Below, piece after piece: positions 1-64,000 of a stretch of DNA of 64,000 bases. The notes beneath the pieces are model-generated. The model was not told the DNA's origin. It saw nothing but the letters and a program-made list of their open reading frames with translations, and made no database searches. Origin of the DNA: Allopusillimonas soli. Its GTDB lineage: Bacteria; Pseudomonadota; Gammaproteobacteria; Burkholderiales; Burkholderiaceae_B. How positions within the stretch are numbered: the stretch's first letter is position 1; each line of letters begins with the position of its first letter. The stretch spans positions 186,001 to 250,000 of the forward strand of contig NZ_SDQC01000006.1 of assembly GCF_004153445.1 (NCBI RefSeq), in the 5' to 3' direction. Made by a program: the position numbers and the translations under genes.

Positions 1-535
1 CCATTAACTGGCGCGTCTGGATATCCAGCGCCGAAAAGGGCTCGTCCATGAGGATGATGTCTGGATCGCGGATAAGCGTCTGCGCCAGCATGGCGCGCTT
101 GCGCATGCCACCCGACATCTGGTGCGGATAGCGGTTCTCAAAACCACCCAGGCCCACGCGGCGCAGCCACTCCATCCCCTGCTCGCGCGCCCGGGCTGAC
201 GGTGTGCCCGCAAACTCCAGTCCCGCAATGACATTGGATAGCGCATCGCGCCAGGGCATAAGCGCTTCGCCTTGAAACATATAACCCGCCCGCCGATTCA
301 CGCCCGACAGCGGCTGGCCGAACACGCGCACCTGCCCGGACGAAGGCGCCAGCAAGCCGGCCCCCACGTTAAGCAGGGTCGACTTGCCGCAGCCCGTGGG
401 GCCCACGACGGAAACAAACTCGCCGGGGGCCACGGAAAGCGTCGCCTCATGCACCGCTGTGTAGCGCTTGCCGCTGCCGTCGTTCGAAGCAAAGGTGCAG
501 GTAATGTTGTCGAGCGAAAGTGCTGCTTCAGGCAT
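1..535 (-). CDS. ABC transporter ATP-binding protein, nitrate/sulfonate/taurine type (partial)
   Basis: This is the ATPase that would drive uptake by an inner-membrane ABC importer. The visible 178 residues begin MPEAALSLDNI and contain Walker A (GPTGCGKST), a Q-loop (YMFQGEALMPW), a signature-like MSGGMRKRAMLAQ and Walker B with the D-loop (IILMDEPFSALD), so it is the N-terminal two thirds of an SsuB/TauB/NrtD-like protein. The gene runs off the left edge, so its C-terminus is unseen. Its ATG overlaps the last 8 bases of the upstream binding-protein gene, which implies translational coupling. The permease is presumably outside the window. The substrate cannot be told from the ATPase. Confidence 0.9.
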   Translation of the reverse strand, partial: MPEAALSLDNITCTFASNDGSGKRYTAVHEATLSVAPGEFVSVVGPTGCGKSTLLNVGAGLLAPSSGQVRVFGQPLSGVNRRAGYMFQGEALMPWRDALSNVIAGLEFAGTPSARAREQGMEWLRRVGLGGFENRYPHQMSGGMRKRAMLAQTLIRDPDIILMDEPFSALDIQTRQLM

Positions 536-1568
536 GGGGATATTTCTTGTTGGCCTTGATCACGTAATCGTTGGTCCACACCTTGGAAACGTCGATCTTG
601 TCCTTGGGGAAATTGGGAACAAAGGCGGCAAGCGCGTTCAGCGCGGTCTGGGGCCCATCCTCCGGCACCATGCCGTCGGGAGACAGCGCCTCCATGTTGC
701 CCTTGAGCGCGAGCTTGTAGAGATCGGGATCGCCAAGTAAGTATCCTTCGGGGACCGTTTTGGCGATTTCATCGGGGCTGGCTGCCTGTATCCATTTGTC
801 CGCACGCACGATGGCGTTGGCCAGGGCCTGCACGGTGTTGGGATTGGCGTCAATGAATGACTGCGAGGTATACAGGCAGCCGGAAGGCATGTTGCCGCCA
901 AATACCTGCTTGGTGTCCTTGAGTGTGCGCGTATCCGCAATGAGCGTGACCGCATCCTCCTTGACCAATGTGCTGATGACGGGGTCCAGGTTGGCGATGG
1001 CATCGATTTGCCCCGTGCGCATGGCCGTGATGGCACCAGCACCCGCGCCGACGCCGATGTAGGACACATCGGCGGGCTTCAGGCCATGTTGGGAAAGAAA
1101 GAAACTGGCCATCATGTTGGTGGATGAACCGGGCGCCGTGACGCCTATTTTCTTGCCCTTGAGATCAGCGGGCGATTTGTAGTCGGGCATGGTTTTCTTG
1201 GAGACCGCCAGCACGATCATGGGTGCGCGCCCTTGCTGCACAAAAGTACGGTATGCCTGCCCCTTGGACTGCAACGTGATGGTATGTTCGAAGGCGCCCG
1301 AGACGACGTCGGCGCTGCCGCCCACGACGGCTTGCAGAGCCTTCGAGCCGCCAGCGAAATCAACGACCTTGGCATCCAGCCCTTCGTCCTTGAAATAGCC
1401 GTTGATATTGGCGATGGAAAGCGGCAGGTAATAAATAAGCGCCTGGCCGCCCACAGCGATGGTGACTTCCTTCTTTTCGAGCTCCTGCGCACGCACAAGA
1501 GCGGGCGCAAAAACGGTGGCGCCTGCAATACCGGAGAGCTTGAGCAGGTCGCGGCGGGATATGGACAT
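528..1568 (-). CDS. ABC transporter substrate-binding protein (NMT1/SsuA-like)
   Basis: A 346-residue periplasmic solute receptor. It opens with a twin-arginine-like leader (MSISRRDLLKLSGIAG, then APALVRAQ) and continues with a type 2 periplasmic-binding fold of the nitrate/sulfonate/hydroxymethylpyrimidine class (VTIAVGGQALIYYLPLSIAN, then the YFKDEGLDAKVVDF segment). The start at 1568 is chosen because AGGAG lies just upstream and the export signal begins there; the open frame extends further upstream without a signal. It is the first gene of an operon with the ATPase that overlaps it by 8 bases. The ligand is not determinable; the family covers nitrate, alkanesulfonates, taurine and thiamine precursors. 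No THI-box-like leader is seen before it. Confidence 0.88.
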   Translation of the reverse strand: MSISRRDLLKLSGIAGATVFAPALVRAQELEKKEVTIAVGGQALIYYLPLSIANINGYFKDEGLDAKVVDFAGGSKALQAVVGGSADVVSGAFEHTITLQSKGQAYRTFVQQGRAPMIVLAVSKKTMPDYKSPADLKGKKIGVTAPGSSTNMMASFFLSQHGLKPADVSYIGVGAGAGAITAMRTGQIDAIANLDPVISTLVKEDAVTLIADTRTLKDTKQVFGGNMPSGCLYTSQSFIDANPNTVQALANAIVRADKWIQAASPDEIAKTVPEGYLLGDPDLYKLALKGNMEALSPDGMVPEDGPQTALNALAAFVPNFPKDKIDVSKVWTNDYVIKANKKYPHA

Positions 1569-1659
1569 GAGATATCTCCTGTTCGTTATTCTGTATGGAA
1601 AACAGCCACGTAATAGTAACCGGAACACCGCGGTGGCGGTACAAAACCGCAGGGGAATT

Positions 1660-2268
1660 TCAGGCGCCGCGCCGCTCCATGAGCGCCCAGGCAATGGTTC
1701 CCGCATCCACGTATTCGAGTTCGCTCCCGGCCGGTACGCCCCGCGCCAGCCGGCTGACGGCAAGGCCGCGGGAACGAAGCAATTCGGCCAGATAGTGGGC
1801 TGTGGTTTCGCCCTCGGCCGTGAAATTGGTGGCAAGGATGACTTCACGCACGACACCATCGGCCGCCCGCTCCAGCAGGCGGTCAAACTGCAGCGCCTGC
1901 GGGCCCACCCCTTCAAGCGGCGCCAGCCTGCCCATGAGCACGTAATACAGGCCGCGATAGCCGTGACTGGATTCGATCATGTTCTGGTCTGCCGGCGTCT
2001 CGACCACGCATAGCAAGGTGGGATCACGCTTCGGGTTGGCGCAGGTAACGCAGATGTCGTCTTCGGAGAACCCGTTGCAACGGCTGCAATGTCGCAGGCC
2101 CGCCACTGCCGTGGCCAGGGCATGGCTGAGCTGTTCCGCGCCGCGCAGATCGTGCTGCAGCAAATGGTAGGCCATGCGGCGCGCCGAACGCAGTCCAACG
2201 CCAGGCAGACAGCGCAGCGATTCGATGAGCGTCGTCAGCGGTTCGGGCTCGGGCAGTTCGGGTTCCAT
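1660..2268 (-). CDS. recR: Recombination mediator protein RecR
   Basis: RecR acts with RecF and RecO to load RecA at single-strand gaps. The 202-residue protein has the family layout: a helix-hairpin-helix segment ([13 protein letters not shown], residues 21-33), a four-cysteine zinc finger (C61, C64, C73, C76) and a Toprim domain beginning near residue 84 ([10 protein letters not shown], then [11 protein letters not shown]). The length is normal for the family. It is the last gene of the dnaX-ybaB-recR group, 13 bases after ybaB, an order conserved across many bacteria. The C-terminal sequence is intact. Confidence 0.97.
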
Positions 2269-2281
2269 GGCGCCTGCGCCG

Positions 2282-2608
2282 TCAGAACGGCAGCTTCATT
2301 CCCGGCGGCATGGGCATGCCTGCCGTGACGGCGGACATTTTTTCCTGGGAGGTTGTCTCGGCCTTGCGCAAGGCGTCGTTGAACGCCGCCGCGACGAGGT
2401 CTTCCAGCATGTCCTTGTCGTCCTCCAATAGGCTCGGATCGATGGTGACGCGCTTTACGTCATTGCGGCAGGTCATGGATACCTTGACCAGGCCGCCGCC
2501 CGAGGCGCCTTCGACAACAATATCGGCCAAAGCCTCCTGCGCCTTCTTCATGTTTTCCTGCATCTGCTGCGCCTGGCGCATCAAGCCGGCAATCTGACCT
2601 TTCATCAT
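2282..2608 (-). CDS. ybaB: YbaB/EbfC family nucleoid-associated protein
   Basis: A small DNA-binding protein of 108 residues with the family's alternating helical N-terminus ([20 protein letters not shown]) and central strand region ([19 protein letters not shown]). Family members bind DNA as dimers and influence nucleoid organisation and gene expression. It lies 38 bases after dnaX and 13 before recR on the same strand, the classic dnaX-ybaB-recR arrangement, so cotranscription is expected. The second ATG is used in some annotations; either start gives nearly the same product. Confidence 0.95.
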
Positions 2609-2646
2609 GGATAGGATTTCCTGAAATTAAGAATTGAATAATCTGC

Positions 2647-4719
2647 CTACGCAGCCCGCTGGCGAAGCGTGGCACTGATGGAACCAGGCACCACGCGGGC
2701 GCCGAACTCGGAAATGAGCGCCTGCACAAACGGATCGTTGGCAACCGCCTGCTCGGCCTCGCGCTGCCTGTCGGCGCGCCAGGCCTGCTCGACGGCATGT
2801 GCAGTGTCGTCTCCGGTGACGCCATATTCGACATTCAACTGGACCGCGGCGCCAAAATGCTCGGACAGCACGGTGCGCAGACGCGCCCTGCCGCCGCTTT
2901 CGGCCAGTGAGCGGATGGCCACACGCAGGGTGATGGCATCGCCCTGCGCCGACACCCATTCGCTCTGGCGGGCGAGCTCGGCGGCCAGCCCGGTTAGCGG
3001 CAATGCAGCGGCCAGCGCGGGCCAGGTCTGCGGCGTGATATCGCCGGGCCGCGGTTGGCGGTGCTTTCTTTTTCGCCCGGGCGCAAGGCCGGCCGGTAGG
3101 CCCGCGCCGTCCTCTTCGCGCAAGGCATAGCCGCCGGGCACCTCGTCGGCGCCATCCTCGCCGTCGGCTGGAATGAAGCGTGCATCGTCAAAATAGGCAT
3201 CGTCCGGCGACATGGTTTCGAACGTATCAGCGTCCGAGGCTGACGGCGGCGGCGGGCTGGGCGCATCCTCCCAGGCGGGCACGTCGTCATGGGCCGGTTC
3301 CGGGCTCCGCTGGGCCGGGGCCGCCCCGCTCTTCCCGGACTGAGTCGATTCGGATTCGTCGTGAGCAGAAGACGCCGGGTCTGTGGCTTCGTCCGCCACG
3401 GTGTGCGCGCCCTGCTGTTGCATCGTGGCGGTATTGGATACCGATGCGTCTGCAGTCGCATTGCCGGCGGACTTGACTTGCGCGGGCATATCGGACGCGG
3501 GACATGCTACCGATGCAGCGGACGCTTGGCCCGCTCCCGCGACAGCAGCCGCCGATGGCGATTCAGCAGCAGCCGGTACCTCGCGGCCGCTGGTGGGCTG
3601 GCCGCCCGATGGCGCAGGCCCTTGCCCCGGGCCGCCGTCCGGCACCAACGACAGCATCCGCAGGCAAGCCATGACAAAACCCGCATACTCGTCGGGCGCC
3701 AATGAAAGCTCACCGCGGCTGTGCACGGCAACGGAATAAAACAGCTGCACTTGATCCGCATGCAGCATGCCGGCAAGTTCGGCGATATCGGACGCCAAAG
3801 GGTCTTCGGGCTGTGTGGCGCCCGGAATACGCTGTTCGATGGCAATGCGGGACAGAAGCACCGCCAAATCAGCCAGGGCGCCGGAATAGGATAAGCCGCG
3901 CTCGGCAAGCTCGTCCGCAACGGACAACACTTGCGCCGCGCTGCCTGCGGCCAGCGCCTGCAGCAGGCTGACCAGGTGACGCTGATCTATGGTGCCCAGC
4001 ATGCCGCGCACGGCGTCGCTGGACAGGTCGCCTGCGCTGTAGGCTATCGCCTGATCCGTCAGCGACAGCGCATCGCGCATAGAGCCGCTGGCAGCTTGTG
4101 CCAGCAGCCGCAGCGCGGGCGTTTCGTAGCGGATGGATTCTTGGTCGAGCACGCCCTGCAAGTGGCCAACAATGGCCTCCGCCGTCATCTGCTTCAGGTT
4201 GAACTGCAGGCAGCGCGACAGGACAGTGACCGGAATCTTCTGCGGGTCTGTGGTGGCAAGGATGAATTTGACATGCGCGGGTGGCTCCTCCAGGGTCTTG
4301 AGCATGGCGTTGAACGCATGCCCCGTCAGCATGTGCACCTCGTCGATCATGTAGACCTTGAACCGGCCGCTGCTGGGTGCATAGACAGCCTGTTCCAGCA
4401 GTTGGGTCATTTCCTCGACCCCGCGATTGGACGCGGCATCGAGTTCCACGTAGTCGACAAATCGGCCTGCGTCGATTTCGGTACACACCTGACAGACGCC
4501 GCATGGGGTGGGCGTAATGCCGGTTTCACAGTTCAGCGATTTGGCCAGGATGCGCGACAGCGTGGTCTTGCCTACCCCCCGAGTGCCTGTGAACAGCCAG
4601 GCATGATGCAGGCGTTGCGTGGACAAGGCATGCGTCAGCGCGCGCACGACGTGATCCTGTCCGATCAGCGCGTCGAAGGAGCGCGGCCGCCATTTGCGTG
4701 CTAGTACGAGATAGGTCAT
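2647..4719 (-). CDS. dnaX: DNA polymerase III subunits gamma/tau
   Basis: Clamp-loader ATPase subunit of the replicative polymerase, 690 residues. The N-terminus (LARKWRPRSFDALIGQDHVV) leads into Walker A (GTRGVGKT, residues 45-52), zinc-finger cysteines C64, C73, C76 and C79, and the DEVHMLT box. A long low-complexity Ala/Ser/Pro/Asp-rich linker (about residues 365-540) precedes a C-terminal tau domain that would contact the polymerase alpha subunit. A run of five A in the linker is not a canonical frameshift heptamer, and the minus-one frame has no early stop, so a gamma product is not predicted from sequence. The gene sits just downstream of the 4.5S RNA. Confidence 0.97.
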   Translation of the reverse strand: MTYLVLARKWRPRSFDALIGQDHVVRALTHALSTQRLHHAWLFTGTRGVGKTTLSRILAKSLNCETGITPTPCGVCQVCTEIDAGRFVDYVELDAASNRGVEEMTQLLEQAVYAPSSGRFKVYMIDEVHMLTGHAFNAMLKTLEEPPAHVKFILATTDPQKIPVTVLSRCLQFNLKQMTAEAIVGHLQGVLDQESIRYETPALRLLAQAASGSMRDALSLTDQAIAYSAGDLSSDAVRGMLGTIDQRHLVSLLQALAAGSAAQVLSVADELAERGLSYSGALADLAVLLSRIAIEQRIPGATQPEDPLASDIAELAGMLHADQVQLFYSVAVHSRGELSLAPDEYAGFVMACLRMLSLVPDGGPGQGPAPSGGQPTSGREVPAAAESPSAAAVAGAGQASAASVACPASDMPAQVKSAGNATADASVSNTATMQQQGAHTVADEATDPASSAHDESESTQSGKSGAAPAQRSPEPAHDDVPAWEDAPSPPPPSASDADTFETMSPDDAYFDDARFIPADGEDGADEVPGGYALREEDGAGLPAGLAPGRKRKHRQPRPGDITPQTWPALAAALPLTGLAAELARQSEWVSAQGDAITLRVAIRSLAESGGRARLRTVLSEHFGAAVQLNVEYGVTGDDTAHAVEQAWRADRQREAEQAVANDPFVQALISEFGARVVPGSISATLRQRAA

Positions 4720-4805
4720 GCGGAGCCCAAGCCACCAAGGGATAAACGAAAAGTGTACCGGATTCGGCGCTGCCTGGGGACGCGGGTTGGCACCCGGTAG
4801 TGAAA

Positions 4806-4901
4806 GGGCGAGCCTGACTTCGGCACTGACTCTGAGCGACTATGGCTGCTTCGTTCCCGACCTGACCAGGTTCACCGCCGAACCATGCGAAGGGGCCCGC
4901 C
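4806..4901 (-). ncRNA. ffs: 4.5S signal recognition particle RNA (small bacterial type)
   Basis: On the minus strand the conserved SRP core GGTCAGGTCGGGAACGAAGC is followed by AGCC, the Ffh-binding apical loop. The ends pair: 5' GGCGGGCC with 3' GGCTCGCC gives an eight-pair terminal stem including one G-U. About 96 nucleotides fits the compact 4.5S class. A TAGAAT -10-like hexamer lies at 4908-4913, but I see no convincing -35. The RNA is transcribed towards dnaX, an arrangement found in many bacteria. The exact ends are inferred from the stem, within a few bases. Confidence 0.93.
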
Positions 4902-4992
4902 AGCTGCATTCTAACAGGTGTGAGGCTTTCCCGCGCGCCATGCCCGCCGCCAAGGACAGCAGAGTCCGGCTGGTTCTCCGCCGGCCGAGGCC

Positions 4993-7900
4993 TTAGCGCA
5001 TGGGATAGTCAACCCAGATGTCGGCGCGCGGAAAATACAGAGCGCCGCGCGCAGGCCGTCCATCAAGCGCGGTGACATGCGCGCAGTAGCGCTCGATCTG
5101 CGCACGATACCGCTCCCGCATTCGGTCTGCATAGTGCTCAACGGACTCACCATCCTGCGGGCGCCCGGTCTTGTAGTCCACGACGAGCCAGTCGTTTTCC
5201 TGGGAAATCGCCAGGTCGATGATGGACACGCGGCCGCTGATATCGAGCAGGGACCATTCCCGATAGGCCTGCGCCACCTGCAAAAGCCACTGCCCCCTTG
5301 CGCTGGACAGCGTGGCGCACAGCGTGTCCCTGATGGCCTCGACAGCATGATCCAGCGCGGGCTGCGGCAGCCCTGCGCGGCTCAGCTGTCGCCGAAAGAC
5401 TGGCGCGCAATCATGAACACGCCCAGGAGACCAGGCCGACAAACCTTCGCGGCCTATGCGCTCAAGCCAGGCGTGGGCCACCGTGCCTATCACGGCTTCC
5501 TCGCCAGCATCGTCGCGCCAGTTCCAGGCCACGCCTCTGGTTTCCACCAACGGTTTGATCCCCGCCTCTTCCCCCTTGTCGTTCAATATTTCGGCGACAG
5601 GCGCATCCGGCTGCGGAAGGCTATCGAGCCTACGCCGCGCCAGCCACCGCCTTCCGGAGGCCTCGCGCGCCGCATCCGGGGCACGCAAATCGGCCGGCGG
5701 CAAGGCCGGCGAGCCAAGATGCTCCCACAAGCGGCCTAACAGCGAACCGGGGACAGGCGTCTTGACCGATGCCTCGCCGTCCAGGCCTACCTCGCCGATC
5801 AGATGCAGGCTGCGCCGCGCGCGCGTCAACGCTACGTAGAGCAACCGGTCGGCCTCATAAGCAGCACGCTTCTTTTCGCGCGTCATCAGATAGGCGGACA
5901 CCGGATCTGTTTCGCGGGCCGCCCTGTGCTTGATGGGCCCCATCAACAGCGCTCCTTCGTGGTGCTCCAGCATCAACAGCGGCTGGGAATCGCCGCGGGG
6001 CATTTTGTGCAGCCCCGGCAGGATGACGGTCTCGAATTCAAGTCCCTTGGCCTTGTGAATGGTCATGACCTCCACTGCGCGGCCACTGCCTTCAGGCGCA
6101 GCAAACAGTTGCTCCACCCGCTGCTCAAGTTCACCAGGATCCAGATTGCCGTAGGGCGAGAGTTGCTCGATCAGGCGAAACAAGCGCTCGGTATCCGCGA
6201 CATCGCCGGGGCCGCCGTATATATCGAAGCCCCCCAGTCGCCGCCAGATGGATGCCAGCCAGGCGGCAAATGGGACGGTGCCCGCATCGTTGGCGTCGTC
6301 CAGCAGCACACCGGCCGCCATCCGCAGGCGACGTGCCTCGCTGGCTTCCAGATGACCCCAGTCGGATGTCACCGGTTCCTCGGACGCCATGGGCATGCCG
6401 TCACCGATCGTTGAACCTGTCGGCAAAGCCAGCGCTGGCGGCGCCTTGCCTTCCATCCACGCCCGCAGCAGGTCGGGCACGGCGGCATCGGGATAGTCGC
6501 CGCACACGCTGTGCAGGCTGGCCAATGTCAGACCGCATAGGGGCGAGCGCAATACAGACAGCCAGGCAAGGCGATCGGCCGGGTGCGACAAAGCGCGGGC
6601 GAGCTGAGTGAGGTCGATGACGGCCTGGCGGTCCTTCAGCGGTACGAGGTCCACAGCCCGGCAAGGAATGCCCGCTTGGGCAAGGCGATGGACGATGCCG
6701 GCCAGGTGCCCGCGCGCGCGCACCAGAATGGCGACCGGATGGTCGCTATCGGGATTGTCCTCCAGTGCCTGGCGGGCCAGCCTGACCACCAGATCCTCCG
6801 TCTGGCGGCTCGTGTCCTGAGCATCACGCTCGTCGTGCGTCCAGATGGGGTGGAACGTCATGGGCGGCCCTGATTCAGGGTCGCGAAACGGCACGGAGGG
6901 TGTGTAGACAATGGCGCCCAGGCCCGGGTGATTCTCAGCGGGAAAAATCGGCTGGCAGGTGTCGTTCACCCAGGCCACGATACGCCCCTGCGAACGAAAG
7001 TTCTCGCTGAGTTCAAGCGCCGTCACGGGGATATGGCCAATACCGTGTTCCTTGACGCGAAGAAATCCACCCACATCGGCCTTGCGGAAGCGGTAGATGG
7101 ATTGCATGGGATCACCGACCAGGAACAGCGTGCGCCCATCGTCCGGCTCCCATCCGGCCGTCAGGCGCTCCAGCAGCGCGATCTGCGTCTGGCTGGTGTC
7201 CTGGAATTCATCCACCAGGATATGGCGGATGGAACGATCCAGGGCCAGCAACAATTCGGTCGGTGCGTCCGCCGCACCCAAAGCGTTCAATGCGCGCTGC
7301 GACACCTCGATAAAATCCACTTGCCCAGTCTCGGCGAACCGAAGCTGCAATTGCGCCGCAGCCAGCCACAGCACTTGAATCAGGCTCCCCAGCACAGCTT
7401 CCTGACTATCGCTGTAGCCCTCTCTTGGCGCCACGCGGATCTCATGCAGCGTCCGCACCCAGGCGTCCGCCTCCGACACAGCATTGAGCCACGCCTGGAA
7501 TCCTTGCTTGTATGGAGATTTGGGCTCGAAGCCTTCCCTGGCCGTCACCCGCCGGCGCGGCAGGCCCTGTTTCGTCAGCAAGGCGTCGGCCAGCGCCTGC
7601 CAGGCGTCCAGACTTGCCGCTTCGGCTGGAAAAGGCGTGCCGTCCCATCGCCCCAGCGGCCCTGCGTCCTGCCCCGTCTTGCCGGCAATGACCTCTGCGG
7701 CATGGCGCAGCGCGGGTGCCAGGGCCTGCGCCCACCCATCCGGCATGCCGGCGCGCAGGCGAGCCAGATCCGTTTCTATCGAAGTCGCCAGATTATGGCG
7801 CAATACATCCATCTCGCCGCCCTCGGACAGCAAAGGCAGCCATTGATCGCGGCTTGCAAGCATCTGTGCCAGCAGGTCGCGCGCTGCGCGCAGATCCACA

Positions 7901-8430
7901 TCCAGATGTTCGACGAGCGCCGCCACGCAGGGCTCATTGTCGGCCATGGCCAGCGTGGCCTGCGCCGCGGCCTCGTAGTGCGCCTGCGCGTTGTCGGTGA
8001 AGGCCGGCATGCCGCCCAGCGCGCTCATCCAGGGCATGGCGCGAACCAGATGGGCACAGAAGGCATCGATGGTCCTCAGTCCCAGGCGCGCCGGATATTG
8101 CAGCAGATCCCAGCCCATTTCCTTGTCCCGGGCCATGGCGGCCCGTGCAAGCTTCCAACTGCCCAGGCGATATGGGTCGTCGGGCGGATCTTCGTTCAGG
8201 CCGAGACGCAGCTTGTCCAGCAAACGTTTGTGCATTTCGGACGCCGCCTTGCGGGTGAATGTGATAGCCACAATTTCCTCGGGCTTGCCCACGGTGGGAA
8301 GCAAGGCGAGGATGCGGTCGGTCAGCAACTCCGTCTTGCCGGAACCCGCCGGCGCCTGCACCAGGAACGAGTGCTGCGGATCAAGGGCTGCAAGACGCAG
8401 CGCACTGTCACTGGGCTGCTTGTGTGTCAT
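4993..8430 (-). CDS. addA: Double-strand break repair helicase-nuclease, AddA/UvrD-like
   Basis: A 1145-residue SF1A helicase with a C-terminal nuclease domain, expected to process double-strand ends for RecA together with AddB. Visible motifs are Walker A (APAGSGKT, 26-33), Walker B (DEFQDTSQ, from residue 407), motif III (GDPMQSIYRF, from 439), motif V (TIHKAKGLEFE) and motif VI (LYVALTRARRSL). The C-terminal RecB-like nuclease shows WLVVDYKTGRP after an IIDLAIS strand. The start codon lies inside the end of addB (23-base overlap), so the two are translationally coupled. There is no sign of truncation. A RecB-like assignment is less likely because the partner is AddB-like and no RecC or RecD is nearby. 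Confidence 0.9.
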   Translation of the reverse strand: MTHKQPSDSALRLAALDPQHSFLVQAPAGSGKTELLTDRILALLPTVGKPEEIVAITFTRKAASEMHKRLLDKLRLGLNEDPPDDPYRLGSWKLARAAMARDKEMGWDLLQYPARLGLRTIDAFCAHLVRAMPWMSALGGMPAFTDNAQAHYEAAAQATLAMADNEPCVAALVEHLDVDLRAARDLLAQMLASRDQWLPLLSEGGEMDVLRHNLATSIETDLARLRAGMPDGWAQALAPALRHAAEVIAGKTGQDAGPLGRWDGTPFPAEAASLDAWQALADALLTKQGLPRRRVTAREGFEPKSPYKQGFQAWLNAVSEADAWVRTLHEIRVAPREGYSDSQEAVLGSLIQVLWLAAAQLQLRFAETGQVDFIEVSQRALNALGAADAPTELLLALDRSIRHILVDEFQDTSQTQIALLERLTAGWEPDDGRTLFLVGDPMQSIYRFRKADVGGFLRVKEHGIGHIPVTALELSENFRSQGRIVAWVNDTCQPIFPAENHPGLGAIVYTPSVPFRDPESGPPMTFHPIWTHDERDAQDTSRQTEDLVVRLARQALEDNPDSDHPVAILVRARGHLAGIVHRLAQAGIPCRAVDLVPLKDRQAVIDLTQLARALSHPADRLAWLSVLRSPLCGLTLASLHSVCGDYPDAAVPDLLRAWMEGKAPPALALPTGSTIGDGMPMASEEPVTSDWGHLEASEARRLRMAAGVLLDDANDAGTVPFAAWLASIWRRLGGFDIYGGPGDVADTERLFRLIEQLSPYGNLDPGELEQRVEQLFAAPEGSGRAVEVMTIHKAKGLEFETVILPGLHKMPRGDSQPLLMLEHHEGALLMGPIKHRAARETDPVSAYLMTREKKRAAYEADRLLYVALTRARRSLHLIGEVGLDGEASVKTPVPGSLLGRLWEHLGSPALPPADLRAPDAAREASGRRWLARRRLDSLPQPDAPVAEILNDKGEEAGIKPLVETRGVAWNWRDDAGEEAVIGTVAHAWLERIGREGLSAWSPGRVHDCAPVFRRQLSRAGLPQPALDHAVEAIRDTLCATLSSARGQWLLQVAQAYREWSLLDISGRVSIIDLAISQENDWLVVDYKTGRPQDGESVEHYADRMRERYRAQIERYCAHVTALDGRPARGALYFPRADIWVDYPMR

Positions 8431-11089
8431 CCGGATATTCCTCGTTCAGGCGCAGAAAGGGAAGGACGTCGCAATAGCGCATGTCCTCAGCGCGAAGATA
8501 AGTGTTGATGGCAACGCCGCTTACATACTCTTCGGCAAGATCATTGATGGTGGTACGCCACAACAGCATCACGTCGCGCCAGCTTCGGCCGGCAAATGCC
8601 GGCCAGTCATCCAGGGTGGCCATGCCTTCCATGCCGCAGTCGCCGTCCTGCAGGCCGCGCGCCTCGATGCCGCGCGCATGCAGCTTCACCAGGGCCATCG
8701 CCGCCACGGCATCGCTGTTTCCGGCCAATACCGAGGCATAGAAAGGCAGCTGCAGCCCCACCGGGCGCTCCCGCATCCAGTCGGCGCGGGGCTCGACATT
8801 GCCGCCGCCAGACTTATAGTCGATTACTACAAGGCGATCGTCCAGGAGTGCATCAATGCGATCCACTCGCAGCGACAGGCTCAATGCGCCATGGTTCCAT
8901 TCGCAGTTTTTCTCGACTTCAAGCACCCGAAAAGGCGTACGCGCCAGCTCGTGCATGACCCACGCCATAAGCACGCTCCGCGCGCGATGCATCTCCAGCT
9001 CCTTGAGCCGGGGGCCATATTCGGGCAGGTGCTCCTTGGCCGCCTGGGCGACGACTTCCTCGAGCAGCGCGACCAAGCGGCCTGTTTCATGTGCGGCCCA
9101 CAATTCGGCCTGGTCACGCAACATGCGCCACAGCAGCTCGGCGGCCTTGTGCAGCAACAGGCCGCGCGCGTTCTGATCGAAAATATCCGCATAAGCCGGC
9201 AGCGCGCTGGCACCCAGACGATATTTGGCAAATGCCCAAAGCGGGTTTCGCGCCTGGGTGTCAATGACGCCGATGCCTCCCCGCGTACGCGCGCCCCGGA
9301 CCAATGCCGGCCCGCGTTCATCCAGAATGCGCTCCATCGGCACGTTTTCGAACGATGCTTGCGCCCTTGCCAGCACGGCATCCATCCAGGGCTCGGACTC
9401 ACACTTTGCCGCCTGCGCAACGAACGGGCTGGGACGCAGCAGGCGCTCGCCTTCGTATTGCGCGTGGCTCAGCCAGACTTCAGGCGCGCACTTCAGCAAA
9501 GCCGCGTACAGGGTGTGCGCCCAATGAAGCTCGCGCTCCGGTGTTGCGCGCGGTGCCTCCGCATCGCGCAGCGCTTGAAGGGGTATGAAAGGGTTGGGCC
9601 GTGCGGGAGCAGGCAGCACTTCATCGGTGAGGCCCAGAACCCACACGCCGTCCCACCGCCCGCCTTCAGACTCAAGAAAGCCCAGCACATCCAGTCTTGC
9701 GGCTGGATCGCGTTGAGGCTGGAAAGGCGTCTCGTCTGCCAGACGGCGCAGCAGCACGGATGCGGCGTACCGGCTTAACACACCAACGACTGGAGACAGG
9801 TGTGCCATGCGTTCCAACAGGCGCTCAAACGCTTCCACGGACTGGAAAGCATGACTGTCGAGCATACCGCTGCCTGGAAAACCCAGAGTTATCAGGCAGG
9901 TCCGGAATTGTTGGCGCCAGCCGTGCGCTGTGCCGTCGCAGGGCGTCGCCGCCAGGTCAAGCCAGCATTGCTGCCAGGCTGCCGCAAGCTGGGGAGCATG
10001 GCGCATAAGCTGCTCACCGAAGGCCTGAACAGATATCGACACGGTGCCACGGCGCCGCCAGAGCGCGTCAAGCCGTGCACGGCCGGCGCGCTCCGCCCTG
10101 CTTGCCACGCAGCCTCCCGCCAGCAGGGCCTGGCCCAGTTCCGCCACGGGGCAGACGCCGTCGCGGTCGAACCGTGCGAGCACGCGCAGCCATGCAAGTG
10201 CCGCACGCGCAAGCGGCCACTCGGACAGCGGCCGCGCCACGGCAATGTTGTAGGGCGTTTGCGGGGCAAGGTGCTCGCGCAGGCAGCGGTGCGCCAACGC
10301 GCTATCTTCTTCAAGCCGAGCCGCGATAATGGCATAGCGGCCTTGGGGATGCGCGCTCAATTGCCTGGCGGCCCAGGCTGCTGCCAAGCGCCATTCGGCG
10401 TCTGGTTCGGGCACCTGCAACCACCGGCATGCACCCGCGGGAATCGCACTGTTGCGCAACGCCACCACTTGTATGCCGCGCCGCTGCAGCGCGGCGATCA
10501 TAGCGCGCAGCCTCGGGGCCAATTCATTGAAGCCGGCCAGCACCAGCGCACCTATGGGCACATCCAGGCGCTCGTCTTCCAGGGCCCCGCAGACCCGCTC
10601 CCAGAGCATGTTGCCATCCTCGGCATCCAGTTCAGCCAGGCTATTACGGTAGGCATTCCGCCATGTCAGAAAATGAAGATACTCTGCCGTCTCCTGCCCG
10701 GCTGGCACCTTGATGCGCCAGTCGTCCATGAGCCGGTCAGCTTCAGCCGCAAATTTTGCAGCCTGGGAGACGTCCAGTAGACCATGCCCCGCTTCGGACT
10801 CAATATCGCCAATGACGCGTTGCCACAGCCAATGCGCTCCGAAGGCATCCACAGTGTGCAGAGGCTGGGAAGCGTTTGGATCGAAGGCCAACTGCTCCGC
10901 CAGGCGATTCACCCATCCCGACAGCGGCACAACCTCGGGTGCCGCCATGACCCGCCTGCCCTCTGTCAGCGTGGACGTGAGCTCCGCCAGGACCCGGCGT
11001 GCATGACGATTGTTGACTGTCAGGATAAGCGTCTGGTGGGCGGGCCACCGCGCCAGCGCATCAAGTTCTATGGTGTCCAGATCTTCCAT
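8408..11089 (-). CDS. addB: PD-(D/E)XK nuclease family protein, AddB-like
   Basis: An 893-residue partner of AddA. The N-terminal part resembles an inactivated helicase fold (LILTVNNRHARRVLAEL) with no Walker A motif. The C-terminus carries a RecB-family nuclease core (LRVDRIDALLDDRLVVIDYK), in which the spaced Asp residues and the DYK are the catalytic signature. It is the first gene of the addBA pair and overlaps addA by 23 bases. The usual AddB iron-sulfur cysteines are not obvious, so the protein belongs to the divergent proteobacterial branch. The best alternative label is simply an exodeoxyribonuclease V-like subunit. Confidence 0.85.
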   Translation of the reverse strand: MEDLDTIELDALARWPAHQTLILTVNNRHARRVLAELTSTLTEGRRVMAAPEVVPLSGWVNRLAEQLAFDPNASQPLHTVDAFGAHWLWQRVIGDIESEAGHGLLDVSQAAKFAAEADRLMDDWRIKVPAGQETAEYLHFLTWRNAYRNSLAELDAEDGNMLWERVCGALEDERLDVPIGALVLAGFNELAPRLRAMIAALQRRGIQVVALRNSAIPAGACRWLQVPEPDAEWRLAAAWAARQLSAHPQGRYAIIAARLEEDSALAHRCLREHLAPQTPYNIAVARPLSEWPLARAALAWLRVLARFDRDGVCPVAELGQALLAGGCVASRAERAGRARLDALWRRRGTVSISVQAFGEQLMRHAPQLAAAWQQCWLDLAATPCDGTAHGWRQQFRTCLITLGFPGSGMLDSHAFQSVEAFERLLERMAHLSPVVGVLSRYAASVLLRRLADETPFQPQRDPAARLDVLGFLESEGGRWDGVWVLGLTDEVLPAPARPNPFIPLQALRDAEAPRATPERELHWAHTLYAALLKCAPEVWLSHAQYEGERLLRPSPFVAQAAKCESEPWMDAVLARAQASFENVPMERILDERGPALVRGARTRGGIGVIDTQARNPLWAFAKYRLGASALPAYADIFDQNARGLLLHKAAELLWRMLRDQAELWAAHETGRLVALLEEVVAQAAKEHLPEYGPRLKELEMHRARSVLMAWVMHELARTPFRVLEVEKNCEWNHGALSLSLRVDRIDALLDDRLVVIDYKSGGGNVEPRADWMRERPVGLQLPFYASVLAGNSDAVAAMALVKLHARGIEARGLQDGDCGMEGMATLDDWPAFAGRSWRDVMLLWRTTINDLAEEYVSGVAINTYLRAEDMRYCDVLPFLRLNEEYPDDTQAAQ

Positions 11090-11269
11090 GTGGTCGCCAG
11101 CAGGTCGTTACGGTTATAGCCTGCCATTCTAACGAGTCGGCACCGCCGTAGAAACCGCCACGCGGATTTCAGCCTTTACCCCTCCTCGCCTCAGTTGTTA
11201 TGCTTGCCTGATCCCACTGCTGCGCCGGGCCCATGCGCCGCGCCAGAAACAAGAACGAATGGAGCATTC

Positions 11270-11806
11270 ATGCCGCGCCTGCTATCCCATATACTGTCTG
11301 CCTGCCTGCTGGCCCTCGCGGCCACCGCACCCTCCAAGGCAGCGCCGCCATCCGCCACCGACCTGCAGGCACTTCGCAACTTCGAACTCACGCCATCCTT
11401 CCTCGAACGCTATTACGCCTATGAGGATCTGGCCGTCGAAAAGCCCTGCGAGCTGTCGCCGCTTTTGGTGCTGCAAGACGACGGCCGCATGTCGCTGGAT
11501 GACACTGTACGGAAATTCGAGTCCCGTCCCGGTGTGGAAAAGGCACTCGCCGAGTCAGGCCTTACCGGCAGGGAACTGCTGCTCGGCACCATGACGCTCA
11601 TGGGCGCCGCCATGCAGGAGCTGGCGGCACAGCACCCCGACATCGTCAAGCAACATCCCGATGCCACGAGGCTGGCCATCAGCGATGCCAATATGGCCTT
11701 CTACAAGGCCCACCAGGACGAGTTGCATCGGCATATGGCCGAGCGTGCCCAGAAGGCAATGGCCAAACGGGGCGGCAAGCTGCCCCCGTGTATGAGAGGA
11801 CAATAG
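11270..11806 (+). CDS. Uncharacterized exported protein
   Basis: A 178-residue protein I do not recognise. It begins with a Sec-type signal peptide (MPRLLSHILSACLLALAATA, cleavage probably after SKA near residue 24). The mature part is mostly helical and charged, with two widely spaced cysteines (PCELSPLL and the C-terminal PPCMRGQ) that could form a disulfide. The start at 11270 is preferred because GGAG lies upstream and the export signal begins there; the frame is open further upstream. It ends 9 bases before modE on the same strand, so the two may be cotranscribed, but nothing in the sequence links it to molybdate. Confidence 0.75.
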   Translation: MPRLLSHILSACLLALAATAPSKAAPPSATDLQALRNFELTPSFLERYYAYEDLAVEKPCELSPLLVLQDDGRMSLDDTVRKFESRPGVEKALAESGLTGRELLLGTMTLMGAAMQELAAQHPDIVKQHPDATRLAISDANMAFYKAHQDELHRHMAERAQKAMAKRGGKLPPCMRGQ

Positions 11807-11815
11807 GACACACTC

Positions 11816-12625
11816 ATGGCTGCGACCTCTCCCATCGAACTCAGCGGTTCCATCGCCCTGCGCTCAGGCAACCAGAGCTGGGGCAGCCAACGTCGCATGG
11901 CCCTGCTTGAGGCCATCGCGCGGGAGGGTTCCATCACCGCCGCGGCGCGCAGCGTGGGCATGAGCTACAAGGCGGCATGGGACGCGGTCGATACCATGAA
12001 TAACCTGGCGGGAGAACCCTTGGTGCTGCGCACAACCGGCGGTCGGCGCGGCGGCGGCGCCACACTGAGCGACAAGGGCCTGCAATTGTTGGCATTGTTC
12101 CAGCAAGTAAGCCGGGAGCATGCCCGTTTCATGTCGAGGCTGGCACAAGTGCAGGATGCGTCGGCCGACAATCTGGAGCTGATACAACATATGATGCTGG
12201 AAACGTCCGCACGCAATCAACTGCTGGGCACAGTAAGCGCGGTGCGCCCAGGCGCAGTCAACGATGAAGTGGCGCTGTCGCTGGCCGAAGGCCTGGACAT
12301 CGTCGCCAACATCACCAGCGCCAGCGTCCAGAATCTTGGCCTACAGCCTGGTCGCCGAGCCATGGCGCTGATCAAAGCTTCGTCCATCATGGTCGGCACC
12401 GTCGATGGACCATTGCGAATTTCAGCGCGCAATCAGCTCGCCGGCAAAATCGATGGCATCAACAAAGGTGCAGTAAATGCCGAAGTGCGCATCGCGCTGC
12501 CCAGCGGCCACGCGCTGGTTTCCATCATCACGATGGACAGTCTCGCCACCCTGGGCCTGAAAACCGGCCAGCCGGCCTATGCGATCTTCAAGGCATCCAG
12601 CGTCATGCTGGGTGTCATGGACTGA
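11816..12625 (+). CDS. modE: Molybdate-responsive transcriptional regulator ModE
   Basis: Full-length ModE of 269 residues. An N-terminal winged helix (about 27-90, with EGSITAAARSVGMSYKAAWD) would bind DNA. Two tandem Mop/TOBE domains follow (from SARNQLLGTVSAVRPGAV and from SARNQLAGKIDGINKGAV) and would bind molybdate at the dimer interface. Known ModE proteins repress modABC when molybdate is plentiful. The modABC operon faces it convergently, and a matching operator lies before modA at 14892-14919. The 3' end of modE overlaps the 3' end of modC by 49 bases on opposite strands. Confidence 0.95.
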   Translation: MAATSPIELSGSIALRSGNQSWGSQRRMALLEAIAREGSITAAARSVGMSYKAAWDAVDTMNNLAGEPLVLRTTGGRRGGGATLSDKGLQLLALFQQVSREHARFMSRLAQVQDASADNLELIQHMMLETSARNQLLGTVSAVRPGAVNDEVALSLAEGLDIVANITSASVQNLGLQPGRRAMALIKASSIMVGTVDGPLRISARNQLAGKIDGINKGAVNAEVRIALPSGHALVSIITMDSLATLGLKTGQPAYAIFKASSVMLGVMD

Positions 12626-13341
12626 CCTGAGGGCGAGATGGTGGCATTTTGCGCCGCCATCAACCCCTGCGGCGTGCAATCGCCCTCGATCCGGCCATCG
12701 CGTATGCGAAATACCTGATCGGCCAGCATCACGGCGTCCTGCGGATCGTGTGTGATCAGAATGGTCGGGATATCCAGTCTCGATTGCAAGGCGGCCAGTT
12801 CCTCGCGCATACGGACGCGCAAGCCGGCATCGAGCGCGGCCAGCGGCTCGTCCAACAACAGCAGCCTCGGTTCTACGGACAGGGCACGGGCCAGTGCGAC
12901 ACGCTGTTTTTGCCCTCCTGAGATTTCCGATGGATAACTGTTCAATATGGCGTCCAGATCGAATGCATCCACCCATCGCCGTGCCACTTCGGGCAGCCGC
13001 CTGCCGCGCGGGTTCAGCCAGCCGCGCGTCAGGCCAAAAGCGATATTCTGGATAACCGTCAGGTGGGGGAAAAGTCCATAGTCCTGCTGCAAATAACCCA
13101 GGCGGCGCGCTTGAGGCGACAGCGCAATACCCCGGTCGGAGTCGTACAGCGTCACCCCGTTGACGACAATGCAGCCGCGATCCAGGCGCAGCAGCCCTGC
13201 GATGGCACGTATGGTGAGCGACTTGCCCGCACCCGAAGGACCAAACAGGGCAATGCGGCGGGCTTGGGAGCTCAGCGATACATCCAGATCGAAAGCGCGC
13301 GTGCCAGCCTCGACGCGCCGGTGGATATCCAGACTGATCAT
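12577..13341 (-). CDS. modC: Molybdate ABC transporter ATP-binding protein, lacking the C-terminal TOBE domain
   Basis: The ATPase of the molybdate importer, 254 residues. Walker A GPSGAGKS is at 34-41, signature SGGQKQRVALARAL from 141, Walker B LLLLDEPLAALD from 160 and the switch His in LITHDP. Typical ModC proteins are about 350 residues and end in a molybdate-binding TOBE domain. This one stops about 50 residues after the switch His, with a short Ser/Thr-rich tail lying in the overlap with modE. The start at 13341 is used because its ATG overlaps the modB stop as ATGA; an upstream in-frame ATG would lie well inside modB. Confidence 0.93.
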   Translation of the reverse strand: MISLDIHRRVEAGTRAFDLDVSLSSQARRIALFGPSGAGKSLTIRAIAGLLRLDRGCIVVNGVTLYDSDRGIALSPQARRLGYLQQDYGLFPHLTVIQNIAFGLTRGWLNPRGRRLPEVARRWVDAFDLDAILNSYPSEISGGQKQRVALARALSVEPRLLLLDEPLAALDAGLRVRMREELAALQSRLDIPTILITHDPQDAVMLADQVFRIRDGRIEGDCTPQGLMAAQNATISPSGQSMTPSMTLDALKIA

Positions 13342-14027
13342 CGCAGCCCTCCCGGCATGCCCGACATACGGGCCCGGCGCGGCACCAGCGCTCCCGCCAC
13401 CCATAGAATGACGACGCAAGTGATTGACGTGACGATCACCAGTACGTTGGCCAGATGATCGTTGCCAGCCTGCACGGCTTCATAGATGGATATGGACAAG
13501 GTTTGCGTACGGCCAGGAATGCTGCCCGCGATCATTAGCGTGGCGCCAAACTCTCCCAGGGCGCGCGCAAAGGCCAGCAGCACGCCCGCGACTATGCCAC
13601 GCATTGCCAGCGGCAGTGTAATACGGAAAAAGATGGCGGCCTGTCCCACACCCAGCACCCGCGCGCCGTTTTCGAGATTGTGGTCCACGTCCTCGAAAGC
13701 GGCGCGCGCGCCCTTGAGCACCATGGGAAATGCCACGACCGTGGCCGCCACCACCGCTCCCTGCCATGTGAATACCAGCTCGATGCCCAGGCTGGACAGC
13801 CACTGACCCAGCCATCCGCGGCGCCCCAGCAGCACCAGCAGATAGTAGCCGGTGACGGTGGGCGGGAGCACCATGGGCAGCGTCAATATGGAATCGATCA
13901 TGTCGCACCAGCGCGAGCGCCAGCGCGACAGGCCATAGGCAATGGAAATGCCGAGCACGGCCGAGAAGAAGGTCGCCCATCCGGCGACCTTGAGTGAAAG
14001 CAGCAGTGGTACGGTCAGTCCGTTCAT
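13338..14027 (-). CDS. modB: Molybdate ABC transporter permease
   Basis: Inner-membrane channel subunit, 229 residues with about five hydrophobic segments. The cytoplasmic EAA-type loop that docks the ATPase is visible (NGARVLGVGQAAIFFRITLP), and the motif MVLPPTVTGYYLL is typical of ModB/CysT-type permeases. It follows modA after 50 bases, and its stop overlaps the modC start as ATGA. The length is normal for the family. Regulation is expected from the ModE-type site upstream of modA. Confidence 0.95.
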   Translation of the reverse strand: MNGLTVPLLLSLKVAGWATFFSAVLGISIAYGLSRWRSRWCDMIDSILTLPMVLPPTVTGYYLLVLLGRRGWLGQWLSSLGIELVFTWQGAVVAATVVAFPMVLKGARAAFEDVDHNLENGARVLGVGQAAIFFRITLPLAMRGIVAGVLLAFARALGEFGATLMIAGSIPGRTQTLSISIYEAVQAGNDHLANVLVIVTSITCVVILWVAGALVPRRARMSGMPGGLR

Positions 14028-14077
14028 GGTGATGCGTCCCTGATGCCATCGCAGACGGCATCAAGCTGCACAGGCGT

Positions 14078-14833
14078 TCAGGGTTTGGAGAAACCGTACT
14101 TGGCCAGGATTGCCTGGCCCTGCTCCGAGGAGACAAAGTCGATATATGCCTGCGCCAGCGGATTCGCCCCCTCGCGCTTGACCAGCGCAATCGGGTACAG
14201 AACCGGAATGGGCGATGCCATTTTCTGCACGACCTTGACCTTCTCGGGCATGATGGCGGCATCCGTGGCAAATACAAAACCGGCATCCACCTCGCCGCGC
14301 GCCACATAATCGAGCACATGCCGCACATTCTGGCCCAGCACCTCGCGCTTCTTCACAGCCGCCCAGTCGCCGCTCTTCTCGAGGGCGGCCTTGGTGTATC
14401 GTCCCACCGGCACGGAGGCCGGATTGCCGAAAGCAACACGGGTTACAGCATCACCGCCCAGATCCTTGACCGACTTGATGCTACGGGGATTGTCGGCCGG
14501 CACAATCAGCACGACTTCGTTGCGAACGAAGTCGTGCCGGGAGTCGGTCACGATAGCGTCCTCCTTGGCTGCCTTGTCCATGGCGGTTTGGTCGGCAGAT
14601 GCAAAGACATCAATAGGCGCTCCCTCGATGACCTGGTGCGCCAGGGCGCCCGAGCTTGCGAAACTGTTCAGCACCTTGGTATCGGTATGCAGCTTCTGAA
14701 ACGCTACGCCCAACTCAGTAAAGGCATTGGTGAGGCTGGACGCGGCCGCCACGAGCAAGTCGCCCGCTCGCGCCTGCGCTGTCAGGCCCATGGCGAGAAA
14801 AAGCGTTGTTGCCAGCCAGAGTTTTGTCTTCAT
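14078..14833 (-). CDS. modA: Molybdate ABC transporter substrate-binding protein
   Basis: Periplasmic molybdate/tungstate receptor, 251 residues. It has a Sec signal peptide (MKTKLWLATTLFLAMGLTAQ, cut after ARA) and the ligand-loop signature LLVAAASSLTNAFTELG, whose serines coordinate the oxyanion in known ModA structures. GAPIDVFASADQTAMDKA and GKPAS-like FGNPASVPVGRYTK follow as expected. The start at 14833 is chosen because the signal peptide begins there; the open frame continues upstream through the operator. It is the first gene of modABC. Confidence 0.95.
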   Translation of the reverse strand: MKTKLWLATTLFLAMGLTAQARAGDLLVAAASSLTNAFTELGVAFQKLHTDTKVLNSFASSGALAHQVIEGAPIDVFASADQTAMDKAAKEDAIVTDSRHDFVRNEVVLIVPADNPRSIKSVKDLGGDAVTRVAFGNPASVPVGRYTKAALEKSGDWAAVKKREVLGQNVRHVLDYVARGEVDAGFVFATDAAIMPEKVKVVQKMASPIPVLYPIALVKREGANPLAQAYIDFVSSEQGQAILAKYGFSKP

Positions 14834-14891
14834 GATATGGATGTTCCCGAGATGGATGAGATCGAAATGGTGCATTTGTATCAGGCAGTCA

Positions 14892-14919
14892 ATCGAAATA
14901 TATATAGGTATATAACGAT
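14892..14919. promoter_or_regulatory. ModE-type operator upstream of modA
   Basis: An imperfect inverted repeat with arms ATCGAAATATA and TATATAACGAT lies in the modA/xerD intergenic region, 59 bases before the modA start. It resembles the known ModE consensus of CG(T)TATATA half-sites. With modE next to the operon this is very likely its repression site. The site also lies 68 bases upstream of xerD, but nothing shows that xerD is controlled from it. Confidence 0.8.
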
Positions 14920-14986
14920 AGTCAAACCAGCCTTGCGCTAACATGCCCATCGTCATCCATCAAAATTTGCATACGCACAGACGGCC

Positions 14987-15886
14987 GTGTCTTTCGTACC
15001 GCCCCCCTCCATCGACACATTCCTCGACGCCGCGTGGCTGGAGGATGGCCTTGCCGCCAATACGCTATCAGCCTATCGCCGCGACCTCACCGCGTTCGCG
15101 CAATGGCTGCATGCCACAGCAGGCAAGGCACTGGAAACTGCCGACGCCGGAGACATACAGGCCTGGTTCGCTGCACGGCACGCGGTTAGCAAGGCTACAA
15201 CCGCGAACCGACGCCTGGCATCGCTGCGACGCTATTTCTTGTGGGCCTTGCGCCAGGGCCTGGTGGCCCAGGATCCATGCCTGACACTACATGCCGCCAA
15301 GCAGCCCTCCCGCTTTCCCAAGACGCTGTCCGAAGCCCAGGTCGATGCGCTGCTGCAGGCACCCGATACAGATAGCACACTGGGCCTGCGTGATCGCGCC
15401 ATGCTGGAAACCCTGTATGCAACCGGCCTGCGGGTCAGCGAGCTGGTGACCCTGGGCATGCTGGACACCAGCCTGAACGAAGGAGTGGTGCGCGTGGTCA
15501 TGGGTAAGGGAGGCAAAGACCGACTGGTGCCGCTAGGCGACGAAGCCCACTATTGGATCACGCGCTATCTCGCCGCCTCACGGCCGGCGCTGCTGGGCGC
15601 GCGCCGCAGCGACGCGCTGTTCATTACCGGACGGGCTGCCCCCATGACGCGTCAGTCGTTCTGGCTTATCGTACGCAAATACGCGGCGCTGGCCGACATC
15701 CAGGTGCCACTCTCTCCTCACGTCTTGCGGCATGCCTTCGCCACGCACCTGCTCAACCACGGCGCGGATCTGCGCGTGGTACAGATGCTGCTTGGGCATG
15801 CCGATATTTCAACCACCCAGATATACACCCATGTGGCCCGCGAACGGCTCAAGGCCCTGCACGCGCGCCATCACCCACGAGCCTGA
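14987..15886 (+). CDS. xerD: Site-specific tyrosine recombinase XerD
   Basis: The recombinase that works with XerC at dif to resolve chromosome dimers, 299 residues. The N-terminal SAM-like domain (TLSAYRRDLTAFAQWL) is followed by the catalytic domain with R149 (ATGLRVSEL), K174 (GKGGKDR), H245 and R248 (LSPHVLRHAFATHLL), H271 and nucleophile Y280 (HADISTTQIYTH). The start is a GTG at 14987, matching the usual family N-terminus. It is divergent from modA and followed after 5 bases by ybaK. Chromosomal context and normal length argue against a mobile-element integrase. Confidence 0.95.
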   Translation: MSFVPPPSIDTFLDAAWLEDGLAANTLSAYRRDLTAFAQWLHATAGKALETADAGDIQAWFAARHAVSKATTANRRLASLRRYFLWALRQGLVAQDPCLTLHAAKQPSRFPKTLSEAQVDALLQAPDTDSTLGLRDRAMLETLYATGLRVSELVTLGMLDTSLNEGVVRVVMGKGGKDRLVPLGDEAHYWITRYLAASRPALLGARRSDALFITGRAAPMTRQSFWLIVRKYAALADIQVPLSPHVLRHAFATHLLNHGADLRVVQMLLGHADISTTQIYTHVARERLKALHARHHPRA

Positions 15887-15891
15887 GCATC

Positions 15892-16386
15892 ATGAGCAAG
15901 GACAAACACGTTTCCGAAACACCCGCCACGCATCTACTTCGCCAGGCCGCAGTCCCCTTCAGCGAGCATCCTTATGAGTATGTGGAACACGGCGGCGCCC
16001 TGGAGGCGGCAAGACAGTTGGGCTTGCATCCGCATCAAGTCGCCAAGACGCTGATCATGGAAGACGAAAATGCGCGGCCGCTCGTAGTCGTCATGCACGG
16101 AGACTGTGAAGTATCCACGAAGAACCTGGCCCGCCAGACAGGCGCCAAGCGCATCAGCCCCTGCTCGCCAGAAACAGCGCAAAAACATTCCGGCTATCAG
16201 GTGGGCGGCACTTCGCCATTCGCCACCCGCAAGCGCATGCCGGTCTGGATTGAAGCCACATTGCTGGATTTTGGCGTCATGTATGTAAATGGCGGACGGC
16301 GTGGTTATTTGATCGGCATAGCACCTTCTGTGGTAATGAAGGTGCTGGGCGCCAAGCCGGTGGAGGCGTCGCTGCCCAAGTCCTAG
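15892..16386 (+). CDS. ybaK: YbaK/EbsC family Cys-tRNA(Pro)/aminoacyl-tRNA deacylase
   Basis: A 164-residue trans-editing domain protein. YbaK-type enzymes hydrolyse Cys-tRNA(Pro) formed by mischarging. Family features are ARQLGLHPHQVAKTLIM, the conserved lysine segment EVSTKNLARQTGAKR, and the GYQVGGTSPFATRK loop. Here the usual GGISP appears as GGTSP. The ATG at 15892 directly follows the xerD stop (5-base gap), so the pair is probably cotranscribed. Substrate assignment is by family only. Confidence 0.9.
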   Translation: MSKDKHVSETPATHLLRQAAVPFSEHPYEYVEHGGALEAARQLGLHPHQVAKTLIMEDENARPLVVVMHGDCEVSTKNLARQTGAKRISPCSPETAQKHSGYQVGGTSPFATRKRMPVWIEATLLDFGVMYVNGGRRGYLIGIAPSVVMKVLGAKPVEASLPKS

Positions 16387-16470
16387 CAACCCGCCCGCCA
16401 GGATATCCAAGCAGCGCGCAGGCCGTCAGACCCTGTTGCCAGCGCGGCGCCGACCCGTCGGGGCACGTCC

Positions 16471-17601
16471 CTACGCGAGCTGGCGCAGCAGCAATGTCCA
16501 AAATGCCAAACGCTGCGGCAAGGTGGAAACCAGTATGTGCTCATGCAAGGTATGCGCGCCGTCACCATCAGCGCCCAGGCCATCCAGCGTGGGCACGCCC
16601 ATAGCGGAAGTGAAATTGGCATCGCTGCCCCCACCCGTCATGGGGGCGTCCTCGAGATCGAAGCCCGCCTCGCGCGCATAGCGCTGGGCCAGTGCCAGCA
16701 AGGCGGTCGATGCTTCGGTTTTTTCCATGGGCGGGCGATTCAGTTCGACATCGATGTCCAGTTCCACGTCGGGATCCACGGCGCACAGATTGCGCATGCG
16801 TCGCAATACCACGTCGGCTGCGCCAAGCGTTGGCACGCGGAAATCCACCACACAGCGGCAATGCGCAGGGACGGTATTGGTAACAGTGCCGCCAGCTATG
16901 GTGCCGACGCTGACGGTAATACCCTGGCCGTAGTCGGTCATGCCCTCCAGCGCCAATACCTGGTGCGCCATTTCACGGATGGCACTGCGTCCTTTTTCGT
17001 GCTGCATGCCGGCATGCGCAGGCCGCCCTTTCACACCCAGGCGCAGCATGCCTGTGCCCTTGCGGGCGGTGACACAGCGGCCACCGCCAGGACGCGCCGG
17101 CTCACACACCAAGGCATACTTGGCATTGCCGGCATATCGTTCGATGGCGGGGCGCGAGGCATGGCTACCTGTCTCCTCGTCCGGCACCATGAGGAAATCC
17201 ACCGGCAGCCGGGTGTCCCCGGCCTGTGAAAGGCCCGCCAGTGCGGTCAGCGCGAGATAGATGCCCGCCTTCATGTCATAGACACCCGGCCCATACAGGC
17301 GATCGCCATCGACGCGACAGGGATTCTCACGCAGCGTGCCAATGGGATGAACCGTGTCCAGATGGCCAAGAATCAAGATGCCGGGCCGCGTGTCCTGATC
17401 TGCCCTGTTGGTAACATGGACCAATGGCCCGGTATCATTGCCTAGCAATGTGACCGTGACCCCAAGCCCCGCCGCACTGGCCTGCTTACGCACCCGCTCC
17501 GCCATCGCGGCTACGCCTTCGGGAGAATGGGAGGGGGATTCGCAGCGTATCCAATCCTGGATGCCAGCGACAAGCTGATCTGTTTCAGTGACGGTGTTCA
17601 T
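16471..17601 (-). CDS. M20 family metallopeptidase, glutamate carboxypeptidase-like
   Basis: A cytoplasmic two-zinc hydrolase of 376 residues, closest in motif to carboxypeptidase G2/ArgE/DapE enzymes. Metal and catalytic residues are visible: H80 and D82 in GHLDTVHP, the bridging D109 in GVYDMKAG, E142/E143 in PDEETGS, and a late GDGAHTLHEHI histidine. GGGSDAN is also typical of the CPG2 group. There is no signal peptide, so it probably cleaves an acylated or peptidyl amino acid inside the cell. It is on the same strand as the aspartoacylase-like gene 133 bases upstream, and the two may act on related N-acyl amino acids. Confidence 0.85.
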   Translation of the reverse strand: MNTVTETDQLVAGIQDWIRCESPSHSPEGVAAMAERVRKQASAAGLGVTVTLLGNDTGPLVHVTNRADQDTRPGILILGHLDTVHPIGTLRENPCRVDGDRLYGPGVYDMKAGIYLALTALAGLSQAGDTRLPVDFLMVPDEETGSHASRPAIERYAGNAKYALVCEPARPGGGRCVTARKGTGMLRLGVKGRPAHAGMQHEKGRSAIREMAHQVLALEGMTDYGQGITVSVGTIAGGTVTNTVPAHCRCVVDFRVPTLGAADVVLRRMRNLCAVDPDVELDIDVELNRPPMEKTEASTALLALAQRYAREAGFDLEDAPMTGGGSDANFTSAMGVPTLDGLGADGDGAHTLHEHILVSTLPQRLAFWTLLLRQLA

Positions 17602-17734
17602 GGCGATCTCGGGTTAAAGATGCCAATGATCTCATGCCATGCGCCAACCCGCCAGCGAGCGGGCCGGGCGGCCGGACAAGTCCGGCTGGCAACTGCCGCG
17701 GCCCAATATGCGCCGGCACACTGCCGCTGGGAAC

Positions 17735-18700
17735 CTACGCAATGGTCTGGGCAAGCCGCAGCACGGTGACACCAGGCCGTATGTTCGCGACTGACGGCAT
17801 GATAAGCACGCAGTTGTCGTAAGGCGCGACCACAGGCTCGCCATCCTCCCATCCTATCAGCGTGCCCGCGGCAAGGCTTTCGAGTCCCTTCCAGTCTCGG
17901 GCGAACCGAAATCGGCCGCTCGGCGAACTGATGGCTTGTGTCACGCGCAAGGCCTGTTGGCGCGAAGCATCCGCAGCAAGCCAGCCCGATGGAACATCGG
18001 CGCGGTCGAGCGTTTCCGCCTCGATGAGAAAACGCGCCATCTGATCCAGGGCTACGTCTCTCGACTCTGGCGCGCCATGGAAGCCGCACTCGATCAGCAA
18101 TGCACGGGTACCATTGTCATCCGGCGCTCCATGTCGGCCATAATCGCGCATGCGCACACCGGCGGCATGGCCGGCATCCGCAATGACGTTGGCCGGATTG
18201 CCGAGCCGAAGAGCAAGGTCTATGTTGCGCTGGTGCATCCCGGTAAGCTGCAATGGCACGTCGGACGTCGACATCGAGTGAAAGTCCATGAGCCAATCCG
18301 CCTGGTCAACCCATGGCCGCAGTTCGGCAGCGCGGCGCCGCTCGCTTGTCGTCGGGTCCGCAAGCTTGTCCGGGCTCCAGACGCGATTGAGATCTTCGTC
18401 AACAAAACGGGAAGGCAGATAATCGCTGGGGTCGAACCGGTCAAAAGCCGCCAGATTGCAGAATGCCAGGGTCAGCGTTCCCCTGCGTGGACACAGCCCG
18501 CTTGCCAAAAACGCTTTGAGCGCCCACGCGCCGCACAGTTCGTTGCCGTGAATCAGTGCGCTCAACATGACTTTGTTGCCAGGCTCACCGGTGTCAAAAT
18601 GCCAGACCCCCGGTGTTCCGGTATTGCCCAGCCGCTCGGCGGAAAGATCCGGACAGGCGAGCGCAAACGGACGCGGTGGTGACACGGCAGCGTGAGTCAT
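17735..18700 (-). CDS. Succinylglutamate desuccinylase/aspartoacylase family protein
   Basis: A zinc-dependent M14-like amidohydrolase of 321 residues. HGNE in SALIHGNELCGAW supplies the first His and Glu zinc ligands, and VDEDLNRVW is the family substrate-binding Asn-Arg. A second His is expected in LMDFHSMST. A C-terminal beta domain with a GTLIGWEDGEPV turn is usual in the AstE/AspA group. True AstE genes lie in an ast operon, which is absent here, so the acyl-amino acid substrate is unknown. It is the first gene on this strand after the tRNA. Confidence 0.85.
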   Translation of the reverse strand: MTHAAVSPPRPFALACPDLSAERLGNTGTPGVWHFDTGEPGNKVMLSALIHGNELCGAWALKAFLASGLCPRRGTLTLAFCNLAAFDRFDPSDYLPSRFVDEDLNRVWSPDKLADPTTSERRRAAELRPWVDQADWLMDFHSMSTSDVPLQLTGMHQRNIDLALRLGNPANVIADAGHAAGVRMRDYGRHGAPDDNGTRALLIECGFHGAPESRDVALDQMARFLIEAETLDRADVPSGWLAADASRQQALRVTQAISSPSGRFRFARDWKGLESLAAGTLIGWEDGEPVVAPYDNCVLIMPSVANIRPGVTVLRLAQTIA

Positions 18701-18726
18701 GAGGCGCTTCCCTTGCTTTTTCTTGG

Positions 18727-18801
18727 TGGCGTCCCCGGCAGGAATCGAACCTGCAATCTTCCCTTAGGAGGGGAAAGTTATATCCATTTAACTACAGGGA
18801 C
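18727..18801 (-). tRNA. tRNA-Arg (anticodon CCT)
   Basis: On the minus strand the sequence folds into a full cloverleaf. The acceptor arm is GTCCCTG paired with CGGGGAC, with discriminator G and an encoded CCA. The anticodon stem TTCCC/GGGAA encloses the loop CTCCTAA, giving anticodon CCT (reads AGG). The T arm contains GGTTCGATTCC. No variable-arm insertion is present. The gene lies 26 bases upstream of the aspartoacylase-like gene and borders the accessory block on its other side. Confidence 0.97.
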
Positions 18802-19053
18802 AACGGGTTTTCATGGAGTATAACGTAAGCCGCATGTACACTAGCTTTAGCTAGGAATGACGCGGCTTTCTTATGACAACCTTCACTCAAGTGGGCAAAA
18901 AATGGCGTGCCCAAATCGCGCCGCGCCATACCCTGCAATCAGCGTTGCTTCCTGCATGTTTACCGCCTGCGAAACGATACCCATGCGCCATGTAACAGCA
19001 GCCTTGGGGGCAATTCCCGGCTCTTTCATTGTGGGGACTATTGTTTTAATGTC

Positions 19054-20826
19054 TTAAACAATCGATTCTTGATCTGTCTTCCCACCCGACTCCACCTGCA
19101 GCGTACTGATCGATCTATGCTCATCGTGAGACTCACAACGCAGGAAGTCAAAATCACACCCTTGGTCAGCCTGCAGTACATGTTTCTGATACAACCATGC
19201 ATAGCCGCGAAGAGACATTGGCTCCTTGCTTTCAAAATTGGCCATACGCCTGGCCATTTCAACTGCATCGACGAGAAGATCAATGCGTTGGCGCGATACC
19301 GACAGGCGAATACGATCACCATTTTGCACAAAAGCCAGGGGGCCACCTATCGCTGCCTCAGGGGTGACATGCAGTACAACAGTGCCATAAGCAGTGCCGC
19401 TCATACGCGCATCTGATATCCGCACCATATCTCGCACACCAGCGTGAGCCAACTTGGAAGGGATCGGAATATATCCCGCTTCTGGCATCGCTGATGCTTT
19501 TGGTCCAGCGTTGCGCAGAACAAGAATGTCATCCGCATTAACGTCCAAATCAGGTGAATCCAACCTATCAGCCATATCTTCAAGCGTGTCGAAAACAACC
19601 GCACGTCCTTCATGTTCGAACAGCCGCTCGTCGGCCGCCGCCACCTTGATGAGTGCCCCCTGTGGAGCCAGGCTTCCGTATAGTGCGCGAAGACCGCCTC
19701 CTTCGTAAACAGGATCAGCGCGCCGACGAACTACATTCGTATCTGACCATAGTTGCGCATCGTCAAGCTCTTCGCCTAGTTTGCGCCCCGTGACAGTCAA
19801 ACAGTCTAAATGCAGCAGGTCACGAATCTCTCTCATTACGGCCGGCAGCCCGCCTGCCGCGTTGAGATCCTCCATGTAATGGGTTCCTGTGGGCTTAAGG
19901 TTAACCAGTACGGGGGTGTCCTTGGATAGTTTGTTCAACAGATCAAGGCTCACTGTAATACCTAATCGTCCAGCTATTGCTGTTAAATGAATAAGGGCAT
20001 TTGTCGACCCTCCCACAGCAAGTAGAACCCGCAGTGCGTTCTCGACCGACTTCTGCGTAACAATCCGATCAGGTGTGACATTCTGCCGCGCCAACCAGAC
20101 TGCCTGCCGACCTGTGGCTTCGGCTGCCCTCAACCTATCTGCATGAACCGCCGGGATAGTGGCGCTACGGGGCAACATCATGCCAATGGCTTCGGCAATG
20201 CAGGCCATGGTGCTTGCAGTTCCCATTACCGCACAGGTGCCTGCCGTTGTAGCCAGTTGGCCTTCGATCTCCTCAATCTGCTCCGATGAGATATCGCCGC
20301 CACGAAAGTTTGACCAATGCCGCCGACAATCAGTGCATGCTCCAAGCCGCTCCCCCATATATCGGCCAGTCATCATCGGACCACCCACAAGTTGAATGGC
20401 GGGGCGCCCTGCCGACAAGGCACCCATCAATTGGGCAGGAACGGTTTTGTCACACCCTCCCACTAGCACCACACCGTCCATGGGCTGTGCCCGCACCATT
20501 TCCTCGACGTCCATTGACATCAAGTTCCGGAACATCATGCTGGTCGGATAGATAAACGGCTCTCCAAGCGATACCGTTGGGAATGTGATCGGAAGAGCAC
20601 CCGCCGCCAGTACGCCACGCTTGACCGCTTCGATCAGCTCAGGAAAATGCCTGTGGCAATTATTGAAACCACTCCGCGAGTCAGCAATACCAATAATTGG
20701 CCGATCCAGCTCATCCCCTGAATACCCCATCGATCGCGCAAAAGATCGACGCAGATACCGTGAGAACTCAATGTCACCGTAATGCGTCAAGCCCCGATAT
20801 AGGCCCCGCTGCTTATTGTCAAGCAT
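19054..20826 (-). CDS. IlvD/Edd family dehydratase, pentonate-dehydratase subgroup
   Basis: A 590-residue iron-sulfur dehydratase. These enzymes remove water from 2,3-dihydroxy acids to give 2-oxo acids. The three cluster cysteines are C57 (FNNCHRHF), C125 (GGCDKT) and C198 (AGTCAVMGTAST). This spacing and the MGTAST sequence point to the [2Fe-2S] L-arabinonate/D-xylonate dehydratase branch rather than IlvD proper. The start at 20826 gives MLDNKQRG, 4 bases after the upstream dehydrogenase stop; an earlier ATG would lie inside that gene. It is the last gene of the dioxygenase operon. Its sugar-acid or other diol-acid substrate is unknown. Confidence 0.88.
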   Translation of the reverse strand: MLDNKQRGLYRGLTHYGDIEFSRYLRRSFARSMGYSGDELDRPIIGIADSRSGFNNCHRHFPELIEAVKRGVLAAGALPITFPTVSLGEPFIYPTSMMFRNLMSMDVEEMVRAQPMDGVVLVGGCDKTVPAQLMGALSAGRPAIQLVGGPMMTGRYMGERLGACTDCRRHWSNFRGGDISSEQIEEIEGQLATTAGTCAVMGTASTMACIAEAIGMMLPRSATIPAVHADRLRAAEATGRQAVWLARQNVTPDRIVTQKSVENALRVLLAVGGSTNALIHLTAIAGRLGITVSLDLLNKLSKDTPVLVNLKPTGTHYMEDLNAAGGLPAVMREIRDLLHLDCLTVTGRKLGEELDDAQLWSDTNVVRRRADPVYEGGGLRALYGSLAPQGALIKVAAADERLFEHEGRAVVFDTLEDMADRLDSPDLDVNADDILVLRNAGPKASAMPEAGYIPIPSKLAHAGVRDMVRISDARMSGTAYGTVVLHVTPEAAIGGPLAFVQNGDRIRLSVSRQRIDLLVDAVEMARRMANFESKEPMSLRGYAWLYQKHVLQADQGCDFDFLRCESHDEHRSISTLQVESGGKTDQESIV

Positions 20827-20830
20827 TCGA

Positions 20831-21817
20831 CTACTCCGCCTTAGATCCCCATACCTGAGGATTGACCATTGCTTCGGGCTGTTTGTTAGTGAGGGCATCG
20901 ATCAGATTGCGAGTAGCAAGGTCTATCATTGCGCGACGCGTTTCTACAGTCCCGCTGCCCACATGGGCTTGCAACACCACGTTACGCATGCTGCAAAGCG
21001 GGCTTTCCGCAGGCAGTGGCTCTTTTACCATCACATCCAAGCCAGCCCCAGCAATTTCGCCAGATTTCAATGCCTCAACCAAAGCCTGCTCGTCAACTAC
21101 CGCCCCCCGCGACGTATTAATGAGGTAGGCTGACGACTTCATTATCTTAAGCTCACGCTCGCCGATGCTATTGCGAGTGGCATCCGTCAAGGGAACATGA
21201 ATGCTCAAAAAATCCGCCTCTGCCAAGAGCGCCTCACGATCGCGATACTCGGCTAAGCCCTCGCTTTCGGCGTCTGAACAGCGATTTCGATTGTGGTAGA
21301 TCACGTTCATATCGAAGGCTTTCGCAGTTTTTGCTACGACTCGCCCTATGCGACCCATGCCAAGCAAACCCAGTGTTTTTCCGCGAATGTCACGAGTAAG
21401 TGCTGGCGCCCCCTTGCTTGCCCAGGTTCCATCACGCACATAGGTGTCTCCATTGAGCATATCGCGGCCAAGGATAATAATCATTCCAAAAACGAGATCA
21501 GCAACAGCAGAGTCTAATACCCTAGGCGTATTGCAAACAAGAATGTTACGAGCATTAGCAGCGGCCACGTCCACATTATCGAACCCCACCGCAAAGTTCG
21601 AAATTACGCGCAACTTAGGCATAGAGGCCATGACCCCTTCGTCAAGTTTCGTTCGTACAGTGCACACTATGCCGGCTATTTCCTGCAGTCGGTCCGAGTC
21701 AAGGGCATCTTCCAGGCGCTTTCCGACCGGCACATCCACGATATTGAAGTTCGCTTCAATACTGGTACGTAGATCCTCAGGCACAGGCGCAGAAACAATG
21801 ACATAGGGGTGGGACAT
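20831..21817 (-). CDS. D-isomer-specific 2-hydroxyacid dehydrogenase
   Basis: An NAD(P)-dependent oxidoreductase of 328 residues interconverting 2-oxo and D-2-hydroxy acids, of the GhrB/hydroxypyruvate reductase type. The Rossmann fingerprint is GLLGMGRIGRVVAKTAKAF. Catalytic Arg (INTSRGAVVDE), Glu (GLDVMVKEPLP) and His (LQAHVGSGT) are all present. It sits in the middle of the dioxygenase operon, 39 bases after the small 69-residue gene and 4 bases before the dehydratase. The pairing with a dihydroxyacid dehydratase suggests it reduces or oxidises the same pathway's 2-oxo acid. The true substrate is not known. Confidence 0.9.
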   Translation of the reverse strand: MSHPYVIVSAPVPEDLRTSIEANFNIVDVPVGKRLEDALDSDRLQEIAGIVCTVRTKLDEGVMASMPKLRVISNFAVGFDNVDVAAANARNILVCNTPRVLDSAVADLVFGMIIILGRDMLNGDTYVRDGTWASKGAPALTRDIRGKTLGLLGMGRIGRVVAKTAKAFDMNVIYHNRNRCSDAESEGLAEYRDREALLAEADFLSIHVPLTDATRNSIGERELKIMKSSAYLINTSRGAVVDEQALVEALKSGEIAGAGLDVMVKEPLPAESPLCSMRNVVLQAHVGSGTVETRRAMIDLATRNLIDALTNKQPEAMVNPQVWGSKAE

Positions 21818-21856
21818 GAAATCCTCCTTATTGATATGGGTTGATATGGGTGTGCT

Positions 21857-22066
21857 CTATTGCACTAGCCCTTCGATATCAGTGGCGAAAATAGGCTGCT
21901 CATTCGAGCTGACAAGTTCAGGGTTATTCGGGTGCTCCAGATAACGTCCAATTATCCAGGCCCCATCCTGGGGATTCTCAGTCACCTCAACGATGGCACC
22001 ATCTGCTAGCTTCACTCGTACTCCAGGCACCAGCTCGTTGAGATTTATTGTCTTAGAATCAGGCAT
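21857..22066 (-). CDS. Small conserved-looking protein of unknown function in the dioxygenase operon
   Basis: A 69-residue acidic protein (MPDSKTINLNELVPGVRVKL at the start) that I do not recognise. Alternating hydrophobic residues in VRVKLADGAIVEVTENPQ and GAWIIGRYLEH suggest a small beta-barrel, SH3- or KOW-like. It has no cysteines, no signal peptide and no membrane segment. The start at 22066 is set by AGGAG 6 bases upstream; an in-frame ATG 18 bases earlier has no such site. It lies 28 bases after the ferredoxin gene and 39 before the dehydrogenase, so it is an operon member and may assist the oxygenase or its redox chain. Confidence 0.7.
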   Translation of the reverse strand: MPDSKTINLNELVPGVRVKLADGAIVEVTENPQDGAWIIGRYLEHPNNPELVSSNEQPIFATDIEGLVQ

Positions 22067-22094
22067 GATGTTCTCCTGTGCCATACATAATGCG

Positions 22095-22421
22095 TCACAA
22101 CATAAGTTGTTCTACCGGTATACGTACACTCATACCAGCCAGCGAATCAGTCATGATTATTTGACAGGAAAGGCGACTAGTAGGCGACGGATCTGGCACG
22201 ATCTGAAGCAGCGCTGATTCCGACATATCGGGAGCAGCGATTGCGCTGAAATGCTCTGGGTCGACATGCACATGACAGGTGCCGCATATCGCCCCGCCGC
22301 CGCACTCGGCAACAATACCTTCGATACCCTCCCGTCTGGCCGCCTCCATCAGAGACCAGCCTACTGGGACATCAATAGGTTGCTCAGTACCGTCGGGCAG
22401 CACAAATTTCACTATGGGCAT
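22095..22421 (-). CDS. [2Fe-2S] ferredoxin, putidaredoxin type
   Basis: A 108-residue electron carrier. Cluster cysteines are in AECGGGAICGTCHVHV (spacing C-x5-C-x2-C) and a fourth in RLSCQIIM, the adrenodoxin/putidaredoxin pattern rather than the Rieske type. It would pass electrons from the neighbouring flavoprotein reductase to the dioxygenase alpha subunit. Its ATG shares one base with the stop codon of the reductase gene (TAATG), so the two are translationally coupled. The length is normal for the family. Confidence 0.93.
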   Translation of the reverse strand: MPIVKFVLPDGTEQPIDVPVGWSLMEAARREGIEGIVAECGGGAICGTCHVHVDPEHFSAIAAPDMSESALLQIVPDPSPTSRLSCQIIMTDSLAGMSVRIPVEQLML

Positions 22422-23644
22422 TATTGGGATTCCTCCTCTGGAGAAATAGTGACGGGGGCGGCGACATCGGCCGGCATACCGATCCGCTTGATGTTCTTAA
22501 CAAACTCTATGGGACTGTCCACTGCCTCAACCACGGCCAAAGTGCCGCCCTGGTAACGTTCCACAATCCATCCGTTCCGTGTGACAAGAATGTTTTCTTC
22601 GCATGGCACTCCGGGCCGAATTAAACCCGCAACCTGTAGCCGTCTGCCATGCTGCTCCGACCAGAACGTGCAAGGACGATGTGCCGGTAATGGTTTTCTC
22701 GCAATCACCGTAGCAACAATGCGAGCTTGCTCCAGCGCATTCTGAACACTCTCCACGCGAACATGCGCATTAAGGATGGAGCGATAGCGGCTCGCACAAT
22801 CGCCAATTGCATAAACATTGCGTGAAGAGGTGCGGCAGATCTCATCCACCACAATGCCGTTATTGCAGGCAAGGCCGGCCAACTCAGCCAACCTAGTATT
22901 GGGCGCCGCCCCAACGGAAGCTAACAAAACATCCGCTTCAAGCCATTGCCCGCAATCGAGCTCAACACGCCACGAACTCTCTTCATACGCACATTGACGA
23001 ACGGCGCTACCGTGGATCAAAGTGATGCCTGCTTCCCTATGCATCCGCTCAAACTCGCGCGAGGTGTGGGCAGAAACACGACCGGCCATTAATGTAGTCG
23101 CTTGCTCCAACACCGTCACACGAGCGCCCAAACCTATTGCCGTAGACGCCACCTCCAAACCTAAATAGCCCCCGCCGACAACCAGCAAGTGCTTACCAGC
23201 CGCTAACTTGCTCCTTAGACGCAATGCATCATCCGCTGTACGAATCATGTGCAAACCTGGATTATCCAGGCTTGGCAACTCCCGCGCGCTCGCACCCAAA
23301 GCCAATACGCATTGCCGGAAATTGATTCTGCGCCCCAAGTCGGTAATCAATTGACGAGTGTCTGTATCGACTCGCGTAACGCGCTCCCCTCTTAGGAAAG
23401 TTATCTTTTGCTTCTCATAGTTGTCCGCAGCCTTCAGTTCAATACGATCAAATGTGGTTTGGCCTGCAAGGAATGCTTTGGATAGCGGCGGCCGTTGATA
23501 GGGTATGCGAGACTCCTCTCCCAGCAGAATAATGCTCTCCTCATAGCCCGCAGCACGTAGAGCAAAAGCGCATTCGACGCCGGCATGGCCTGCACCGACA
23601 ATGACTGTGTCTGCTTTGATCGATTCATTTTGTATGCCGACCAA
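22421..23644 (-). CDS. FAD-dependent ferredoxin reductase (BphA4/PdR type)
   Basis: An NAD(P)H-dependent flavoprotein that reduces the partner ferredoxin. The FAD-binding fingerprint is ADTVIVGAGHAGVECAFALR, RIPYQRPPLSKAFLAG is characteristic of this reductase family, and the NAD-binding fold is LLVVGGGYLGLEVASTAIGL. NVYAIGDCAS is the second FAD motif. I place the start at a TTG at 23644 because GGGAGG stands 5 bases before it. In-frame ATGs at 23659, 23674, 23695 and 23719 lack a good ribosome site, though any could be used; the product is about 407 to 432 residues. It shares TAATG with the ferredoxin gene. Confidence 0.9.
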   Translation of the reverse strand: MVGIQNESIKADTVIVGAGHAGVECAFALRAAGYEESIILLGEESRIPYQRPPLSKAFLAGQTTFDRIELKAADNYEKQKITFLRGERVTRVDTDTRQLITDLGRRINFRQCVLALGASARELPSLDNPGLHMIRTADDALRLRSKLAAGKHLLVVGGGYLGLEVASTAIGLGARVTVLEQATTLMAGRVSAHTSREFERMHREAGITLIHGSAVRQCAYEESSWRVELDCGQWLEADVLLASVGAAPNTRLAELAGLACNNGIVVDEICRTSSRNVYAIGDCASRYRSILNAHVRVESVQNALEQARIVATVIARKPLPAHRPCTFWSEQHGRRLQVAGLIRPGVPCEENILVTRNGWIVERYQGGTLAVVEAVDSPIEFVKNIKRIGMPADVAAPVTISPEEESQ

Positions 23645-23759
23645 CCTATCCTCCCACATGTATCCTGGTGTCATGGCTACTACATACTTATGCATGCCCG
23701 CATTGACGCAAATGCACACTACACAAGCATCCTTGCGGCGCTTCTCACGCCACAGGTAA

Positions 23760-24314
23760 TCAAAAGAACGTTGTCAACGCTTTAGACAACAGCACATTCT
23801 GATCTAAAAAAATTTCACGGGTGAGAATCTTCCAATCACCGCCAACGCCCAGCAAGGTGTCCAACCGTTTTCCCACAAACAGGCTTTCCTCATCCTGGAG
23901 GCGGTTCTGATACACAAGAAAGCGCGACCGCACTTTTACCTGCTTCCCCCCTTCCGCCCCTTCTCTCAAATCAAGCACACGTATATTGGATACCAAATGA
24001 GAGACACGTGATGCTGGCTCCTCGGCCCAATGAATTCCCGTCCCAATCTGAGCCACGCGTTGGCGTAATGTATTGATACCCTCATCAAACCAGGCAGCCT
24101 CGCCTTTGGCCGAATACTCCTGATCCATCGCATCGCGGCGGACATTGCGCGCAAGAGGCATACGGTACTGAATGTCCTCGTGTAGCAACTCCAGCCACTT
24201 GTCGAAACGGCGTTCGTCCAACAGGTCGGCCTCCCGAAAATAGAATTGCTGGATATCCCACCAAAGCTCGATTGAGCTAGACTGAGCCGACTGTTGCACA
24301 TCGGATTCCATCAT
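23760..24314 (-). CDS. Aromatic-ring-hydroxylating dioxygenase, beta subunit
   Basis: The small structural subunit of a three-component Rieske dioxygenase, about 184 residues with the cystatin/NTF2-like fold of the family. Supporting sequence: ELWWDIQQFYFREADLLDER near the N-terminus, then WLELLHEDIQYRMPL, and the C-terminal segment LLGVGGDWKILTREIFLDQN. The start at 24314 is chosen because GGAGG lies 5 bases upstream; the next codon is also ATG, and a longer frame reaches into gntR. It follows gntR on the same strand. Its alpha partner is transcribed divergently from 25393, an uncommon separation. Confidence 0.9.
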   Translation of the reverse strand: MMESDVQQSAQSSSIELWWDIQQFYFREADLLDERRFDKWLELLHEDIQYRMPLARNVRRDAMDQEYSAKGEAAWFDEGINTLRQRVAQIGTGIHWAEEPASRVSHLVSNIRVLDLREGAEGGKQVKVRSRFLVYQNRLQDEESLFVGKRLDTLLGVGGDWKILTREIFLDQNVLLSKALTTFF

Positions 24315-24379
24315 TTCATCCTCCCCAGTTGCGTGGCATTTCACGCAAATTCCACCCGCTCGCCGCTTGTTTTGTTTGA

Positions 24380-25132
24380 TCAAGAGTCACGCTTCACGCC
24401 ATTTGGCATACGGTCAAGCAAGCGCGACACTGTATTCTCAATATGGTTGCGAGCCAGTTGCCGAGCCAATTCCGGGTCGCCTCGTTCAATGGCGTCAAAA
24501 AGCAACTGATGCTCACGCTGAGCATCCGTACCACGACGAGCATTCGCCGAACGCGTACGGGATACTTCCAAGTTACGCACCAGTAACTGACTAAGGAAGC
24601 TGAAGAACTCAATGTAGTGTTCGTTCCGGGTCGCCTCCGCAACTGCCCGATGGAATCGCATATCAGCCTCAACACCGGCCACCACATTGTCAGTTTCAAT
24701 TGCATCAGCCATGTCCACTAACGCACCGCGCATGGCATCAATATCAGAATCAGTTCGGCGCAACGCTGCCAAAGAGGCGGCCTCGATCTCAAACCCCCTA
24801 CGAAGCTCCACAATACTAATGATCTGCTCGATATCGCCGTCTTCCGCAGCATGCATACGCAACACGGAAGGGCGAGCCACCGCCGTAATAGCGAGGCCCC
24901 GCCCTTGTTTGCTTTCCACAAGGCCATCAGCCTTCAAGCGCGACACGGCTTCGCGCAGGGCCGTACGCGAAACGCCCAACCGTTCGGCGATTACCTGCTC
25001 AGGAGGCAAAATTTCGCCAAGACGATATTGCCCGCTAGTAATTTCATTGATCAGAATTTCAGTAATTCGATCCGTTAGGCTGACGGGCTCGGATCGCCGA
25101 TCCGACTCTGGACGACGTTTAAGAAGGGCCAT
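24380..25132 (-). CDS. GntR family transcriptional regulator, FCD (FadR-type) subgroup
   Basis: A 250-residue regulator. The N-terminal winged helix is clear (YRLGEILPPEQVIAERLGVS, then RTALREAVSRLKADGLVE). The C-terminal all-helical FCD domain would bind an organic acid, with conserved D/H positions in VEADMRFHRAVAEAT. It is the first gene of the minus-strand dioxygenase operon and is divergent from the alpha-subunit gene, so it probably controls both from the intergenic region. The inducer is likely a carboxylic acid substrate or intermediate of this pathway. Confidence 0.92.
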   Translation of the reverse strand: MALLKRRPESDRRSEPVSLTDRITEILINEITSGQYRLGEILPPEQVIAERLGVSRTALREAVSRLKADGLVESKQGRGLAITAVARPSVLRMHAAEDGDIEQIISIVELRRGFEIEAASLAALRRTDSDIDAMRGALVDMADAIETDNVVAGVEADMRFHRAVAEATRNEHYIEFFSFLSQLLVRNLEVSRTRSANARRGTDAQREHQLLFDAIERGDPELARQLARNHIENTVSRLLDRMPNGVKRDS

Positions 25133-25160
25133 GTTTCAACACTCCAATTACTCGTGTTTA

Positions 25161-25173
25161 TAATATTATATTA
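25161..25173. promoter_or_regulatory. Possible GntR operator in the gntR/dioxygenase intergenic region
   Basis: A 13-base inverted repeat with perfect 6-base arms TAATAT and ATATTA lies 28 bases upstream of gntR in the 260-base divergent promoter region. FCD regulators usually bind short palindromes near their own start, so this is a candidate operator. A TATAAT-like sequence overlaps it. The surrounding DNA is very A+T rich, so chance symmetry is possible. I see no second good copy near the alpha-subunit gene. Confidence 0.35.
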
Positions 25174-25392
25174 CTAATGGAATTTTTGGAAGATAGAAAG
25201 GGAAAATACCTCAATAAAGCACGTAATTTGTATGGAATAAGCTTCGTATCTATTGCAGTTATTTTTGTAAATCATTGATATTAAACTAAAAATTAAATTT
25301 ATTTCGACTGCTAGCTTCAATAGCTCAATTCTCTTGATCTTATTAGTGTGATTATACTACAATCAAAGAAATCATTGAAAATGAGGATAGCC

Positions 25393-26772
25393 ATGGAGCC
25401 AGTAGAGCAGCTCGTTCGAGCCGATGAGGGCTTGGTTAAGCGTGCCATCTTCTCAGACGAAGAAATTTTTCGAGAGGAAATCAATCGAATCTTTTCACGC
25501 GCTTGGTTGTTCGTCGGCCATGAAAGCTTGATACCCAATCCAGACGACTACTTCGTATCACGCATGGGGAGTGACTCGGTCATCCTTACACGCAATCGGC
25601 AGGGTGAAATTCAGGTACTACTTAACAGCTGTACTCACCGCGGCATGAAACTGTGCCGCTATGATCAAGGTAACAACCGAACTTTCACCTGCCCATATCA
25701 TGGCTGGAGCTTTTCCACTGATGGCAATCTGGTCGAGCGTCCAGGAGAACTGGTAGGCGTGCCAGGTCATGCCAGCCACTACAAGGGAGATTTGGATAAA
25801 AAACAATGGGGCCTGAAACGGGTAGCACACGTACATAATTACAAGGGGGCGATATTTGCAACCTGGGACGCAGGCGCCCCTGCATTTGAAGATTATCTCG
25901 GAGATATGCGCTACTACCTGGATTCTGCGCTGGATCACCGCGATGGTAGTCCTGGCGGATCTATTGTTATAGGCGGCGTACAAAAATGGCGTGTTGGCAG
26001 CAACTGGAAGATGCCAGCGGAGAACTTTATCGGCGATCTATATCACGACATTAGCCACCGATCAGTGGATATCGTCGGGATAGGGCCAAGCGGCGGGCGA
26101 GGCAGACGAGATGCCATGAAGGGCCGAGTTGCGATCGCTTTTCCTGCACTGGGACATGGCCTACTGGGAAACCTGCCTCATTACGAAGAGCCCGAGTACC
26201 AGGCGAACTACGCAGCCGATCCAGAAATTGAAAAATACTATCGAGATGTACATCAGGCTCGCATAAGAAACCTCGGAAATCAGATGCGCGTTCGGCACCG
26301 CGTTGGCACCATCTTTCCAAACATGTCTTTTCATGGTTGGCAACCACGCACCATTACTGTGTATCACCCCATCAGTCCCTCTGAAATGGAAATGTGGCGC
26401 ATGTATTTGGTGGACGCAGACGCACCAGCAGGAGTCAAAGAGGCAGCGAGACACTATTTTCTTCGCTATTCCGGTCCGGGAGGCATGACTGAGTCCGATG
26501 ACATGGAAAACTGGACCGGCGCCACCGAGGCCAGTCGAGGCAGCATTGCTCGAGAAATGTATTTTAACTATCAAATGGGTATCGGCCACTGTAAGCCCGT
26601 CCCCGAACTACGTGGCGCGGTTGTCAGTAATGAATTCACCGAAGAAAATGCGCGCGCGTACTACCGTCGCTGGGGGCAATTCATGTCTGGAAAATCGTGG
26701 GACGAATTAATGCCCACATATGAGATCAAAGACGAAGCCTGTCTTCCCCTCACGGGCAGCCAGCTACCGTAG
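25393..26772 (+). CDS. Aromatic-ring-hydroxylating dioxygenase, alpha subunit (Rieske)
   Basis: The catalytic subunit, 459 residues. The Rieske [2Fe-2S] ligands are C80, H82, C100 and H103 (SCTHRGMKLC and TFTCPYHGW). The mononuclear iron site is in NWKMPAENFIGDLYHDISHR, with H218 and H222 and the bridging D215; the third ligand is probably in SDDMENW. This is the standard family layout. The start at 25393 is taken because GAGG lies 6 bases upstream; a longer frame has ATGs at 25381 and 25348. It is divergent from the operon holding its beta subunit, ferredoxin and reductase, and is followed by a Bug binding protein. The substrate is unknown. Confidence 0.92.
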   Translation: MEPVEQLVRADEGLVKRAIFSDEEIFREEINRIFSRAWLFVGHESLIPNPDDYFVSRMGSDSVILTRNRQGEIQVLLNSCTHRGMKLCRYDQGNNRTFTCPYHGWSFSTDGNLVERPGELVGVPGHASHYKGDLDKKQWGLKRVAHVHNYKGAIFATWDAGAPAFEDYLGDMRYYLDSALDHRDGSPGGSIVIGGVQKWRVGSNWKMPAENFIGDLYHDISHRSVDIVGIGPSGGRGRRDAMKGRVAIAFPALGHGLLGNLPHYEEPEYQANYAADPEIEKYYRDVHQARIRNLGNQMRVRHRVGTIFPNMSFHGWQPRTITVYHPISPSEMEMWRMYLVDADAPAGVKEAARHYFLRYSGPGGMTESDDMENWTGATEASRGSIAREMYFNYQMGIGHCKPVPELRGAVVSNEFTEENARAYYRRWGQFMSGKSWDELMPTYEIKDEACLPLTGSQLP

Positions 26773-26915
26773 CATCGTCGACCGTACCATACGCCGTGCT
26801 GAGAGCACAGAGACAATTTCAATAGGCTGCCAAGTTCTGGCCATTACCTAGGCCTTTGCTTTGAAGCCATATAACGCAGCTCAAACAGGCTTCACAAACC
26901 AAAAGGAGACACTCA

Positions 26916-27908
26916 ATGGAACGCCGTTCGCTTCTCAAGCTGTTGGCCGCTGGCGCCGTATGTGTGCCATACAATCGCCTTATGGCGAAGGGCCAAGACT
27001 ACCCCACCCACACAATTCATATGCTGGTAGGCTCAACACCAGGTAGCGCAACCGATCTGGCTTCACGTCTAGCTGCTGAAATTTTGCAGAATAAATATGA
27101 GCAGACTGTTGTTGTCGAGAATAAACCAGGTGCAGGCGGCGTTATTTGCATGATTGACGTTGCCAAAGCCGCCCCAGATGGTTACACATTGCAGTTGGGG
27201 GGCCTTGGACACAATGTTATTCCTCCGGTCACGCGCACTGGCTTGCCCATTGATATACCAAATCAGATCATGGCCATTGCACAAGCAGCGGAGTTTGTAA
27301 ATGTGCTTGTGGTACGTAAAAATCACCCAGCAAACAACCTGCAAGAGTTCATCGACTATCAAAAAAATAGAAAGAAACGCGTACTGTACGGCAGCAACGG
27401 CATTGGAAGCTCATCCCATATGACTAGTGAGCTCTTCGGCATTCGTACTGGCTTGAATTTAGAACACGTTCCCTACAAGGCCGCCAGCGATGCGCTGATA
27501 GGTACAGCCAACGGAGATCTTGACTTGCTATTTATGAACATGCCGCCTACTTTACCCATTATTCAGACAGGGCAACTTAAAGCGCTTGCTGTAACCAGTA
27601 GTTATCGCGCACGGCAGCTTCCGGATGTTCCAACAATGCAGGAGCAAGGTATGAGCGACTTCGACGTGACGAGCTGGTTGGGCGTATATGCACCCGCAGG
27701 CTTGGCACCCGAGATAGTACAGAATCTGTCGGACACTCTGGTCGAGGGGTTTGGCTCTCAAAAATACAAGCAAAAGTTCATCAATGCTGGATTTGAACCA
27801 AAAGTACGCAATGCTAAAGAGTTTGCCGAGTTTAACCAAGCAGAACTGAAGCGCTGGGGGGATGTAGCGAAGAAGGCGGGTGTAAGCCTTCCCTATGGCA
27901 AGGCCTAA
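26916..27908 (+). CDS. Bug family (TctC-like) periplasmic substrate-binding protein
   Basis: A 330-residue solute receptor of the tripartite tricarboxylate transporter class. The leader MERRSLLKLLAAGAVCV looks Tat-like. Family motifs are MLVGSTPGSATDLASRLAAE, ENKPGAGGVICMIDVAKA, HVPYKAASDALIGTANGDLD and YAPAGLAPEIVQNL. AGGAG stands 7 bases before the ATG. It lies 143 bases after the dioxygenase alpha gene on the same strand, so it may capture that pathway's substrate. No TctA/TctB membrane genes are in the window, which is usual for orphan Bug proteins. Its A+T-rich codon use matches the accessory block. Confidence 0.92.
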   Translation: MERRSLLKLLAAGAVCVPYNRLMAKGQDYPTHTIHMLVGSTPGSATDLASRLAAEILQNKYEQTVVVENKPGAGGVICMIDVAKAAPDGYTLQLGGLGHNVIPPVTRTGLPIDIPNQIMAIAQAAEFVNVLVVRKNHPANNLQEFIDYQKNRKKRVLYGSNGIGSSSHMTSELFGIRTGLNLEHVPYKAASDALIGTANGDLDLLFMNMPPTLPIIQTGQLKALAVTSSYRARQLPDVPTMQEQGMSDFDVTSWLGVYAPAGLAPEIVQNLSDTLVEGFGSQKYKQKFINAGFEPKVRNAKEFAEFNQAELKRWGDVAKKAGVSLPYGKA

Positions 27909-27942
27909 ATATTTCGTTAGCTCATCCTCACACCAAAAACCT

Positions 27943-28545
27943 TTACAGCCCAGCACCATCATCCTTCAGCAAATCCTGAAACTCTCCATCGGAAGGTGAT
28001 CGTTGCAAGGCTTCTATGGGCATTTCTCCATGGCTAAATCCTAGAGCCTTCTTGATTGCATGGCTCATAGTTTCGACGTATTCATGTGGCATGCCTGCTG
28101 GGTACAGTATGCCCAGCAGGCTCCGACCACAAATCCTGGCACGCCAGATTCATTAGTAACGGAGACGTCGGGGCGCAACGCGGCTAGTTATGGCATGGCC
28201 AAGCGCAAAAACGTACCGTTGCCGGCTGAAGAAAATTGAACTCACCCGGATACGCCTTGGCATATGCAATAGAGCCCTCAAAATCATCGAAAGAAGCTCG
28301 CGGGCTTGCAAGCATAATAAGCAGCAGATCGCACAAAAACCCATCGACTCGAAATCTTTAAGTTTGCCGTGGTCGAAAGCATCATGCACGAAGTAGAGAA
28401 AGCTTCGGCTTATAGAAATGTAAATATCGCTATAGTCTATTGCTATCGCCCCCTTGTGCGTGAGACCGGGCGTCGTGTTCTCCGCAACCATGTGCATCAT
28501 CGACAAGGCGGGCGAAGCGGCTATGGCTATGAAGGAAATGCCGCT
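27943..28545 (-). pseudogene. Decayed Bug (TctC-like) binding-protein gene
   Basis: No intact gene fits this stretch, but minus-strand fragments in three frames follow the Bug family in order. ISFIAIAASPALSMMHMVAE (near 28540-28480) resembles the N-terminal ligand loop. EGSIAYAKAYPGEFNF is next, then SAGNGTFLRLAMP (from 28229). An in-frame stop and a jump of about 100 residues lead to LAALRPDVSVTNESGVPGF, then a frameshift and PAGMPHEYVETMSHAIKKAL, ending KDDGAGL and TAA at 27943. The total is about 600 bases against about 980 for an intact gene. The fragments are read by eye, so the limits are approximate. Confidence 0.7.
28093..28121. repeat. Hairpin-forming inverted repeat inside the Bug pseudogene
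   Basis: GCCTGCTGGG and CCCAGCAGGC form a perfect 10-base stem with a 9-base loop. It coincides with the point where the decayed Bug reading frame shifts between GVPGFVVGACW and PAGMPHEYV, so it may mark the mutation that disrupted the gene. It has no U-tract on either strand, so it is not a typical terminator. Confidence 0.6.
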
Positions 28546-28743
28546 GGCTTTGTGAGTTCGGCGGCAAATCATATTCATTGAAACAATGAACAAGTATCTC
28601 TTGTTCAATGCGCCTATAGTAGCGCTAGGTGAGCTCAAAAATCCTACAAAGGGCTCGCGAGGAGGTTACAGCCTTTGCGCTCAGAACCCACGAAGTTACT
28701 CCACGCTGAAATACGAAAAAAGAACACGAAGGAGAAGCAAACC

Positions 28744-30279
28744 ATGAGAACCCCACTGCTTTCATTGCTGTGCCTGTCTGCCATCGCCTACGCTGCACCG
28801 GGCGTCGCCGAAACACCGCGGGACGAATTCTTCTGGCTGGGGGAGATGAATAAAGCGACACTGGTCATCAACACCGACGAAGGCCTTATCGAAAAATCCA
28901 TGGCCCCGGGTTTTGCCGCAGGCATAGAAAAAGTCATCGAGGATGGAAACAAGGAAGGAGGCAAGCGTCCATCCACCGTGATTACTTTCGAACCCCTGAT
29001 GATCAAGGCCGCGGGCTCCGAAATCACGCTGCTGCATGCGGGACGCTCGAGTCAGGACATGCACGCAACCTACCGCGCCGCCATTCTGCGCGACGGCTTG
29101 CTCGACCTCGCCCAGCAACTGCAGGACACATCGACGACACTCGTGAATCTGGCCGAGAAGAACGCAGCCACCATTGTTCCCAACTACACCAATGGCGTTG
29201 CCGCGCAACCCAATAGCTATGGCCACTACCTTCTGGGTCATGCCGCAGGCCTGCGGCGCGACGCGCAGCGCATTCGGGAAGCTTATGCGCGTGTCGATCG
29301 ATCGGCCATGGGCACCACCGTACTGAACGGCACCAGCTGGCCGCTGAATCGGGAAAGAATGGCCCACTATCTCGGATTTCCGCGCATTGTGGACAATGCA
29401 TACGACGCCGCGCAGATATCGTCAATGGAGCACCCTGTGGAAGCAGGTGCCATCGTGATGAGCATTGCCTTGCATACTGGCCACTTCATCGAGGATCTGC
29501 TCACTCAGTATGCCCAGCCCAGGCCATGGATACTACTGCAGGAAGGCGGCGACAACACCTATGTTTCCAGTGCCATGCCCCAGAAGCGCAATCCTGGCCT
29601 GCTGAACAGGACGCGCAGCAGCGCATCCACCGCGCTGACGCTGGCATTGGGACCCGCCATTCAGGCCCACAACATCACACCGGGGATGCCGGACCCAAAA
29701 AGTGCCAAGGCCAACAGCGCAATGGTTGCCAGCGCAATCAAAGCCTTGAAAAACTGGGATGATGTCATGAAGGCTTTGGTCGTCAGCCCCGACCGCGCGC
29801 TGGAAGAGCTGAACAGCGATTGGACCGCCTCGCAGGAATTGGCCGATTCGCTCATGCGCAATCATGGGCTGCCGTTTCGCATCGGCCACCATTTTGCATC
29901 CGAGGTCGTCAGCTACGCCAAAAAGAACAACATCAAGCCGCTGGACTTTCCCTACGCGCAGGCGCAGCGCATCTATGCAGAAACCGTGCACGGAAGTGCG
30001 TATCCGCAAACTCTGCCCATGACGGAGGAAGGTTTCAAGGCAGCGCTGGATCCCGTGTCGATTGTGAACCATCGTGCAACGACGGGCGGCCCGCAGCCGG
30101 CGGAAATGAAACGCATGATTGCCGATGCGAGAAAAGACCTTGCCGAACAGCAGACATGGATCGATGCGCGGCATGGCTACATCGATGCAGCATTGAAGCA
30201 GTTGGACGCCGATTTCCAGAAATTGCTGGATGCGAGCAACAACTCGTCGCAGGAGAACAAGCCGACAGATGCGGCCTGA
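28744..30279 (+). CDS. Exported argininosuccinate lyase/fumarase superfamily protein
   Basis: A 511-residue lyase with a Sec signal peptide (MRTPLLSLLCLSAIAYAAPG, cut near AYA or GVA), so it should act in the periplasm. Superfamily motifs are HAGRSSQDMHATYRA, GTSWPLNRERMAHYLGF and the signature loop SSAMPQKRNPGLLNRTR near residue 275. Such enzymes split fumarate or a related acid from a substrate by beta-elimination. The start at 28744 is fixed by AAGGAG upstream and the signal peptide; a TTG at 28675 also has a ribosome site but would bury the signal. It lies between Bug genes and before an AEC permease. Secretion is atypical for this superfamily, and the reaction is unknown. Confidence 0.8.
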   Translation: MRTPLLSLLCLSAIAYAAPGVAETPRDEFFWLGEMNKATLVINTDEGLIEKSMAPGFAAGIEKVIEDGNKEGGKRPSTVITFEPLMIKAAGSEITLLHAGRSSQDMHATYRAAILRDGLLDLAQQLQDTSTTLVNLAEKNAATIVPNYTNGVAAQPNSYGHYLLGHAAGLRRDAQRIREAYARVDRSAMGTTVLNGTSWPLNRERMAHYLGFPRIVDNAYDAAQISSMEHPVEAGAIVMSIALHTGHFIEDLLTQYAQPRPWILLQEGGDNTYVSSAMPQKRNPGLLNRTRSSASTALTLALGPAIQAHNITPGMPDPKSAKANSAMVASAIKALKNWDDVMKALVVSPDRALEELNSDWTASQELADSLMRNHGLPFRIGHHFASEVVSYAKKNNIKPLDFPYAQAQRIYAETVHGSAYPQTLPMTEEGFKAALDPVSIVNHRATTGGPQPAEMKRMIADARKDLAEQQTWIDARHGYIDAALKQLDADFQKLLDASNNSSQENKPTDAA

Positions 30280-30342
30280 CACTCAACGTTCTGGCACGCC
30301 TGCGCGCGAGGCGCAGCGCGCCAAATAAATGGCGAGGCTCCA

Positions 30343-30396
30343 CCTGGCAGACATGGAAAAGGCCGGCAAATGCCGGCCTTTTCCATGTCTGCCAGG
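30343..30396. terminator. Bidirectional terminator-like perfect inverted repeat
   Basis: Two perfectly complementary 25-base arms (30343-30367 and 30372-30396) enclose the loop AAAT. The inner part is GGAAAAGGCCGGC and its complement. It lies between the convergent lyase gene (ends 30279) and Bug gene (ends 30431), where a shared terminator is expected. The A and T runs within the stem can act as the U-tract in either direction. Confidence 0.75.
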
Positions 30397-30430
30397 CTGC
30401 TGCTGAAGCGGCCTGGACACAGCGCAATGC

Positions 30431-31420
30431 TTACTCGAGCGTGATGTTGCCCTTCTTCACGACCTCGTGCGCCCAGTCGTACTGCTCCTTGATTTCCTTG
30501 GCGAACTCGTCAGGCGTATTGCCCGAGGGCGCCGCGCCCTGTTTCTCAAGCGAAGCTATCACCTCAGGATCCTTCAAGGCCTTGACAGCGGCATCGTGCA
30601 GAACATCGATGATTTCCTTGGGCGTACCCTTGGGCGCCAGCAGACCGTACCAGGCCGGCTGATTCAGCTGCGGATAGCCTTCCTCTGCCAGAGTGGGGAC
30701 ATCCGGCAGGGCTTTCAGACGCTCAGGCCATGCAATGGCCAGAGCACGCAGCTTGCCGGCCTTGATCTGCCCCATGGAAGAGGGCAGGTTGTCGAACATG
30801 CTGTCGATCTGTCCGCCCACGGCGTCGGTAACAGCCGGACCCGAACCCTTGTAGGGCACGTGAATGGCTTCGGTGCCGGTTGCCTGCTTGAAGGCTTCGC
30901 CAAAAAGGTGAAGGACCGAGCACGTACCCGAACTGCCATGGGTGTACTTGCCTGGATGATCCTTGAGCTGCTGCACAAATTCCTTGAAAGTCTTGGCAGG
31001 GAACTTGGGATTGACTTCGATGACATTAGGCACATTGGCGAAGTTGGTCACCGGCAGGAAGTCTTTCAGCGGATCATAAGGCAGGTCTTTGGGGCGGCAC
31101 GCGGGATTCACCGCCATGGTCGAGACGGTGGCGATGGACAAGGTGTAGCCGTCCGGTTCAGCGCGCGCTGCCTCGGATGCCCCAATGGCGCCACCGGCGC
31201 CACCCTTGTTCTCGACAACCATGGCCTGGCCGAGCACCTCGCCCATTTTCTGCGTGACGATCCGCGCCACGATGTCAGTGGAGCCGCCGGGAGCAAACGG
31301 CACGATGACACGAATGGCCTTGTCCGGGTAGGCAGCATGCGCTACACCTGCCGCACCAAACATGGAAGCTACGCCGGCAACGAGGGTAAGTGCGGCAAAC
31401 TTTCTGTGGAGGTTTTTCAT
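30431..31420 (-). CDS. Bug family (TctC-like) periplasmic substrate-binding protein
   Basis: A 329-residue periplasmic receptor with a clear Sec signal (KFAALTLVAGVASMFGAAGV, cut after AHA). The mature protein shows the family landmarks AIRVIVPFAPGGSTDIVARI, VVENKGGAGGAIGASEAARA, HVPYKGSGPAVTDAVGGQID and LPDVPTLAEEGYP. Bug proteins bind carboxylic acids and sometimes amino acids, through bridging waters. It is convergent with the exported lyase and divergent from the AEC permease. A 13-base hairpin lies 41 bases upstream. The ligand is unknown, but a dicarboxylate released by the neighbouring lyase is a reasonable guess. Confidence 0.93.
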   Translation of the reverse strand: MKNLHRKFAALTLVAGVASMFGAAGVAHAAYPDKAIRVIVPFAPGGSTDIVARIVTQKMGEVLGQAMVVENKGGAGGAIGASEAARAEPDGYTLSIATVSTMAVNPACRPKDLPYDPLKDFLPVTNFANVPNVIEVNPKFPAKTFKEFVQQLKDHPGKYTHGSSGTCSVLHLFGEAFKQATGTEAIHVPYKGSGPAVTDAVGGQIDSMFDNLPSSMGQIKAGKLRALAIAWPERLKALPDVPTLAEEGYPQLNQPAWYGLLAPKGTPKEIIDVLHDAAVKALKDPEVIASLEKQGAAPSGNTPDEFAKEIKEQYDWAHEVVKKGNITLE

Positions 31421-31460
31421 TTAGTGATGTCTCCGAAAAGGGGTATCCAGTAAGCGAAGA

Positions 31461-31489
31461 AAACAGCCTGGCTCGTAGCCAGGCTGTTT
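31461..31489. repeat. Perfect 13-base hairpin upstream of a Bug gene
   Basis: AAACAGCCTGGCT and AGCCAGGCTGTTT pair perfectly around the loop CGT. On either strand the 3' arm ends in GTTT, giving a weak terminator shape. It lies between the divergent starts of the Bug gene (31420) and the AEC permease (31607), so it is in the leader of one of them or insulates the two. Its role cannot be decided from sequence. Confidence 0.55.
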
Positions 31490-31606
31490 GTTTCAGGGTG
31501 GAGAATAACAGTAAACTACCCCATCTTGGCTGGTTGCCAACAAAAAAAGTTACAAATTGGCATACTGGATAACCCTGCCCCTACAGGCCGCTGCTGCAGT
31601 TTCTCT

Positions 31607-32506
31607 ATGTCCGTTCTCCTGCTAGTACTCCCGGATTTCATGCTCATTGGCCTGGGTTGGTTGCTGTATAACAAGCTGCGGTTCTCAGGAGACTTTTTCC
31701 AGCACGCAGAGAAGCTCGTCTATTTCGTACTGTTTCCTGCCCTGTTGTTCCACTCCATACGCCAGACACCGCTTAGCCCTTCATCGGCCTACCAATTGCT
31801 GCAGGCCGTGCTTGCGCTTCTGGCCTGCGGTGTGGCGGCGGTTTGGCTGGCCATGCCGGTATTGCGGCCCCAGCCGATGGCGCATGCGTCCATCGCGCAG
31901 TGCGGCTACCGCTTCAATACCTATATAGGGCTCTCTCTGGCATTGGCCATGTCGGGCACGGAGGGCCAGACCGTCATGGCCGTGATCGTGGGGCTGTCGG
32001 TGCCCTTTGCCAATGTGGCTGCCGTCCACGGCCTGGCCCGTCAGCAGCCTGGAGGGCGCATCCTGCGCGAGATTGTGCGCAACCCGCTCATTATCGCCAC
32101 GGTAGCCGCTCTTGCCTTCAACTTCCTGCACATCCCGGTGCCGCATGTGATCGATGTGGTGCTCAGCCGTCTGGGGGCCTGTGCCATCGCCATCGGCTTG
32201 ATGTGCGTGGGCGCCACATTGTCACTTTCCGGCGGACGTGGCGCCGGAAAGCTGATGGGCTGGATTGTCGTTGTCAGGCTGCTGCTCATGCCATTGGCAG
32301 CCATCGTGATAGGCTGGGCCCTGAATCTTCCGCCGCTCGAACGTCAAATACTGTTGTTATTTGGCGCCTTGCCCACGGCATCGTCCGCATATGTGCTGGC
32401 TGCCCGCATGGGTGGAAATGGGCCTCTGGTCGCGGTCACCATGTCTGTCACAACTGTGCTCGCCGTCATTACCATTCCCTTCTGGCTAACAATCGGCTTT
32501 AACTGA
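31607..32506 (+). CDS. AEC (auxin efflux carrier) family transporter
   Basis: An inner-membrane permease of 299 residues with about ten hydrophobic segments in two halves. The N-terminus (LLVLPDFMLIGLGWLLYNKL), YFVLFPALLFHSI and the polar helix break PLLIIATVAALAFNFL-like region (NPLIIATVAALAFNFLHIPV) are typical of bacterial AEC carriers, which move malate and other organic acids. LPTASSAYVLAARMGGN in the C-terminal half is another family mark. The start at 31607 is chosen because the first membrane segment follows at once; an upstream ATG adds 27 unlikely residues. It is next to a Bug receptor and 12 bases before tsaE. Confidence 0.88.
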   Translation: MSVLLLVLPDFMLIGLGWLLYNKLRFSGDFFQHAEKLVYFVLFPALLFHSIRQTPLSPSSAYQLLQAVLALLACGVAAVWLAMPVLRPQPMAHASIAQCGYRFNTYIGLSLALAMSGTEGQTVMAVIVGLSVPFANVAAVHGLARQQPGGRILREIVRNPLIIATVAALAFNFLHIPVPHVIDVVLSRLGACAIAIGLMCVGATLSLSGGRGAGKLMGWIVVVRLLLMPLAAIVIGWALNLPPLERQILLLFGALPTASSAYVLAARMGGNGPLVAVTMSVTTVLAVITIPFWLTIGFN

Positions 32507-32518
32507 TAGCCTAAAACC

Positions 32519-33076
32519 ATGGCAACACAAGAACCAAAAATAGATGCAATTTCGATTCAATTGCCAGATGAAGCTGCAACAAATGCGCTGGCCCAGGCAT
32601 TCGCGCCCATGCTTTGCGGCACGCATCCGCGCCTTGGGCCCTCGGTAAAAGGAGGCCGCATTCACCTCAGCGGCCACCTCGGCGCAGGCAAAACCAGCTT
32701 CGTTCGAGCCCTGCTTCGCGCCGCAGGAATCACTGGAAGAATAAAAAGTCCCAGCTACGCACTGCTTGAAAGCTATAATCTTTCTAACTTATACTTCTAT
32801 CACCTTGATTTTTATAGATTTAGCGATTCGCGCGAATGGGTGGATGCAGGATTCAGAGAAATCCTGCGTGATGAGGCGGTGGTTTTGATCGAATGGCCGG
32901 AACAGGCGGGCGGCTTGCTCTCCTCTCCGGATATGGATATCAGGCTCGACTATGCAGATGTCGGGCGTCATGCCTCCCTTGTCGCCCATAGCGATAAAGG
33001 AAGACTATGGCTGACGACACTTGCCTCCACACAAAAGGACATAATCCGGCAGATGTCTCCCGGCGCCGGGTCCTAG
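32519..33076 (+). CDS. tsaE: tRNA threonylcarbamoyladenosine biosynthesis ATPase TsaE
   Basis: TsaE is the ATPase of the TsaBDE complex that makes t6A37 in tRNAs reading ANN codons. The 185-residue protein has Walker A GHLGAGKT (52-59), the SPSYALLESY switch strand, YHLDFYRF and the conserved IEWPEQA. It is somewhat longer than the usual 150-160 residues at both ends. Its last 70 bases overlap the start of amiC in another frame. The tsaE-amiC-mutL-miaA neighbourhood is the conserved proteobacterial arrangement, here interrupted by a dedA gene on the other strand. Confidence 0.93.
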   Translation: MATQEPKIDAISIQLPDEAATNALAQAFAPMLCGTHPRLGPSVKGGRIHLSGHLGAGKTSFVRALLRAAGITGRIKSPSYALLESYNLSNLYFYHLDFYRFSDSREWVDAGFREILRDEAVVLIEWPEQAGGLLSSPDMDIRLDYADVGRHASLVAHSDKGRLWLTTLASTQKDIIRQMSPGAGS

Positions 33077-34380
33077 CGACTGCGGGCTCTCTGCTGCTTC
33101 TGCCCGTCATCCCCTCGCTCAGTCAGGCAGCCACCATCGTGGCCGTGCGGACCTGGCCGGCCGACGAATACACCCGCGTCACCCTTGAGATGGATTCCGA
33201 GCTCAAGGCCGAACACTTCATGCTCGAACATCCCGACCGGCTGGTCGTGGATATCGACGGACTGAGCATGAACACCGCGATCAAGGAGCTGGTATCCAAG
33301 ATCCAGCCCAACGATCCCTATATCGCCGCGGTGCGCGTGGGCCAAAACCGACCGGGCGTAGTGCGGCTTGTGCTCGATCTCAAGCAGCCCATCGCGCCCC
33401 AGGTGTTCACGCTCAAGCCAATTGGAGAATATAAATATCGTCTTGTGCTGGACTTGTACCCGAAGGTGGCGCAAGACCCGCTGTTGGCCATCCTGAACGA
33501 GGCTCAGGATGATCCACTGGCCCAAGTGCTTGAAGACCTGGCCCGCAACAATCCACCGGATGCGCCTGTCCCGTCAGTGCCAGGCCAGCAATTGCCTCCG
33601 GTCGCCACCACACCCCGTCCCAAGCCCCCCAGGCGGACGCCCGACGTATCTCCCATGCCGGCGCCCCCCACACCCGACCGTCCGCTCCTGATTGCCATCG
33701 ACCCGGGCCATGGCGGCGAGGATCCGGGTGCGCATGGCCGAGGCGGCACCAAGGAAAAGGATGTTGTGCTCAAGATAGGGCTCAAACTGCGCAAGCTGAT
33801 CGACGCGCAGCCCAATATGCGCGCCTATATGACGCGTGACCGCGATTTCTTCGTGCCGCTGCACGTGCGCGTACAGAAGGCACGGCGCGTCAAGGCCGAC
33901 CTGTTTATTTCCATTCACGCGGATGCATGGATCAAGCCCAGCGCGCGGGGCTCGTCAGTGTTCGCGCTGTCGCAGCATGGCGCCACGAGCGCCATGGCCC
34001 GCATGATGGCCAAGCGCGAGAACGACGCCGACCTGATCGGCGGTGTGAACCTGGGATCGCATAACCAGCAAGTGGCCAAAGTACTGCTGGACCTGTCAAC
34101 GACCGCCCAGATCAACGACTCCATCCGCATCGGAAGCCGGGTTCTGCAAGAAATAGCAAAAATCAATACATTGCACAAAAAGCATGTAGAGCGGGCAGGC
34201 TTTGCCGTGCTGAAAGCGCCGGATATTCCCTCCATCCTGGTGGAAACAGCGTTCATCAGCAATCCGGCGGAAGAGCGCAAACTGCGCAGCAGCAAGTATC
34301 AGGAGCAGATTGCCGAAGCGCTGCTGACCAGCATTACCGATTTCTTCGACGCCTCGCCCACCCTGGCGCGGCGCGCTTGA
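33007..34380 (+). CDS. amiC: N-acetylmuramoyl-L-alanine amidase AmiC (AMIN domain)
   Basis: A periplasmic zinc amidase that cleaves the stem peptide from peptidoglycan at the septum, 457 residues. A Tat signal is visible (SRRRVLATAGSLLLLP), followed by an AMIN targeting domain (DRLVVDIDGLSM) and a Pro-rich linker (about 185-225). The Amidase_3 domain has zinc ligands H235 in DPGHGGEDPG, Glu in GTKEKDV, His in SIHADAW and the catalytic Glu in LVETAFISNP. The start overlaps tsaE by 70 bases; no later ATG would keep the Tat motif. EnvC/NlpD-type activators are not in the window. Confidence 0.94.
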   Translation: MADDTCLHTKGHNPADVSRRRVLATAGSLLLLPVIPSLSQAATIVAVRTWPADEYTRVTLEMDSELKAEHFMLEHPDRLVVDIDGLSMNTAIKELVSKIQPNDPYIAAVRVGQNRPGVVRLVLDLKQPIAPQVFTLKPIGEYKYRLVLDLYPKVAQDPLLAILNEAQDDPLAQVLEDLARNNPPDAPVPSVPGQQLPPVATTPRPKPPRRTPDVSPMPAPPTPDRPLLIAIDPGHGGEDPGAHGRGGTKEKDVVLKIGLKLRKLIDAQPNMRAYMTRDRDFFVPLHVRVQKARRVKADLFISIHADAWIKPSARGSSVFALSQHGATSAMARMMAKRENDADLIGGVNLGSHNQQVAKVLLDLSTTAQINDSIRIGSRVLQEIAKINTLHKKHVERAGFAVLKAPDIPSILVETAFISNPAEERKLRSSKYQEQIAEALLTSITDFFDASPTLARRA

Positions 34381-34475
34381 TACGGCCTGGCCGCTTGGCG
34401 ACTACGCGTCATCGGCCGCAATCGCCTCGGCTGGGCGGCCGAGCGCTGTGAGCATGCACCGTCGGGGGCCCGGTG

Positions 34476-35114
34476 CTAGCTTGCTGAAGAGCGCCTGAGC
34501 AGCCGCCACAGCACTCCCAGTACCACCGGCACCACGGCGGCGCTGACACCGATCAGCACAATGGTGTTCAAATGTTCCTTGATGATGGGCACGTTGCCAA
34601 AGTAAAAACCCAGCGTGATCAGCCCGCCCACCCACAGCACCGCGCCAACCACGTTGAACACCTGGAAACGCACGATGCTCATGAGCCCCACACCGGCCAC
34701 AAACGGTGCAAAGGTACGAATGACCGGCAGAAAGCGCGACAGGATGATGGTCTTGCCGCCATGCTTTTCATAAAAGGCATGTGTGCGCAGCAGTGCGCGC
34801 TGATCCAGAAAGCGGACGCGGCTTGTGAATACCTTGGGGCCGATGTAGCGGCCGATATGATAATTGACCGTATTGCCAAGCACACCTGCCACAATCAATA
34901 TGAGAGCGAGCAGCACTGGGTCCAGCATGCCGCTGGCGCCAAACGCCCCCGCGATGAACAGCAGTGAATCGCCAGGCAGGAATGGCGTGACGACCAGGCC
35001 TGTTTCGGCAAAAACAATAAGAAACAGAACCAGATAGATCCATTGCCCATATTGCACTACCCACTCGCCCATGAATTGGTCGATGTGGAGGATCATGTTG
35101 AATAAATCGAGCAT
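34476..35114 (-). CDS. DedA family membrane protein
   Basis: An inner-membrane protein of 212 residues with about five hydrophobic segments and the VTT/DedA domain. Typical sequences are ETGLVVTPFLPGDSLLFIAG, the re-entrant FSRFLPVIRTFAP-type motif (SRFLPVIRTFAPFVAGVGLM) and an intervening YHIGRYIGP. DedA proteins are implicated in lipid scrambling, undecaprenyl phosphate recycling and envelope stress resistance. It is convergent with amiC and divergent from mutL. Two short GC-rich hairpins without U-tracts lie in the 95-base gap after amiC. Confidence 0.93.
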   Translation of the reverse strand: MLDLFNMILHIDQFMGEWVVQYGQWIYLVLFLIVFAETGLVVTPFLPGDSLLFIAGAFGASGMLDPVLLALILIVAGVLGNTVNYHIGRYIGPKVFTSRVRFLDQRALLRTHAFYEKHGGKTIILSRFLPVIRTFAPFVAGVGLMSIVRFQVFNVVGAVLWVGGLITLGFYFGNVPIIKEHLNTIVLIGVSAAVVPVVLGVLWRLLRRSSAS

Positions 35115-35195
35115 AAATTCCTGTAAAGGTGGGTGCGAACGCCCCAGTTTATTCCAGCATTCAACATGCCGCGAACCTGAGGCTAAAATCAGTGC

Positions 35196-37121
35196 ATGAC
35201 CGCAATGTCCAATCCCGCCCTACAGCGCCGCGCGATCGCCCCGCTGCCCGATCGCCTTGTCAGCCAGATCGCCGCAGGCGAGGTCATCGAGCGCCCCGCC
35301 TCCGTGCTCAAGGAGCTCATGGAAAATGCCATCGATGCGAGCGCACGGGCAATCGAGGTCAGGCTTGATGGGGGAGGCATACGCCGCATCTGTGTCAGCG
35401 ACGATGGCAGCGGTATCCCGCCGCAGGAGTTGCCTCTCGCGCTGACGCGCCATGCAACCAGCAAGATCACATCGCTGGATGAATTGGAATCCGTAAGCTC
35501 CATGGGATTTCGCGGCGAGGCATTGGCCTCGGTGGCTTCGGTTGCTCGCCTGGCCTTGACATCGCGCACCGAGGGCGAGCCCCATGCCTGGCAGGTTACG
35601 GGACCGCAGGACCGGCCCTCGGCCGCCTCGGGCTCTGTGGGTACCACAGTGGATGTGCGGCAGCTTTTTGATGAGGTGCCGGCCCGTCGTAAATTTCTTC
35701 GTTCAGAAACCACTGAGTACGGCCACTGCCTGGATGCCTTCGAACGCATCGCGCTGGCTCACCCGCAGATTGCATTCCGCCTGTTTCACAATGACAAGGC
35801 GCAGAGAAACTGGCGGGCCAGCGATGTCGGACAGCGCGTGCGCGAAGTGCTTGGGCAGGACTTCGTGTCGCAATGCCTTTCCGTCCATCGTGAACTGGGC
35901 CTGATCGCGCTCGAGGGCATTACCTGCCGCCCCACCTTTGCGCGCAGCCGCAGCGACCGCCAGTACCTGTACGTCAACGGGCGCTTTGTCAAGGACCGCA
36001 GCGTATCGCACGCCATTCGCCAGGCCTATGCCGATGTGCTGCACGGAGACCGGCAACCCGCTTACGTGCTCTTTCTGGCTGTGGATCCAGCCACAGTGGA
36101 TGTCAATGTGCACCCCGCCAAGCACGAAGTGCGCTTCCGGGACAGCGGCGCGGTTCACCGGTTTGTCAGTCAAACATTGGCACAGGCGCTTGCGGGAGCG
36201 GGAGGCCACGCCCTGGCGGAAGCCGGCAGTTCGCATGACGGCAAGGCTGGCGCAAAGATGCCGGACACGGATATCCCACAAGAAGGCGGCACACAACCCT
36301 CCGTGCCTGCCGTGCCGGGATCCGCGCCGGAGGACGGATGGCGCCGCTTCTCGGCTGCTCAGGCCGCCTCAGGAAACCCTGGACATGTCTACAGCCGACA
36401 GCGGACCTTCCCGCTACGCGACCCGGCGGGCGGAACCGATACGTGGCAGGCCTTCTACCGCCCCGCCGACGGACTGAACGTTGATGGCGTCGGCGAGCAT
36501 GAGACAAAAAGCCCGCCGGCCGCACATGATACGGACGAATACCCGCTGGGCATGGCCCTGGGCCAGCTCCATGGCATCTATATACTGGCCCAGAACAGGC
36601 ATGGACTGGTGCTGGTCGATATGCATGCCGCCCACGAACGTGTCGTCTACGAGCAACTCAAGCGCGCCATGGACGCGCGCGATCTGCCGCGCCAGGAATT
36701 GCTCGTACCCGTTGTATTCAATGTCAGCGAGAAGGAGGTTGGCCTGGTGGAAGAGTATCAGGCCACGCTGGACGAACTGGGGCTGGGCATCCGGCCGGCA
36801 GGGCCGGCCGCGCTGGCCGTGCGCGCCGTGCCGGCGCTGCTCGCCGGTGGCGACATTGAATCGCTGGCGCGCAGCGTATTGCGCGATCTGGCCAGCGTGG
36901 GCATGACGCCTCATCTGACTGAGCAGCGCAACGAACTGTTGTCCACCATGGCCTGCCATGGATCGGTACGCGCCAACCGCCGGCTGACGCTGGATGAAAT
37001 GAACGGGCTGCTGCGGCGCATGGAAGAAACCGAACGCGCGGATCAGTGCAACCACGGCCGGCCCACCTGGATGCAATGGCCCATCGCCGAGCTCGACCGC
37101 CTGTTCATGCGCGGCCAATAG
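35196..37121 (+). CDS. mutL: DNA mismatch repair protein MutL
   Basis: A 641-residue GHKL ATPase that links MutS recognition to strand removal. N-terminal motifs are [27 protein letters not shown] and [14 protein letters not shown]. After an acidic linker, the C-terminal domain has [13 protein letters not shown], matching the endonuclease metal site DQHA(X)2E(X)4E with Met in place of Gln, plus [10 protein letters not shown] and CNHGRPT. This MutL is therefore expected to nick DNA itself, unlike the E. coli protein that relies on MutH. A second ATG lies three codons in. miaA follows after 6 bases. Confidence 0.96.
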
Positions 37122-37127
37122 TCCGGC

Positions 37128-38060
37128 ATGGCAACACCCATACTCTGTCTTGCGGGGCCGACCGCTTCCGGGAAATCCGCTGCGGCGCTCGCCCTGGCCG
37201 AGCGCTGGCCTCTTGAAATCATCACGGTGGATTCGGCCACCATCTACCGCGGCATGGACATCGGCACAGCCAAGCCCAGTGCCCAAGAACGCGCCCGGGT
37301 GGCGCAACACCTTCTGGACATACGCGATCCGGCGCAAAGCTACTCCGCGGCGGAATTCGCACACGATGCCAGGCAACTGATCCGGGACATCCGCGCCAGA
37401 GGCAACATCCCCCTGCTATGCGGCGGCACCATGCTGTATTACAAGGCGCTGCGGGAAGGCCTGAACAACCTGCCTCTGGCCAATGCGGCTGTTCGCGCCC
37501 AGATAGACCAGGAGGCCGCCTCGCTGGGATGGCCCGGCTTGCACAGACAGCTGGCCGGCTACGACCCCGAGACTGCCGCCCGTCTGTCGCCCAATGACAG
37601 CCAGCGCCTGCAGCGCGCCATCGAGATTTACCGTGTCAGTGGCATACCCATGTCGGCCTGGCTGCGCAAGGCACGCCCCTCCGATGACGCAGGCCATCGA
37701 TACATGACACTCAGCCTGGAACCTTCGGATCGCCTGGTGCTACATGCGCGCATTGCCGCTCGTTTCGGCCAAATGATGGATCAAGGCTTGCTGGCAGAGG
37801 TAGCCGCGCTGCACGCCCGCAGCGACCTGCACACCGGCCTGCCTTCAATGCGCTGCGTGGGCTACCGCCAGTTGTGGGCGCATCTGGATGGCGATGCTCG
37901 CTTGCAGGCCGCCGTTGAGCAAGCGGTTGCGGCCACGCGCCAATTGGCCAAGCGCCAGCTGACATGGCTACGCGCCCAACCCGAACGCGTCGTCGTGGAC
38001 TGCCTGGCCGCGGATGCACGGGATCGCATCATCGATGCCGCGGCGCAGGTCTGGCGCTGA
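37128..38060 (+). CDS. miaA: tRNA dimethylallyltransferase MiaA
   Basis: Adds the dimethylallyl group to A37 of tRNAs reading UNN codons, the first step to i6A/ms2i6A. The 310-residue enzyme has the P-loop [14 protein letters not shown], the substrate segment [32 protein letters not shown] and the tRNA-binding [11 protein letters not shown]. It is 6 bases after mutL, a conserved pairing, and convergent with purM with a 25-base gap. The length is normal, and Hfq is not next to it here. Confidence 0.97.
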
Positions 38061-38085
38061 CCGCCAATATTGGGCGCACTCCGTC

Positions 38086-39132
38086 CTATACCACGAAAGT
38101 CTGCGGGCCTTCGCCCTGGGCCACGATTTCACCCAGGCGGCTGACGGTTTCGCCTTCTGCCCGCAAGGTTGCCGTGACCGCATCCGCCGACGCGGCATCC
38201 ACCACTACCACCATGCCAACGCCGCAATTGAATACGCGATACATTTCCTGGTCTGCAACGCCGCCATTCTCCTGCAGCCACTTGAACAGGGCAGGCATTT
38301 CCCAGGCATCGCGATGCAGGCGCGCCGCCAGGCCCGGCTGAAGAATGCGTGGAACGTTCTCCAGCAATCCGCCACCCGTGATGTGCGCCAGGCCCTTGAT
38401 GCCGGCTTCATGCGCCGCGAGCGCCGCCAGCACGGATTTCACATAAATACGCGTGGGCGCCATGACGACATCCTCGAGCTTGCGCCCATCCAGATCCTGG
38501 CTGGGGCGCGCATTCGCGTGGCTGAGAATCTTGCGGATCAGCGAGTAGCCATTGGAGTGCGCGCCGCTGGATGCCAGGCCCAACACCACATCGCCCTGCG
38601 CAATGGACTTGCCGTCGATGATCTTGGATTTTTCGACTGCCCCGACGGCAAAACCCGCCAGATCGTATTCCCCATCGGGATACATACCCGGCATCTCGGC
38701 GGTTTCTCCTCCGATGAGTGCGCATCCCGAGAGCTCGCAGCCCTTGGCGATACCTGCCACCACACTGGCAGCGGTATCCACCGATAGCTTTCCGCAGGCA
38801 AAATAATCGAGAAAATACAAAGGCTCCGCCCCCTGCACCAGGATGTCGTTGACGCTCATCGCAACCAGGTCTATCCCAACCGTGTCGTGCCGCTGCCATT
38901 CGAACGCAAGCCTCAGCTTGGTGCCCACGCCATCGGTGCCTGACACCAGAACGGGCTGCTTCAGATGCGGCGGCACTTCGAAGAGCGCGCCAAAGCCCCC
39001 TATACCCGTGAGGGCGCCGGCGCGCATAGTACGGGCCGCAAGGGGCTTGATGCGGTCGACGAGCGCGTCGCCCGCGTCGATATCAACGCCCGCATCGCGG
39101 TAGGTCATGGAAGCGGATGGTTTTTTGGTCAT
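38086..39132 (-). CDS. purM: Phosphoribosylformylglycinamidine cyclo-ligase PurM
   Basis: AIR synthetase, the fifth step of purine synthesis: ATP-dependent ring closure of FGAM to aminoimidazole ribotide. The 348-residue protein has the family's [10 protein letters not shown], the ATP-binding [27 protein letters not shown] and the [16 protein letters not shown] loop. It is complete and ends 26 bases from miaA, tail to tail. It is divergent from hda, a common arrangement in beta- and gammaproteobacteria. Confidence 0.97.
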
Positions 39133-39252
39133 GAAAAGTGCTCCGGGATAGCCGGCGCCCGGGTGGAGCGGCCGCTATCGAGAGAAAAGCTGCGGGATGT
39201 GCAAGAATTGCGTGTTTAACTTGATGAACCTGGATTTTACGATGAACCCGGC

Positions 39253-39960
39253 ATGACCATGTCCCAGCAACTCATACTCGACCTTCTGCCGCCTTCACCT
39301 CCCTCGCTGGACAACTTCGTGCCTGGCGGCAATGCGCAGGCGCTGGATGCCCTTTCACGGTGCAGCCCCGGTCATGCGATCTATCTCTGGGGCGCGCCGG
39401 GCGCCGGCCGCACCCATCTGCTGCGGGCCTGCGCGGAGCGCGCCGATGCCATATATATCGAGCCCTCCGACGCCGCCGATATGCTAAGGGACGCGGCCAT
39501 GGCAGATACCCCTCCCTTTCGCCTTTTGGCCGTCGATGACGTGGAGCGCCTGGACGACAGCGCGCAGGCGGCGCTCTTCAGCCTGTACAATCGCTGGCGC
39601 GAGGTAGCCGCCACGCCCCTAGCATTTGCCCTGGTTCTGTCCGGCAACCGGGCGCCGCTGTCCATGCCTTTGCGGGAGGATTTGCGCACCCGGCTGGGAT
39701 GGGACCTGGTTTTCCGGCTCGAGTTGCTGTCGGACGCCGAACGTGCCCAGGCGCTGGAAACCCGGGCGCTGGAGCGGGGGCTACGGCTGGCACCCGAAGT
39801 CATCAACTGGATACTCACCCACCATTCGCGCGATATGCGCCTGCTGAGCGCATTGCTGGACGCACTTGATCGCTACTCCATGGAAAAACAACGCGCAATC
39901 ACACTGCCCTTGCTGAAGGACCTGCTGCGCACAGCGCCGCCTTCGCCCAACGCCGGCTGA
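39253..39960 (+). CDS. hda: DnaA regulatory inactivator Hda
   Basis: A DnaA-like AAA+ protein of 235 residues that, bound to the DNA-loaded beta clamp, stimulates DnaA-ATP hydrolysis after initiation. An N-terminal clamp-binding motif is visible (QLILDLLP). Walker A is GAPGAGRTH, with Arg in place of the usual Lys as in other Hda proteins, and the sensor region is LAVDDVERLDD. It lacks DnaA domain IV. A second ATG two codons in (39259) is an equally good start. It lies between purM and the HAD phosphatase gene. Confidence 0.93.
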   Translation: MTMSQQLILDLLPPSPPSLDNFVPGGNAQALDALSRCSPGHAIYLWGAPGAGRTHLLRACAERADAIYIEPSDAADMLRDAAMADTPPFRLLAVDDVERLDDSAQAALFSLYNRWREVAATPLAFALVLSGNRAPLSMPLREDLRTRLGWDLVFRLELLSDAERAQALETRALERGLRLAPEVINWILTHHSRDMRLLSALLDALDRYSMEKQRAITLPLLKDLLRTAPPSPNAG

Positions 39961-40000
39961 ACTCTCCCGGCGTCACACTGCCTTCTTGACCAACACTGCC

Positions 40001-40702
40001 ATGACACGCCCGCAACACCTTGCTCTGTTCGACCTGGACCACACACTGCTGCCGCTGGACAGCGACTATCAATGGGCCGACTATCTTGCCCGCACGGGGC
40101 GCGCCGGTGATCCGGCCCAGGCCATACGGCGCAATGACGCACTGATGGAGCGCTACAAGGCCGGAGCCCTTAGCGCCGAGGAAGCCGCCCAGTTCATGCT
40201 GGGCCTGCTGACCCGCACCACGCCGGCCGAGTTGGCGGCCTGGCACGAGCAATTCATGGCCGAGGTCGTACGCCCAGCCATAAAGGCCAGTGCGCTCGAA
40301 CTTGTGCAAAGACACCTGGCGCGCGGAGACCTGTGCGCCATTGTCACCGCTACCAACGAATTCGTTACGGCGCCCATAGCCCGCGCCTTCGGCCTCAGCC
40401 ATCTGATCGCCACCGTACCGGAACAGGCGCTTGGTCGGTACACCGGCCGGATACATGGCATAGCCAGTTTCCAGGAAGGCAAGGTCACGCGCGTAAACCA
40501 GTGGCTGGCTGGCCTGGGCCTCGCTTTGAACGAATTCGAATCCTCCTGGTTCTACAGTGATTCGCACAACGACCTGCCGCTGCTGCAAGCCGTCACCCAC
40601 CCCGTGGCCACCAACCCCAGTGCAGCGCTGCGTCAACACGCCGAGACGCAAGGCTGGCTGATTCTGGATTTGTTCAAGGACATGCAGGACGCAAAGTCCT
40701 AA
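40001..40702 (+). CDS. HAD superfamily hydrolase, subfamily IB (SerB-like)
   Basis: A phosphatase of 233 residues. Motif I is LFDLDHTLLPLDSD with the nucleophilic Asp and acid/base Asp, motif II is IVTATNEFV, and motif III is the SDSHNDLPLL metal loop. This is the PSPase-like IB group also called HisB-N or CicA-like; the substrate is a small phosphomonoester but cannot be named. The ATG at 40001 is preferred over an upstream TTG. It lies 40 bases after hda and 9 before pcnB, so the three probably form an operon. Confidence 0.9.
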   Translation: MTRPQHLALFDLDHTLLPLDSDYQWADYLARTGRAGDPAQAIRRNDALMERYKAGALSAEEAAQFMLGLLTRTTPAELAAWHEQFMAEVVRPAIKASALELVQRHLARGDLCAIVTATNEFVTAPIARAFGLSHLIATVPEQALGRYTGRIHGIASFQEGKVTRVNQWLAGLGLALNEFESSWFYSDSHNDLPLLQAVTHPVATNPSAALRQHAETQGWLILDLFKDMQDAKS

Positions 40703-40711
40703 AATAGCACC

Positions 40712-42094
40712 ATGCTCAAGCAAACAATAAAAAGTTTTGTAGAACGTCTGTTCATGTCCGCGCCGCGGGGGCCGGAACGCCTGCCCCGCGAAAAACACGG
40801 CATCGACCGGCGCAAGGTGTCGCGCCATGCAATAAAAGTCTGCGAGGTCCTCAAGAAAGAGGGCTATGAGGCCTATATCGTCGGCGGCGCCGTGCGCGAC
40901 CTCATCGTGGGCTTGGCGCCCAAGGATTTCGATGTTGCCACCAACGCCACGCCGGAGCAGGTCCGTCCGCTTTTTCGGCGAGCGCGCATCATTGGCCGGC
41001 GCTTCCAGCTCGTGCACGTGGTGTTCGGCCAGGAAATCATTGAAACAGCCACGTTCAGGGCCACCGCAGACGGGGACGAATACACCGACGAACACGGGCG
41101 CATTCTGCGCGACAATCTGTTCGGCACACAACAAGACGACGCGGCCAGACGCGACTTTACCCTCAACGCGCTCTACTACGATCCCCTCTCTGAAGAGGTC
41201 ATCGACTACCACCAGGGTGTGGCTGACCTAAAAAAGCGCGTTGTGCGCATGATAGGCGAACCCGAAGCCCGCTACCGCGAAGACCCCGTGCGCATGTTGC
41301 GCGCCGTGCGCTTTGCCGCCAAGCTTGACGGGACGATCGATCCCGCTTCCGCCGAACCCATTGCCCGCATGGCCTCGCTCATCGAACATGTGCCCGCATC
41401 CAGGCTGTTCGACGAAACCCTGAAGCTGCTCACCTGTGGGCACGCCATGGATTGCCTGCGTCAGCTGCGCGCCATGGGACTGCATCGATCCCTGCTGCCT
41501 CTGGTCGATCAGATATTCGCGGAAGAAGGGGGCGAAGCGTTCATTGAGCTTGCATTTGAGCGCACCGATGCCCGTGTGCGCGCGGGCAAGACCGTCAGCC
41601 CGAGCTTTCTGTTTGCTGCCTTGCTCTGGAAACTGGTTAACAAGCGTTGGCAAGCTTTGTGCGCGGAAGGCGAGCACAAGGCCCAGGCCCTGGTGCAGGC
41701 GGCGGACATGGTCATGGAGGCGCAGACACGCAAGCTGGCCATCCAGCGCCGCTTTCAGTCCGATATGCGCGAAATCTGGTTCATGCAACCTCGTTTTGAA
41801 AACGCCAGCGCGCGCAGCATCTGGCGCATGCTCGAACAGCCGCGTTTTCGCGCAGCGGTCGATTTCCTCCAGTTGCGCGCGGAAGCGCGGGAGGTGGACA
41901 GCGTGCAGGCGCAATGGTGGATGGATCTGGCCGATGCCGATGACGCCACCAGAGCGATCATGCTGGAGGCCTATCAGGCCCAGCAACGCAGCCGGCCAGC
42001 TGGCGCACGCCGTCGCCGCGGCCGCGGCCGTCGCTCGGGCGGCGCCAACAGCCAGCAGGGTGCGGTCGAACGGGGCCGCACCGCATCGGAATAA
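40712..42094 (+). CDS. pcnB: Poly(A) polymerase PcnB
   Basis: A class II nucleotidyltransferase of 460 residues that adds 3' poly(A) tails to RNA and so promotes decay. The head domain has YIVGGAVRDLIVGLAPKDFD with the catalytic Asp residues, RRDFTLNALYYDP and the RYREDPVRMLRAVRFAAKL neck helix. An Arg/Gly-rich C-terminal tail (RRRRGRGRRSGG) probably binds RNA. These features favour PcnB over CCA-adding enzyme. folK follows immediately, the usual pcnB-folK order. Confidence 0.95.
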   Translation: MLKQTIKSFVERLFMSAPRGPERLPREKHGIDRRKVSRHAIKVCEVLKKEGYEAYIVGGAVRDLIVGLAPKDFDVATNATPEQVRPLFRRARIIGRRFQLVHVVFGQEIIETATFRATADGDEYTDEHGRILRDNLFGTQQDDAARRDFTLNALYYDPLSEEVIDYHQGVADLKKRVVRMIGEPEARYREDPVRMLRAVRFAAKLDGTIDPASAEPIARMASLIEHVPASRLFDETLKLLTCGHAMDCLRQLRAMGLHRSLLPLVDQIFAEEGGEAFIELAFERTDARVRAGKTVSPSFLFAALLWKLVNKRWQALCAEGEHKAQALVQAADMVMEAQTRKLAIQRRFQSDMREIWFMQPRFENASARSIWRMLEQPRFRAAVDFLQLRAEAREVDSVQAQWWMDLADADDATRAIMLEAYQAQQRSRPAGARRRRGRGRRSGGANSQQGAVERGRTASE

Positions 42095-42119
42095 GAGGTC
42101 GCGCAATTATGATTCCAGT

Positions 42120-42635
42120 ATGGAAGCGGCGCTCGGCAGTCCCGCCATGCCCGAAAGCGTGATCCGCTGCTATGTGGGACTGGGTGCCAACCTGGATCAA
42201 CCCAGGCGGCATGTGGAGCAGGCCGCCCAAGCGCTGGCGGCTTCACCAGGTGTGGCTCTGCTGCGCCTGTCGCCCCTGTATCGGAGCGCGCCTGTGGAAT
42301 CAAACGGCCCAGACTATGTCAATGCGGTGGCGCAAGTCGACACCCGCCTGCCACCCGATGCTTTGCTTTCATTGCTTCAATCCATAGAGTGCGCACATGG
42401 CCGGCAGCGACCCTATCGGAACGCGCCACGCACGCTGGACCTGGATCTGCTGCTGTATGGCGGACGCCATATCGATACGCCGGTGCTGACAGTGCCGCAT
42501 CCGCGCATGCATCTGCGCGCTTTCGTGCTGCAACCGCTGTCAGACCTGGATCCCGGTCTGTGTCTTGAACAGGGATCCGTGCACGCGCTGCTGCTGGCCT
42601 GCCAGGGCCAGCGCCTGGAGCGGCTCCCGGACTGA
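42120..42635 (+). CDS. folK: 2-amino-4-hydroxy-6-hydroxymethyldihydropteridine pyrophosphokinase
   Basis: HPPK transfers pyrophosphate from ATP to 6-hydroxymethyl-dihydropterin in folate synthesis. The 171-residue protein has CYVGLGANLDQPRRHVEQA, the YRSAPV loop, and the signature RPYRNAPRTLDLDLLLYG followed by VPHPRMHLRAFVLQPL. The start is uncertain: 42120 and an in-frame ATG at 42147 both lack a strong ribosome site, and the second gives a length closer to that of E. coli FolK. It follows pcnB after 25 bases. panB, a frequent neighbour, is not present. Confidence 0.93.
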   Translation: MEAALGSPAMPESVIRCYVGLGANLDQPRRHVEQAAQALAASPGVALLRLSPLYRSAPVESNGPDYVNAVAQVDTRLPPDALLSLLQSIECAHGRQRPYRNAPRTLDLDLLLYGGRHIDTPVLTVPHPRMHLRAFVLQPLSDLDPGLCLEQGSVHALLLACQGQRLERLPD

Positions 42636-42734
42636 GCCGTTCCACGCCCTCGGGTAAGCGAAACATGACCGCGGGCCAACCGTTTTCTGGCGGATCCGCC
42701 TGCGCATTCCCCAATCGCGGAGCAAACCCCAAAC

Positions 42735-43130
42735 CTAGTCGTTGCGGTCTTTCTTCTGGATGAGTTCTATCTTGTAACCGTCCGGATCCTCAACAAAGGC
42801 AATGACAGTCGTGCCATGTTTCATGGGCCCGGCTTCCCGCACAACCTTGCCGCCTTTTTCCTTGATGCGGCTACAGGCCTCGTAGGCGTCATCCACTTCC
42901 AGTGCAATGTGCCCGTAGCCGTCGCCCAGTTCGTAATGACGGGTATCCCAGTTATAGGTGAGTTCAATCACGGCACCTTCGCTTTCTTCCTGGTAGCCCA
43001 CAAAAGCAAGCGTGAATTTGCCGTCGGGATAGTCCTTGCGACGCAAGACGCGCATTCCAAGAATATCCGTGTAGAAAGACAGCGAGCGATCCAGATCGCC
43101 CACGCGAAGCATAGTGTGCAACAAACGCAT
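42735..43130 (-). CDS. gloA: Lactoylglutathione lyase (glyoxalase I)
   Basis: Converts the methylglyoxal-glutathione hemithioacetal to S-lactoylglutathione. At 131 residues its metal ligands fall at H5, E56, H74 and E122, the same numbering as E. coli GloA, which uses Ni(II). [20 protein letters not shown] and [11 protein letters not shown] are family sequences. The start at 43130 is supported by AGGAG 8 bases upstream; the frame continues to an ATG at 43163. It is the last gene on this strand before folK, which faces it. Confidence 0.96.
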
Positions 43131-43284
43131 TTCATATTCTCCTGTTCGCATGCCGGCACGCATGCACTGCCATGCCTGCCTTGTTGGGAAAGTGTATCAG
43201 CCTGCCCGTCGCCGCCCCGCTGTTGGCGGGCACGGCATGGCAAAAATGCCAGGGAATTGTTTTCGGATTAACAGCGGCCTGTCG

Positions 43285-44265
43285 TCAGATTAATGGCAGC
43301 GAAGCGGGGTCGTGCCGACGCAAGACATCCCGGGCCGCCTCGAAGCCGGGCAGAATACGCCCCACCTCGCGCCAAAAGTCGGCGCTATGGTTCAAATAGC
43401 GCAAATGGGCAACCTCGTGGGCAATGACATAGTCGATGACATCGTGCCGAAAGTGGATGAGACGCCAGTTGAGCATAATATTGCCGTCGCTGCTGCATGA
43501 CCCCCAGCGCGTGGCCGCGGAGGACAGCCGCCAGCGCCGCACAGCCAAGCCGTTCGCATCCAGAAAATGCTGCAGTCGCGCGCCAAGCCATGCTTGCGCT
43601 TGCTGCTGCAGCCAGGCGTAGGTGCTGTCACGTACGCGCAGGGGATCGGCGCCGGCCGGTAGTCCAAGCACAAGCTGGTCGCCAGCGGAGGGCGCGAAAG
43701 GCTGTCCCGTAAACCATGGTCTGGCATCGCCGCCGCCAAGCCGAAGCGTGATGCGCTGTCCCATGTAGGGTAATTGGCCGTCCTGCTGCCACAGCGTGTC
43801 CGCCGTGGCCTGCTGTGCCTTGCGCTCATGGCGCTCACGCAATTTACGCACGATCCAGCGCGACTTCTCAATAACGGCTTCATCGATCTGCCGCAACGTA
43901 ACCCAGTTTGGCGCAGTAACCAGCAAGCCGCCATCGTCAACGGACAGCCCTATGCTTCTGCGGCGCGAGCGGCGCAACAGAAAGCCTATGGTCTGCTGGG
44001 GTGTGGAAACCTCACGCCAGCGCATGCCATCGGGCAGCACCGACGGCGGGGCAATGGGAACGGGCAGCGCGCCGCTTTCCGGGGACTTCTCGCGCGACAC
44101 GTGCCGGGCATCACCGGGTACGGCATGCTTGTCAGAAACCTGGATGTCTTGTGCCGCGCCAGACACATGCGAATCCATACTGGAGGCAGGGGCCATGGCG
44201 CCGCCGGCGGTGGGGCCCGCTGCGGGCAAATCAGCAAACAAATCGAGCTGTTCAGGCCGCGCCAT
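43285..44265 (-). CDS. YgjP-like (WLM/SprT-type) zinc metallopeptidase
   Basis: A 326-residue protein. The C-terminal half is a YgjP/DUF45 metallopeptidase with the zinc site HEVAH (VIAHEVAHLRYLNHSADFW) and a preceding SSAATRWGSCSSDGNIMLNW segment typical of the family. The first about 80 residues are a Ser/Pro/Ala-rich tail that looks disordered. YgjP-type proteins are intracellular, and their substrates are poorly known. Its start overlaps the end of plsC by 14 bases, so it belongs to the glyQ-glyS-gmhB-plsC run. Confidence 0.88.
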   Translation of the reverse strand: MARPEQLDLFADLPAAGPTAGGAMAPASSMDSHVSGAAQDIQVSDKHAVPGDARHVSREKSPESGALPVPIAPPSVLPDGMRWREVSTPQQTIGFLLRRSRRRSIGLSVDDGGLLVTAPNWVTLRQIDEAVIEKSRWIVRKLRERHERKAQQATADTLWQQDGQLPYMGQRITLRLGGGDARPWFTGQPFAPSAGDQLVLGLPAGADPLRVRDSTYAWLQQQAQAWLGARLQHFLDANGLAVRRWRLSSAATRWGSCSSDGNIMLNWRLIHFRHDVIDYVIAHEVAHLRYLNHSADFWREVGRILPGFEAARDVLRRHDPASLPLI

Positions 44266-44983
44266 ACCGTTCAGGATTAAGCACGCGCATTTCCCCTTCT
44301 ATCCAGTCATGCACCCGCTTATTGAGCGCTTCAGGCGACAGGCCGTCAGGATGGATCAGCGGGCCGATGGAAACTGTGATCGTACCGGCCTTTTTGATGA
44401 AAGCCTTGCGCGGCCAAAGCTCACCAGCATTGTGCGCCACGGGAATGATCGGCGTGCAGGTGCGCGAAGCCAGCAAGGCGCCCCCCATTTTATAGCGCCC
44501 TTCCTTGCCTGGAGCGATCCGTGTGCCTTCTGGAAACAGAATGGGCCAGCGCCCTTCGTCGATGCGCCGCTGTCCCATGCGCACCACCTGCTCGAAGGCA
44601 TCCCTGCCACGCGATCGGTTGATGGGGATCATCTGCAGCAGTGCCAGACCCCAGCCGAAAAAAGGAACCCAATGCAGCTCGCGCTTGTACACAAAGCAGA
44701 GTTCGCGCGGCATGTAGGATGGAAAAAACAGGGTCTCCCAGGCTGATTGATGCTTGGAAAGCAGAATGCCCGGGCCATCGGGAAGATTTTCCCAGCCCTT
44801 GACTTGCCAGCGTATGCCAAGAATGGCCTTTGCACCCCAGACCGCCATTCGCGGCCAGCCCACAGTGAGCCGATAGCGCCAGTGCCGTGGCAAGGGAGCC
44901 CACAGCAGGCAGAGGAAGGCATAAGGAATGACCGTGACGATAAGAAAAAGCTGATATGCCGCCGCTCGCAGCACCCCCATCAT
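44252..44983 (-). CDS. plsC: 1-acyl-sn-glycerol-3-phosphate acyltransferase
   Basis: A membrane-associated acyltransferase of 243 residues that converts lysophosphatidate to phosphatidate. There is an N-terminal hydrophobic segment (LFLIVTVIPYAFLCLLW), the catalytic box KHQSAWE, where Glu stands in the usual Asp position of HX4D, and LFPEGTRIAPG for phosphate binding. The start at 44983 is chosen because its ATG overlaps the gmhB stop as ATGA; an in-frame ATG 36 bases earlier lies inside gmhB. It overlaps the metallopeptidase start by 14 bases. A role in envelope lipid synthesis fits the gmhB neighbour. Confidence 0.92.
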   Translation of the reverse strand: MMGVLRAAAYQLFLIVTVIPYAFLCLLWAPLPRHWRYRLTVGWPRMAVWGAKAILGIRWQVKGWENLPDGPGILLSKHQSAWETLFFPSYMPRELCFVYKRELHWVPFFGWGLALLQMIPINRSRGRDAFEQVVRMGQRRIDEGRWPILFPEGTRIAPGKEGRYKMGGALLASRTCTPIIPVAHNAGELWPRKAFIKKAGTITVSIGPLIHPDGLSPEALNKRVHDWIEGEMRVLNPERYGAA

Positions 44984-45525
44984 TGCGCTTCTCCCGCGAG
45001 CAGCGCATCGGCGACACATGCCAGGCTATCTCTGATCTGCGTGCCTGCCGGCAACGATCCACCGTCCTGCGTCTTGCGGCCATTGCCTGTCAGCACCAGC
45101 CACGGCGCGCAGCCGGCCGCGGCGCAAGCCTGCAGATCGCGCAGCGAGTCGCCGACTGCTGGAATGCCGGCCAGGCTCATTTCATAACGCCTGCCAATAT
45201 CCTGGAACAGCCCAGGAAGCGGCTTGCGGCATAGGCATCCGTCGTCAGGCCCATGAGGACAGACGAAAATTGCGTCTATGGCTCCGCCCGCCTCCGAGAC
45301 CTCCCTGCGCATCTTGGCGTGTATGGCGGTGAGCACATCCATGCTGAACAGGCCGCGTGCGATGCCCGACTGGTTGCTGGCGATTACAACCCGCCAGCCG
45401 GCCCGCGACAACCGCGCAATGGCCTCGATGCTGCCAGGCAACGCAATCCATTCGTCAGGCGTCTTGACGAAATCGGCACTGTCCTGGTTGATGACGCCGT
45501 CGCGATCAAGAATGACAAGTTTCAC
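44980..45525 (-). CDS. gmhB: D-glycero-beta-D-manno-heptose 1,7-bisphosphate 7-phosphatase
   Basis: A HAD phosphatase in ADP-heptose synthesis for the lipopolysaccharide core, 181 residues. Motif I is LDRDGVINQDS, the zinc loop is CPHGPDDGCLCRKP, and a late GDSLRDLQAC gives the metal-binding Asp. The zinc loop separates GmhB from other HAD proteins such as the histidinol-phosphatase domain of HisB, which shares it, but there is no his context. It overlaps glyS (45522-45525) and plsC by ATGA junctions, so translation is coupled. Confidence 0.94.
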   Translation of the reverse strand: MKLVILDRDGVINQDSADFVKTPDEWIALPGSIEAIARLSRAGWRVVIASNQSGIARGLFSMDVLTAIHAKMRREVSEAGGAIDAIFVCPHGPDDGCLCRKPLPGLFQDIGRRYEMSLAGIPAVGDSLRDLQACAAAGCAPWLVLTGNGRKTQDGGSLPAGTQIRDSLACVADALLAGEAQ

Positions 45526-47672
45526 TGCGCCAGCCTCGATATGTCGGCCACCTGATTCATGAGCCTATGCAGACTCGCAAGCAGGGCAAGCCTATTGGCG
45601 CGTACGGCGGGGTTTTCGGCCATGACCATGACATCCTTGAAGAAGGCGTCGACCGCATCGCGCGCGCCCGCCATCGTAGCCAGGCTAGCGGCGAACTCAC
45701 CCTGCTCGAACTGGGCGCGGGCCTGCGGCGCCAGCGTCGCAATGGTGTCTGCAAGAGCACGCTCCGCAGGTTCCTGCAAATGCTCGGCGTCCACCTCGCC
45801 CGGCGCGGATTCCGCCTTCTTGAGCAAATTGGCGATACGCTTGTTGGCAGCCGCCAGGCTCACTGCCTCGGGCCGTCCCGCAAAGGCGCTGCAGGCCTGT
45901 ATGCGCGCCTGCACCTGATGCAGCGGCGGCGCAAGCGCCAGCACGGCATCGATGACATTGCGATCCGCCTCGCCAGCGAGCTGATTTCTATAGCGCTCAT
46001 AGATGAAGGCCTCGATTTCCTGCGTCGTTCCGCCGGCAATTACGCCTCGCTTGAAGGTGCCCGCAGCGGCCTCCAGCAGAGTGTCCAGCGCCAGAGTGTT
46101 GCTGTCGCTCACCTTCAGGTAGCCGCCCGCCCGCAACTGCTCGTAGGCGCTGATCAGCCCCAGCGCCGCGCGCCGCAGGCCGAAGGGGTCGCGCTCTCCT
46201 GTGGGCGCCAGACCTATGCCCCAGATACCCACCAGCGTTTCCACGCGCTCGGCAATGAACAGCACCGTACTCGTAAGCGTGGCATCGGTCACGGGCGCAT
46301 CGAGCCTGATGAGATATTGATCCCTTATGGCGCGAACCACATCCTCGGGTTCGCCATCGGCGGCGGCGTAATAGGCGCCCATGATGCCTTGCAGCTCGGG
46401 AAACTCGCCCACCATGCTGGAACTCAGGTCCGCCTTGGCCAGCAGCGCGGCGCGGCCGGCCCTGGCGGGGTTCAGGCCGAACTGCTCGGCCACATGGCGC
46501 GAGACGCGGCGCACACGCTCGACGCGCTCGAATACCGAGCCCAGCTTATTGTGATATACGCTGGACGCCAGCCCCACGACGCGGTCGGGCAAAGGCGTCT
46601 TCAGGTCGGTTTCGAAGAAGAAGCGCGCATCGGCCAGGCGCGGGCGAACCACCCGCTCATTGCCCTCGATGATATTGGACGGATCATCCACCTGCATATT
46701 GCTGACGATAAGAAAACGATGTGTCAGCTTGCCGCTGTCCGGCTCAAAGAGAGGAAAGTATTTCTGATTGAGCCGCATGGTCAGGATGAGGCACTCCTGG
46801 GGCACTGCCAGAAACTGCTCGTCAAATTGCCCCGCATAGACGGTGGGATGCTCGACCAGCGCCGTGACCTCGTCAAGCAGCGCATCGACCTCGGCGCCCT
46901 CGCCTATCGTGGCACCCACATCGGCGGCACGCGTAAGCAACTGTTCGCGGATAAGGCCACGCCGTCCGTCAAATGAAGCAACCACCTTGCCCTGAGCGGC
47001 AAGCTGCTGTTCATAGGAAGCCGCGGTAGTGATCTCTATGTCGCCTTCCGACATGAACCGATGGCCCAGCGTGCGGCGGCCCGATGTCAGCCCCAGCGCC
47101 CGTGCTGGCACGATCGTGTCGCCCCATAGCACCACCAGCCGATGCGCCGGACGCACGAACTTGACGCTGGTAACGCCATCGGCCAGTTGATACCGCATCA
47201 CCTTGGGTATGGGCAGGCTGCCGATGGCGTGGTCCAGGGCCTCCTGCAGCCCCTCGCTCAGTAATTTCCCCGCAGCCATACCACGCGCATAGAGGTAATC
47301 CTGCTTGCCATCCGACTCCGTGACCAGGTCCCCGACGGACAGATGGCCCAGCCCCTTGGAGGTCAATTTCTTGGTCAGCGCAGGTGTAGCCGCGCCGCTG
47401 TCGTCCAGGCCTATGCGGGCCGGCATCAGTTTCTCGGTGAAGGACTGATCGGGCGCGCGTTCGAGCACGGCATCGAACCGCACGGCCAGCCGGCGCGGCG
47501 TGGCGAAATCAACTGCTCCGCAGCCTTCGGCGAGCAGATGATGCTGCGCCAGGATCTTGCGTATGCCCTCTGAAAAAGCCTTGCCCAATCGATCGAGCGC
47601 CTTGGGAGGCAGTTCCTCGGTAAGCAGTTCAACCAGCAATGCCTGGGTTTGAGTGGGAACGGCGGCGCTCAT
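45522..47672 (-). CDS. glyS: Glycine--tRNA ligase beta subunit
   Basis: The large subunit of the alpha2beta2 bacterial GlyRS, 716 residues. It contributes tRNA binding and an HD-like domain. The N-terminus ([19 protein letters not shown]) and [52 protein letters not shown] and a C-terminal DALR-like anticodon domain are all present. It overlaps the glyQ stop by 4 bases and the gmhB start by 4. There is no sign of damage. Confidence 0.97.
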
Positions 47673-48577
47673 TGTGCGTCCTCCGTGGCTGCATGGGCCA
47701 GCATGGGAAATCCTAGTTTCTCGCGTGAATCGAAATAAGCCTGGGCAACCGCGCGCGACAGGTTGCGAATGCGTCCTATGTAAGCCGCACGCTCCGTGAC
47801 GCTGATGGCGCCCCGTGCATCGAGCAAATTGAAGGTGTGCGCCGCTTTCAACGCCGCCTCATAGGCTGGCAACGCCAGGGGCACCTCGATAAGGCGCTGG
47901 GCCTCCGCCTCGTAGTCATTGAAATGCGCAAACAGCATGGTGCTGTTTGCATGCTCGAAATTGTAGGTGGACTGCTCGACCTCGTTCTGGTGGAACACAT
48001 TGCGGTAATAAACCTTGCGCCCGTCCGCGCCTTCCGTCCAGACCAGGTCGTAGACGCTTTCCACGTCCTGCAGGTACATGGCCAGGCGCTCCAGGCCATA
48101 GGTGATTTCGCCCGTCGTAGGTGTGCAATCCAGGCCGCCCACCTGCTGGAAATAGGTGAACTGCGTCACTTCCATGCCATTGAGCCAGACCTCCCATCCG
48201 AGTCCCCATGCCCCAAGCGTGGGATTCTCCCAGTCGTCCTCAACAAACCGGATGTCGTGCTGCTTGGGATCTATGCCCAGCGCCCGCAGCGAGCCGATAT
48301 ACAGATCCAGGATCTCTGGCGGGGCGGGCTTGAGCACGACTTGATACTGATAGTAGTGCTGGAGCCGATTGGGGTTCTCTCCGTAGCGGCCGTCCTTGGG
48401 CCGGCGCGATGGCTGGACATAGGCGGCACGCCAGGGCTCCGGCCCGATGGCCCGCAGAAATGTGGCGGTATGCGATGTGCCAGCGCCCACTTCCATGTCG
48501 TAGGGCTGCAGGAGGGCGCAGCCATGCCGGTCCCAGTATTGCTGTAGCGTTAAAATGATTTGCTGAAAGGTGAGCAT
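47669..48577 (-). CDS. glyQ: Glycine--tRNA ligase alpha subunit
   Basis: The catalytic subunit of GlyRS, 302 residues, charging tRNA-Gly. [20 protein letters not shown] is the standard N-terminus, followed by the class II motifs [20 protein letters not shown] and the motif 3-like [13 protein letters not shown]. The start at 48577 matches the family; the frame is open to 48724 but the extra residues are not family-like. It is the first gene of a run glyQ-glyS-gmhB-plsC-metallopeptidase, all with overlaps, and is divergent from the crotonase gene. Confidence 0.97.
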
Positions 48578-48741
48578 GTGCGATGGCAAGTATAGCGGTG
48601 GGCCGAAAAATTCTTCGATTTTAACTGCTTCCCCGCCAACACAGTCGCAACCATGCCCGCCGCCTCCCAATTTGCGGCTCCACCGCCCCCGACCGGCCAT
48701 CGGGAAGGGCGCAAGATACCGCACATCAACAAGGAAAGCTC

Positions 48742-49509
48742 ATGTCTGACGTGGTAAAGGTTGAAGTCCAATCCGGCATACAGATCGTCACCCTGAACCG
48801 CCCCGAAGCCCGCAACGCGATCAACCTGGAAACCGCGCAGGGCATCGCCGCGGCCATGCAGGAGCTTGACGAACGCGAAGATCTGGTTATCGGCATCATT
48901 ACCGGCTCGGGCGGCACCTTCTGTGCCGGCATGGACCTGAAAGCCTTCGCGCGCGATGGCCAGCGGCCCTATGCCGCCGGCCGGGGCTTCGCCGGCATCG
49001 CCGAACGTCCGCCGCGCAAGCCGCTCATCGCGGCGGTGGAAGGCTATGCGCTGGCGGGCGGCTGTGAAATCGTGCTCTCCTGCGATCTCATCGTGGCGGC
49101 CGAGAATGCCAATTTCGGCCTGCCCGAGGTCAAGCGTGGCATCGTGCCGGGCGCGGGGGGCATGCTGCGCCTGCCCAGCCGCATCCCTTATCACATCGCC
49201 ATGGAAGCCATTCTTACCGGCGACATGATGCCCGCTCCCCGCATGCACGCCTATGGCCTCGTCAATCGCCTGGTCGCCCCAGGCAAGGCCCTGGAAGCCG
49301 CCATGGAGCTGGCCCGCGCCATTGCCGCCAACGGCCCGTTGGCCGTGCGCACGGCCAAAACCGTTGTGAGCGAATCGCGCGACTGGCGCGAAGCCGATAT
49401 GTTCGACCTGCAGCGCCCTCGCATCGCGCATGTGTTCACGTCGCACGATGCCAAAGAGGGCGCCACGGCCTTTGCCGAGAAGCGCAAGCCGGTCTGGACC
49501 GGCAAATAG
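48742..49509 (+). CDS. Enoyl-CoA hydratase/isomerase family protein (crotonase)
   Basis: A 255-residue crotonase-fold enzyme acting on an acyl-CoA. The oxyanion-hole sequences SGGTFCAGMDLKAF and EGYALAGGCEIVLSCDL are present. The catalytic Glu positions of true enoyl-CoA hydratases appear in NFGLPEVKRGIVPGAGG, with one Glu seen. The C-terminal EGATAFAEKRKPVW is usual. It stands upstream of the class I fumarase, 66 bases apart on the same strand, and may serve beta-oxidation or a dicarboxyl-CoA route. The precise substrate is not determinable. Confidence 0.9.
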   Translation: MSDVVKVEVQSGIQIVTLNRPEARNAINLETAQGIAAAMQELDEREDLVIGIITGSGGTFCAGMDLKAFARDGQRPYAAGRGFAGIAERPPRKPLIAAVEGYALAGGCEIVLSCDLIVAAENANFGLPEVKRGIVPGAGGMLRLPSRIPYHIAMEAILTGDMMPAPRMHAYGLVNRLVAPGKALEAAMELARAIAANGPLAVRTAKTVVSESRDWREADMFDLQRPRIAHVFTSHDAKEGATAFAEKRKPVWTGK

Positions 49510-49575
49510 GTCTTCCCTTACTGTTTTCCCGCAGGCGGGCCCACGGCGGTCCGCCCTTTTACATAGAGCTCCGCC

Positions 49576-51099
49576 ATGACCCTCATCAAAGAAGAAGATC
49601 TGATCCAGTCCATTGCCGACGCGGTTCAGTTCATCAGCTACTACCATCCCGCCGACTACATCCGCCACCTGGCCCGCGCCTACGAGCGCGAAGAGAATCC
49701 CGCCGCCAAGGATGCCATCGCTCAGATTCTTACCAATTCGCGCATGTGCGCCGAGGGCAGGCGCCCCATCTGCCAGGACACCGGCGTGGTCAACGTTTTC
49801 CTCAAGATAGGCATGGACGTCCGGTTCGATACGCGCCTGAGCATGCAGGATCTTTGCGACGAAGGCGTGCGCCGCGGCTATACCAATCCCGACAACCCGC
49901 TGCGGGCATCCATACTCACCGATCCGCTCTTCACCCGAAAAAACACGCGCGACAATACCCCCTGTATTGTCTCCGTCGAGCTCGTCCCCGGCGACAAGGT
50001 CGATGTCCAGATCGCCGCCAAGGGCGGCGGCTCTGAAAACAAATCCAAGTTTGCGATGCTCAACCCCAGCGACTCCCTGGTCGATTGGGTGCTCAAGACC
50101 GTTCCCGCCATGGGCGCCGGCTGGTGTCCGCCCGGCATGCTCGGAATAGGGGTGGGCGGCACGGCCGAAAAAGCCATGCTCATGGCCAAGCAGTCGCTCA
50201 TGGACGACATCGATATGCACGAGTTGCTCGAGCGCGGCCCGCAGAGCAAGCTCGAAGAATTGCGCATCGAGCTCTATACGAAAGTCAACGCCTTGGGCAT
50301 AGGCGCACAAGGCCTGGGAGGGCTCACAACCGTACTCGACGTCAAAATCAATACCTTCCCCACGCACGCAGCGTCCAAACCTGTGGCCATGATACCCAAC
50401 TGCGCCGCTACGCGGCACGCCCACTTCACGCTCGACGGCAGCGGTCCCGCCGTACTTGCGCCGCCTTCTCTGTCCGAATGGCCAGACGTACACTGGGCGC
50501 CCGACTACAACGCATCCAGGCAGGTCGATCTGGATGCGCTCACGCCCCAGGAAGTGGCCGGCTGGCAGCCCGGGCAGACCCTCCTGCTCTCTGGCAAGAT
50601 GCTCACCGGCCGCGATGCCGCCCACAAGCGCATCCAGGACATGCTCGCCCAGGGCGAAAAACTTCCGGTCGATTTCACCAACCGCGTCATCTACTATGTT
50701 GGCCCCGTGGACCCCGTCGGCGAGGAGGTGGTCGGCCCCGCGGGCCCCACTACCTCCTCGCGCATGGACAAGTTCACCGACATGATGCTGGACAAAACCG
50801 GCCTCATTGCCATGGTTGGCAAGGCTGAACGCGGCCCGGAGGCCATCGAGGCCATCCGCAGGCACAAGTCAGCCTACCTCATGGCGGTCGGCGGCTCGGC
50901 CTACCTCGTCTCCAAAGCGATACGCGCGGCCCGTGTCGTCGCCTTTGAGGATCTCGGCATGGAAGCCATCTACGAGTTCGACGTCAAGGACATGCCCGTT
51001 ACCGTGGCCGTCGACGCCACAGGCACGTCCGTGCATGACACAGGCCCCCGGACCTGGAAGACCCGCATTGCCGAAATCCCTCTCGTCCCGGTAGCTTGA
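49576..51099 (+). CDS. fumA: Class I fumarate hydratase (iron-sulfur)
   Basis: A [4Fe-4S] hydro-lyase interconverting fumarate and malate, 507 residues with alpha and beta domains fused. Cluster cysteines are in ICQDTGVVN, AGWCPPGML and IPNCAATRHAHF. GSENKSKFAML and GPTTSSRMDKFTDMML are family active-site segments. It is shorter than the E. coli enzyme (548). Class I fumarases of some Burkholderia also hydrate mesaconate, and the following hydratase and CoA-transferase genes make a C5-dicarboxylate role possible. The 223 bases after it hold only short GC-rich hairpins. Confidence 0.93.
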   Translation: MTLIKEEDLIQSIADAVQFISYYHPADYIRHLARAYEREENPAAKDAIAQILTNSRMCAEGRRPICQDTGVVNVFLKIGMDVRFDTRLSMQDLCDEGVRRGYTNPDNPLRASILTDPLFTRKNTRDNTPCIVSVELVPGDKVDVQIAAKGGGSENKSKFAMLNPSDSLVDWVLKTVPAMGAGWCPPGMLGIGVGGTAEKAMLMAKQSLMDDIDMHELLERGPQSKLEELRIELYTKVNALGIGAQGLGGLTTVLDVKINTFPTHAASKPVAMIPNCAATRHAHFTLDGSGPAVLAPPSLSEWPDVHWAPDYNASRQVDLDALTPQEVAGWQPGQTLLLSGKMLTGRDAAHKRIQDMLAQGEKLPVDFTNRVIYYVGPVDPVGEEVVGPAGPTTSSRMDKFTDMMLDKTGLIAMVGKAERGPEAIEAIRRHKSAYLMAVGGSAYLVSKAIRAARVVAFEDLGMEAIYEFDVKDMPVTVAVDATGTSVHDTGPRTWKTRIAEIPLVPVA

Positions 51100-51322
51100 C
51101 CCGCCGGTTTGGCCGGGCTGCCCCACGGCAGCCGTGTGGCGCGGCCCGTACGGTCCGGGCCCGAACGGCTGCAGTCCGGCCCCGCGTCGCCAGCGCAGCA
51201 TCCGGGCCGGTTAGCCACAGCCAAACCACCCCTTGCACAAAAACAAATTCAAAAATCCGCCGGATGGAGGCACTCTATCCCTTGCAGATCTGTCTGCAAT
51301 CGGACAAGACCAAGGAACACCC

Positions 51323-52150
51323 ATGACCACCCAAGACCTCGGCGCCTGGATAGGCCGTCAGGAAACCATCCACGACAACCTCGATGCAGGCCACACTGAA
51401 AAGGTCGCCCTTACTCTTGATGAGCCCGCGCCGGGACCTGGCCAGGAACTGCCCCTGCTCTGGCAATGGGCGTATTTCATACGTGGCGTTCCTTACGCCG
51501 AAATCGGTGGCGACGGCCATCCCAAGCGGGGCGGGTTTCTTCCTCCCGCTGATGATCGCAACCGCATGTGGGCGGGAGGACGCCTCACGTTTCTGCAGCC
51601 CCTGCGCGTTGGCAGCCCCGCAGTCAAGCAATCCACCATTCTGGCCATCAATGAGAAAACAGGCCGCACCGGCAAGCTTTTGTTCGTGACCGTCGGCCAT
51701 CAATACAGCCAGGATGGCCAGTTATGCATAGACGAGGAACAGGACATCGTCTACCGCGAACCCAGCCCACCCCGGCTGCAGGGTTCCACCCAGGCGCCGC
51801 AAGCCCAGTGGTCCGAAACAGTGGAGCCGAGCAGCATCATGCTCTATCGCTATTCCGCCGTGACCTTCAACGGCCATCGCATCCACTATGACTATCCTTA
51901 CGTCACGCAGGAAGAAGGCTATCCTGGGCTTGTCGTACATGGCCCCATGCTGGCCACCCTGATGTGCAGGTCATTTCGACGCGCCAACCCAGACCGCACG
52001 CCCGTTTCCCTGTCCTACCGCGGGCTGCGCCCCCTGTTCTCGCCTCGCCCGTTCCAGTCTTCGGGCCGCATTGACCAGGCAGGCAAGGCACATCTCTGGA
52101 TAGAGCAGGACGATACCCTGGCTCACGAAGCAGAACTGGAGTTCAAATAA
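51323..52150 (+). CDS. FAS1-like/MaoC hydratase (HTD2 or mesaconyl-C4-CoA hydratase type)
   Basis: A double-hotdog hydratase of 275 residues. The N-terminal half (LLWQWAYFIRGVPYAEIGGD) is the FAS1-like dehydratase domain. The C-terminal half has the catalytic hotdog motif HRIHYDYPYVTQEEGYPGLV followed by VHGPMLATLM. Relatives hydrate itaconyl-CoA or mesaconyl-C4-CoA, or act as 3-hydroxyacyl dehydratases. The start at 51323 has AAGGAA upstream and begins the family sequence; the frame extends earlier. It shares TAATG with the CoA-transferase gene, so the two are translated together. Confidence 0.87.
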   Translation: MTTQDLGAWIGRQETIHDNLDAGHTEKVALTLDEPAPGPGQELPLLWQWAYFIRGVPYAEIGGDGHPKRGGFLPPADDRNRMWAGGRLTFLQPLRVGSPAVKQSTILAINEKTGRTGKLLFVTVGHQYSQDGQLCIDEEQDIVYREPSPPRLQGSTQAPQAQWSETVEPSSIMLYRYSAVTFNGHRIHYDYPYVTQEEGYPGLVVHGPMLATLMCRSFRRANPDRTPVSLSYRGLRPLFSPRPFQSSGRIDQAGKAHLWIEQDDTLAHEAELEFK

Positions 52151-53358
52151 TGCACAACACTCCCGTCCAAGGCACCAACCCGCGCCCTCTGGAAGGCATC
52201 ACCGTCATCAGCCTTGAACACGCCATTGCGGCGCCGTTCTGCACCCGCCAGCTTGCCGATCTGGGTGCGCGCGTCATCAAGATCGAACGGCCTGGGGTCG
52301 GCGACTTTGCGCGCAAATACGATGAGCGGGTCAAGGGCCTGGCATCCCATTTTGTCTGGACCAATCGCTCCAAGGAAAGTCTCACGCTCGACCTCAAGCG
52401 CCCGGAGGCTCGCGAAATTCTGGACAAACTACTGGAAAAAGCCGACGTGCTGGTACAGAACCTGGCGCCAGGCGCGGCGGCACGGCTTGGCCTTTCCTTC
52501 GAGGCCCTGCACCCCGGCCATCCGCGCTTGATTGTCTGCGACATCTCCGGCTATGGCGAGGGCGGCAGCTACGAAAAGAAGAAGGCCTACGACCTCCTCA
52601 TCCAGAGCGAAGCCGGCTTCCTGTCTGTGACCGGAACGCCGGAGCACCCAGCCAAGGCTGGCTGTTCCATTTCCGATATCGCCGCCGGCATGTACGCCTA
52701 CAGCAGCATTCTGTCTGCGTTGCTGCTTCGCGAGCGCACGGGTGTCGGCAGCCGCCTGGACGTGTCCATGCTGGAAAGCATGGTCGAATGGATGGGTTTC
52801 CCCATGTATTATGCTTTCGATGGCGCGTCGCCGCCCCCCCGGGCGGGCGCGTCGCACGCCACCATTTATCCTTATGGACCTTTTCCCGTTGGCGACGGTA
52901 CTGAAGTCATGCTCGGCCTGCAGAACGAACGCGAATGGGCGGCATTCTGCAGCGTGGTGCTAGAGCAGCCTGAGCTTGCTTCCGACGAACGCTTCAGCTC
53001 AAACTCGCTGCGCGTGCGCAACAAGGATGCTCTGCGCGTCCTTATTGTCACCAAGTTTGCAACGCTCTCGCGCACCCAGGTCATCGAGCGGCTTGAAGCC
53101 GCCCCCATTGCGAATGCCAGCGTCAATACCATGGCGGATGTCTGGGCCCATCCGCAACTGCGGCAGCGAGAACGCTGGACCCAGATCGACAGTTCGGTAG
53201 GCCCGCTGCCGGCCTTGATTCCACCCGCCACCAGCTCGGCATTCCAGGCGCGCATGGACCGCATTCCGGACCTGGGCGAGAACGCCGCCGCTATTCTCGG
53301 GGAATTGGGCTATGACGAAGACCAGATCGCGGTTTTCAAGCAAGAAGGGATGATCTGA
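52150..53358 (+). CDS. CaiB/BaiF family (class III) CoA transferase
   Basis: A 402-residue enzyme that moves CoA between carboxylic acids. The N-terminal GITVISLEHAIAAPFCTRQL, RVIKIERPG and the catalytic Asp D148 in KKAYDLLIQSEAG are typical. GVGSRLDVSMLESMVEWMGF is the second-domain helix. Its start overlaps the hydratase stop by one base. CaiB enzymes next to a FAS1-like hydratase often activate itaconate, mesaconate or methylsuccinate-like acids, but the substrate is inferred from context alone. It ends 6 bases before the end of the convergent fadE. Confidence 0.9.
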   Translation: MHNTPVQGTNPRPLEGITVISLEHAIAAPFCTRQLADLGARVIKIERPGVGDFARKYDERVKGLASHFVWTNRSKESLTLDLKRPEAREILDKLLEKADVLVQNLAPGAAARLGLSFEALHPGHPRLIVCDISGYGEGGSYEKKKAYDLLIQSEAGFLSVTGTPEHPAKAGCSISDIAAGMYAYSSILSALLLRERTGVGSRLDVSMLESMVEWMGFPMYYAFDGASPPPRAGASHATIYPYGPFPVGDGTEVMLGLQNEREWAAFCSVVLEQPELASDERFSSNSLRVRNKDALRVLIVTKFATLSRTQVIERLEAAPIANASVNTMADVWAHPQLRQRERWTQIDSSVGPLPALIPPATSSAFQARMDRIPDLGENAAAILGELGYDEDQIAVFKQEGMI

Positions 53359-53364
53359 CGGACA

Positions 53365-55581
53365 TCACCCGCGCTTCAGGTCCTGGGGCGCGAAATCATC
53401 GACCTCTATGACCTGGGCGGCCGATTCCTCGGCCGCCTCAAGTACCTTGGCCTGCTCGTCGGTGATGGCGCCCCGGGCATGCGCCGCCTGCCAGTCATCG
53501 AAGCCCGCCTTGCGGATGCGGTCCAGCAGCGGTTGGGCGTCGATGGCCAATTCGTAGGCACGCTCGAGCTGTTCCACCGTGGGACTGTCGTGCCCCTCCC
53601 AGACGGCCCCGACCAGACGATCTCGGGCAGTGGACGGATCGAGCAGAATCTCGGCGCAATCGCCTGTAATGGCGTCGGGAGTGCGCCGTGCGCGCGACCA
53701 GGGCGGCAGCACCAGAAAACGCAGCAGGCCCGCGACAGATCTTGCTGGTAGGTTGACCAGCACTTCGTCCATGCAGCGATCCATGGCCGTGAAAGCATGC
53801 AGGGCACAATACCGCACCAGCGGCAAATCGGCCTCGTGCTGGCCCTCGTCGTGCCAGCGCTTCAGCACGGCGGACAACAGGAAAAGCTCCGCCAGGATAT
53901 CCCCCAGCCTTGCCGACAACATTTCCTTGCGCTTGAGTGTCCCGCCCAAGGTGAGCAGCGCCATCTCGGAAAGCAGCGAAAAGGCCGACGTCCAACGCGA
54001 AAGTCCGCGATAGAACGGCGCCGCCGCACCCACGCCGCGTGGCACGCTAGCAAACTGCCCGGCCGTCCACGCCAGGCCGGTGGCGCGAAGCGCGTTGCGC
54101 GTGCTATGGCCCAGATGCCGCCATATCACCGCGTCGAAATCGTCTTCGCCCCTGGCGGTATCGGGGTTATTGATGGCCTGGATCTCCTGCATGAGGTAGG
54201 GATGCGCGCGAATGGCGCCTTGGCCGAAAATAATGAGATTGCGTGTAAGAATGTTCGCGCCTTCGACGGTGATGGCCACAGGCAGCGCGCGATACAGATT
54301 GCCCAGGTAGTTGCTGGGGCCATCGATGACTGCCTTTCCTGCATGAATGTCCATGGCGGCGTTGACCGATTCGCGCATGCGCTCGGTGGCATGCAGCTTC
54401 ATGATCGCCGACACCACGGCCGGCTTGATGCCGGTGGCCAGTCCGGCACATGTATAGCGACGCGCCGCTTCGACCAGATAGGCATTGGCGGCCAGGCGCC
54501 CCAGTTTTTCCTGGATGCCCTCGAACTTGCCGATGGGAATGCCGAACTGTGTCCGCACCCGCGCATAGGCGCCCGATGTGTGTGCCGTAAATGTGCACGC
54601 GGCGGCAGACAGCGACGGAAGAGAGATGCCGCGCCCCGCCGCCAGCGCACTCATCAGCATCTGCCAGCCCTTGCCGGCCTGCGCCGCACCGCCGATTAGC
54701 GCATCTATGGGCACGAAGACATCATGCCCCTCCGTGGGCCCGTTCTGGAAGGCCTGCATCGCGGGCAGATGGCGCCTGCCCGTCACGACGCCGGGCAGGT
54801 TGGTGGGCACCAGGGCCACGGAAATACCGGGCTCGGGATCCCCACCCAGCAGGCCATCGGGATCGGACAGCTTGAAGGCAAGCCCCAGCACGGTGGCGAC
54901 CGGCGCCAATGTAATAAAACGCTTGCGCCAGTTCAGGCGGATGCCCAAGGTGTCGATGCCATCGACATCCTGGCGGCACACCACGCCGGTATCCACCATG
55001 GAGGCCGCATCCGACCCTGCTTCTGGACTGGTGAGGCCAAAACACGGTATTTCCTGGCCCTTGGCCAGTCGCGGCAGCCAGTAGTCGCGTTGCGCCTGCG
55101 TGCCGAACTGCAGCAGCAGTTCGCCTGGACCCAGTGAGTTGGGCACCATGGCCGTCACGGCCGCAGTTACGGAGCGTACGGATAATTGGCGCACCACCTC
55201 GGAATGCGCATAGGGGGAGAAGCCCAGCCCGCCGTACTCCTTGGGAATAATCATGCCGAAAAAACCCTGCTCCTTGAGAAAGGACCAGACTTCGGGCGGC
55301 AGGTCGCCATCGTGCCAGTTGATCTGCCAGTCGTGCAGCATGCGGCAAACCTGCGCCACCGGCCCATCCAGGAATGCCTGCTCTTCAGCGGTAAGGCTTG
55401 CCGGCGGCAGGTCGAGCATGGCCCGCCAGTCGGGCTTGCCGGCAAACAGCTGGGCCTCCCACCAGACATCGCCCGCATCAATGGCTTCTTTCTCGGTATC
55501 GGACAAACGCGGCATGGCCTTGCGGCCCATACGGTAAAGCGGCTCCGTCAACCAGCGGCGACGCCAGGCTCTCCAGTTCAT
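53365..55581 (-). CDS. fadE: Acyl-CoA dehydrogenase, FadE type
   Basis: A flavoprotein of 738 residues for the first step of fatty acid beta-oxidation. It aligns by eye with E. coli FadE through LSDTEKEAIDAGDVWWEAQL, TAEEQAFLDGPV, FGMIIPKEYGGLGFS, VPNSLGPGELLLQFG, CFGLTSPEAGSDA, FQNGPTEGHDVFVPID and ITVEGANILTRNLIIFGQGA. A C-terminal DUF1974-like helical region follows. The E. coli enzyme is about 75 residues longer at the N-terminus, where membrane segments lie; these are missing here. It faces the CoA transferase and is divergent from the SpmAB-like gene. Confidence 0.93.
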   Translation of the reverse strand: MNWRAWRRRWLTEPLYRMGRKAMPRLSDTEKEAIDAGDVWWEAQLFAGKPDWRAMLDLPPASLTAEEQAFLDGPVAQVCRMLHDWQINWHDGDLPPEVWSFLKEQGFFGMIIPKEYGGLGFSPYAHSEVVRQLSVRSVTAAVTAMVPNSLGPGELLLQFGTQAQRDYWLPRLAKGQEIPCFGLTSPEAGSDAASMVDTGVVCRQDVDGIDTLGIRLNWRKRFITLAPVATVLGLAFKLSDPDGLLGGDPEPGISVALVPTNLPGVVTGRRHLPAMQAFQNGPTEGHDVFVPIDALIGGAAQAGKGWQMLMSALAAGRGISLPSLSAAACTFTAHTSGAYARVRTQFGIPIGKFEGIQEKLGRLAANAYLVEAARRYTCAGLATGIKPAVVSAIMKLHATERMRESVNAAMDIHAGKAVIDGPSNYLGNLYRALPVAITVEGANILTRNLIIFGQGAIRAHPYLMQEIQAINNPDTARGEDDFDAVIWRHLGHSTRNALRATGLAWTAGQFASVPRGVGAAAPFYRGLSRWTSAFSLLSEMALLTLGGTLKRKEMLSARLGDILAELFLLSAVLKRWHDEGQHEADLPLVRYCALHAFTAMDRCMDEVLVNLPARSVAGLLRFLVLPPWSRARRTPDAITGDCAEILLDPSTARDRLVGAVWEGHDSPTVEQLERAYELAIDAQPLLDRIRKAGFDDWQAAHARGAITDEQAKVLEAAEESAAQVIEVDDFAPQDLKRG

Positions 55582-55723
55582 GAGGCACCTTCCCAGATAT
55601 CAAGACACATTCATTATCCCCTGAAAGACGGCATCCTGAACAGGCGGACGCCATATGGGTCTGGGTTCACCCAGCTAATGTCTGCGACAATCATGTCTGC
55701 CGCAATCCGAAAATCAGGACCTC

Positions 55724-56953
55724 ATGCTCAATACGCTCTGGCTCGCGTTCTTCGTCGTAGGCGCCCTGTCGGGCCTGTACCAATGGCTGGTGCTGCACGA
55801 TACCGACGTGTTTGCCCGTATCGTGGGCGGCCTGTTCGACATGGCCGACCTGTCGGTGCAGATCATGATCCTGCTTTTCGGCACCTTGACGCTATGGCTG
55901 GGTTTTTTGCGCATCGCCGAAGCCGCGGGGCTGGTCGAAAAGCTCAGCCGGCTTCTCGGCCCGCTGTTCGCGCGGCTCATGCCGGGCGTGCCGCGCGGCC
56001 ATCCAGCCCTGGGGCTCATCACGCTCAACTTTGCCGCCAACGGTCTGGGGCTGGACAACGCGGCCACGCCGATCGGGCTGCGGGCCATGCGCGAACTACA
56101 AAGCCTGAACACGGATCCGAAATCCGCCACCAACGCGCAAATCCTGTTCCTGGTGCTGAACTCGTCGTCGCTCACGCTGCTGCCCGTCACCATCTTCATG
56201 TACCGCGCGCAGCAAGGTGCGCCCGATCCGGCCATGGTGTTCCTGCCCATATTGCTGGCCACGTCGGCCTCCTCGCTGGTGGGCCTGCTGTCGGTCGCGT
56301 TCATGCAGCGGCTCAAGCTCTACGATCCCGTTGTCCTCGCCTGGTTGGGTGGCATCATCCTGGGGCTGGGCGGCATCATGGCCGCGCTCGCCACGCTCAG
56401 CACCGCCGCCATCCAGGCCACGTCCTCGCTGGTGGGCAATCTGGTACTGTTCGGCATCATCATGGCCTTCCTGCTGGCAGGGGCCTGGAAAAAGGTGGCC
56501 GTGTATGAATGTTTCGTGGAAGGCGCGCGCGAAGGCTTTGGCATTGCACGTGATCTGCTGCCCTACCTCGTCGCCATGCTGTGCGCCATTGGCGTGCTGC
56601 GCGCCTCGGGCGCGCTGGATGTCATTCTGGATGCAGTACGCTGGCTGGCGCATGGCGCTGGCCTGGATACTCGCTTTGTCGATGCTTTGCCCACCGCATT
56701 GGTCAAACCTTTTTCGGGCAGCGCCGCGCGCGCCATGCTCATCGAAACCATGCAGCACTTTGGCGTGGACAGCTTCCCTGCCCTGCTGGCCGCCACCGTG
56801 CAGGGCAGCACAGAAACCACCTTTTATGTCCTGGCCGTATACTTTGGCGCCGTCGGCATCCAGCGCGCGCGGCACGCCGTGGGATGCGCCGTGCTCGCGG
56901 ATCTGGCCGGGGTGCTCGCATCCATAGGCATCTGCTATTGGTTCTTTGGCTAG
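55724..56953 (+). CDS. SpmA/SpmB-like nucleoside recognition (Gate) domain membrane protein
   Basis: A 409-residue inner-membrane protein, a fusion of the two halves known in Bacillus as spore maturation proteins SpmA and SpmB. The first half has TLNFAANGLGLDNAATPIGL and RAMRELQSLN. The second half has LLPYLVAMLCAIGVLRASGA and KPFSGSAARAML, followed by TVQGSTETTFYVLAVYFGAV. About ten hydrophobic segments are seen. Non-sporulating bacteria carry it widely; transport is likely but no substrate is known. It is convergent with the MaoC gene (40-base gap). Confidence 0.9.
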   Translation: MLNTLWLAFFVVGALSGLYQWLVLHDTDVFARIVGGLFDMADLSVQIMILLFGTLTLWLGFLRIAEAAGLVEKLSRLLGPLFARLMPGVPRGHPALGLITLNFAANGLGLDNAATPIGLRAMRELQSLNTDPKSATNAQILFLVLNSSSLTLLPVTIFMYRAQQGAPDPAMVFLPILLATSASSLVGLLSVAFMQRLKLYDPVVLAWLGGIILGLGGIMAALATLSTAAIQATSSLVGNLVLFGIIMAFLLAGAWKKVAVYECFVEGAREGFGIARDLLPYLVAMLCAIGVLRASGALDVILDAVRWLAHGAGLDTRFVDALPTALVKPFSGSAARAMLIETMQHFGVDSFPALLAATVQGSTETTFYVLAVYFGAVGIQRARHAVGCAVLADLAGVLASIGICYWFFG

Positions 56954-56993
56954 CCCGAACCGAACCCCGAAGTCTCAAAGCGAAAAAAACCGC

Positions 56994-57437
56994 CTAGACG
57001 CCGCTTCCCAGGTCGAACAGGCTTGTAGCCTCAACCTCCAGGACCTGCTCATCGCGCTGGTTGAACACGCGCCAGGTCCAACGCAGTATGCCCAGGTCCT
57101 TGCGCGACTCGGACGTGCGCAGGGAATCCACCTTGGCCTCCAGGCGCAGCGCATCGCCAGGACGCACAGGCTTGAGCCAGCGCAGCTTTTCCAGCCCTGG
57201 AGAGCCGAACGACTCGGAATTCTGCAAGGCCGCTTCCACCGCCATGCGCATGGCTATGCCGCACGTGAGCCAGCCACTGGCAATCAGGCCATCCCAGCGT
57301 CCCGTCCGGGCTCGCTCGGGATCCACATGGAACCACTGCGGGTCATAGGCCTTGGCAAATGCCAGCATTTCTTCTTCGCTGACGACCACGGGGGGATGGG
57401 TGATGACCATCCCCACCTTCAGTTCACTGAATTTCAT
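56994..57437 (-). CDS. MaoC family (R)-specific hydratase
   Basis: A single-hotdog hydratase of 147 residues. The hydratase site is FAKAYDPQWFHVDPE, with the Asp and His of the catalytic hydratase 2 motif, followed by GLIASGWLTCGIAMRM. Such enzymes add water to enoyl-CoAs. The start at 57437 gives MKFSELKVG; an in-frame ATG upstream would add 32 unlikely residues. It lies 82 bases after boxA on the same strand, so it may be the last gene of the box operon and serve the lower benzoyl-CoA pathway. That role is inferred from position. Confidence 0.88.
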   Translation of the reverse strand: MKFSELKVGMVITHPPVVVSEEEMLAFAKAYDPQWFHVDPERARTGRWDGLIASGWLTCGIAMRMAVEAALQNSESFGSPGLEKLRWLKPVRPGDALRLEAKVDSLRTSESRKDLGILRWTWRVFNQRDEQVLEVEATSLFDLGSGV

Positions 57438-57519
57438 GTTGCTTCCACTCTTTTTCTGAAGCCAGCAGTGTAACTGTTTGTCGGGGCATCGGTGCCGTTC
57501 CCCCCGGTGAACCGTGTCC

Positions 57520-58794
57520 TCAGTAGGTTTCAAAATGAAGGCGGCCCTGCGACTTCAGTTGCGCATGCAGCGCCGGCCAGTCATGCCCCGCCTGGGCCGC
57601 CACCGCCTCCAAGGCCTGAAGCACGCCCTGCTCCATTCCCTTCAGTCCGCACACATAAATGCAGGTATGCGCGCTGCCCAGCAGGGCGGCCATGTCCTCG
57701 CCACGCTCCTGGATCAGATCCTGGACATAGCGCTTGGGCTGGCCGGGCTCGCGCGACAGGGCCAGATTGATATCGATGAAATCACGCGGCAGCTTCATCA
57801 ACGGCCCGAAATAAGGCAGCTCGGCCTGCGTGCGGGCGCCAAAGAACAGCATGAGGCGACCGTCGAAAGCCGCGTCCTTGAGCAGGCGGCGGCAATGCTC
57901 GGTCATGGCGCGCATTGGCGCCGATCCTGTTCCCGTGCAAATCATCACAATGTTGGCGCCCGGATGATTGGGCATGAGGAAGCTCTGCCCGAAAGGCCCG
58001 ATGACCTGCACCGTATCGTGCTTCTTCAAGTCGCACAGATAATTGGAACATACACCGCGCACCGGCGAGCCGTCATGCCCGATGGTGACCCGCTTTACCG
58101 TTAGCGCAAGATTGTTGTAGCGCGGCCGTTCGCCATCGCGCGGGCTGGCGATGGAATACTGGCGCGCATGATAGGGCCTGCCATTTTCATCGGCGCCGGG
58201 CGGAAAAATAGCAATGGACTGCCCTTCCAGCACCGGAAAGGTCGTACTGCCAAAATCCAGCACAATATGGCGGATGTCGCTCTCCGTATCGTCACCGCTA
58301 ACCCTGTAATTACCCACGACTGTCGCCGTGACCGGGTTCTTGTGCGTGTACAGATTCACATAGGGATGCGCCGCGGACCACGGCGGGATGCTGGCTCCCG
58401 CAGCCGTGGATGGCAGGCCATCCAGCATGATCGCGCCCTCATCCCCCGCTTGAACTGGCTGGGCGGCATCGCCGGACTTCTGCTCGTCCGCCGCACCCAG
58501 GACTGCCTCGTCCGGCAGAGCCTGGGGAGCGGGCAGTTCATCCCAGGAGAACTGCTGCTCCAGCGTATAAGGCTGATCCGTGAGCACCTTGATCCATGAA
58601 TCCACGGCACCGGTCGGGCAAGGCGGCACACAGGCCATGCAAGCCTGGCAGATGCTTGCATCGACCACATAATTGTTGTCGTCGTGGGTTATGGCATCAA
58701 TCGGACAGGTTTCCTCACAGGTGTTGCAGCGTATGCAGACCTCGGGATCGATCAGGTGCTGATTAAGGATGCGTGCGGGTATGGGTGCGTTCAT
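57520..58794 (-). CDS. boxA: Benzoyl-CoA 2,3-epoxidase reductase subunit BoxA
   Basis: The iron-sulfur flavoprotein that passes electrons from NADPH to BoxB, 424 residues. Two [4Fe-4S] sites are visible near the N-terminus: C20, C23, C26, C30 and C49, C52, C55, C59. A Glu/Ala-rich linker follows, then a ferredoxin-NADP reductase module with the FAD motif [25 protein letters not shown] for NADP and [12 protein letters not shown]. BoxA lies 30 bases after boxB on the same strand. Motif order and length match known BoxA of Azoarcus. Confidence 0.96.
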
Positions 58795-58824
58795 GTTCGC
58801 CTCCCTCGATGCCAGGCTTCCGGC

Positions 58825-60252
58825 TCAGTTGAACCGGATGTATTCGAAGTTCACGGGCTGGCGGTTGATGCCGATGACCGGCGGTGCGATCCAATTCGCA
58901 AACTTTCCGGGCTCAACCACGCGGCCCATCAACGACGCCACGAATTCGCGGTCTTCCGCAGAGGGCAGCCAGTCATGCTCGTGAGCGCGCCATTGTTCCT
59001 CCGTCACAACCGTGCCGTCGGGCGCCACGCGTATGCCCGCTAGCGAGCCGATACGGCGGTTGAAGGCCTTGTGCGGCAACTGCAGCCGGAAGGCAATGCC
59101 CTTCTTTTCCAGCACCTTGTTCCAGCGGCCCACCCCGGCCATCGAGTCCTTGATGAAGTCATCGCGCAGCACTTCGTTCAGGGCATTGAGCATGGGCACT
59201 TCCACCTCGCGCAGGCGACCGTCCGCCACTTCCAGCACCTTGTAGGTGTCGTGCTTCAGGACATGGTCATCCGTTCGCTTGCCTTCCTCGTAGCGGCCTT
59301 TCAGTCCGGCGCTGTAGAAAATGGCAGCGTTGGAGGACTGATCAGCCCCGAACAGATCGATGGTGACGCTGTAATGGAAATTCAAATAACGCTGGATGGT
59401 CTGGAGATCTATGACACCCGCTGCGCGCACGCTCTCCGGGTTCTCTGTACCCAGCTCGTTCATGACATCGGCGGTGCGCTGGAGAATGCGCGACACGCCC
59501 GACTCGCCCACAAACATATGATGGGCCTCTTCGGTCAGCATGAATTTTGTGGTGCGGGCGAGCGGATCAAAACCGGACTCAGCCAGGGCGCACAACTGGA
59601 ACTTGCCATCCCGGTCGGTGAAGTAGGTAAACATGAAGAATGCCAGCCAGTCCGGCGTCTTCTCATTGAACGCGCCCAGGATCCTGGGGCTGTCCTGGTC
59701 ACCCGAATTGCGCTGCAGCAAGGCATCGGCCTCTTCCCGGCCATCACGTCCGAAGTAGCGGTGCAGCAAATACACCATGGCCCACAAATGGCGGCCCTCC
59801 TCGACATTGACCTGGAAGAGGTTGCGAAGATCGTATTGAGAAGGCGCCGTCAGGCCCAGGTGCCGCTGCTGTTCGACTGATGCGGGCTCGGTGTCGCCCT
59901 GGGTGACGATAATGCGGCGCAGGTTGGCGCGGTGTTCACCCGGCGCCTCCTGCCATGCATCGCGGCCCTTGTTCTCACCGAAATGGATCTTGCGTTCGCC
60001 ATCTTGCGGCGCAAGAAAAATGCCCCAGCGGTAATCCGGCATTTTCACATGATCGAAATGCGCCCATCCGTCAGGCTGGACGCTGACTGCCGTTCGCAGA
60101 TAGACATCGAAACTCTGGGCGCCCTCAGGGCCCATTTCCTGCCACCAATTAAGATAGTTGGGCTGCCAGTGTTCCAAAGCGCGTTGCAGCGCACGGTCAT
60201 TGGAAAGGTTGACGTTGTTGGGAATTTTGTCTGTGTAATTGATGCCGGACAT
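58825..60252 (-). CDS. boxB: Benzoyl-CoA 2,3-epoxidase oxygenase subunit BoxB
   Basis: The diiron oxygenase that converts benzoyl-CoA and O2 to 2,3-epoxybenzoyl-CoA, 475 residues. Iron-ligand segments are visible in VEEGRHLWAMVYLLHRYFG and LTEEAHHMFVGESGVSRIL. The N-terminus MSGINYTDKIPNNVNLSNDR and the C-terminal QPVNFEYIRFN are highly characteristic. It lies 33 bases after boxC and 30 before boxA, so it is the middle gene of boxCBA. Confidence 0.97.
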   Translation of the reverse strand: MSGINYTDKIPNNVNLSNDRALQRALEHWQPNYLNWWQEMGPEGAQSFDVYLRTAVSVQPDGWAHFDHVKMPDYRWGIFLAPQDGERKIHFGENKGRDAWQEAPGEHRANLRRIIVTQGDTEPASVEQQRHLGLTAPSQYDLRNLFQVNVEEGRHLWAMVYLLHRYFGRDGREEADALLQRNSGDQDSPRILGAFNEKTPDWLAFFMFTYFTDRDGKFQLCALAESGFDPLARTTKFMLTEEAHHMFVGESGVSRILQRTADVMNELGTENPESVRAAGVIDLQTIQRYLNFHYSVTIDLFGADQSSNAAIFYSAGLKGRYEEGKRTDDHVLKHDTYKVLEVADGRLREVEVPMLNALNEVLRDDFIKDSMAGVGRWNKVLEKKGIAFRLQLPHKAFNRRIGSLAGIRVAPDGTVVTEEQWRAHEHDWLPSAEDREFVASLMGRVVEPGKFANWIAPPVIGINRQPVNFEYIRFN

Positions 60253-60285
60253 GTCTCTTGCTCCTGAGGGTTGTGTTGGGGCCTG

Positions 60286-61944
60286 CTACACGCGATTCCA
60301 GTCAAATGCCGCCTGCTCGCCCTTGCCGTACAACTTCAGGGCGCCTTTTTCTCCCGACGCATTGGGGCGATAGAAGATCCAGTTCTGCCATGCAGACAGA
60401 CGCCCGAATATCCGTGTCTCCATGGTTTCCTGTCCGCCGAAGCGAAGATTGGCCTCGAGGCCGGTCAGCGAATCAGGCGAAAGCGCACTGCGCTCCTCAA
60501 TGGCGATGCGTATCTCATCGTGCCAATCGATGCCGTCCAGGGCATAGGTCACCAGGCCCAGTGCCTCAGCCTGCGCCGGCTCCAGCATGGCGCCGATCTG
60601 TTCCCGCAACGCCTGCATGGGCTGTGCCTCGTCATAGAAGCGGCGCGCCAGGCGGCTCTGCCCGCTTACCATGGGATAGTGGCCGAAGTTCAGCTCGCTC
60701 AAGGCCACCCTCGCCGGTCGCCCGGCGTCGGGATCGTCAAGCATGTAGATGCGATCGCATGCCAATGCCAGTTCCAGCAGCGTGCCGGCAAAGCACGATC
60801 CTTCTTCGATCAGCGCAAACAGCGAACGGGAACTAACGTCCAGGCGGGCAAGCGCGCGCCGCAGCATGCCCGCGACCTCGCGTACAAACCAGTGGCCGCT
60901 TTCGCGCGCCAGCGTCTCATCGACTGCCATTACCAGGGCCGGATCGCCCTCCGTCTTGAATATCCACGTACCGATATCCAGCTCGTTGGTACGCATGTTG
61001 AGTATGGCGTCGTCAAGCTCACGTGCCAACTGCAGCGGCCACCAGGCAGCGCCTTCTCCCAGTATGCCTTCGATATCCCGCGCGGGCGGCGACTGTGGCG
61101 CGCGCACCGTCCAGGTTGCCAGGCGTCTGCCGCGATCGATATCGACCTGCACAAGCCGATAGGCGAGCCCGTCCGCGGAATCCGTGCGTTCAATCGGCGT
61201 CAATGCGATCCCCTGAGCATCAGCCGGGCGATCACTCTGCGCCGCCAACTCAAGCGCCCGGGCCTGGACAGCCTGGGAGAACTGTGCCGGCTTGGCCACC
61301 GAGTCGACCAGTCGCCAGTCCTGAGCCCGCTGGCCTCGTATGCCTTCGACCAGCGTACAGAAAATATCGGCGTGGTCGTGCCGCACACGGCGCTTGTCCG
61401 TCAGGCGGGTAAGGCCGCCGGTTCCAGGCAGGACGCCCAGCAGCGGCACCTCGGGCAGCGCAACTGACGACGAGCGATCATCCACCAGGAGAATTTCATC
61501 ACAGGCCATGGCCAGTTCGTAACCACCGCCGGCGCAGGCGCCGTTGAGCGCGGCCAGGAATTTCAGCCCGCCGTGCCGGCTGCTGTCTTCCATGCCATTG
61601 CGGGTTTCGTTGGTGAACTTGCAGAAATTCACCTTCCAGGCATGACTGGACAGGCCCAGCATGAAAATGTTGGCGCCCGAGCAGAAAATCCGTTCCTTGA
61701 GGCTGGTCACCACGACAGTGCGCACTTCGGGATGCTCGAAGCGGATGCGCTGCAAGGCGTCATGAAGTTCGATATCCACGCCTAAGTCATACGAATTGAG
61801 CTTGAGCTTGTACCCCGGGCGGATGCCGCCGTCCTCGGCAACATCCATGGCCAGAGTGGCCACCGGTCCATCGAACGTCATGGACCAATGCCGATACCGG
61901 GAGGGATCGGTGCGGAAATCAACAGATGTGGTGGTATCGCTCAT
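60286..61944 (-). CDS. boxC: 2,3-epoxybenzoyl-CoA dihydrolase BoxC
   Basis: A double crotonase-domain enzyme of 552 residues that opens the epoxide non-oxygenolytically to 3,4-dehydroadipyl-CoA semialdehyde and formate. The first domain has FCSGANIFMLGLSSHAWKVN, GACAGGGYELAMACDEILLV and LPEVPLLGVLPGTGGLTRL. The second has SCFAGTLLELALACDRIYML and LSELNFGHYPMVSGQSRLA. It is the first gene of boxCBA, with a strong promoter and two BoxR-type boxes 65-115 bases upstream. The next enzyme, aldehyde dehydrogenase BoxD, is not in this window. Confidence 0.97.
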   Translation of the reverse strand: MSDTTTSVDFRTDPSRYRHWSMTFDGPVATLAMDVAEDGGIRPGYKLKLNSYDLGVDIELHDALQRIRFEHPEVRTVVVTSLKERIFCSGANIFMLGLSSHAWKVNFCKFTNETRNGMEDSSRHGGLKFLAALNGACAGGGYELAMACDEILLVDDRSSSVALPEVPLLGVLPGTGGLTRLTDKRRVRHDHADIFCTLVEGIRGQRAQDWRLVDSVAKPAQFSQAVQARALELAAQSDRPADAQGIALTPIERTDSADGLAYRLVQVDIDRGRRLATWTVRAPQSPPARDIEGILGEGAAWWPLQLARELDDAILNMRTNELDIGTWIFKTEGDPALVMAVDETLARESGHWFVREVAGMLRRALARLDVSSRSLFALIEEGSCFAGTLLELALACDRIYMLDDPDAGRPARVALSELNFGHYPMVSGQSRLARRFYDEAQPMQALREQIGAMLEPAQAEALGLVTYALDGIDWHDEIRIAIEERSALSPDSLTGLEANLRFGGQETMETRIFGRLSAWQNWIFYRPNASGEKGALKLYGKGEQAAFDWNRV

Positions 61945-62007
61945 GATTCATCCCTTGTTGTCTCGTTCCGGCGAAGTGAATAATAATTCCTTCGCACCAT
62001 TTATAAA

Positions 62008-62059
62008 TGCAGAATATTGCATTTTTTTGGATGCGTCAAGAAAAATGCATAAAAATGCA
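62008..62059 (-). promoter_or_regulatory. boxCBA promoter with two BoxR-type operators
   Basis: On the minus strand TTGACG (62034-62039) and TATTCT (62011-62016) are separated by 17 bases, a good sigma70 promoter reading into boxC. Two copies of TGCA-N6-TGCA flank and overlap it: 62008-62021, which covers the -10, and 62046-62059, just upstream of the -35. BzdR/BoxR-type regulators are known to bind TGCA-containing repeats and to be released by benzoyl-CoA. The layout predicts repression by blocking polymerase. Confidence 0.82.
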
Positions 62060-62088
62060 TACCACAGACAAGATGCGTGATTTACGGC

Positions 62089-63036
62089 CTAGGCTTCCAG
62101 CCCAGTTGCCTCGCGGACATGCTCCCGCAAATGCGCAAAGCAGTCCTGCAGGGTGACCTCGCTGGTGAGACATTGCCAGTCGGCCTTCGCATAAAAGGCC
62201 TCACGACTGGAGAGAATACGCTTGAGATCGGCCATGGCCTCGTTGTTGCCCGCCATGGGGCGGAAATCGCCTTGGGCCATGACACGCTGCATATGATCCT
62301 CGGGAGAGGCCCGCAGCCAGATGGTGTAGCAATGCGATAGCAGCAAATTCAGCGTGCCAGGCTCGGACACAAGCCCGCCCGGCGTGGCCAGCACCATTTC
62401 CGGGTAGATTTGTAAAGATTCCTCAAGCGCGCGGCGCTCGTAGCGGCGATAGGCCGTGGGGCCATAGAGGCTGTGTATTTCGAGAATGCCGCAGCCGGCC
62501 ACCCGCTCGATTTCGGCACTGAGCTCGACGAAGGGATACCCCAGATCGGCCGCCAGCAAACGGCCCAGCGTGGATTTGCCGGCGCCGCGCAGTCCGATCA
62601 GGGCAATCTGCTGCAGCTTGTTGCGCCGCTGGGCATCGGGATCGTCAAACAGTTCGGCCAGCAACTGCCTGGCGCGCTGCAGATCCTGCTCAGGGCGATC
62701 CTCAAGCAACTGCCGTATCAGCAGCCACTCCGGGGTGGACGTGGTGACATCGCCCACCAGCTCCGCCAGCACGCAATTGAAGGCGGAGGCAATCTGCCGC
62801 AGCACGAGGATGGACGCATTGCCCACGCCCTGCTCCAGATTGGCAAGATGACGTTCCGACACGGAAGCGGCCCTGGCAAGCTCCTTTCGCGTCATGCCGC
62901 GCCGGGCTCGCATCCGGCGTACCCGCTCCCCCAACGCAGCCAGAAAAGGGTCTGCGCCCTCGCCGCGCGCATCGGAACCCGCGGACACTGTACGCCCGCG
63001 TTCTGGGGAAGCGGGATCGACTGCTTTATTTTTCAC
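62089..63036 (-). CDS. boxR: BoxR/BzdR-type transcriptional regulator (HTH-shikimate kinase fusion)
   Basis: A repressor of benzoate degradation genes that senses benzoyl-CoA, 315 residues. An XRE helix-turn-helix (ARRGMTRKELARAASVSERH and following, about 45-85) is joined to a shikimate-kinase-like domain that serves as effector sensor, with P-loop GLRGAGKS (148-155) and TPGGLVSEPGT. It is transcribed ahead of boxCBA on the same strand, 144 bases away, and is divergent from the ligase gene. TGCA-type boxes stand in both intergenic regions, including over its own TATAAT at 63069-63074, so it is probably autoregulated. Confidence 0.96.
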   Translation of the reverse strand: MKNKAVDPASPERGRTVSAGSDARGEGADPFLAALGERVRRMRARRGMTRKELARAASVSERHLANLEQGVGNASILVLRQIASAFNCVLAELVGDVTTSTPEWLLIRQLLEDRPEQDLQRARQLLAELFDDPDAQRRNKLQQIALIGLRGAGKSTLGRLLAADLGYPFVELSAEIERVAGCGILEIHSLYGPTAYRRYERRALEESLQIYPEMVLATPGGLVSEPGTLNLLLSHCYTIWLRASPEDHMQRVMAQGDFRPMAGNNEAMADLKRILSSREAFYAKADWQCLTSEVTLQDCFAHLREHVREATGLEA

Positions 63037-63065
63037 CCAGAAAAACCCTTATCTGACGATGAATA

Positions 63066-63121
63066 TGCATTATAGTGCTTGACTTGGTTTGGTAAAAGAC
63101 ATAATTTTGCATCAGGATGCA
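63066..63121. promoter_or_regulatory. Divergent boxR/benzoate-CoA ligase promoter with two BoxR-type operators
   Basis: Plus strand: TTGACT (63079-63084) and TAATTT (63102-63107) with 17-base spacing read towards the ligase gene. Minus strand: a perfect TATAAT (63069-63074) reads towards boxR, but its -35 is weak. TGCA-N6-TGCT (63066-63079) touches the plus-strand -35 and covers the boxR -10. TGCA-N6-TGCA (63108-63121) begins right after the plus-strand -10. One bound repressor pair could therefore silence both directions. Confidence 0.78.
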
Positions 63122-63131
63122 CAAGTTTAAC

Positions 63132-63177
63132 GCGCGCCAGGGCACCTTCCCGGGGCGCGCCGCCTGGCCTCCCCGGG
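63132..63177 (+). other. Alternative hairpins in the benzoate-CoA ligase leader
   Basis: The roughly 95-base leader between the promoter and the ligase start contains two overlapping 7-base stems. GCGCGCC (63132-63138) pairs with GGCGCGC (63154-63160), and CCCGGGG (63149-63155) pairs with CCCCGGG (63171-63177). They share bases, so only one can form at a time. No U-tract follows either stem. A regulatory role is possible but not shown. Confidence 0.35.
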
Positions 63178-63211
63178 CCAATAAAGCACTATAAATAGAC
63201 GGAGATATCTG

Positions 63212-64000
63212 ATGCAAGCCTGTCCCGCGCAACTGAATTTCGCCAGTCATCTCATGCAGGTGAATGCCGGACGCGCTGAAAAAACTGCTTATATCGATGA
63301 CACCGGCAGCCTGTCCTATGGTGAATTGGCACAGCGGGTCGCCAAGTTCGCCGGGTTGCTGCATGAGATGGGGCTGAGACGGGAAGAGCGCATTCTGCTT
63401 GTCATGCTCGACACCGTGGACTGGCCTGTCGTGTTCCTAGGCGCGCTCTACGCAGGCGTTGTCCCTGTGGCCATCAATACCCTGCTCACCTCGCAGGACC
63501 AGGCCTATATCATGGAACACAGCCGCTGCCAGGCCGTGTTCACATCGGGGCCGCTGCTTGCAACAGTACGGGAAGCCTTGGCCCTTGCGCGACACGAGGT
63601 CCGGCATGTCGTCGTCTCGGGCACTGCCGACGCGACGCAGGCTGACCAAATTGATCTGGCAACCCGATTGCGGAAAGCCGGCGAGGCACAGGCGGTTCAG
63701 ACACAGGCAGACGAGGTCGCGTTCTGGCTGTACTCTTCGGGATCCACCGGGCAGCCAAAGGGAGTGGTGCATACCCACGGCAATCTATGGCATACAGCCG
63801 AGATCTATGGCAAGCCCATACTGGGCGTACGAGAAGACGATATCGTGTTCTCCGCGGCCAAGCTCTTTTTCGCCTATGGCCTGGGCAATGCGTTGACCTT
63901 TCCGCTTTCGGCGGGCGCGACCACTGTGCTGATGGCCGAACGGCCAACCCCGGCCGCCGTCTACAAACGACTGGTCGATCACAAGCCCACTGTGTTCTGT
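63212..64000 (+). CDS. bclA: Benzoate--CoA ligase family protein (partial)
   Basis: An acyl-adenylate-forming enzyme that activates benzoate to benzoyl-CoA, the entry step of the box pathway. The first 263 residues are present; the gene runs off the right edge. The AMP-binding motif is WLYSSGSTGQPKGVVHTHGN, and SAAKLFFAYGLGNALTFPLS is characteristic of benzoate and 2-aminobenzoate ligases. GGAGAT lies upstream of the ATG at 63212. It is divergent from boxR, and its promoter carries BoxR-type boxes. Benzoate is the likely substrate by context; hydroxy- or aminobenzoate cannot be excluded. Confidence 0.93.
   Translation, partial: MQACPAQLNFASHLMQVNAGRAEKTAYIDDTGSLSYGELAQRVAKFAGLLHEMGLRREERILLVMLDTVDWPVVFLGALYAGVVPVAINTLLTSQDQAYIMEHSRCQAVFTSGPLLATVREALALARHEVRHVVVSGTADATQADQIDLATRLRKAGEAQAVQTQADEVAFWLYSSGSTGQPKGVVHTHGNLWHTAEIYGKPILGVREDDIVFSAAKLFFAYGLGNALTFPLSAGATTVLMAERPTPAAVYKRLVDHKPTVFC

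Follow-up and report, generated by a model that had tools for sequence, protein, structure and literature searches.

A Rieske dioxygenase operon with a 2-hydroxyacid dehydrogenase and an IlvD-type dehydratase: a candidate module for small ring carboxylic acids

What would a Rieske dioxygenase do in one operon with a D-2-hydroxyacid dehydrogenase (HADH) and a dehydratase of the sugar-acid type? The question is raised by a window of 64,000 nucleotides, the whole stretch of Allopusillimonas soli DNA analysed here (contig NZ_SDQC01000006.1, positions 186,001 to 250,000). A sequence-only reading had placed beta subunit, reductase, ferredoxin, HADH and IlvD in one operon with alpha divergent, and all the genes that it named are present, open and in that order.

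Gene content of the operon

The features, by window position, are as follows.

19054..20826, minus strand: IlvD/EDD-family [2Fe-2S] sugar-acid-type dehydratase, 590 aa from the ATG at 20826 (PRK06131)
20831..21817, minus strand: D-2-hydroxyacid dehydrogenase (HADH), glyoxylate reductase/GhrB-like, both 2-Hacid_dh Pfam domains above cut-off
21857..22066, minus strand: conserved small protein of 69 aa, role unassigned, predicted small beta-rich fold
22095..22421, minus strand: [2Fe-2S] ferredoxin, Fer2 type (Pfam PF00111, 43 bits)
22421..23719, minus strand: HcaD-like ferredoxin-NAD reductase (NF042949, 288 bits, below the cut-off of 450)
23760..24383, minus strand: Rieske dioxygenase beta subunit (PRK10069 subfamily, 189 bits, cut-off 145; PF00866)
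24380..25132, minus strand: FadR/GntR-family regulator with FCD domain (PF00392 and PF07729 above cut-off)
25334..25363, plus strand: promoter-like TTGATC-18-TACAAT upstream of alpha, overlapping GTGATTATACTA
25393..26772, plus strand (divergent): Rieske dioxygenase alpha subunit (PF00355 and PF00848)
26916..27908, plus strand: TctC (Bug) periplasmic carboxylate-binding protein (PF03401, 221 bits), a recurrent neighbour

For IlvD, a start at 20898 would overlap HADH and the ATG at 20826 leaves 4 bases; beta likely starts at ATG 24314 or 24311, with TTG 24383 possible, the reductase start is unsure (GTG 23719 or ATG 23695/23674/23659), and GTG 25348 is an alternative for alpha. From the coordinates, 4 bases separate HADH and IlvD, 39 the small ORF and HADH, and 28 the ferredoxin and small ORF; reductase and ferredoxin overlap by one base, beta and reductase are at least 40 bases apart, and regulator and beta about 65. 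The 4- to 40-base gaps given earlier hold if the 69-aa ORF is counted as a gene, and not otherwise. G+C is 52% in the operon and 62–63% in the flanks. As had been claimed, profile scans of the ten genes from 19054 to 31420 and ten further window genes found neither a cis-dihydrodiol dehydrogenase nor a ring-cleavage dioxygenase; these 20 genes also include no sugar dehydrogenase or lactonase, and the operon no CoA ligase or molybdenum enzyme.

By its motifs, alpha qualifies as a ring-hydroxylating dioxygenase with a predicted Rieske Cys2His2 centre, 2-His-1-Asp iron site and bridging Asp: C80/H82 and C100/H103 (the Rieske ligands), D215, H218, H222 and D370 are invariant in 29 aligned alphas. 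Beta, ferredoxin and reductase are all encoded with it in the window. The closest solved structures are HcaE (8k0a, 310 bits) and biphenyl dioxygenase (2yfi, 301 bits), while the score against the HcaE equivalog (3-phenylpropionate/cinnamate dioxygenase; 349 bits) is below the NCBIfam cut-off of 830. With the HcaEFCD-type and biphenyl systems the window shares the alpha, beta and reductase families and the Rieske and iron-ligand motifs. It differs in its Fer2-type ferredoxin, where Hca and Bph systems use a Rieske-type one, in the H-x3-H spacing of iron ligands, in polar residues at aligned pocket positions, and in the additional small protein, HADH and IlvD; the genes scanned include neither a dihydrodiol dehydrogenase nor a ring-cleavage enzyme. 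In the sequence alignment, H314, R319, S360 and T366 occur in 21 of 21 close rows and R223 in 20 of 21, at what we take, from biphenyl dioxygenase numbering, to be pocket positions.

HADH is assigned to the D-2-hydroxyacid dehydrogenases by both Pfam domains and the catalytic Arg/Glu/His motifs, features common to the GhrB/glyoxylate reductase family; it differs from that family in its tie to a Rieske operon and in scores well below the equivalog cut-offs (311 bits against 455 for glyoxylate reductase, PRK13243; 284 against 492 for GhrB), and matches PDB 5aov at 250 bits. Two HADH subfamilies occur among the loci, with 66–74% identity within and 35–39% between them. Plasmid-borne HADH relatives were considered as a functional guide and set aside, the best among 12 of 205 matching records being 42–43% identical; one, on a Terrarubrum plasmid (42%), adjoins LeuCD-like genes without a Rieske gene in the one context viewed. 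IlvD keeps the three cluster Cys motifs and falls within the PRK06131 subfamily (821 bits, cut-off 539, scanned from a longer 614-aa start), short of the L-arabinonate dehydratase equivalog (690 bits, cut-off 882); it matches PDB 8ej0 at 532 bits and arabinonate dehydratase 9evv at 506 bits.

Partner genes in relatives

The 38 alpha loci counted (duplicate loci L021–L027 left out) come from Beta- and Alphaproteobacteria and from Actinomycetota; Chloroflexi genomes contain relatives of the dioxygenase clade that are more distant. Beta is present in all 38 and a TctC-type gene in 32; the ferredoxin is matched in 22 and the reductase in 20. An HADH match was found in 28 loci (27 over at least 250 aa), including 21 of the 23 with an alpha of at least 70% identity; eight of the ten loci without one have an alpha of 59–67%. 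HADH orthologues (at least 58%) occur in eight of 150 genomes, seven being exactly the seven with an intact alpha of at least 70%, and the sole other a fragmentary genome (G071). Across 27 loci, identity between HADHs rises with that between alphas (r 0.85, and 0.62 when the 287 pairs below 85% are taken alone; the pairs are not independent), a comparison that leaves out L073, which has no full alpha, and loci without an HADH of 250 aa.

IlvD is found in nine of the 38 loci; 29 have no local IlvD, and 27 have neither of the two aldehyde dehydrogenase (ALDH) types described below. A single origin of all nine Rieske-linked IlvDs was rejected by tree (AU test p 1.8e-7, long branches L164 and L076 included), and the gene joined alpha and HADH at least twice independently. 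Occurrence of dehydratase and dehydrogenase apart from the dioxygenase, which, together with an own promoter for the pair, the sequence-only reading would have counted against its proposal, was seen for IlvDs of the same family at about 58–71% identity, which are widespread without alpha nearby, but only once (G071) for HADH orthologues and never for IlvDs of at least 73%, which were seen only in alpha genomes. The co-occurrence that it had suggested looking for is clear: because HADH tracks close alphas nearly one to one, IlvD joined at least twice, and these partners are met again in another phylum, dioxygenase, HADH and IlvD probably serve one pathway, as it had proposed.

An ALDH resembling alpha-ketoglutarate- or succinate-semialdehyde dehydrogenase accompanies IlvD in seven of the nine IlvD loci, and falls into two subfamilies. 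Those of L042, L063 and L061 score best as alpha-ketoglutaric semialdehyde dehydrogenase (506–529 bits, all below the cut-off of 770), with 2,5-dioxovalerate dehydrogenase as second-best model; those of Nocardia and Mycolicibacterium score as succinate-semialdehyde dehydrogenases. The genome of the window encodes a 62% relative outside the operon (L148; best as 2,5-dioxovalerate dehydrogenase, 512 bits, cut-off 750). A Rhodococcus operon (L038) has HADH with KdgD in place of IlvD; this KdgD scores 321 bits against the PRK03620 subfamily (cut-off 278) and 276 against the equivalog TIGR03249 (cut-off 374), and of the two ALDHs there, one has betaine-aldehyde dehydrogenase as its top-scoring model, the other being without any NCBIfam match at 1e-60.

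Operons of Nocardia, Mycolicibacterium and G253 encode UbiD and UbiX. The Nocardia UbiD is closest to HmfF (6H6V, 304 bits, against 166 for the next protein of another kind), whereas that of Chelativorans matches 7pda (257 bits) better than HmfF (187 bits). HmfF-likeness was rejected as proof of furan-2,5-dicarboxylate (FDCA) as substrate: H296 and R304 of PtHmfF, which we take to be FDCA-binding residues and which are kept in the five HmfF-type sequences compared, are replaced by Q and N in the Nocardia and Mycolicibacterium enzymes (L067, L076).

A candidate route and its rivals

We tentatively read the operon, at a little under an even chance, as a catabolic module that was acquired and that acts on a small ring carboxylic acid. 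The likeliest substrate would be a five-membered heteroaromatic 2-carboxylate; chemically, 2-furoate or FDCA fits best, and pyrrole- or thiophene-2-carboxylate would satisfy the same logic. Toluene dioxygenase, which dihydroxylates thiophene rings, offers a precedent for Rieske attack (PMC8777831). The Rieske system would add both oxygen atoms across C2–C3, with the carboxylate borne by C2 (ipso-dioxygenation), and the hemiketal product would open spontaneously to 3-hydroxy-2,5-dioxopentanoate (from FDCA, 3-hydroxy-2,5-dioxoadipate). HADH would reduce the 2-oxo group, giving 2,3-dihydroxy-5-oxopentanoate (from FDCA, 5-dehydro-4-deoxyglucarate). IlvD would dehydrate this 2,3-dihydroxy acid to alpha-ketoglutarate semialdehyde (KGSA, or 2,5-dioxopentanoate); from FDCA, KdgD would act instead, with loss of CO2. 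A KGSA dehydrogenase (KGSADH) would then yield 2-oxoglutarate, and the whole would require neither a ring-cleaving dioxygenase nor CoA. The FDCA-derived intermediate, 5-dehydro-4-deoxyglucarate, is the known substrate of KdgD.

The linkage of HADH and alpha, the repeated recruitment of IlvD, the KGSADH-like ALDHs, KdgD, UbiD/UbiX and the alpha pocket positions all point towards such a module. To TPP-enzyme genes and GabT, each found in seven of the 38 loci, the proposed pathway gives no role. The Q/N replacements in the Nocardia and Mycolicibacterium UbiDs appear to weaken the furan reading, as does the presence of HmfE (79–100% identity) in six of 16 alpha-bearing genomes tested (G061, G079, G046, G075, G154 and G155; in one of the 16, G082, alpha is broken), where furoate therefore has another route. 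An hmf-like cluster was seen around HmfE in L176. The genome of the window has no HmfF-like UbiD at E <= 1e-40, and its best matches to HmfE reach 35% at most.

The known Hmf pathway (hmfFG and hmfABCDE; Cupriavidus, Pseudomonas, Paraburkholderia) shares the proposed substrates and the end product 2-oxoglutarate, and an HmfF-like UbiD with UbiX occurs also in the Nocardia and Mycolicibacterium operons; it runs via furoyl-CoA and the furoyl-CoA oxidase HmfABC (PMC12064950), for which a molybdopterin-type cluster was seen, whereas the window would use an O2-dependent Rieske attack and has no CoA ligase or molybdenum enzyme in its operon. The dehydratase and the KGSADH-like gene are shared with Weimberg-type routes for pentonates and D-glucarate, in which KGSA dehydrogenase follows IlvD or KdgD; the difference lies in entry, here via dioxygenase and 2-hydroxyacid dehydrogenase. 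That no described pathway has this combination agrees with our full-text literature search, which yielded no paper on it and beyond whose reach most subscription papers lay; in the open full text seen, no paper linked a Rieske enzyme to furoate or furoic acid, a food review mentioning them unrelatedly. A new O2-dependent, CoA-free route for five-membered heteroaromatic acids, by Rieske ipso-dioxygenation, HADH, and IlvD (mono-acids) or KdgD (diacids) to KGSA, is conceivable, though we would sooner doubt than assert it. If true, it would join Rieske aromatic oxidation to Weimberg-type sugar-acid catabolism by simple chemistry and give the dioxygenase clade of Proteobacteria and Actinomycetota a role. 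Furan acids, among them the bioplastic monomer FDCA, would then have a second bacterial route, or pyrrole or thiophene acids would have one. Should the ring prove to be another, the recurrent Rieske–HADH–IlvD set still defines a pathway without an assignment.

An unlikely alternative is that the dioxygenase forms a cis-dihydrodiol from a benzene-ring acid, with HADH as an unusual dihydrodiol dehydrogenase, ring cleavage encoded elsewhere and IlvD serving a later or side product. The likeness of alpha to phenylpropionate and biphenyl dioxygenases is in keeping with this, and in several distant relatives (alpha about 50–54%; partly judged by eye) an SDR or 3-hydroxyisobutyrate-type dehydrogenase replaces HADH beside alpha, as though that position were meant for a diol dehydrogenase. 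However, 2-hydroxyacid dehydrogenases act on 2-oxo and 2-hydroxy acids, no ring-cleavage gene was noticed near the close loci (by eye, from first residues, among the genes listed), and the recurrent IlvD, KdgD and KGSADH-like partners would go unexplained.

The order first suggested, applied to an unsaturated acid of open-chain or side-chain type, would begin with dihydroxylation of the double bond beside the carboxylate, followed by dehydration by IlvD to a 2-oxo acid and reduction by HADH; we consider this improbable. IlvD enzymes do require a 2,3-dihydroxy acid, and HADH adjoins IlvD in the window and in L042, L054, L059, L067, L150, L151 and L186; but 19 of the 28 loci that retain HADH lack a local IlvD, so that HADH need not depend on the product of IlvD, and the solved structures closest to alpha take their names from ring substrates or from the ring-bearing phenylpropionate/cinnamate. 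Dioxygenation, ring opening, reduction and then dehydration is the likelier sequence, because HADH is common (28/38), IlvD is optional (9/38) and a KGSADH-like gene accompanies IlvD in relatives. That HADH and IlvD are a sugar-acid module sitting by chance behind a dioxygenase operon, the main alternative offered earlier, is equally improbable: IlvDs of 60–71% identity do occur without alpha nearby, and in three of the contexts examined (L152, L155 and L161) they have a DHDPS-family gene next to them or close by, as sugar-acid clusters do, but the almost one-to-one pairing of HADH with close alphas, the repeated, independent recruitment of IlvD and the same genes in Nocardia-family operons all disfavour it.

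Upstream signals and the small protein

Known FadR-type operator patterns were tried on the upstream regions and discarded, matching one of 13; a sequence common to the relatives' upstream regions, distinct from those patterns, was found. At the promoter-like element of alpha, GTGATTATACTA is a variant of the relatives' putative regulator site, of which no copy within two mismatches lies at that position. Promoter-like matches in the region do not exceed chance (7 found, 9.7 expected), and the terminator and promoter scans gave matches no more numerous than in shuffled sequence.

The 69-aa protein has no Pfam match, and a fold search with its AlphaFold model (pLDDT 82, pTM 0.65) gave weak, generic small barrels, none with E <= 0.001. 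It was found in 22 of the 38 close loci at more than 55 bits and in 25 at more than 35 bits; G15, N31, D34, G35 and W37 are common to 26 aligned rows, and as a conserved component it is one that the pathway must account for.

Operon layout and genomic setting

In the window, genes for an FCD-type regulator, a Rieske beta subunit, an HcaD-like reductase, a Fer2 ferredoxin, a 69-aa open reading frame (ORF), a D-2-hydroxyacid dehydrogenase (HADH) and an IlvD/EDD-type dehydratase (IlvD) form a minus-strand run; the Rieske alpha gene is divergent from it, with a TctC/Bug binding protein gene downstream of alpha. This confirms the gene set of the sequence-only reading and adds the 69-aa ORF, which that reading had left unnamed. 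The IlvD start, ATG 20826, lies 4 bases past HADH. Alignment shows the Rieske and iron ligand motifs of alpha to be unbroken, with iron-ligand histidines (H-x3-H, residues 218-222) that stand closer together than those of HcaE and biphenyl dioxygenase in the alignment, and in a motif check of the window proteins HADH keeps its catalytic Arg/Glu/His and IlvD its three cysteines.

The G+C content is 52.1% over 19054-26772 versus 62.9% (1-19000) and 61.8% (31500-64000), and a wider segment, 19054-31420, has 52-55% versus 62-63% in its flanks. Several of the scanned flanking genes are of housekeeping types (mutL-, purM-, pcnB- and glyS-like), and alpha was found at E <= 1e-40 in none of four same-genus genomes. 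Given this G+C dip, these flanks and this absence, the segment reads as an acquired island. A member of the argininosuccinate lyase family is encoded at 28675-30279 (180 bits with the argH model, cut-off 279.5). By eye, its N-terminus resembles a secretion signal, and a periplasmic location would be unusual for this family.

Recurrence and recruitment of the partner genes

The operon genes are a recurrent functional unit, and the earlier proposal that they serve one unit or pathway holds up: HADH occurrence tracks close alphas, and the partner genes recur. At E <= 1e-75, nine of 150 related genomes have a HADH relative, with identities of 58-100% in eight and 45% in one. Seven of those eight coincide exactly with the set of genomes that have an unbroken alpha of at least 70% identity, namely G000 (the window's own), G061 (probably Parapusillimonas granuli), G018, G009, G079, G075 and G046. 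The exceptions are G071, in which HADH lies on a 5-kb contig of a fragmentary genome, and G082, which has alpha as two partial copies only and no HADH match. IlvD relatives at E <= 1e-120 occur in 66 of the 150; besides the window's own, those at least 73% identical are found only in G061, G046 and G075, each adjoining HADH. In Bordetella genomosp. 2 (loci L073/L027), alpha consists of two C-terminal partial copies only, in opposite orientation.

Searching the GTDB species set with an alignment of alphas yielded 68 loci; we mapped the 37 of at least 59% identity, plus the window.

Partner genes within about 10 kb of alpha, 38 loci (ALDH, aldehyde dehydrogenase; KGSA, alpha-ketoglutarate semialdehyde)
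Beta: 38
TctC: 32
HADH: 28 (27 with at least 250 aa)
Ferredoxin like the window's: 22
Reductase like the window's: 20
IlvD: 9 (two truncated where the mapped stretch ends)
KGSA-dehydrogenase-like ALDH: 8
TPP enzyme: 7
GabT-like aminotransferase: 7
Succinate-semialdehyde-dehydrogenase-like ALDH: 3
UbiD: 3

HADH is present in 21 of the 23 loci with alpha of at least 70%, the remaining two being a contig end (L058) and a broken alpha (L073), versus only 7 of the 15 below 70%; the HADH link thus weakens with distance. Either type of ALDH accompanies IlvD in seven of nine loci and is absent from the window and L059. A single stretch of one Pigmentiphaga genome holds alpha, beta, TctC, a small ORF, GabT, a TPP enzyme, a KGSA-dehydrogenase-like ALDH, a regulator, HADH and IlvD. 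Among 301 genomes around the Nocardia of L067, alpha was found at E <= 1e-120 in five, that Nocardia included. In two of the remaining four (G206, G253), IlvD, UbiD, ALDH and reductase genes accompany alpha; HADH was called only in G206, and UbiX only in G253. Alpha sits in another setting in the last two, where a dehydrogenase looks by eye to be of the 3-hydroxyisobutyrate type.

In a 37-row tree, a single clade (support 100/98) unites the six betaproteobacterial Rieske-linked IlvDs. A larger clade around it takes in the Nocardia and Mycolicibacterium IlvDs, which lie among nine IlvDs that lack a Rieske neighbour, and the Chelativorans Rieske-linked IlvD is placed outside it. A single grouping of all nine Rieske-linked IlvDs was rejected (AU p 1.8e-7, in a tree that includes two long branches). 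The HADHs comprise two subfamilies, 35-39% identical to each other, and the locus ALDHs likewise derive from two. Pairwise identities of alpha and HADH correlate (r 0.85 over 27 loci; 0.62 for 287 pairs below 85%, the pairs being non-independent). That the same functions were assembled more than once argues for one pathway behind the alpha, HADH, IlvD and ALDH set.

In four Chloroflexi loci (L077, L084, L087, L105; alpha 51-54%), a gene for an apparent 3-hydroxyisobutyrate-type dehydrogenase immediately precedes alpha, and about 3-7 kb upstream lies one for a distant (32%) IlvD/EDD-family dehydratase. In Azospirillum rugosum (L064), three alpha genes of the clade (66-69%) lie within about 10 kb, at about 1416-2777, 6901-8262 and 9980-11326.

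Predicted route and candidate substrates

We tentatively suggest, with somewhat less than even confidence, that the set is best explained by a predicted route from a five-membered heteroaromatic acid to KGSA (2,5-dioxopentanoate). The ALDHs of L042, L063 and L061 have alpha-ketoglutaric semialdehyde dehydrogenase as best model, with scores below the cut-off; a 62% identical ALDH encoded elsewhere in the window's genome has 2,5-dioxovalerate dehydrogenase as its best model, also under cut-off. A Rhodococcus plasmid operon (record NZ_CP054208.1; alpha 53%) combines HADH with a KdgD-like gene, which scores above the subfamily cut-off and below the equivalog cut-off for 5-dehydro-4-deoxyglucarate dehydratase, and with two ALDHs, neither of them scoring as a KGSA dehydrogenase.

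If KGSA is the product of both IlvD and KdgD, we infer from known chemistry that they must act on 2,3-dihydroxy-5-oxopentanoate and 2,3-dihydroxy-5-oxohexanedioate, respectively; the partner set would then be explained without a ring-cleaving dioxygenase. Rieske 2,3-dioxygenation of 2-furoate or furan-2,5-dicarboxylate (FDCA), followed by ring opening, would give 3-hydroxy-2,5-dioxopentanoate or 3-hydroxy-2,5-dioxoadipate, which HADH, the right enzyme type for the step, could reduce to those two compounds. The general idea of the sequence-only reading stands, and its order (dihydroxylation, dehydration by IlvD, reduction by HADH) is replaced by one that probably runs oxygenate, open, reduce, dehydrate.

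The window alpha, aligned by sequence to biphenyl dioxygenase 2yfi, has polar for hydrophobic residues at four of what we take to be pocket positions (Leu333 to H314, Phe378 to S360, Phe384 to T366, Leu240 to R223). H314, R319, S360 and T366 occur in all 21 close alpha rows and R223 in 20; among eight more distant rows, H314, R223 and S360 each occur in five and T366 in all, which means that T366 does not set the close clade apart. On this alignment, the pocket would suit a small charged substrate.

Among the candidate rings, furan is first among equals. In its favour, the Nocardia operon UbiD is closest to HmfF, the FDCA decarboxylase of the UbiD family (PDB 6H6V, so identified in a passage of PMC8988006), at 304 bits versus 166 for the next different protein; the operons of Nocardia, Mycolicibacterium and G253 include a UbiX gene; and for HmfE, marker of the classical 2-furoate/FDCA (Hmf) pathway, nothing above 37% identity was found in the Nocardia, Mycolicibacterium, Chelativorans, Rhodoferax-MAG and window genomes. 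Against it, 6 of 16 alpha-bearing genomes (among 20 genomes tested) contain HmfE at 79-100%, one of them being Parapusillimonas, whose full operon is the one most similar to the window's; PtHmfF H296 and R304, both retained in five HmfF-type sequences compared, are replaced by Q and N in the Nocardia and Mycolicibacterium UbiDs; and the Chelativorans UbiD is nearer another UbiD (7pda, 257 bits) than HmfF (187). Pyrrole- or thiophene-2-carboxylate, on losing ammonia or sulfide, would yield the same open-chain compound. Toluene dioxygenase, of the same general enzyme kind, dihydroxylates the thiophene ring, and the relevant passages of PMC8777831 describe isolable ring diols for thiophenes only, none for furan or pyrrole.

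Furoyl-CoA is an intermediate of the described furoate route, according to a passage of PMC12064950. No paper among the matches listed in a full-text literature search links furoate breakdown to a Rieske enzyme, and none describes IlvD together with a 2-hydroxyacid dehydrogenase and a ring-hydroxylating dioxygenase. L176, probably Bordetella sp. LUAb4, also has a classical-looking hmf cluster (5552-16217) with UbiD, UbiX and HmfE-like genes, plus genes read by eye as a molybdenum hydroxylase and a ligase.

Candidate regulator site and small protein

The palindrome TACGATTATCGTA, a candidate regulator site, is found exactly upstream of the FCD regulator gene in six loci and with one mismatch in five more, four near FCD and one upstream of alpha.

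Copies of the palindrome and its variants
L046 (9074), L048 (9083) and L053 (9086): upstream of the FCD gene
L046, 16909: two-mismatch copy upstream of a TctC/Bug gene
Window, about 25350-25361: weaker variant upstream of alpha

Small protein of the window
21857-22066, minus strand: conserved small protein, 69 aa

This protein has matches in 22 of the 38 close loci at more than 55 bits (25 at more than 35 bits), and relatives in Chloroflexi, Variovorax and Rhodococcus; across Chloroflexi, Rhodococcus and Proteobacteria its gene lies close to oxygenase genes of the Rieske clade. The 26 aligned rows have G15, N31, D34, G35 and W37 in common, and a Pfam search gave no match. It is perhaps an unrecognised oxygenase-associated component, for which a role in oxygenase assembly or electron transfer would be our guess. 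Its predicted model has five strands (pLDDT 82, pTM 0.65), and a fold search with this model placed generic SH3/KOW-like barrels on top (best E 0.034).
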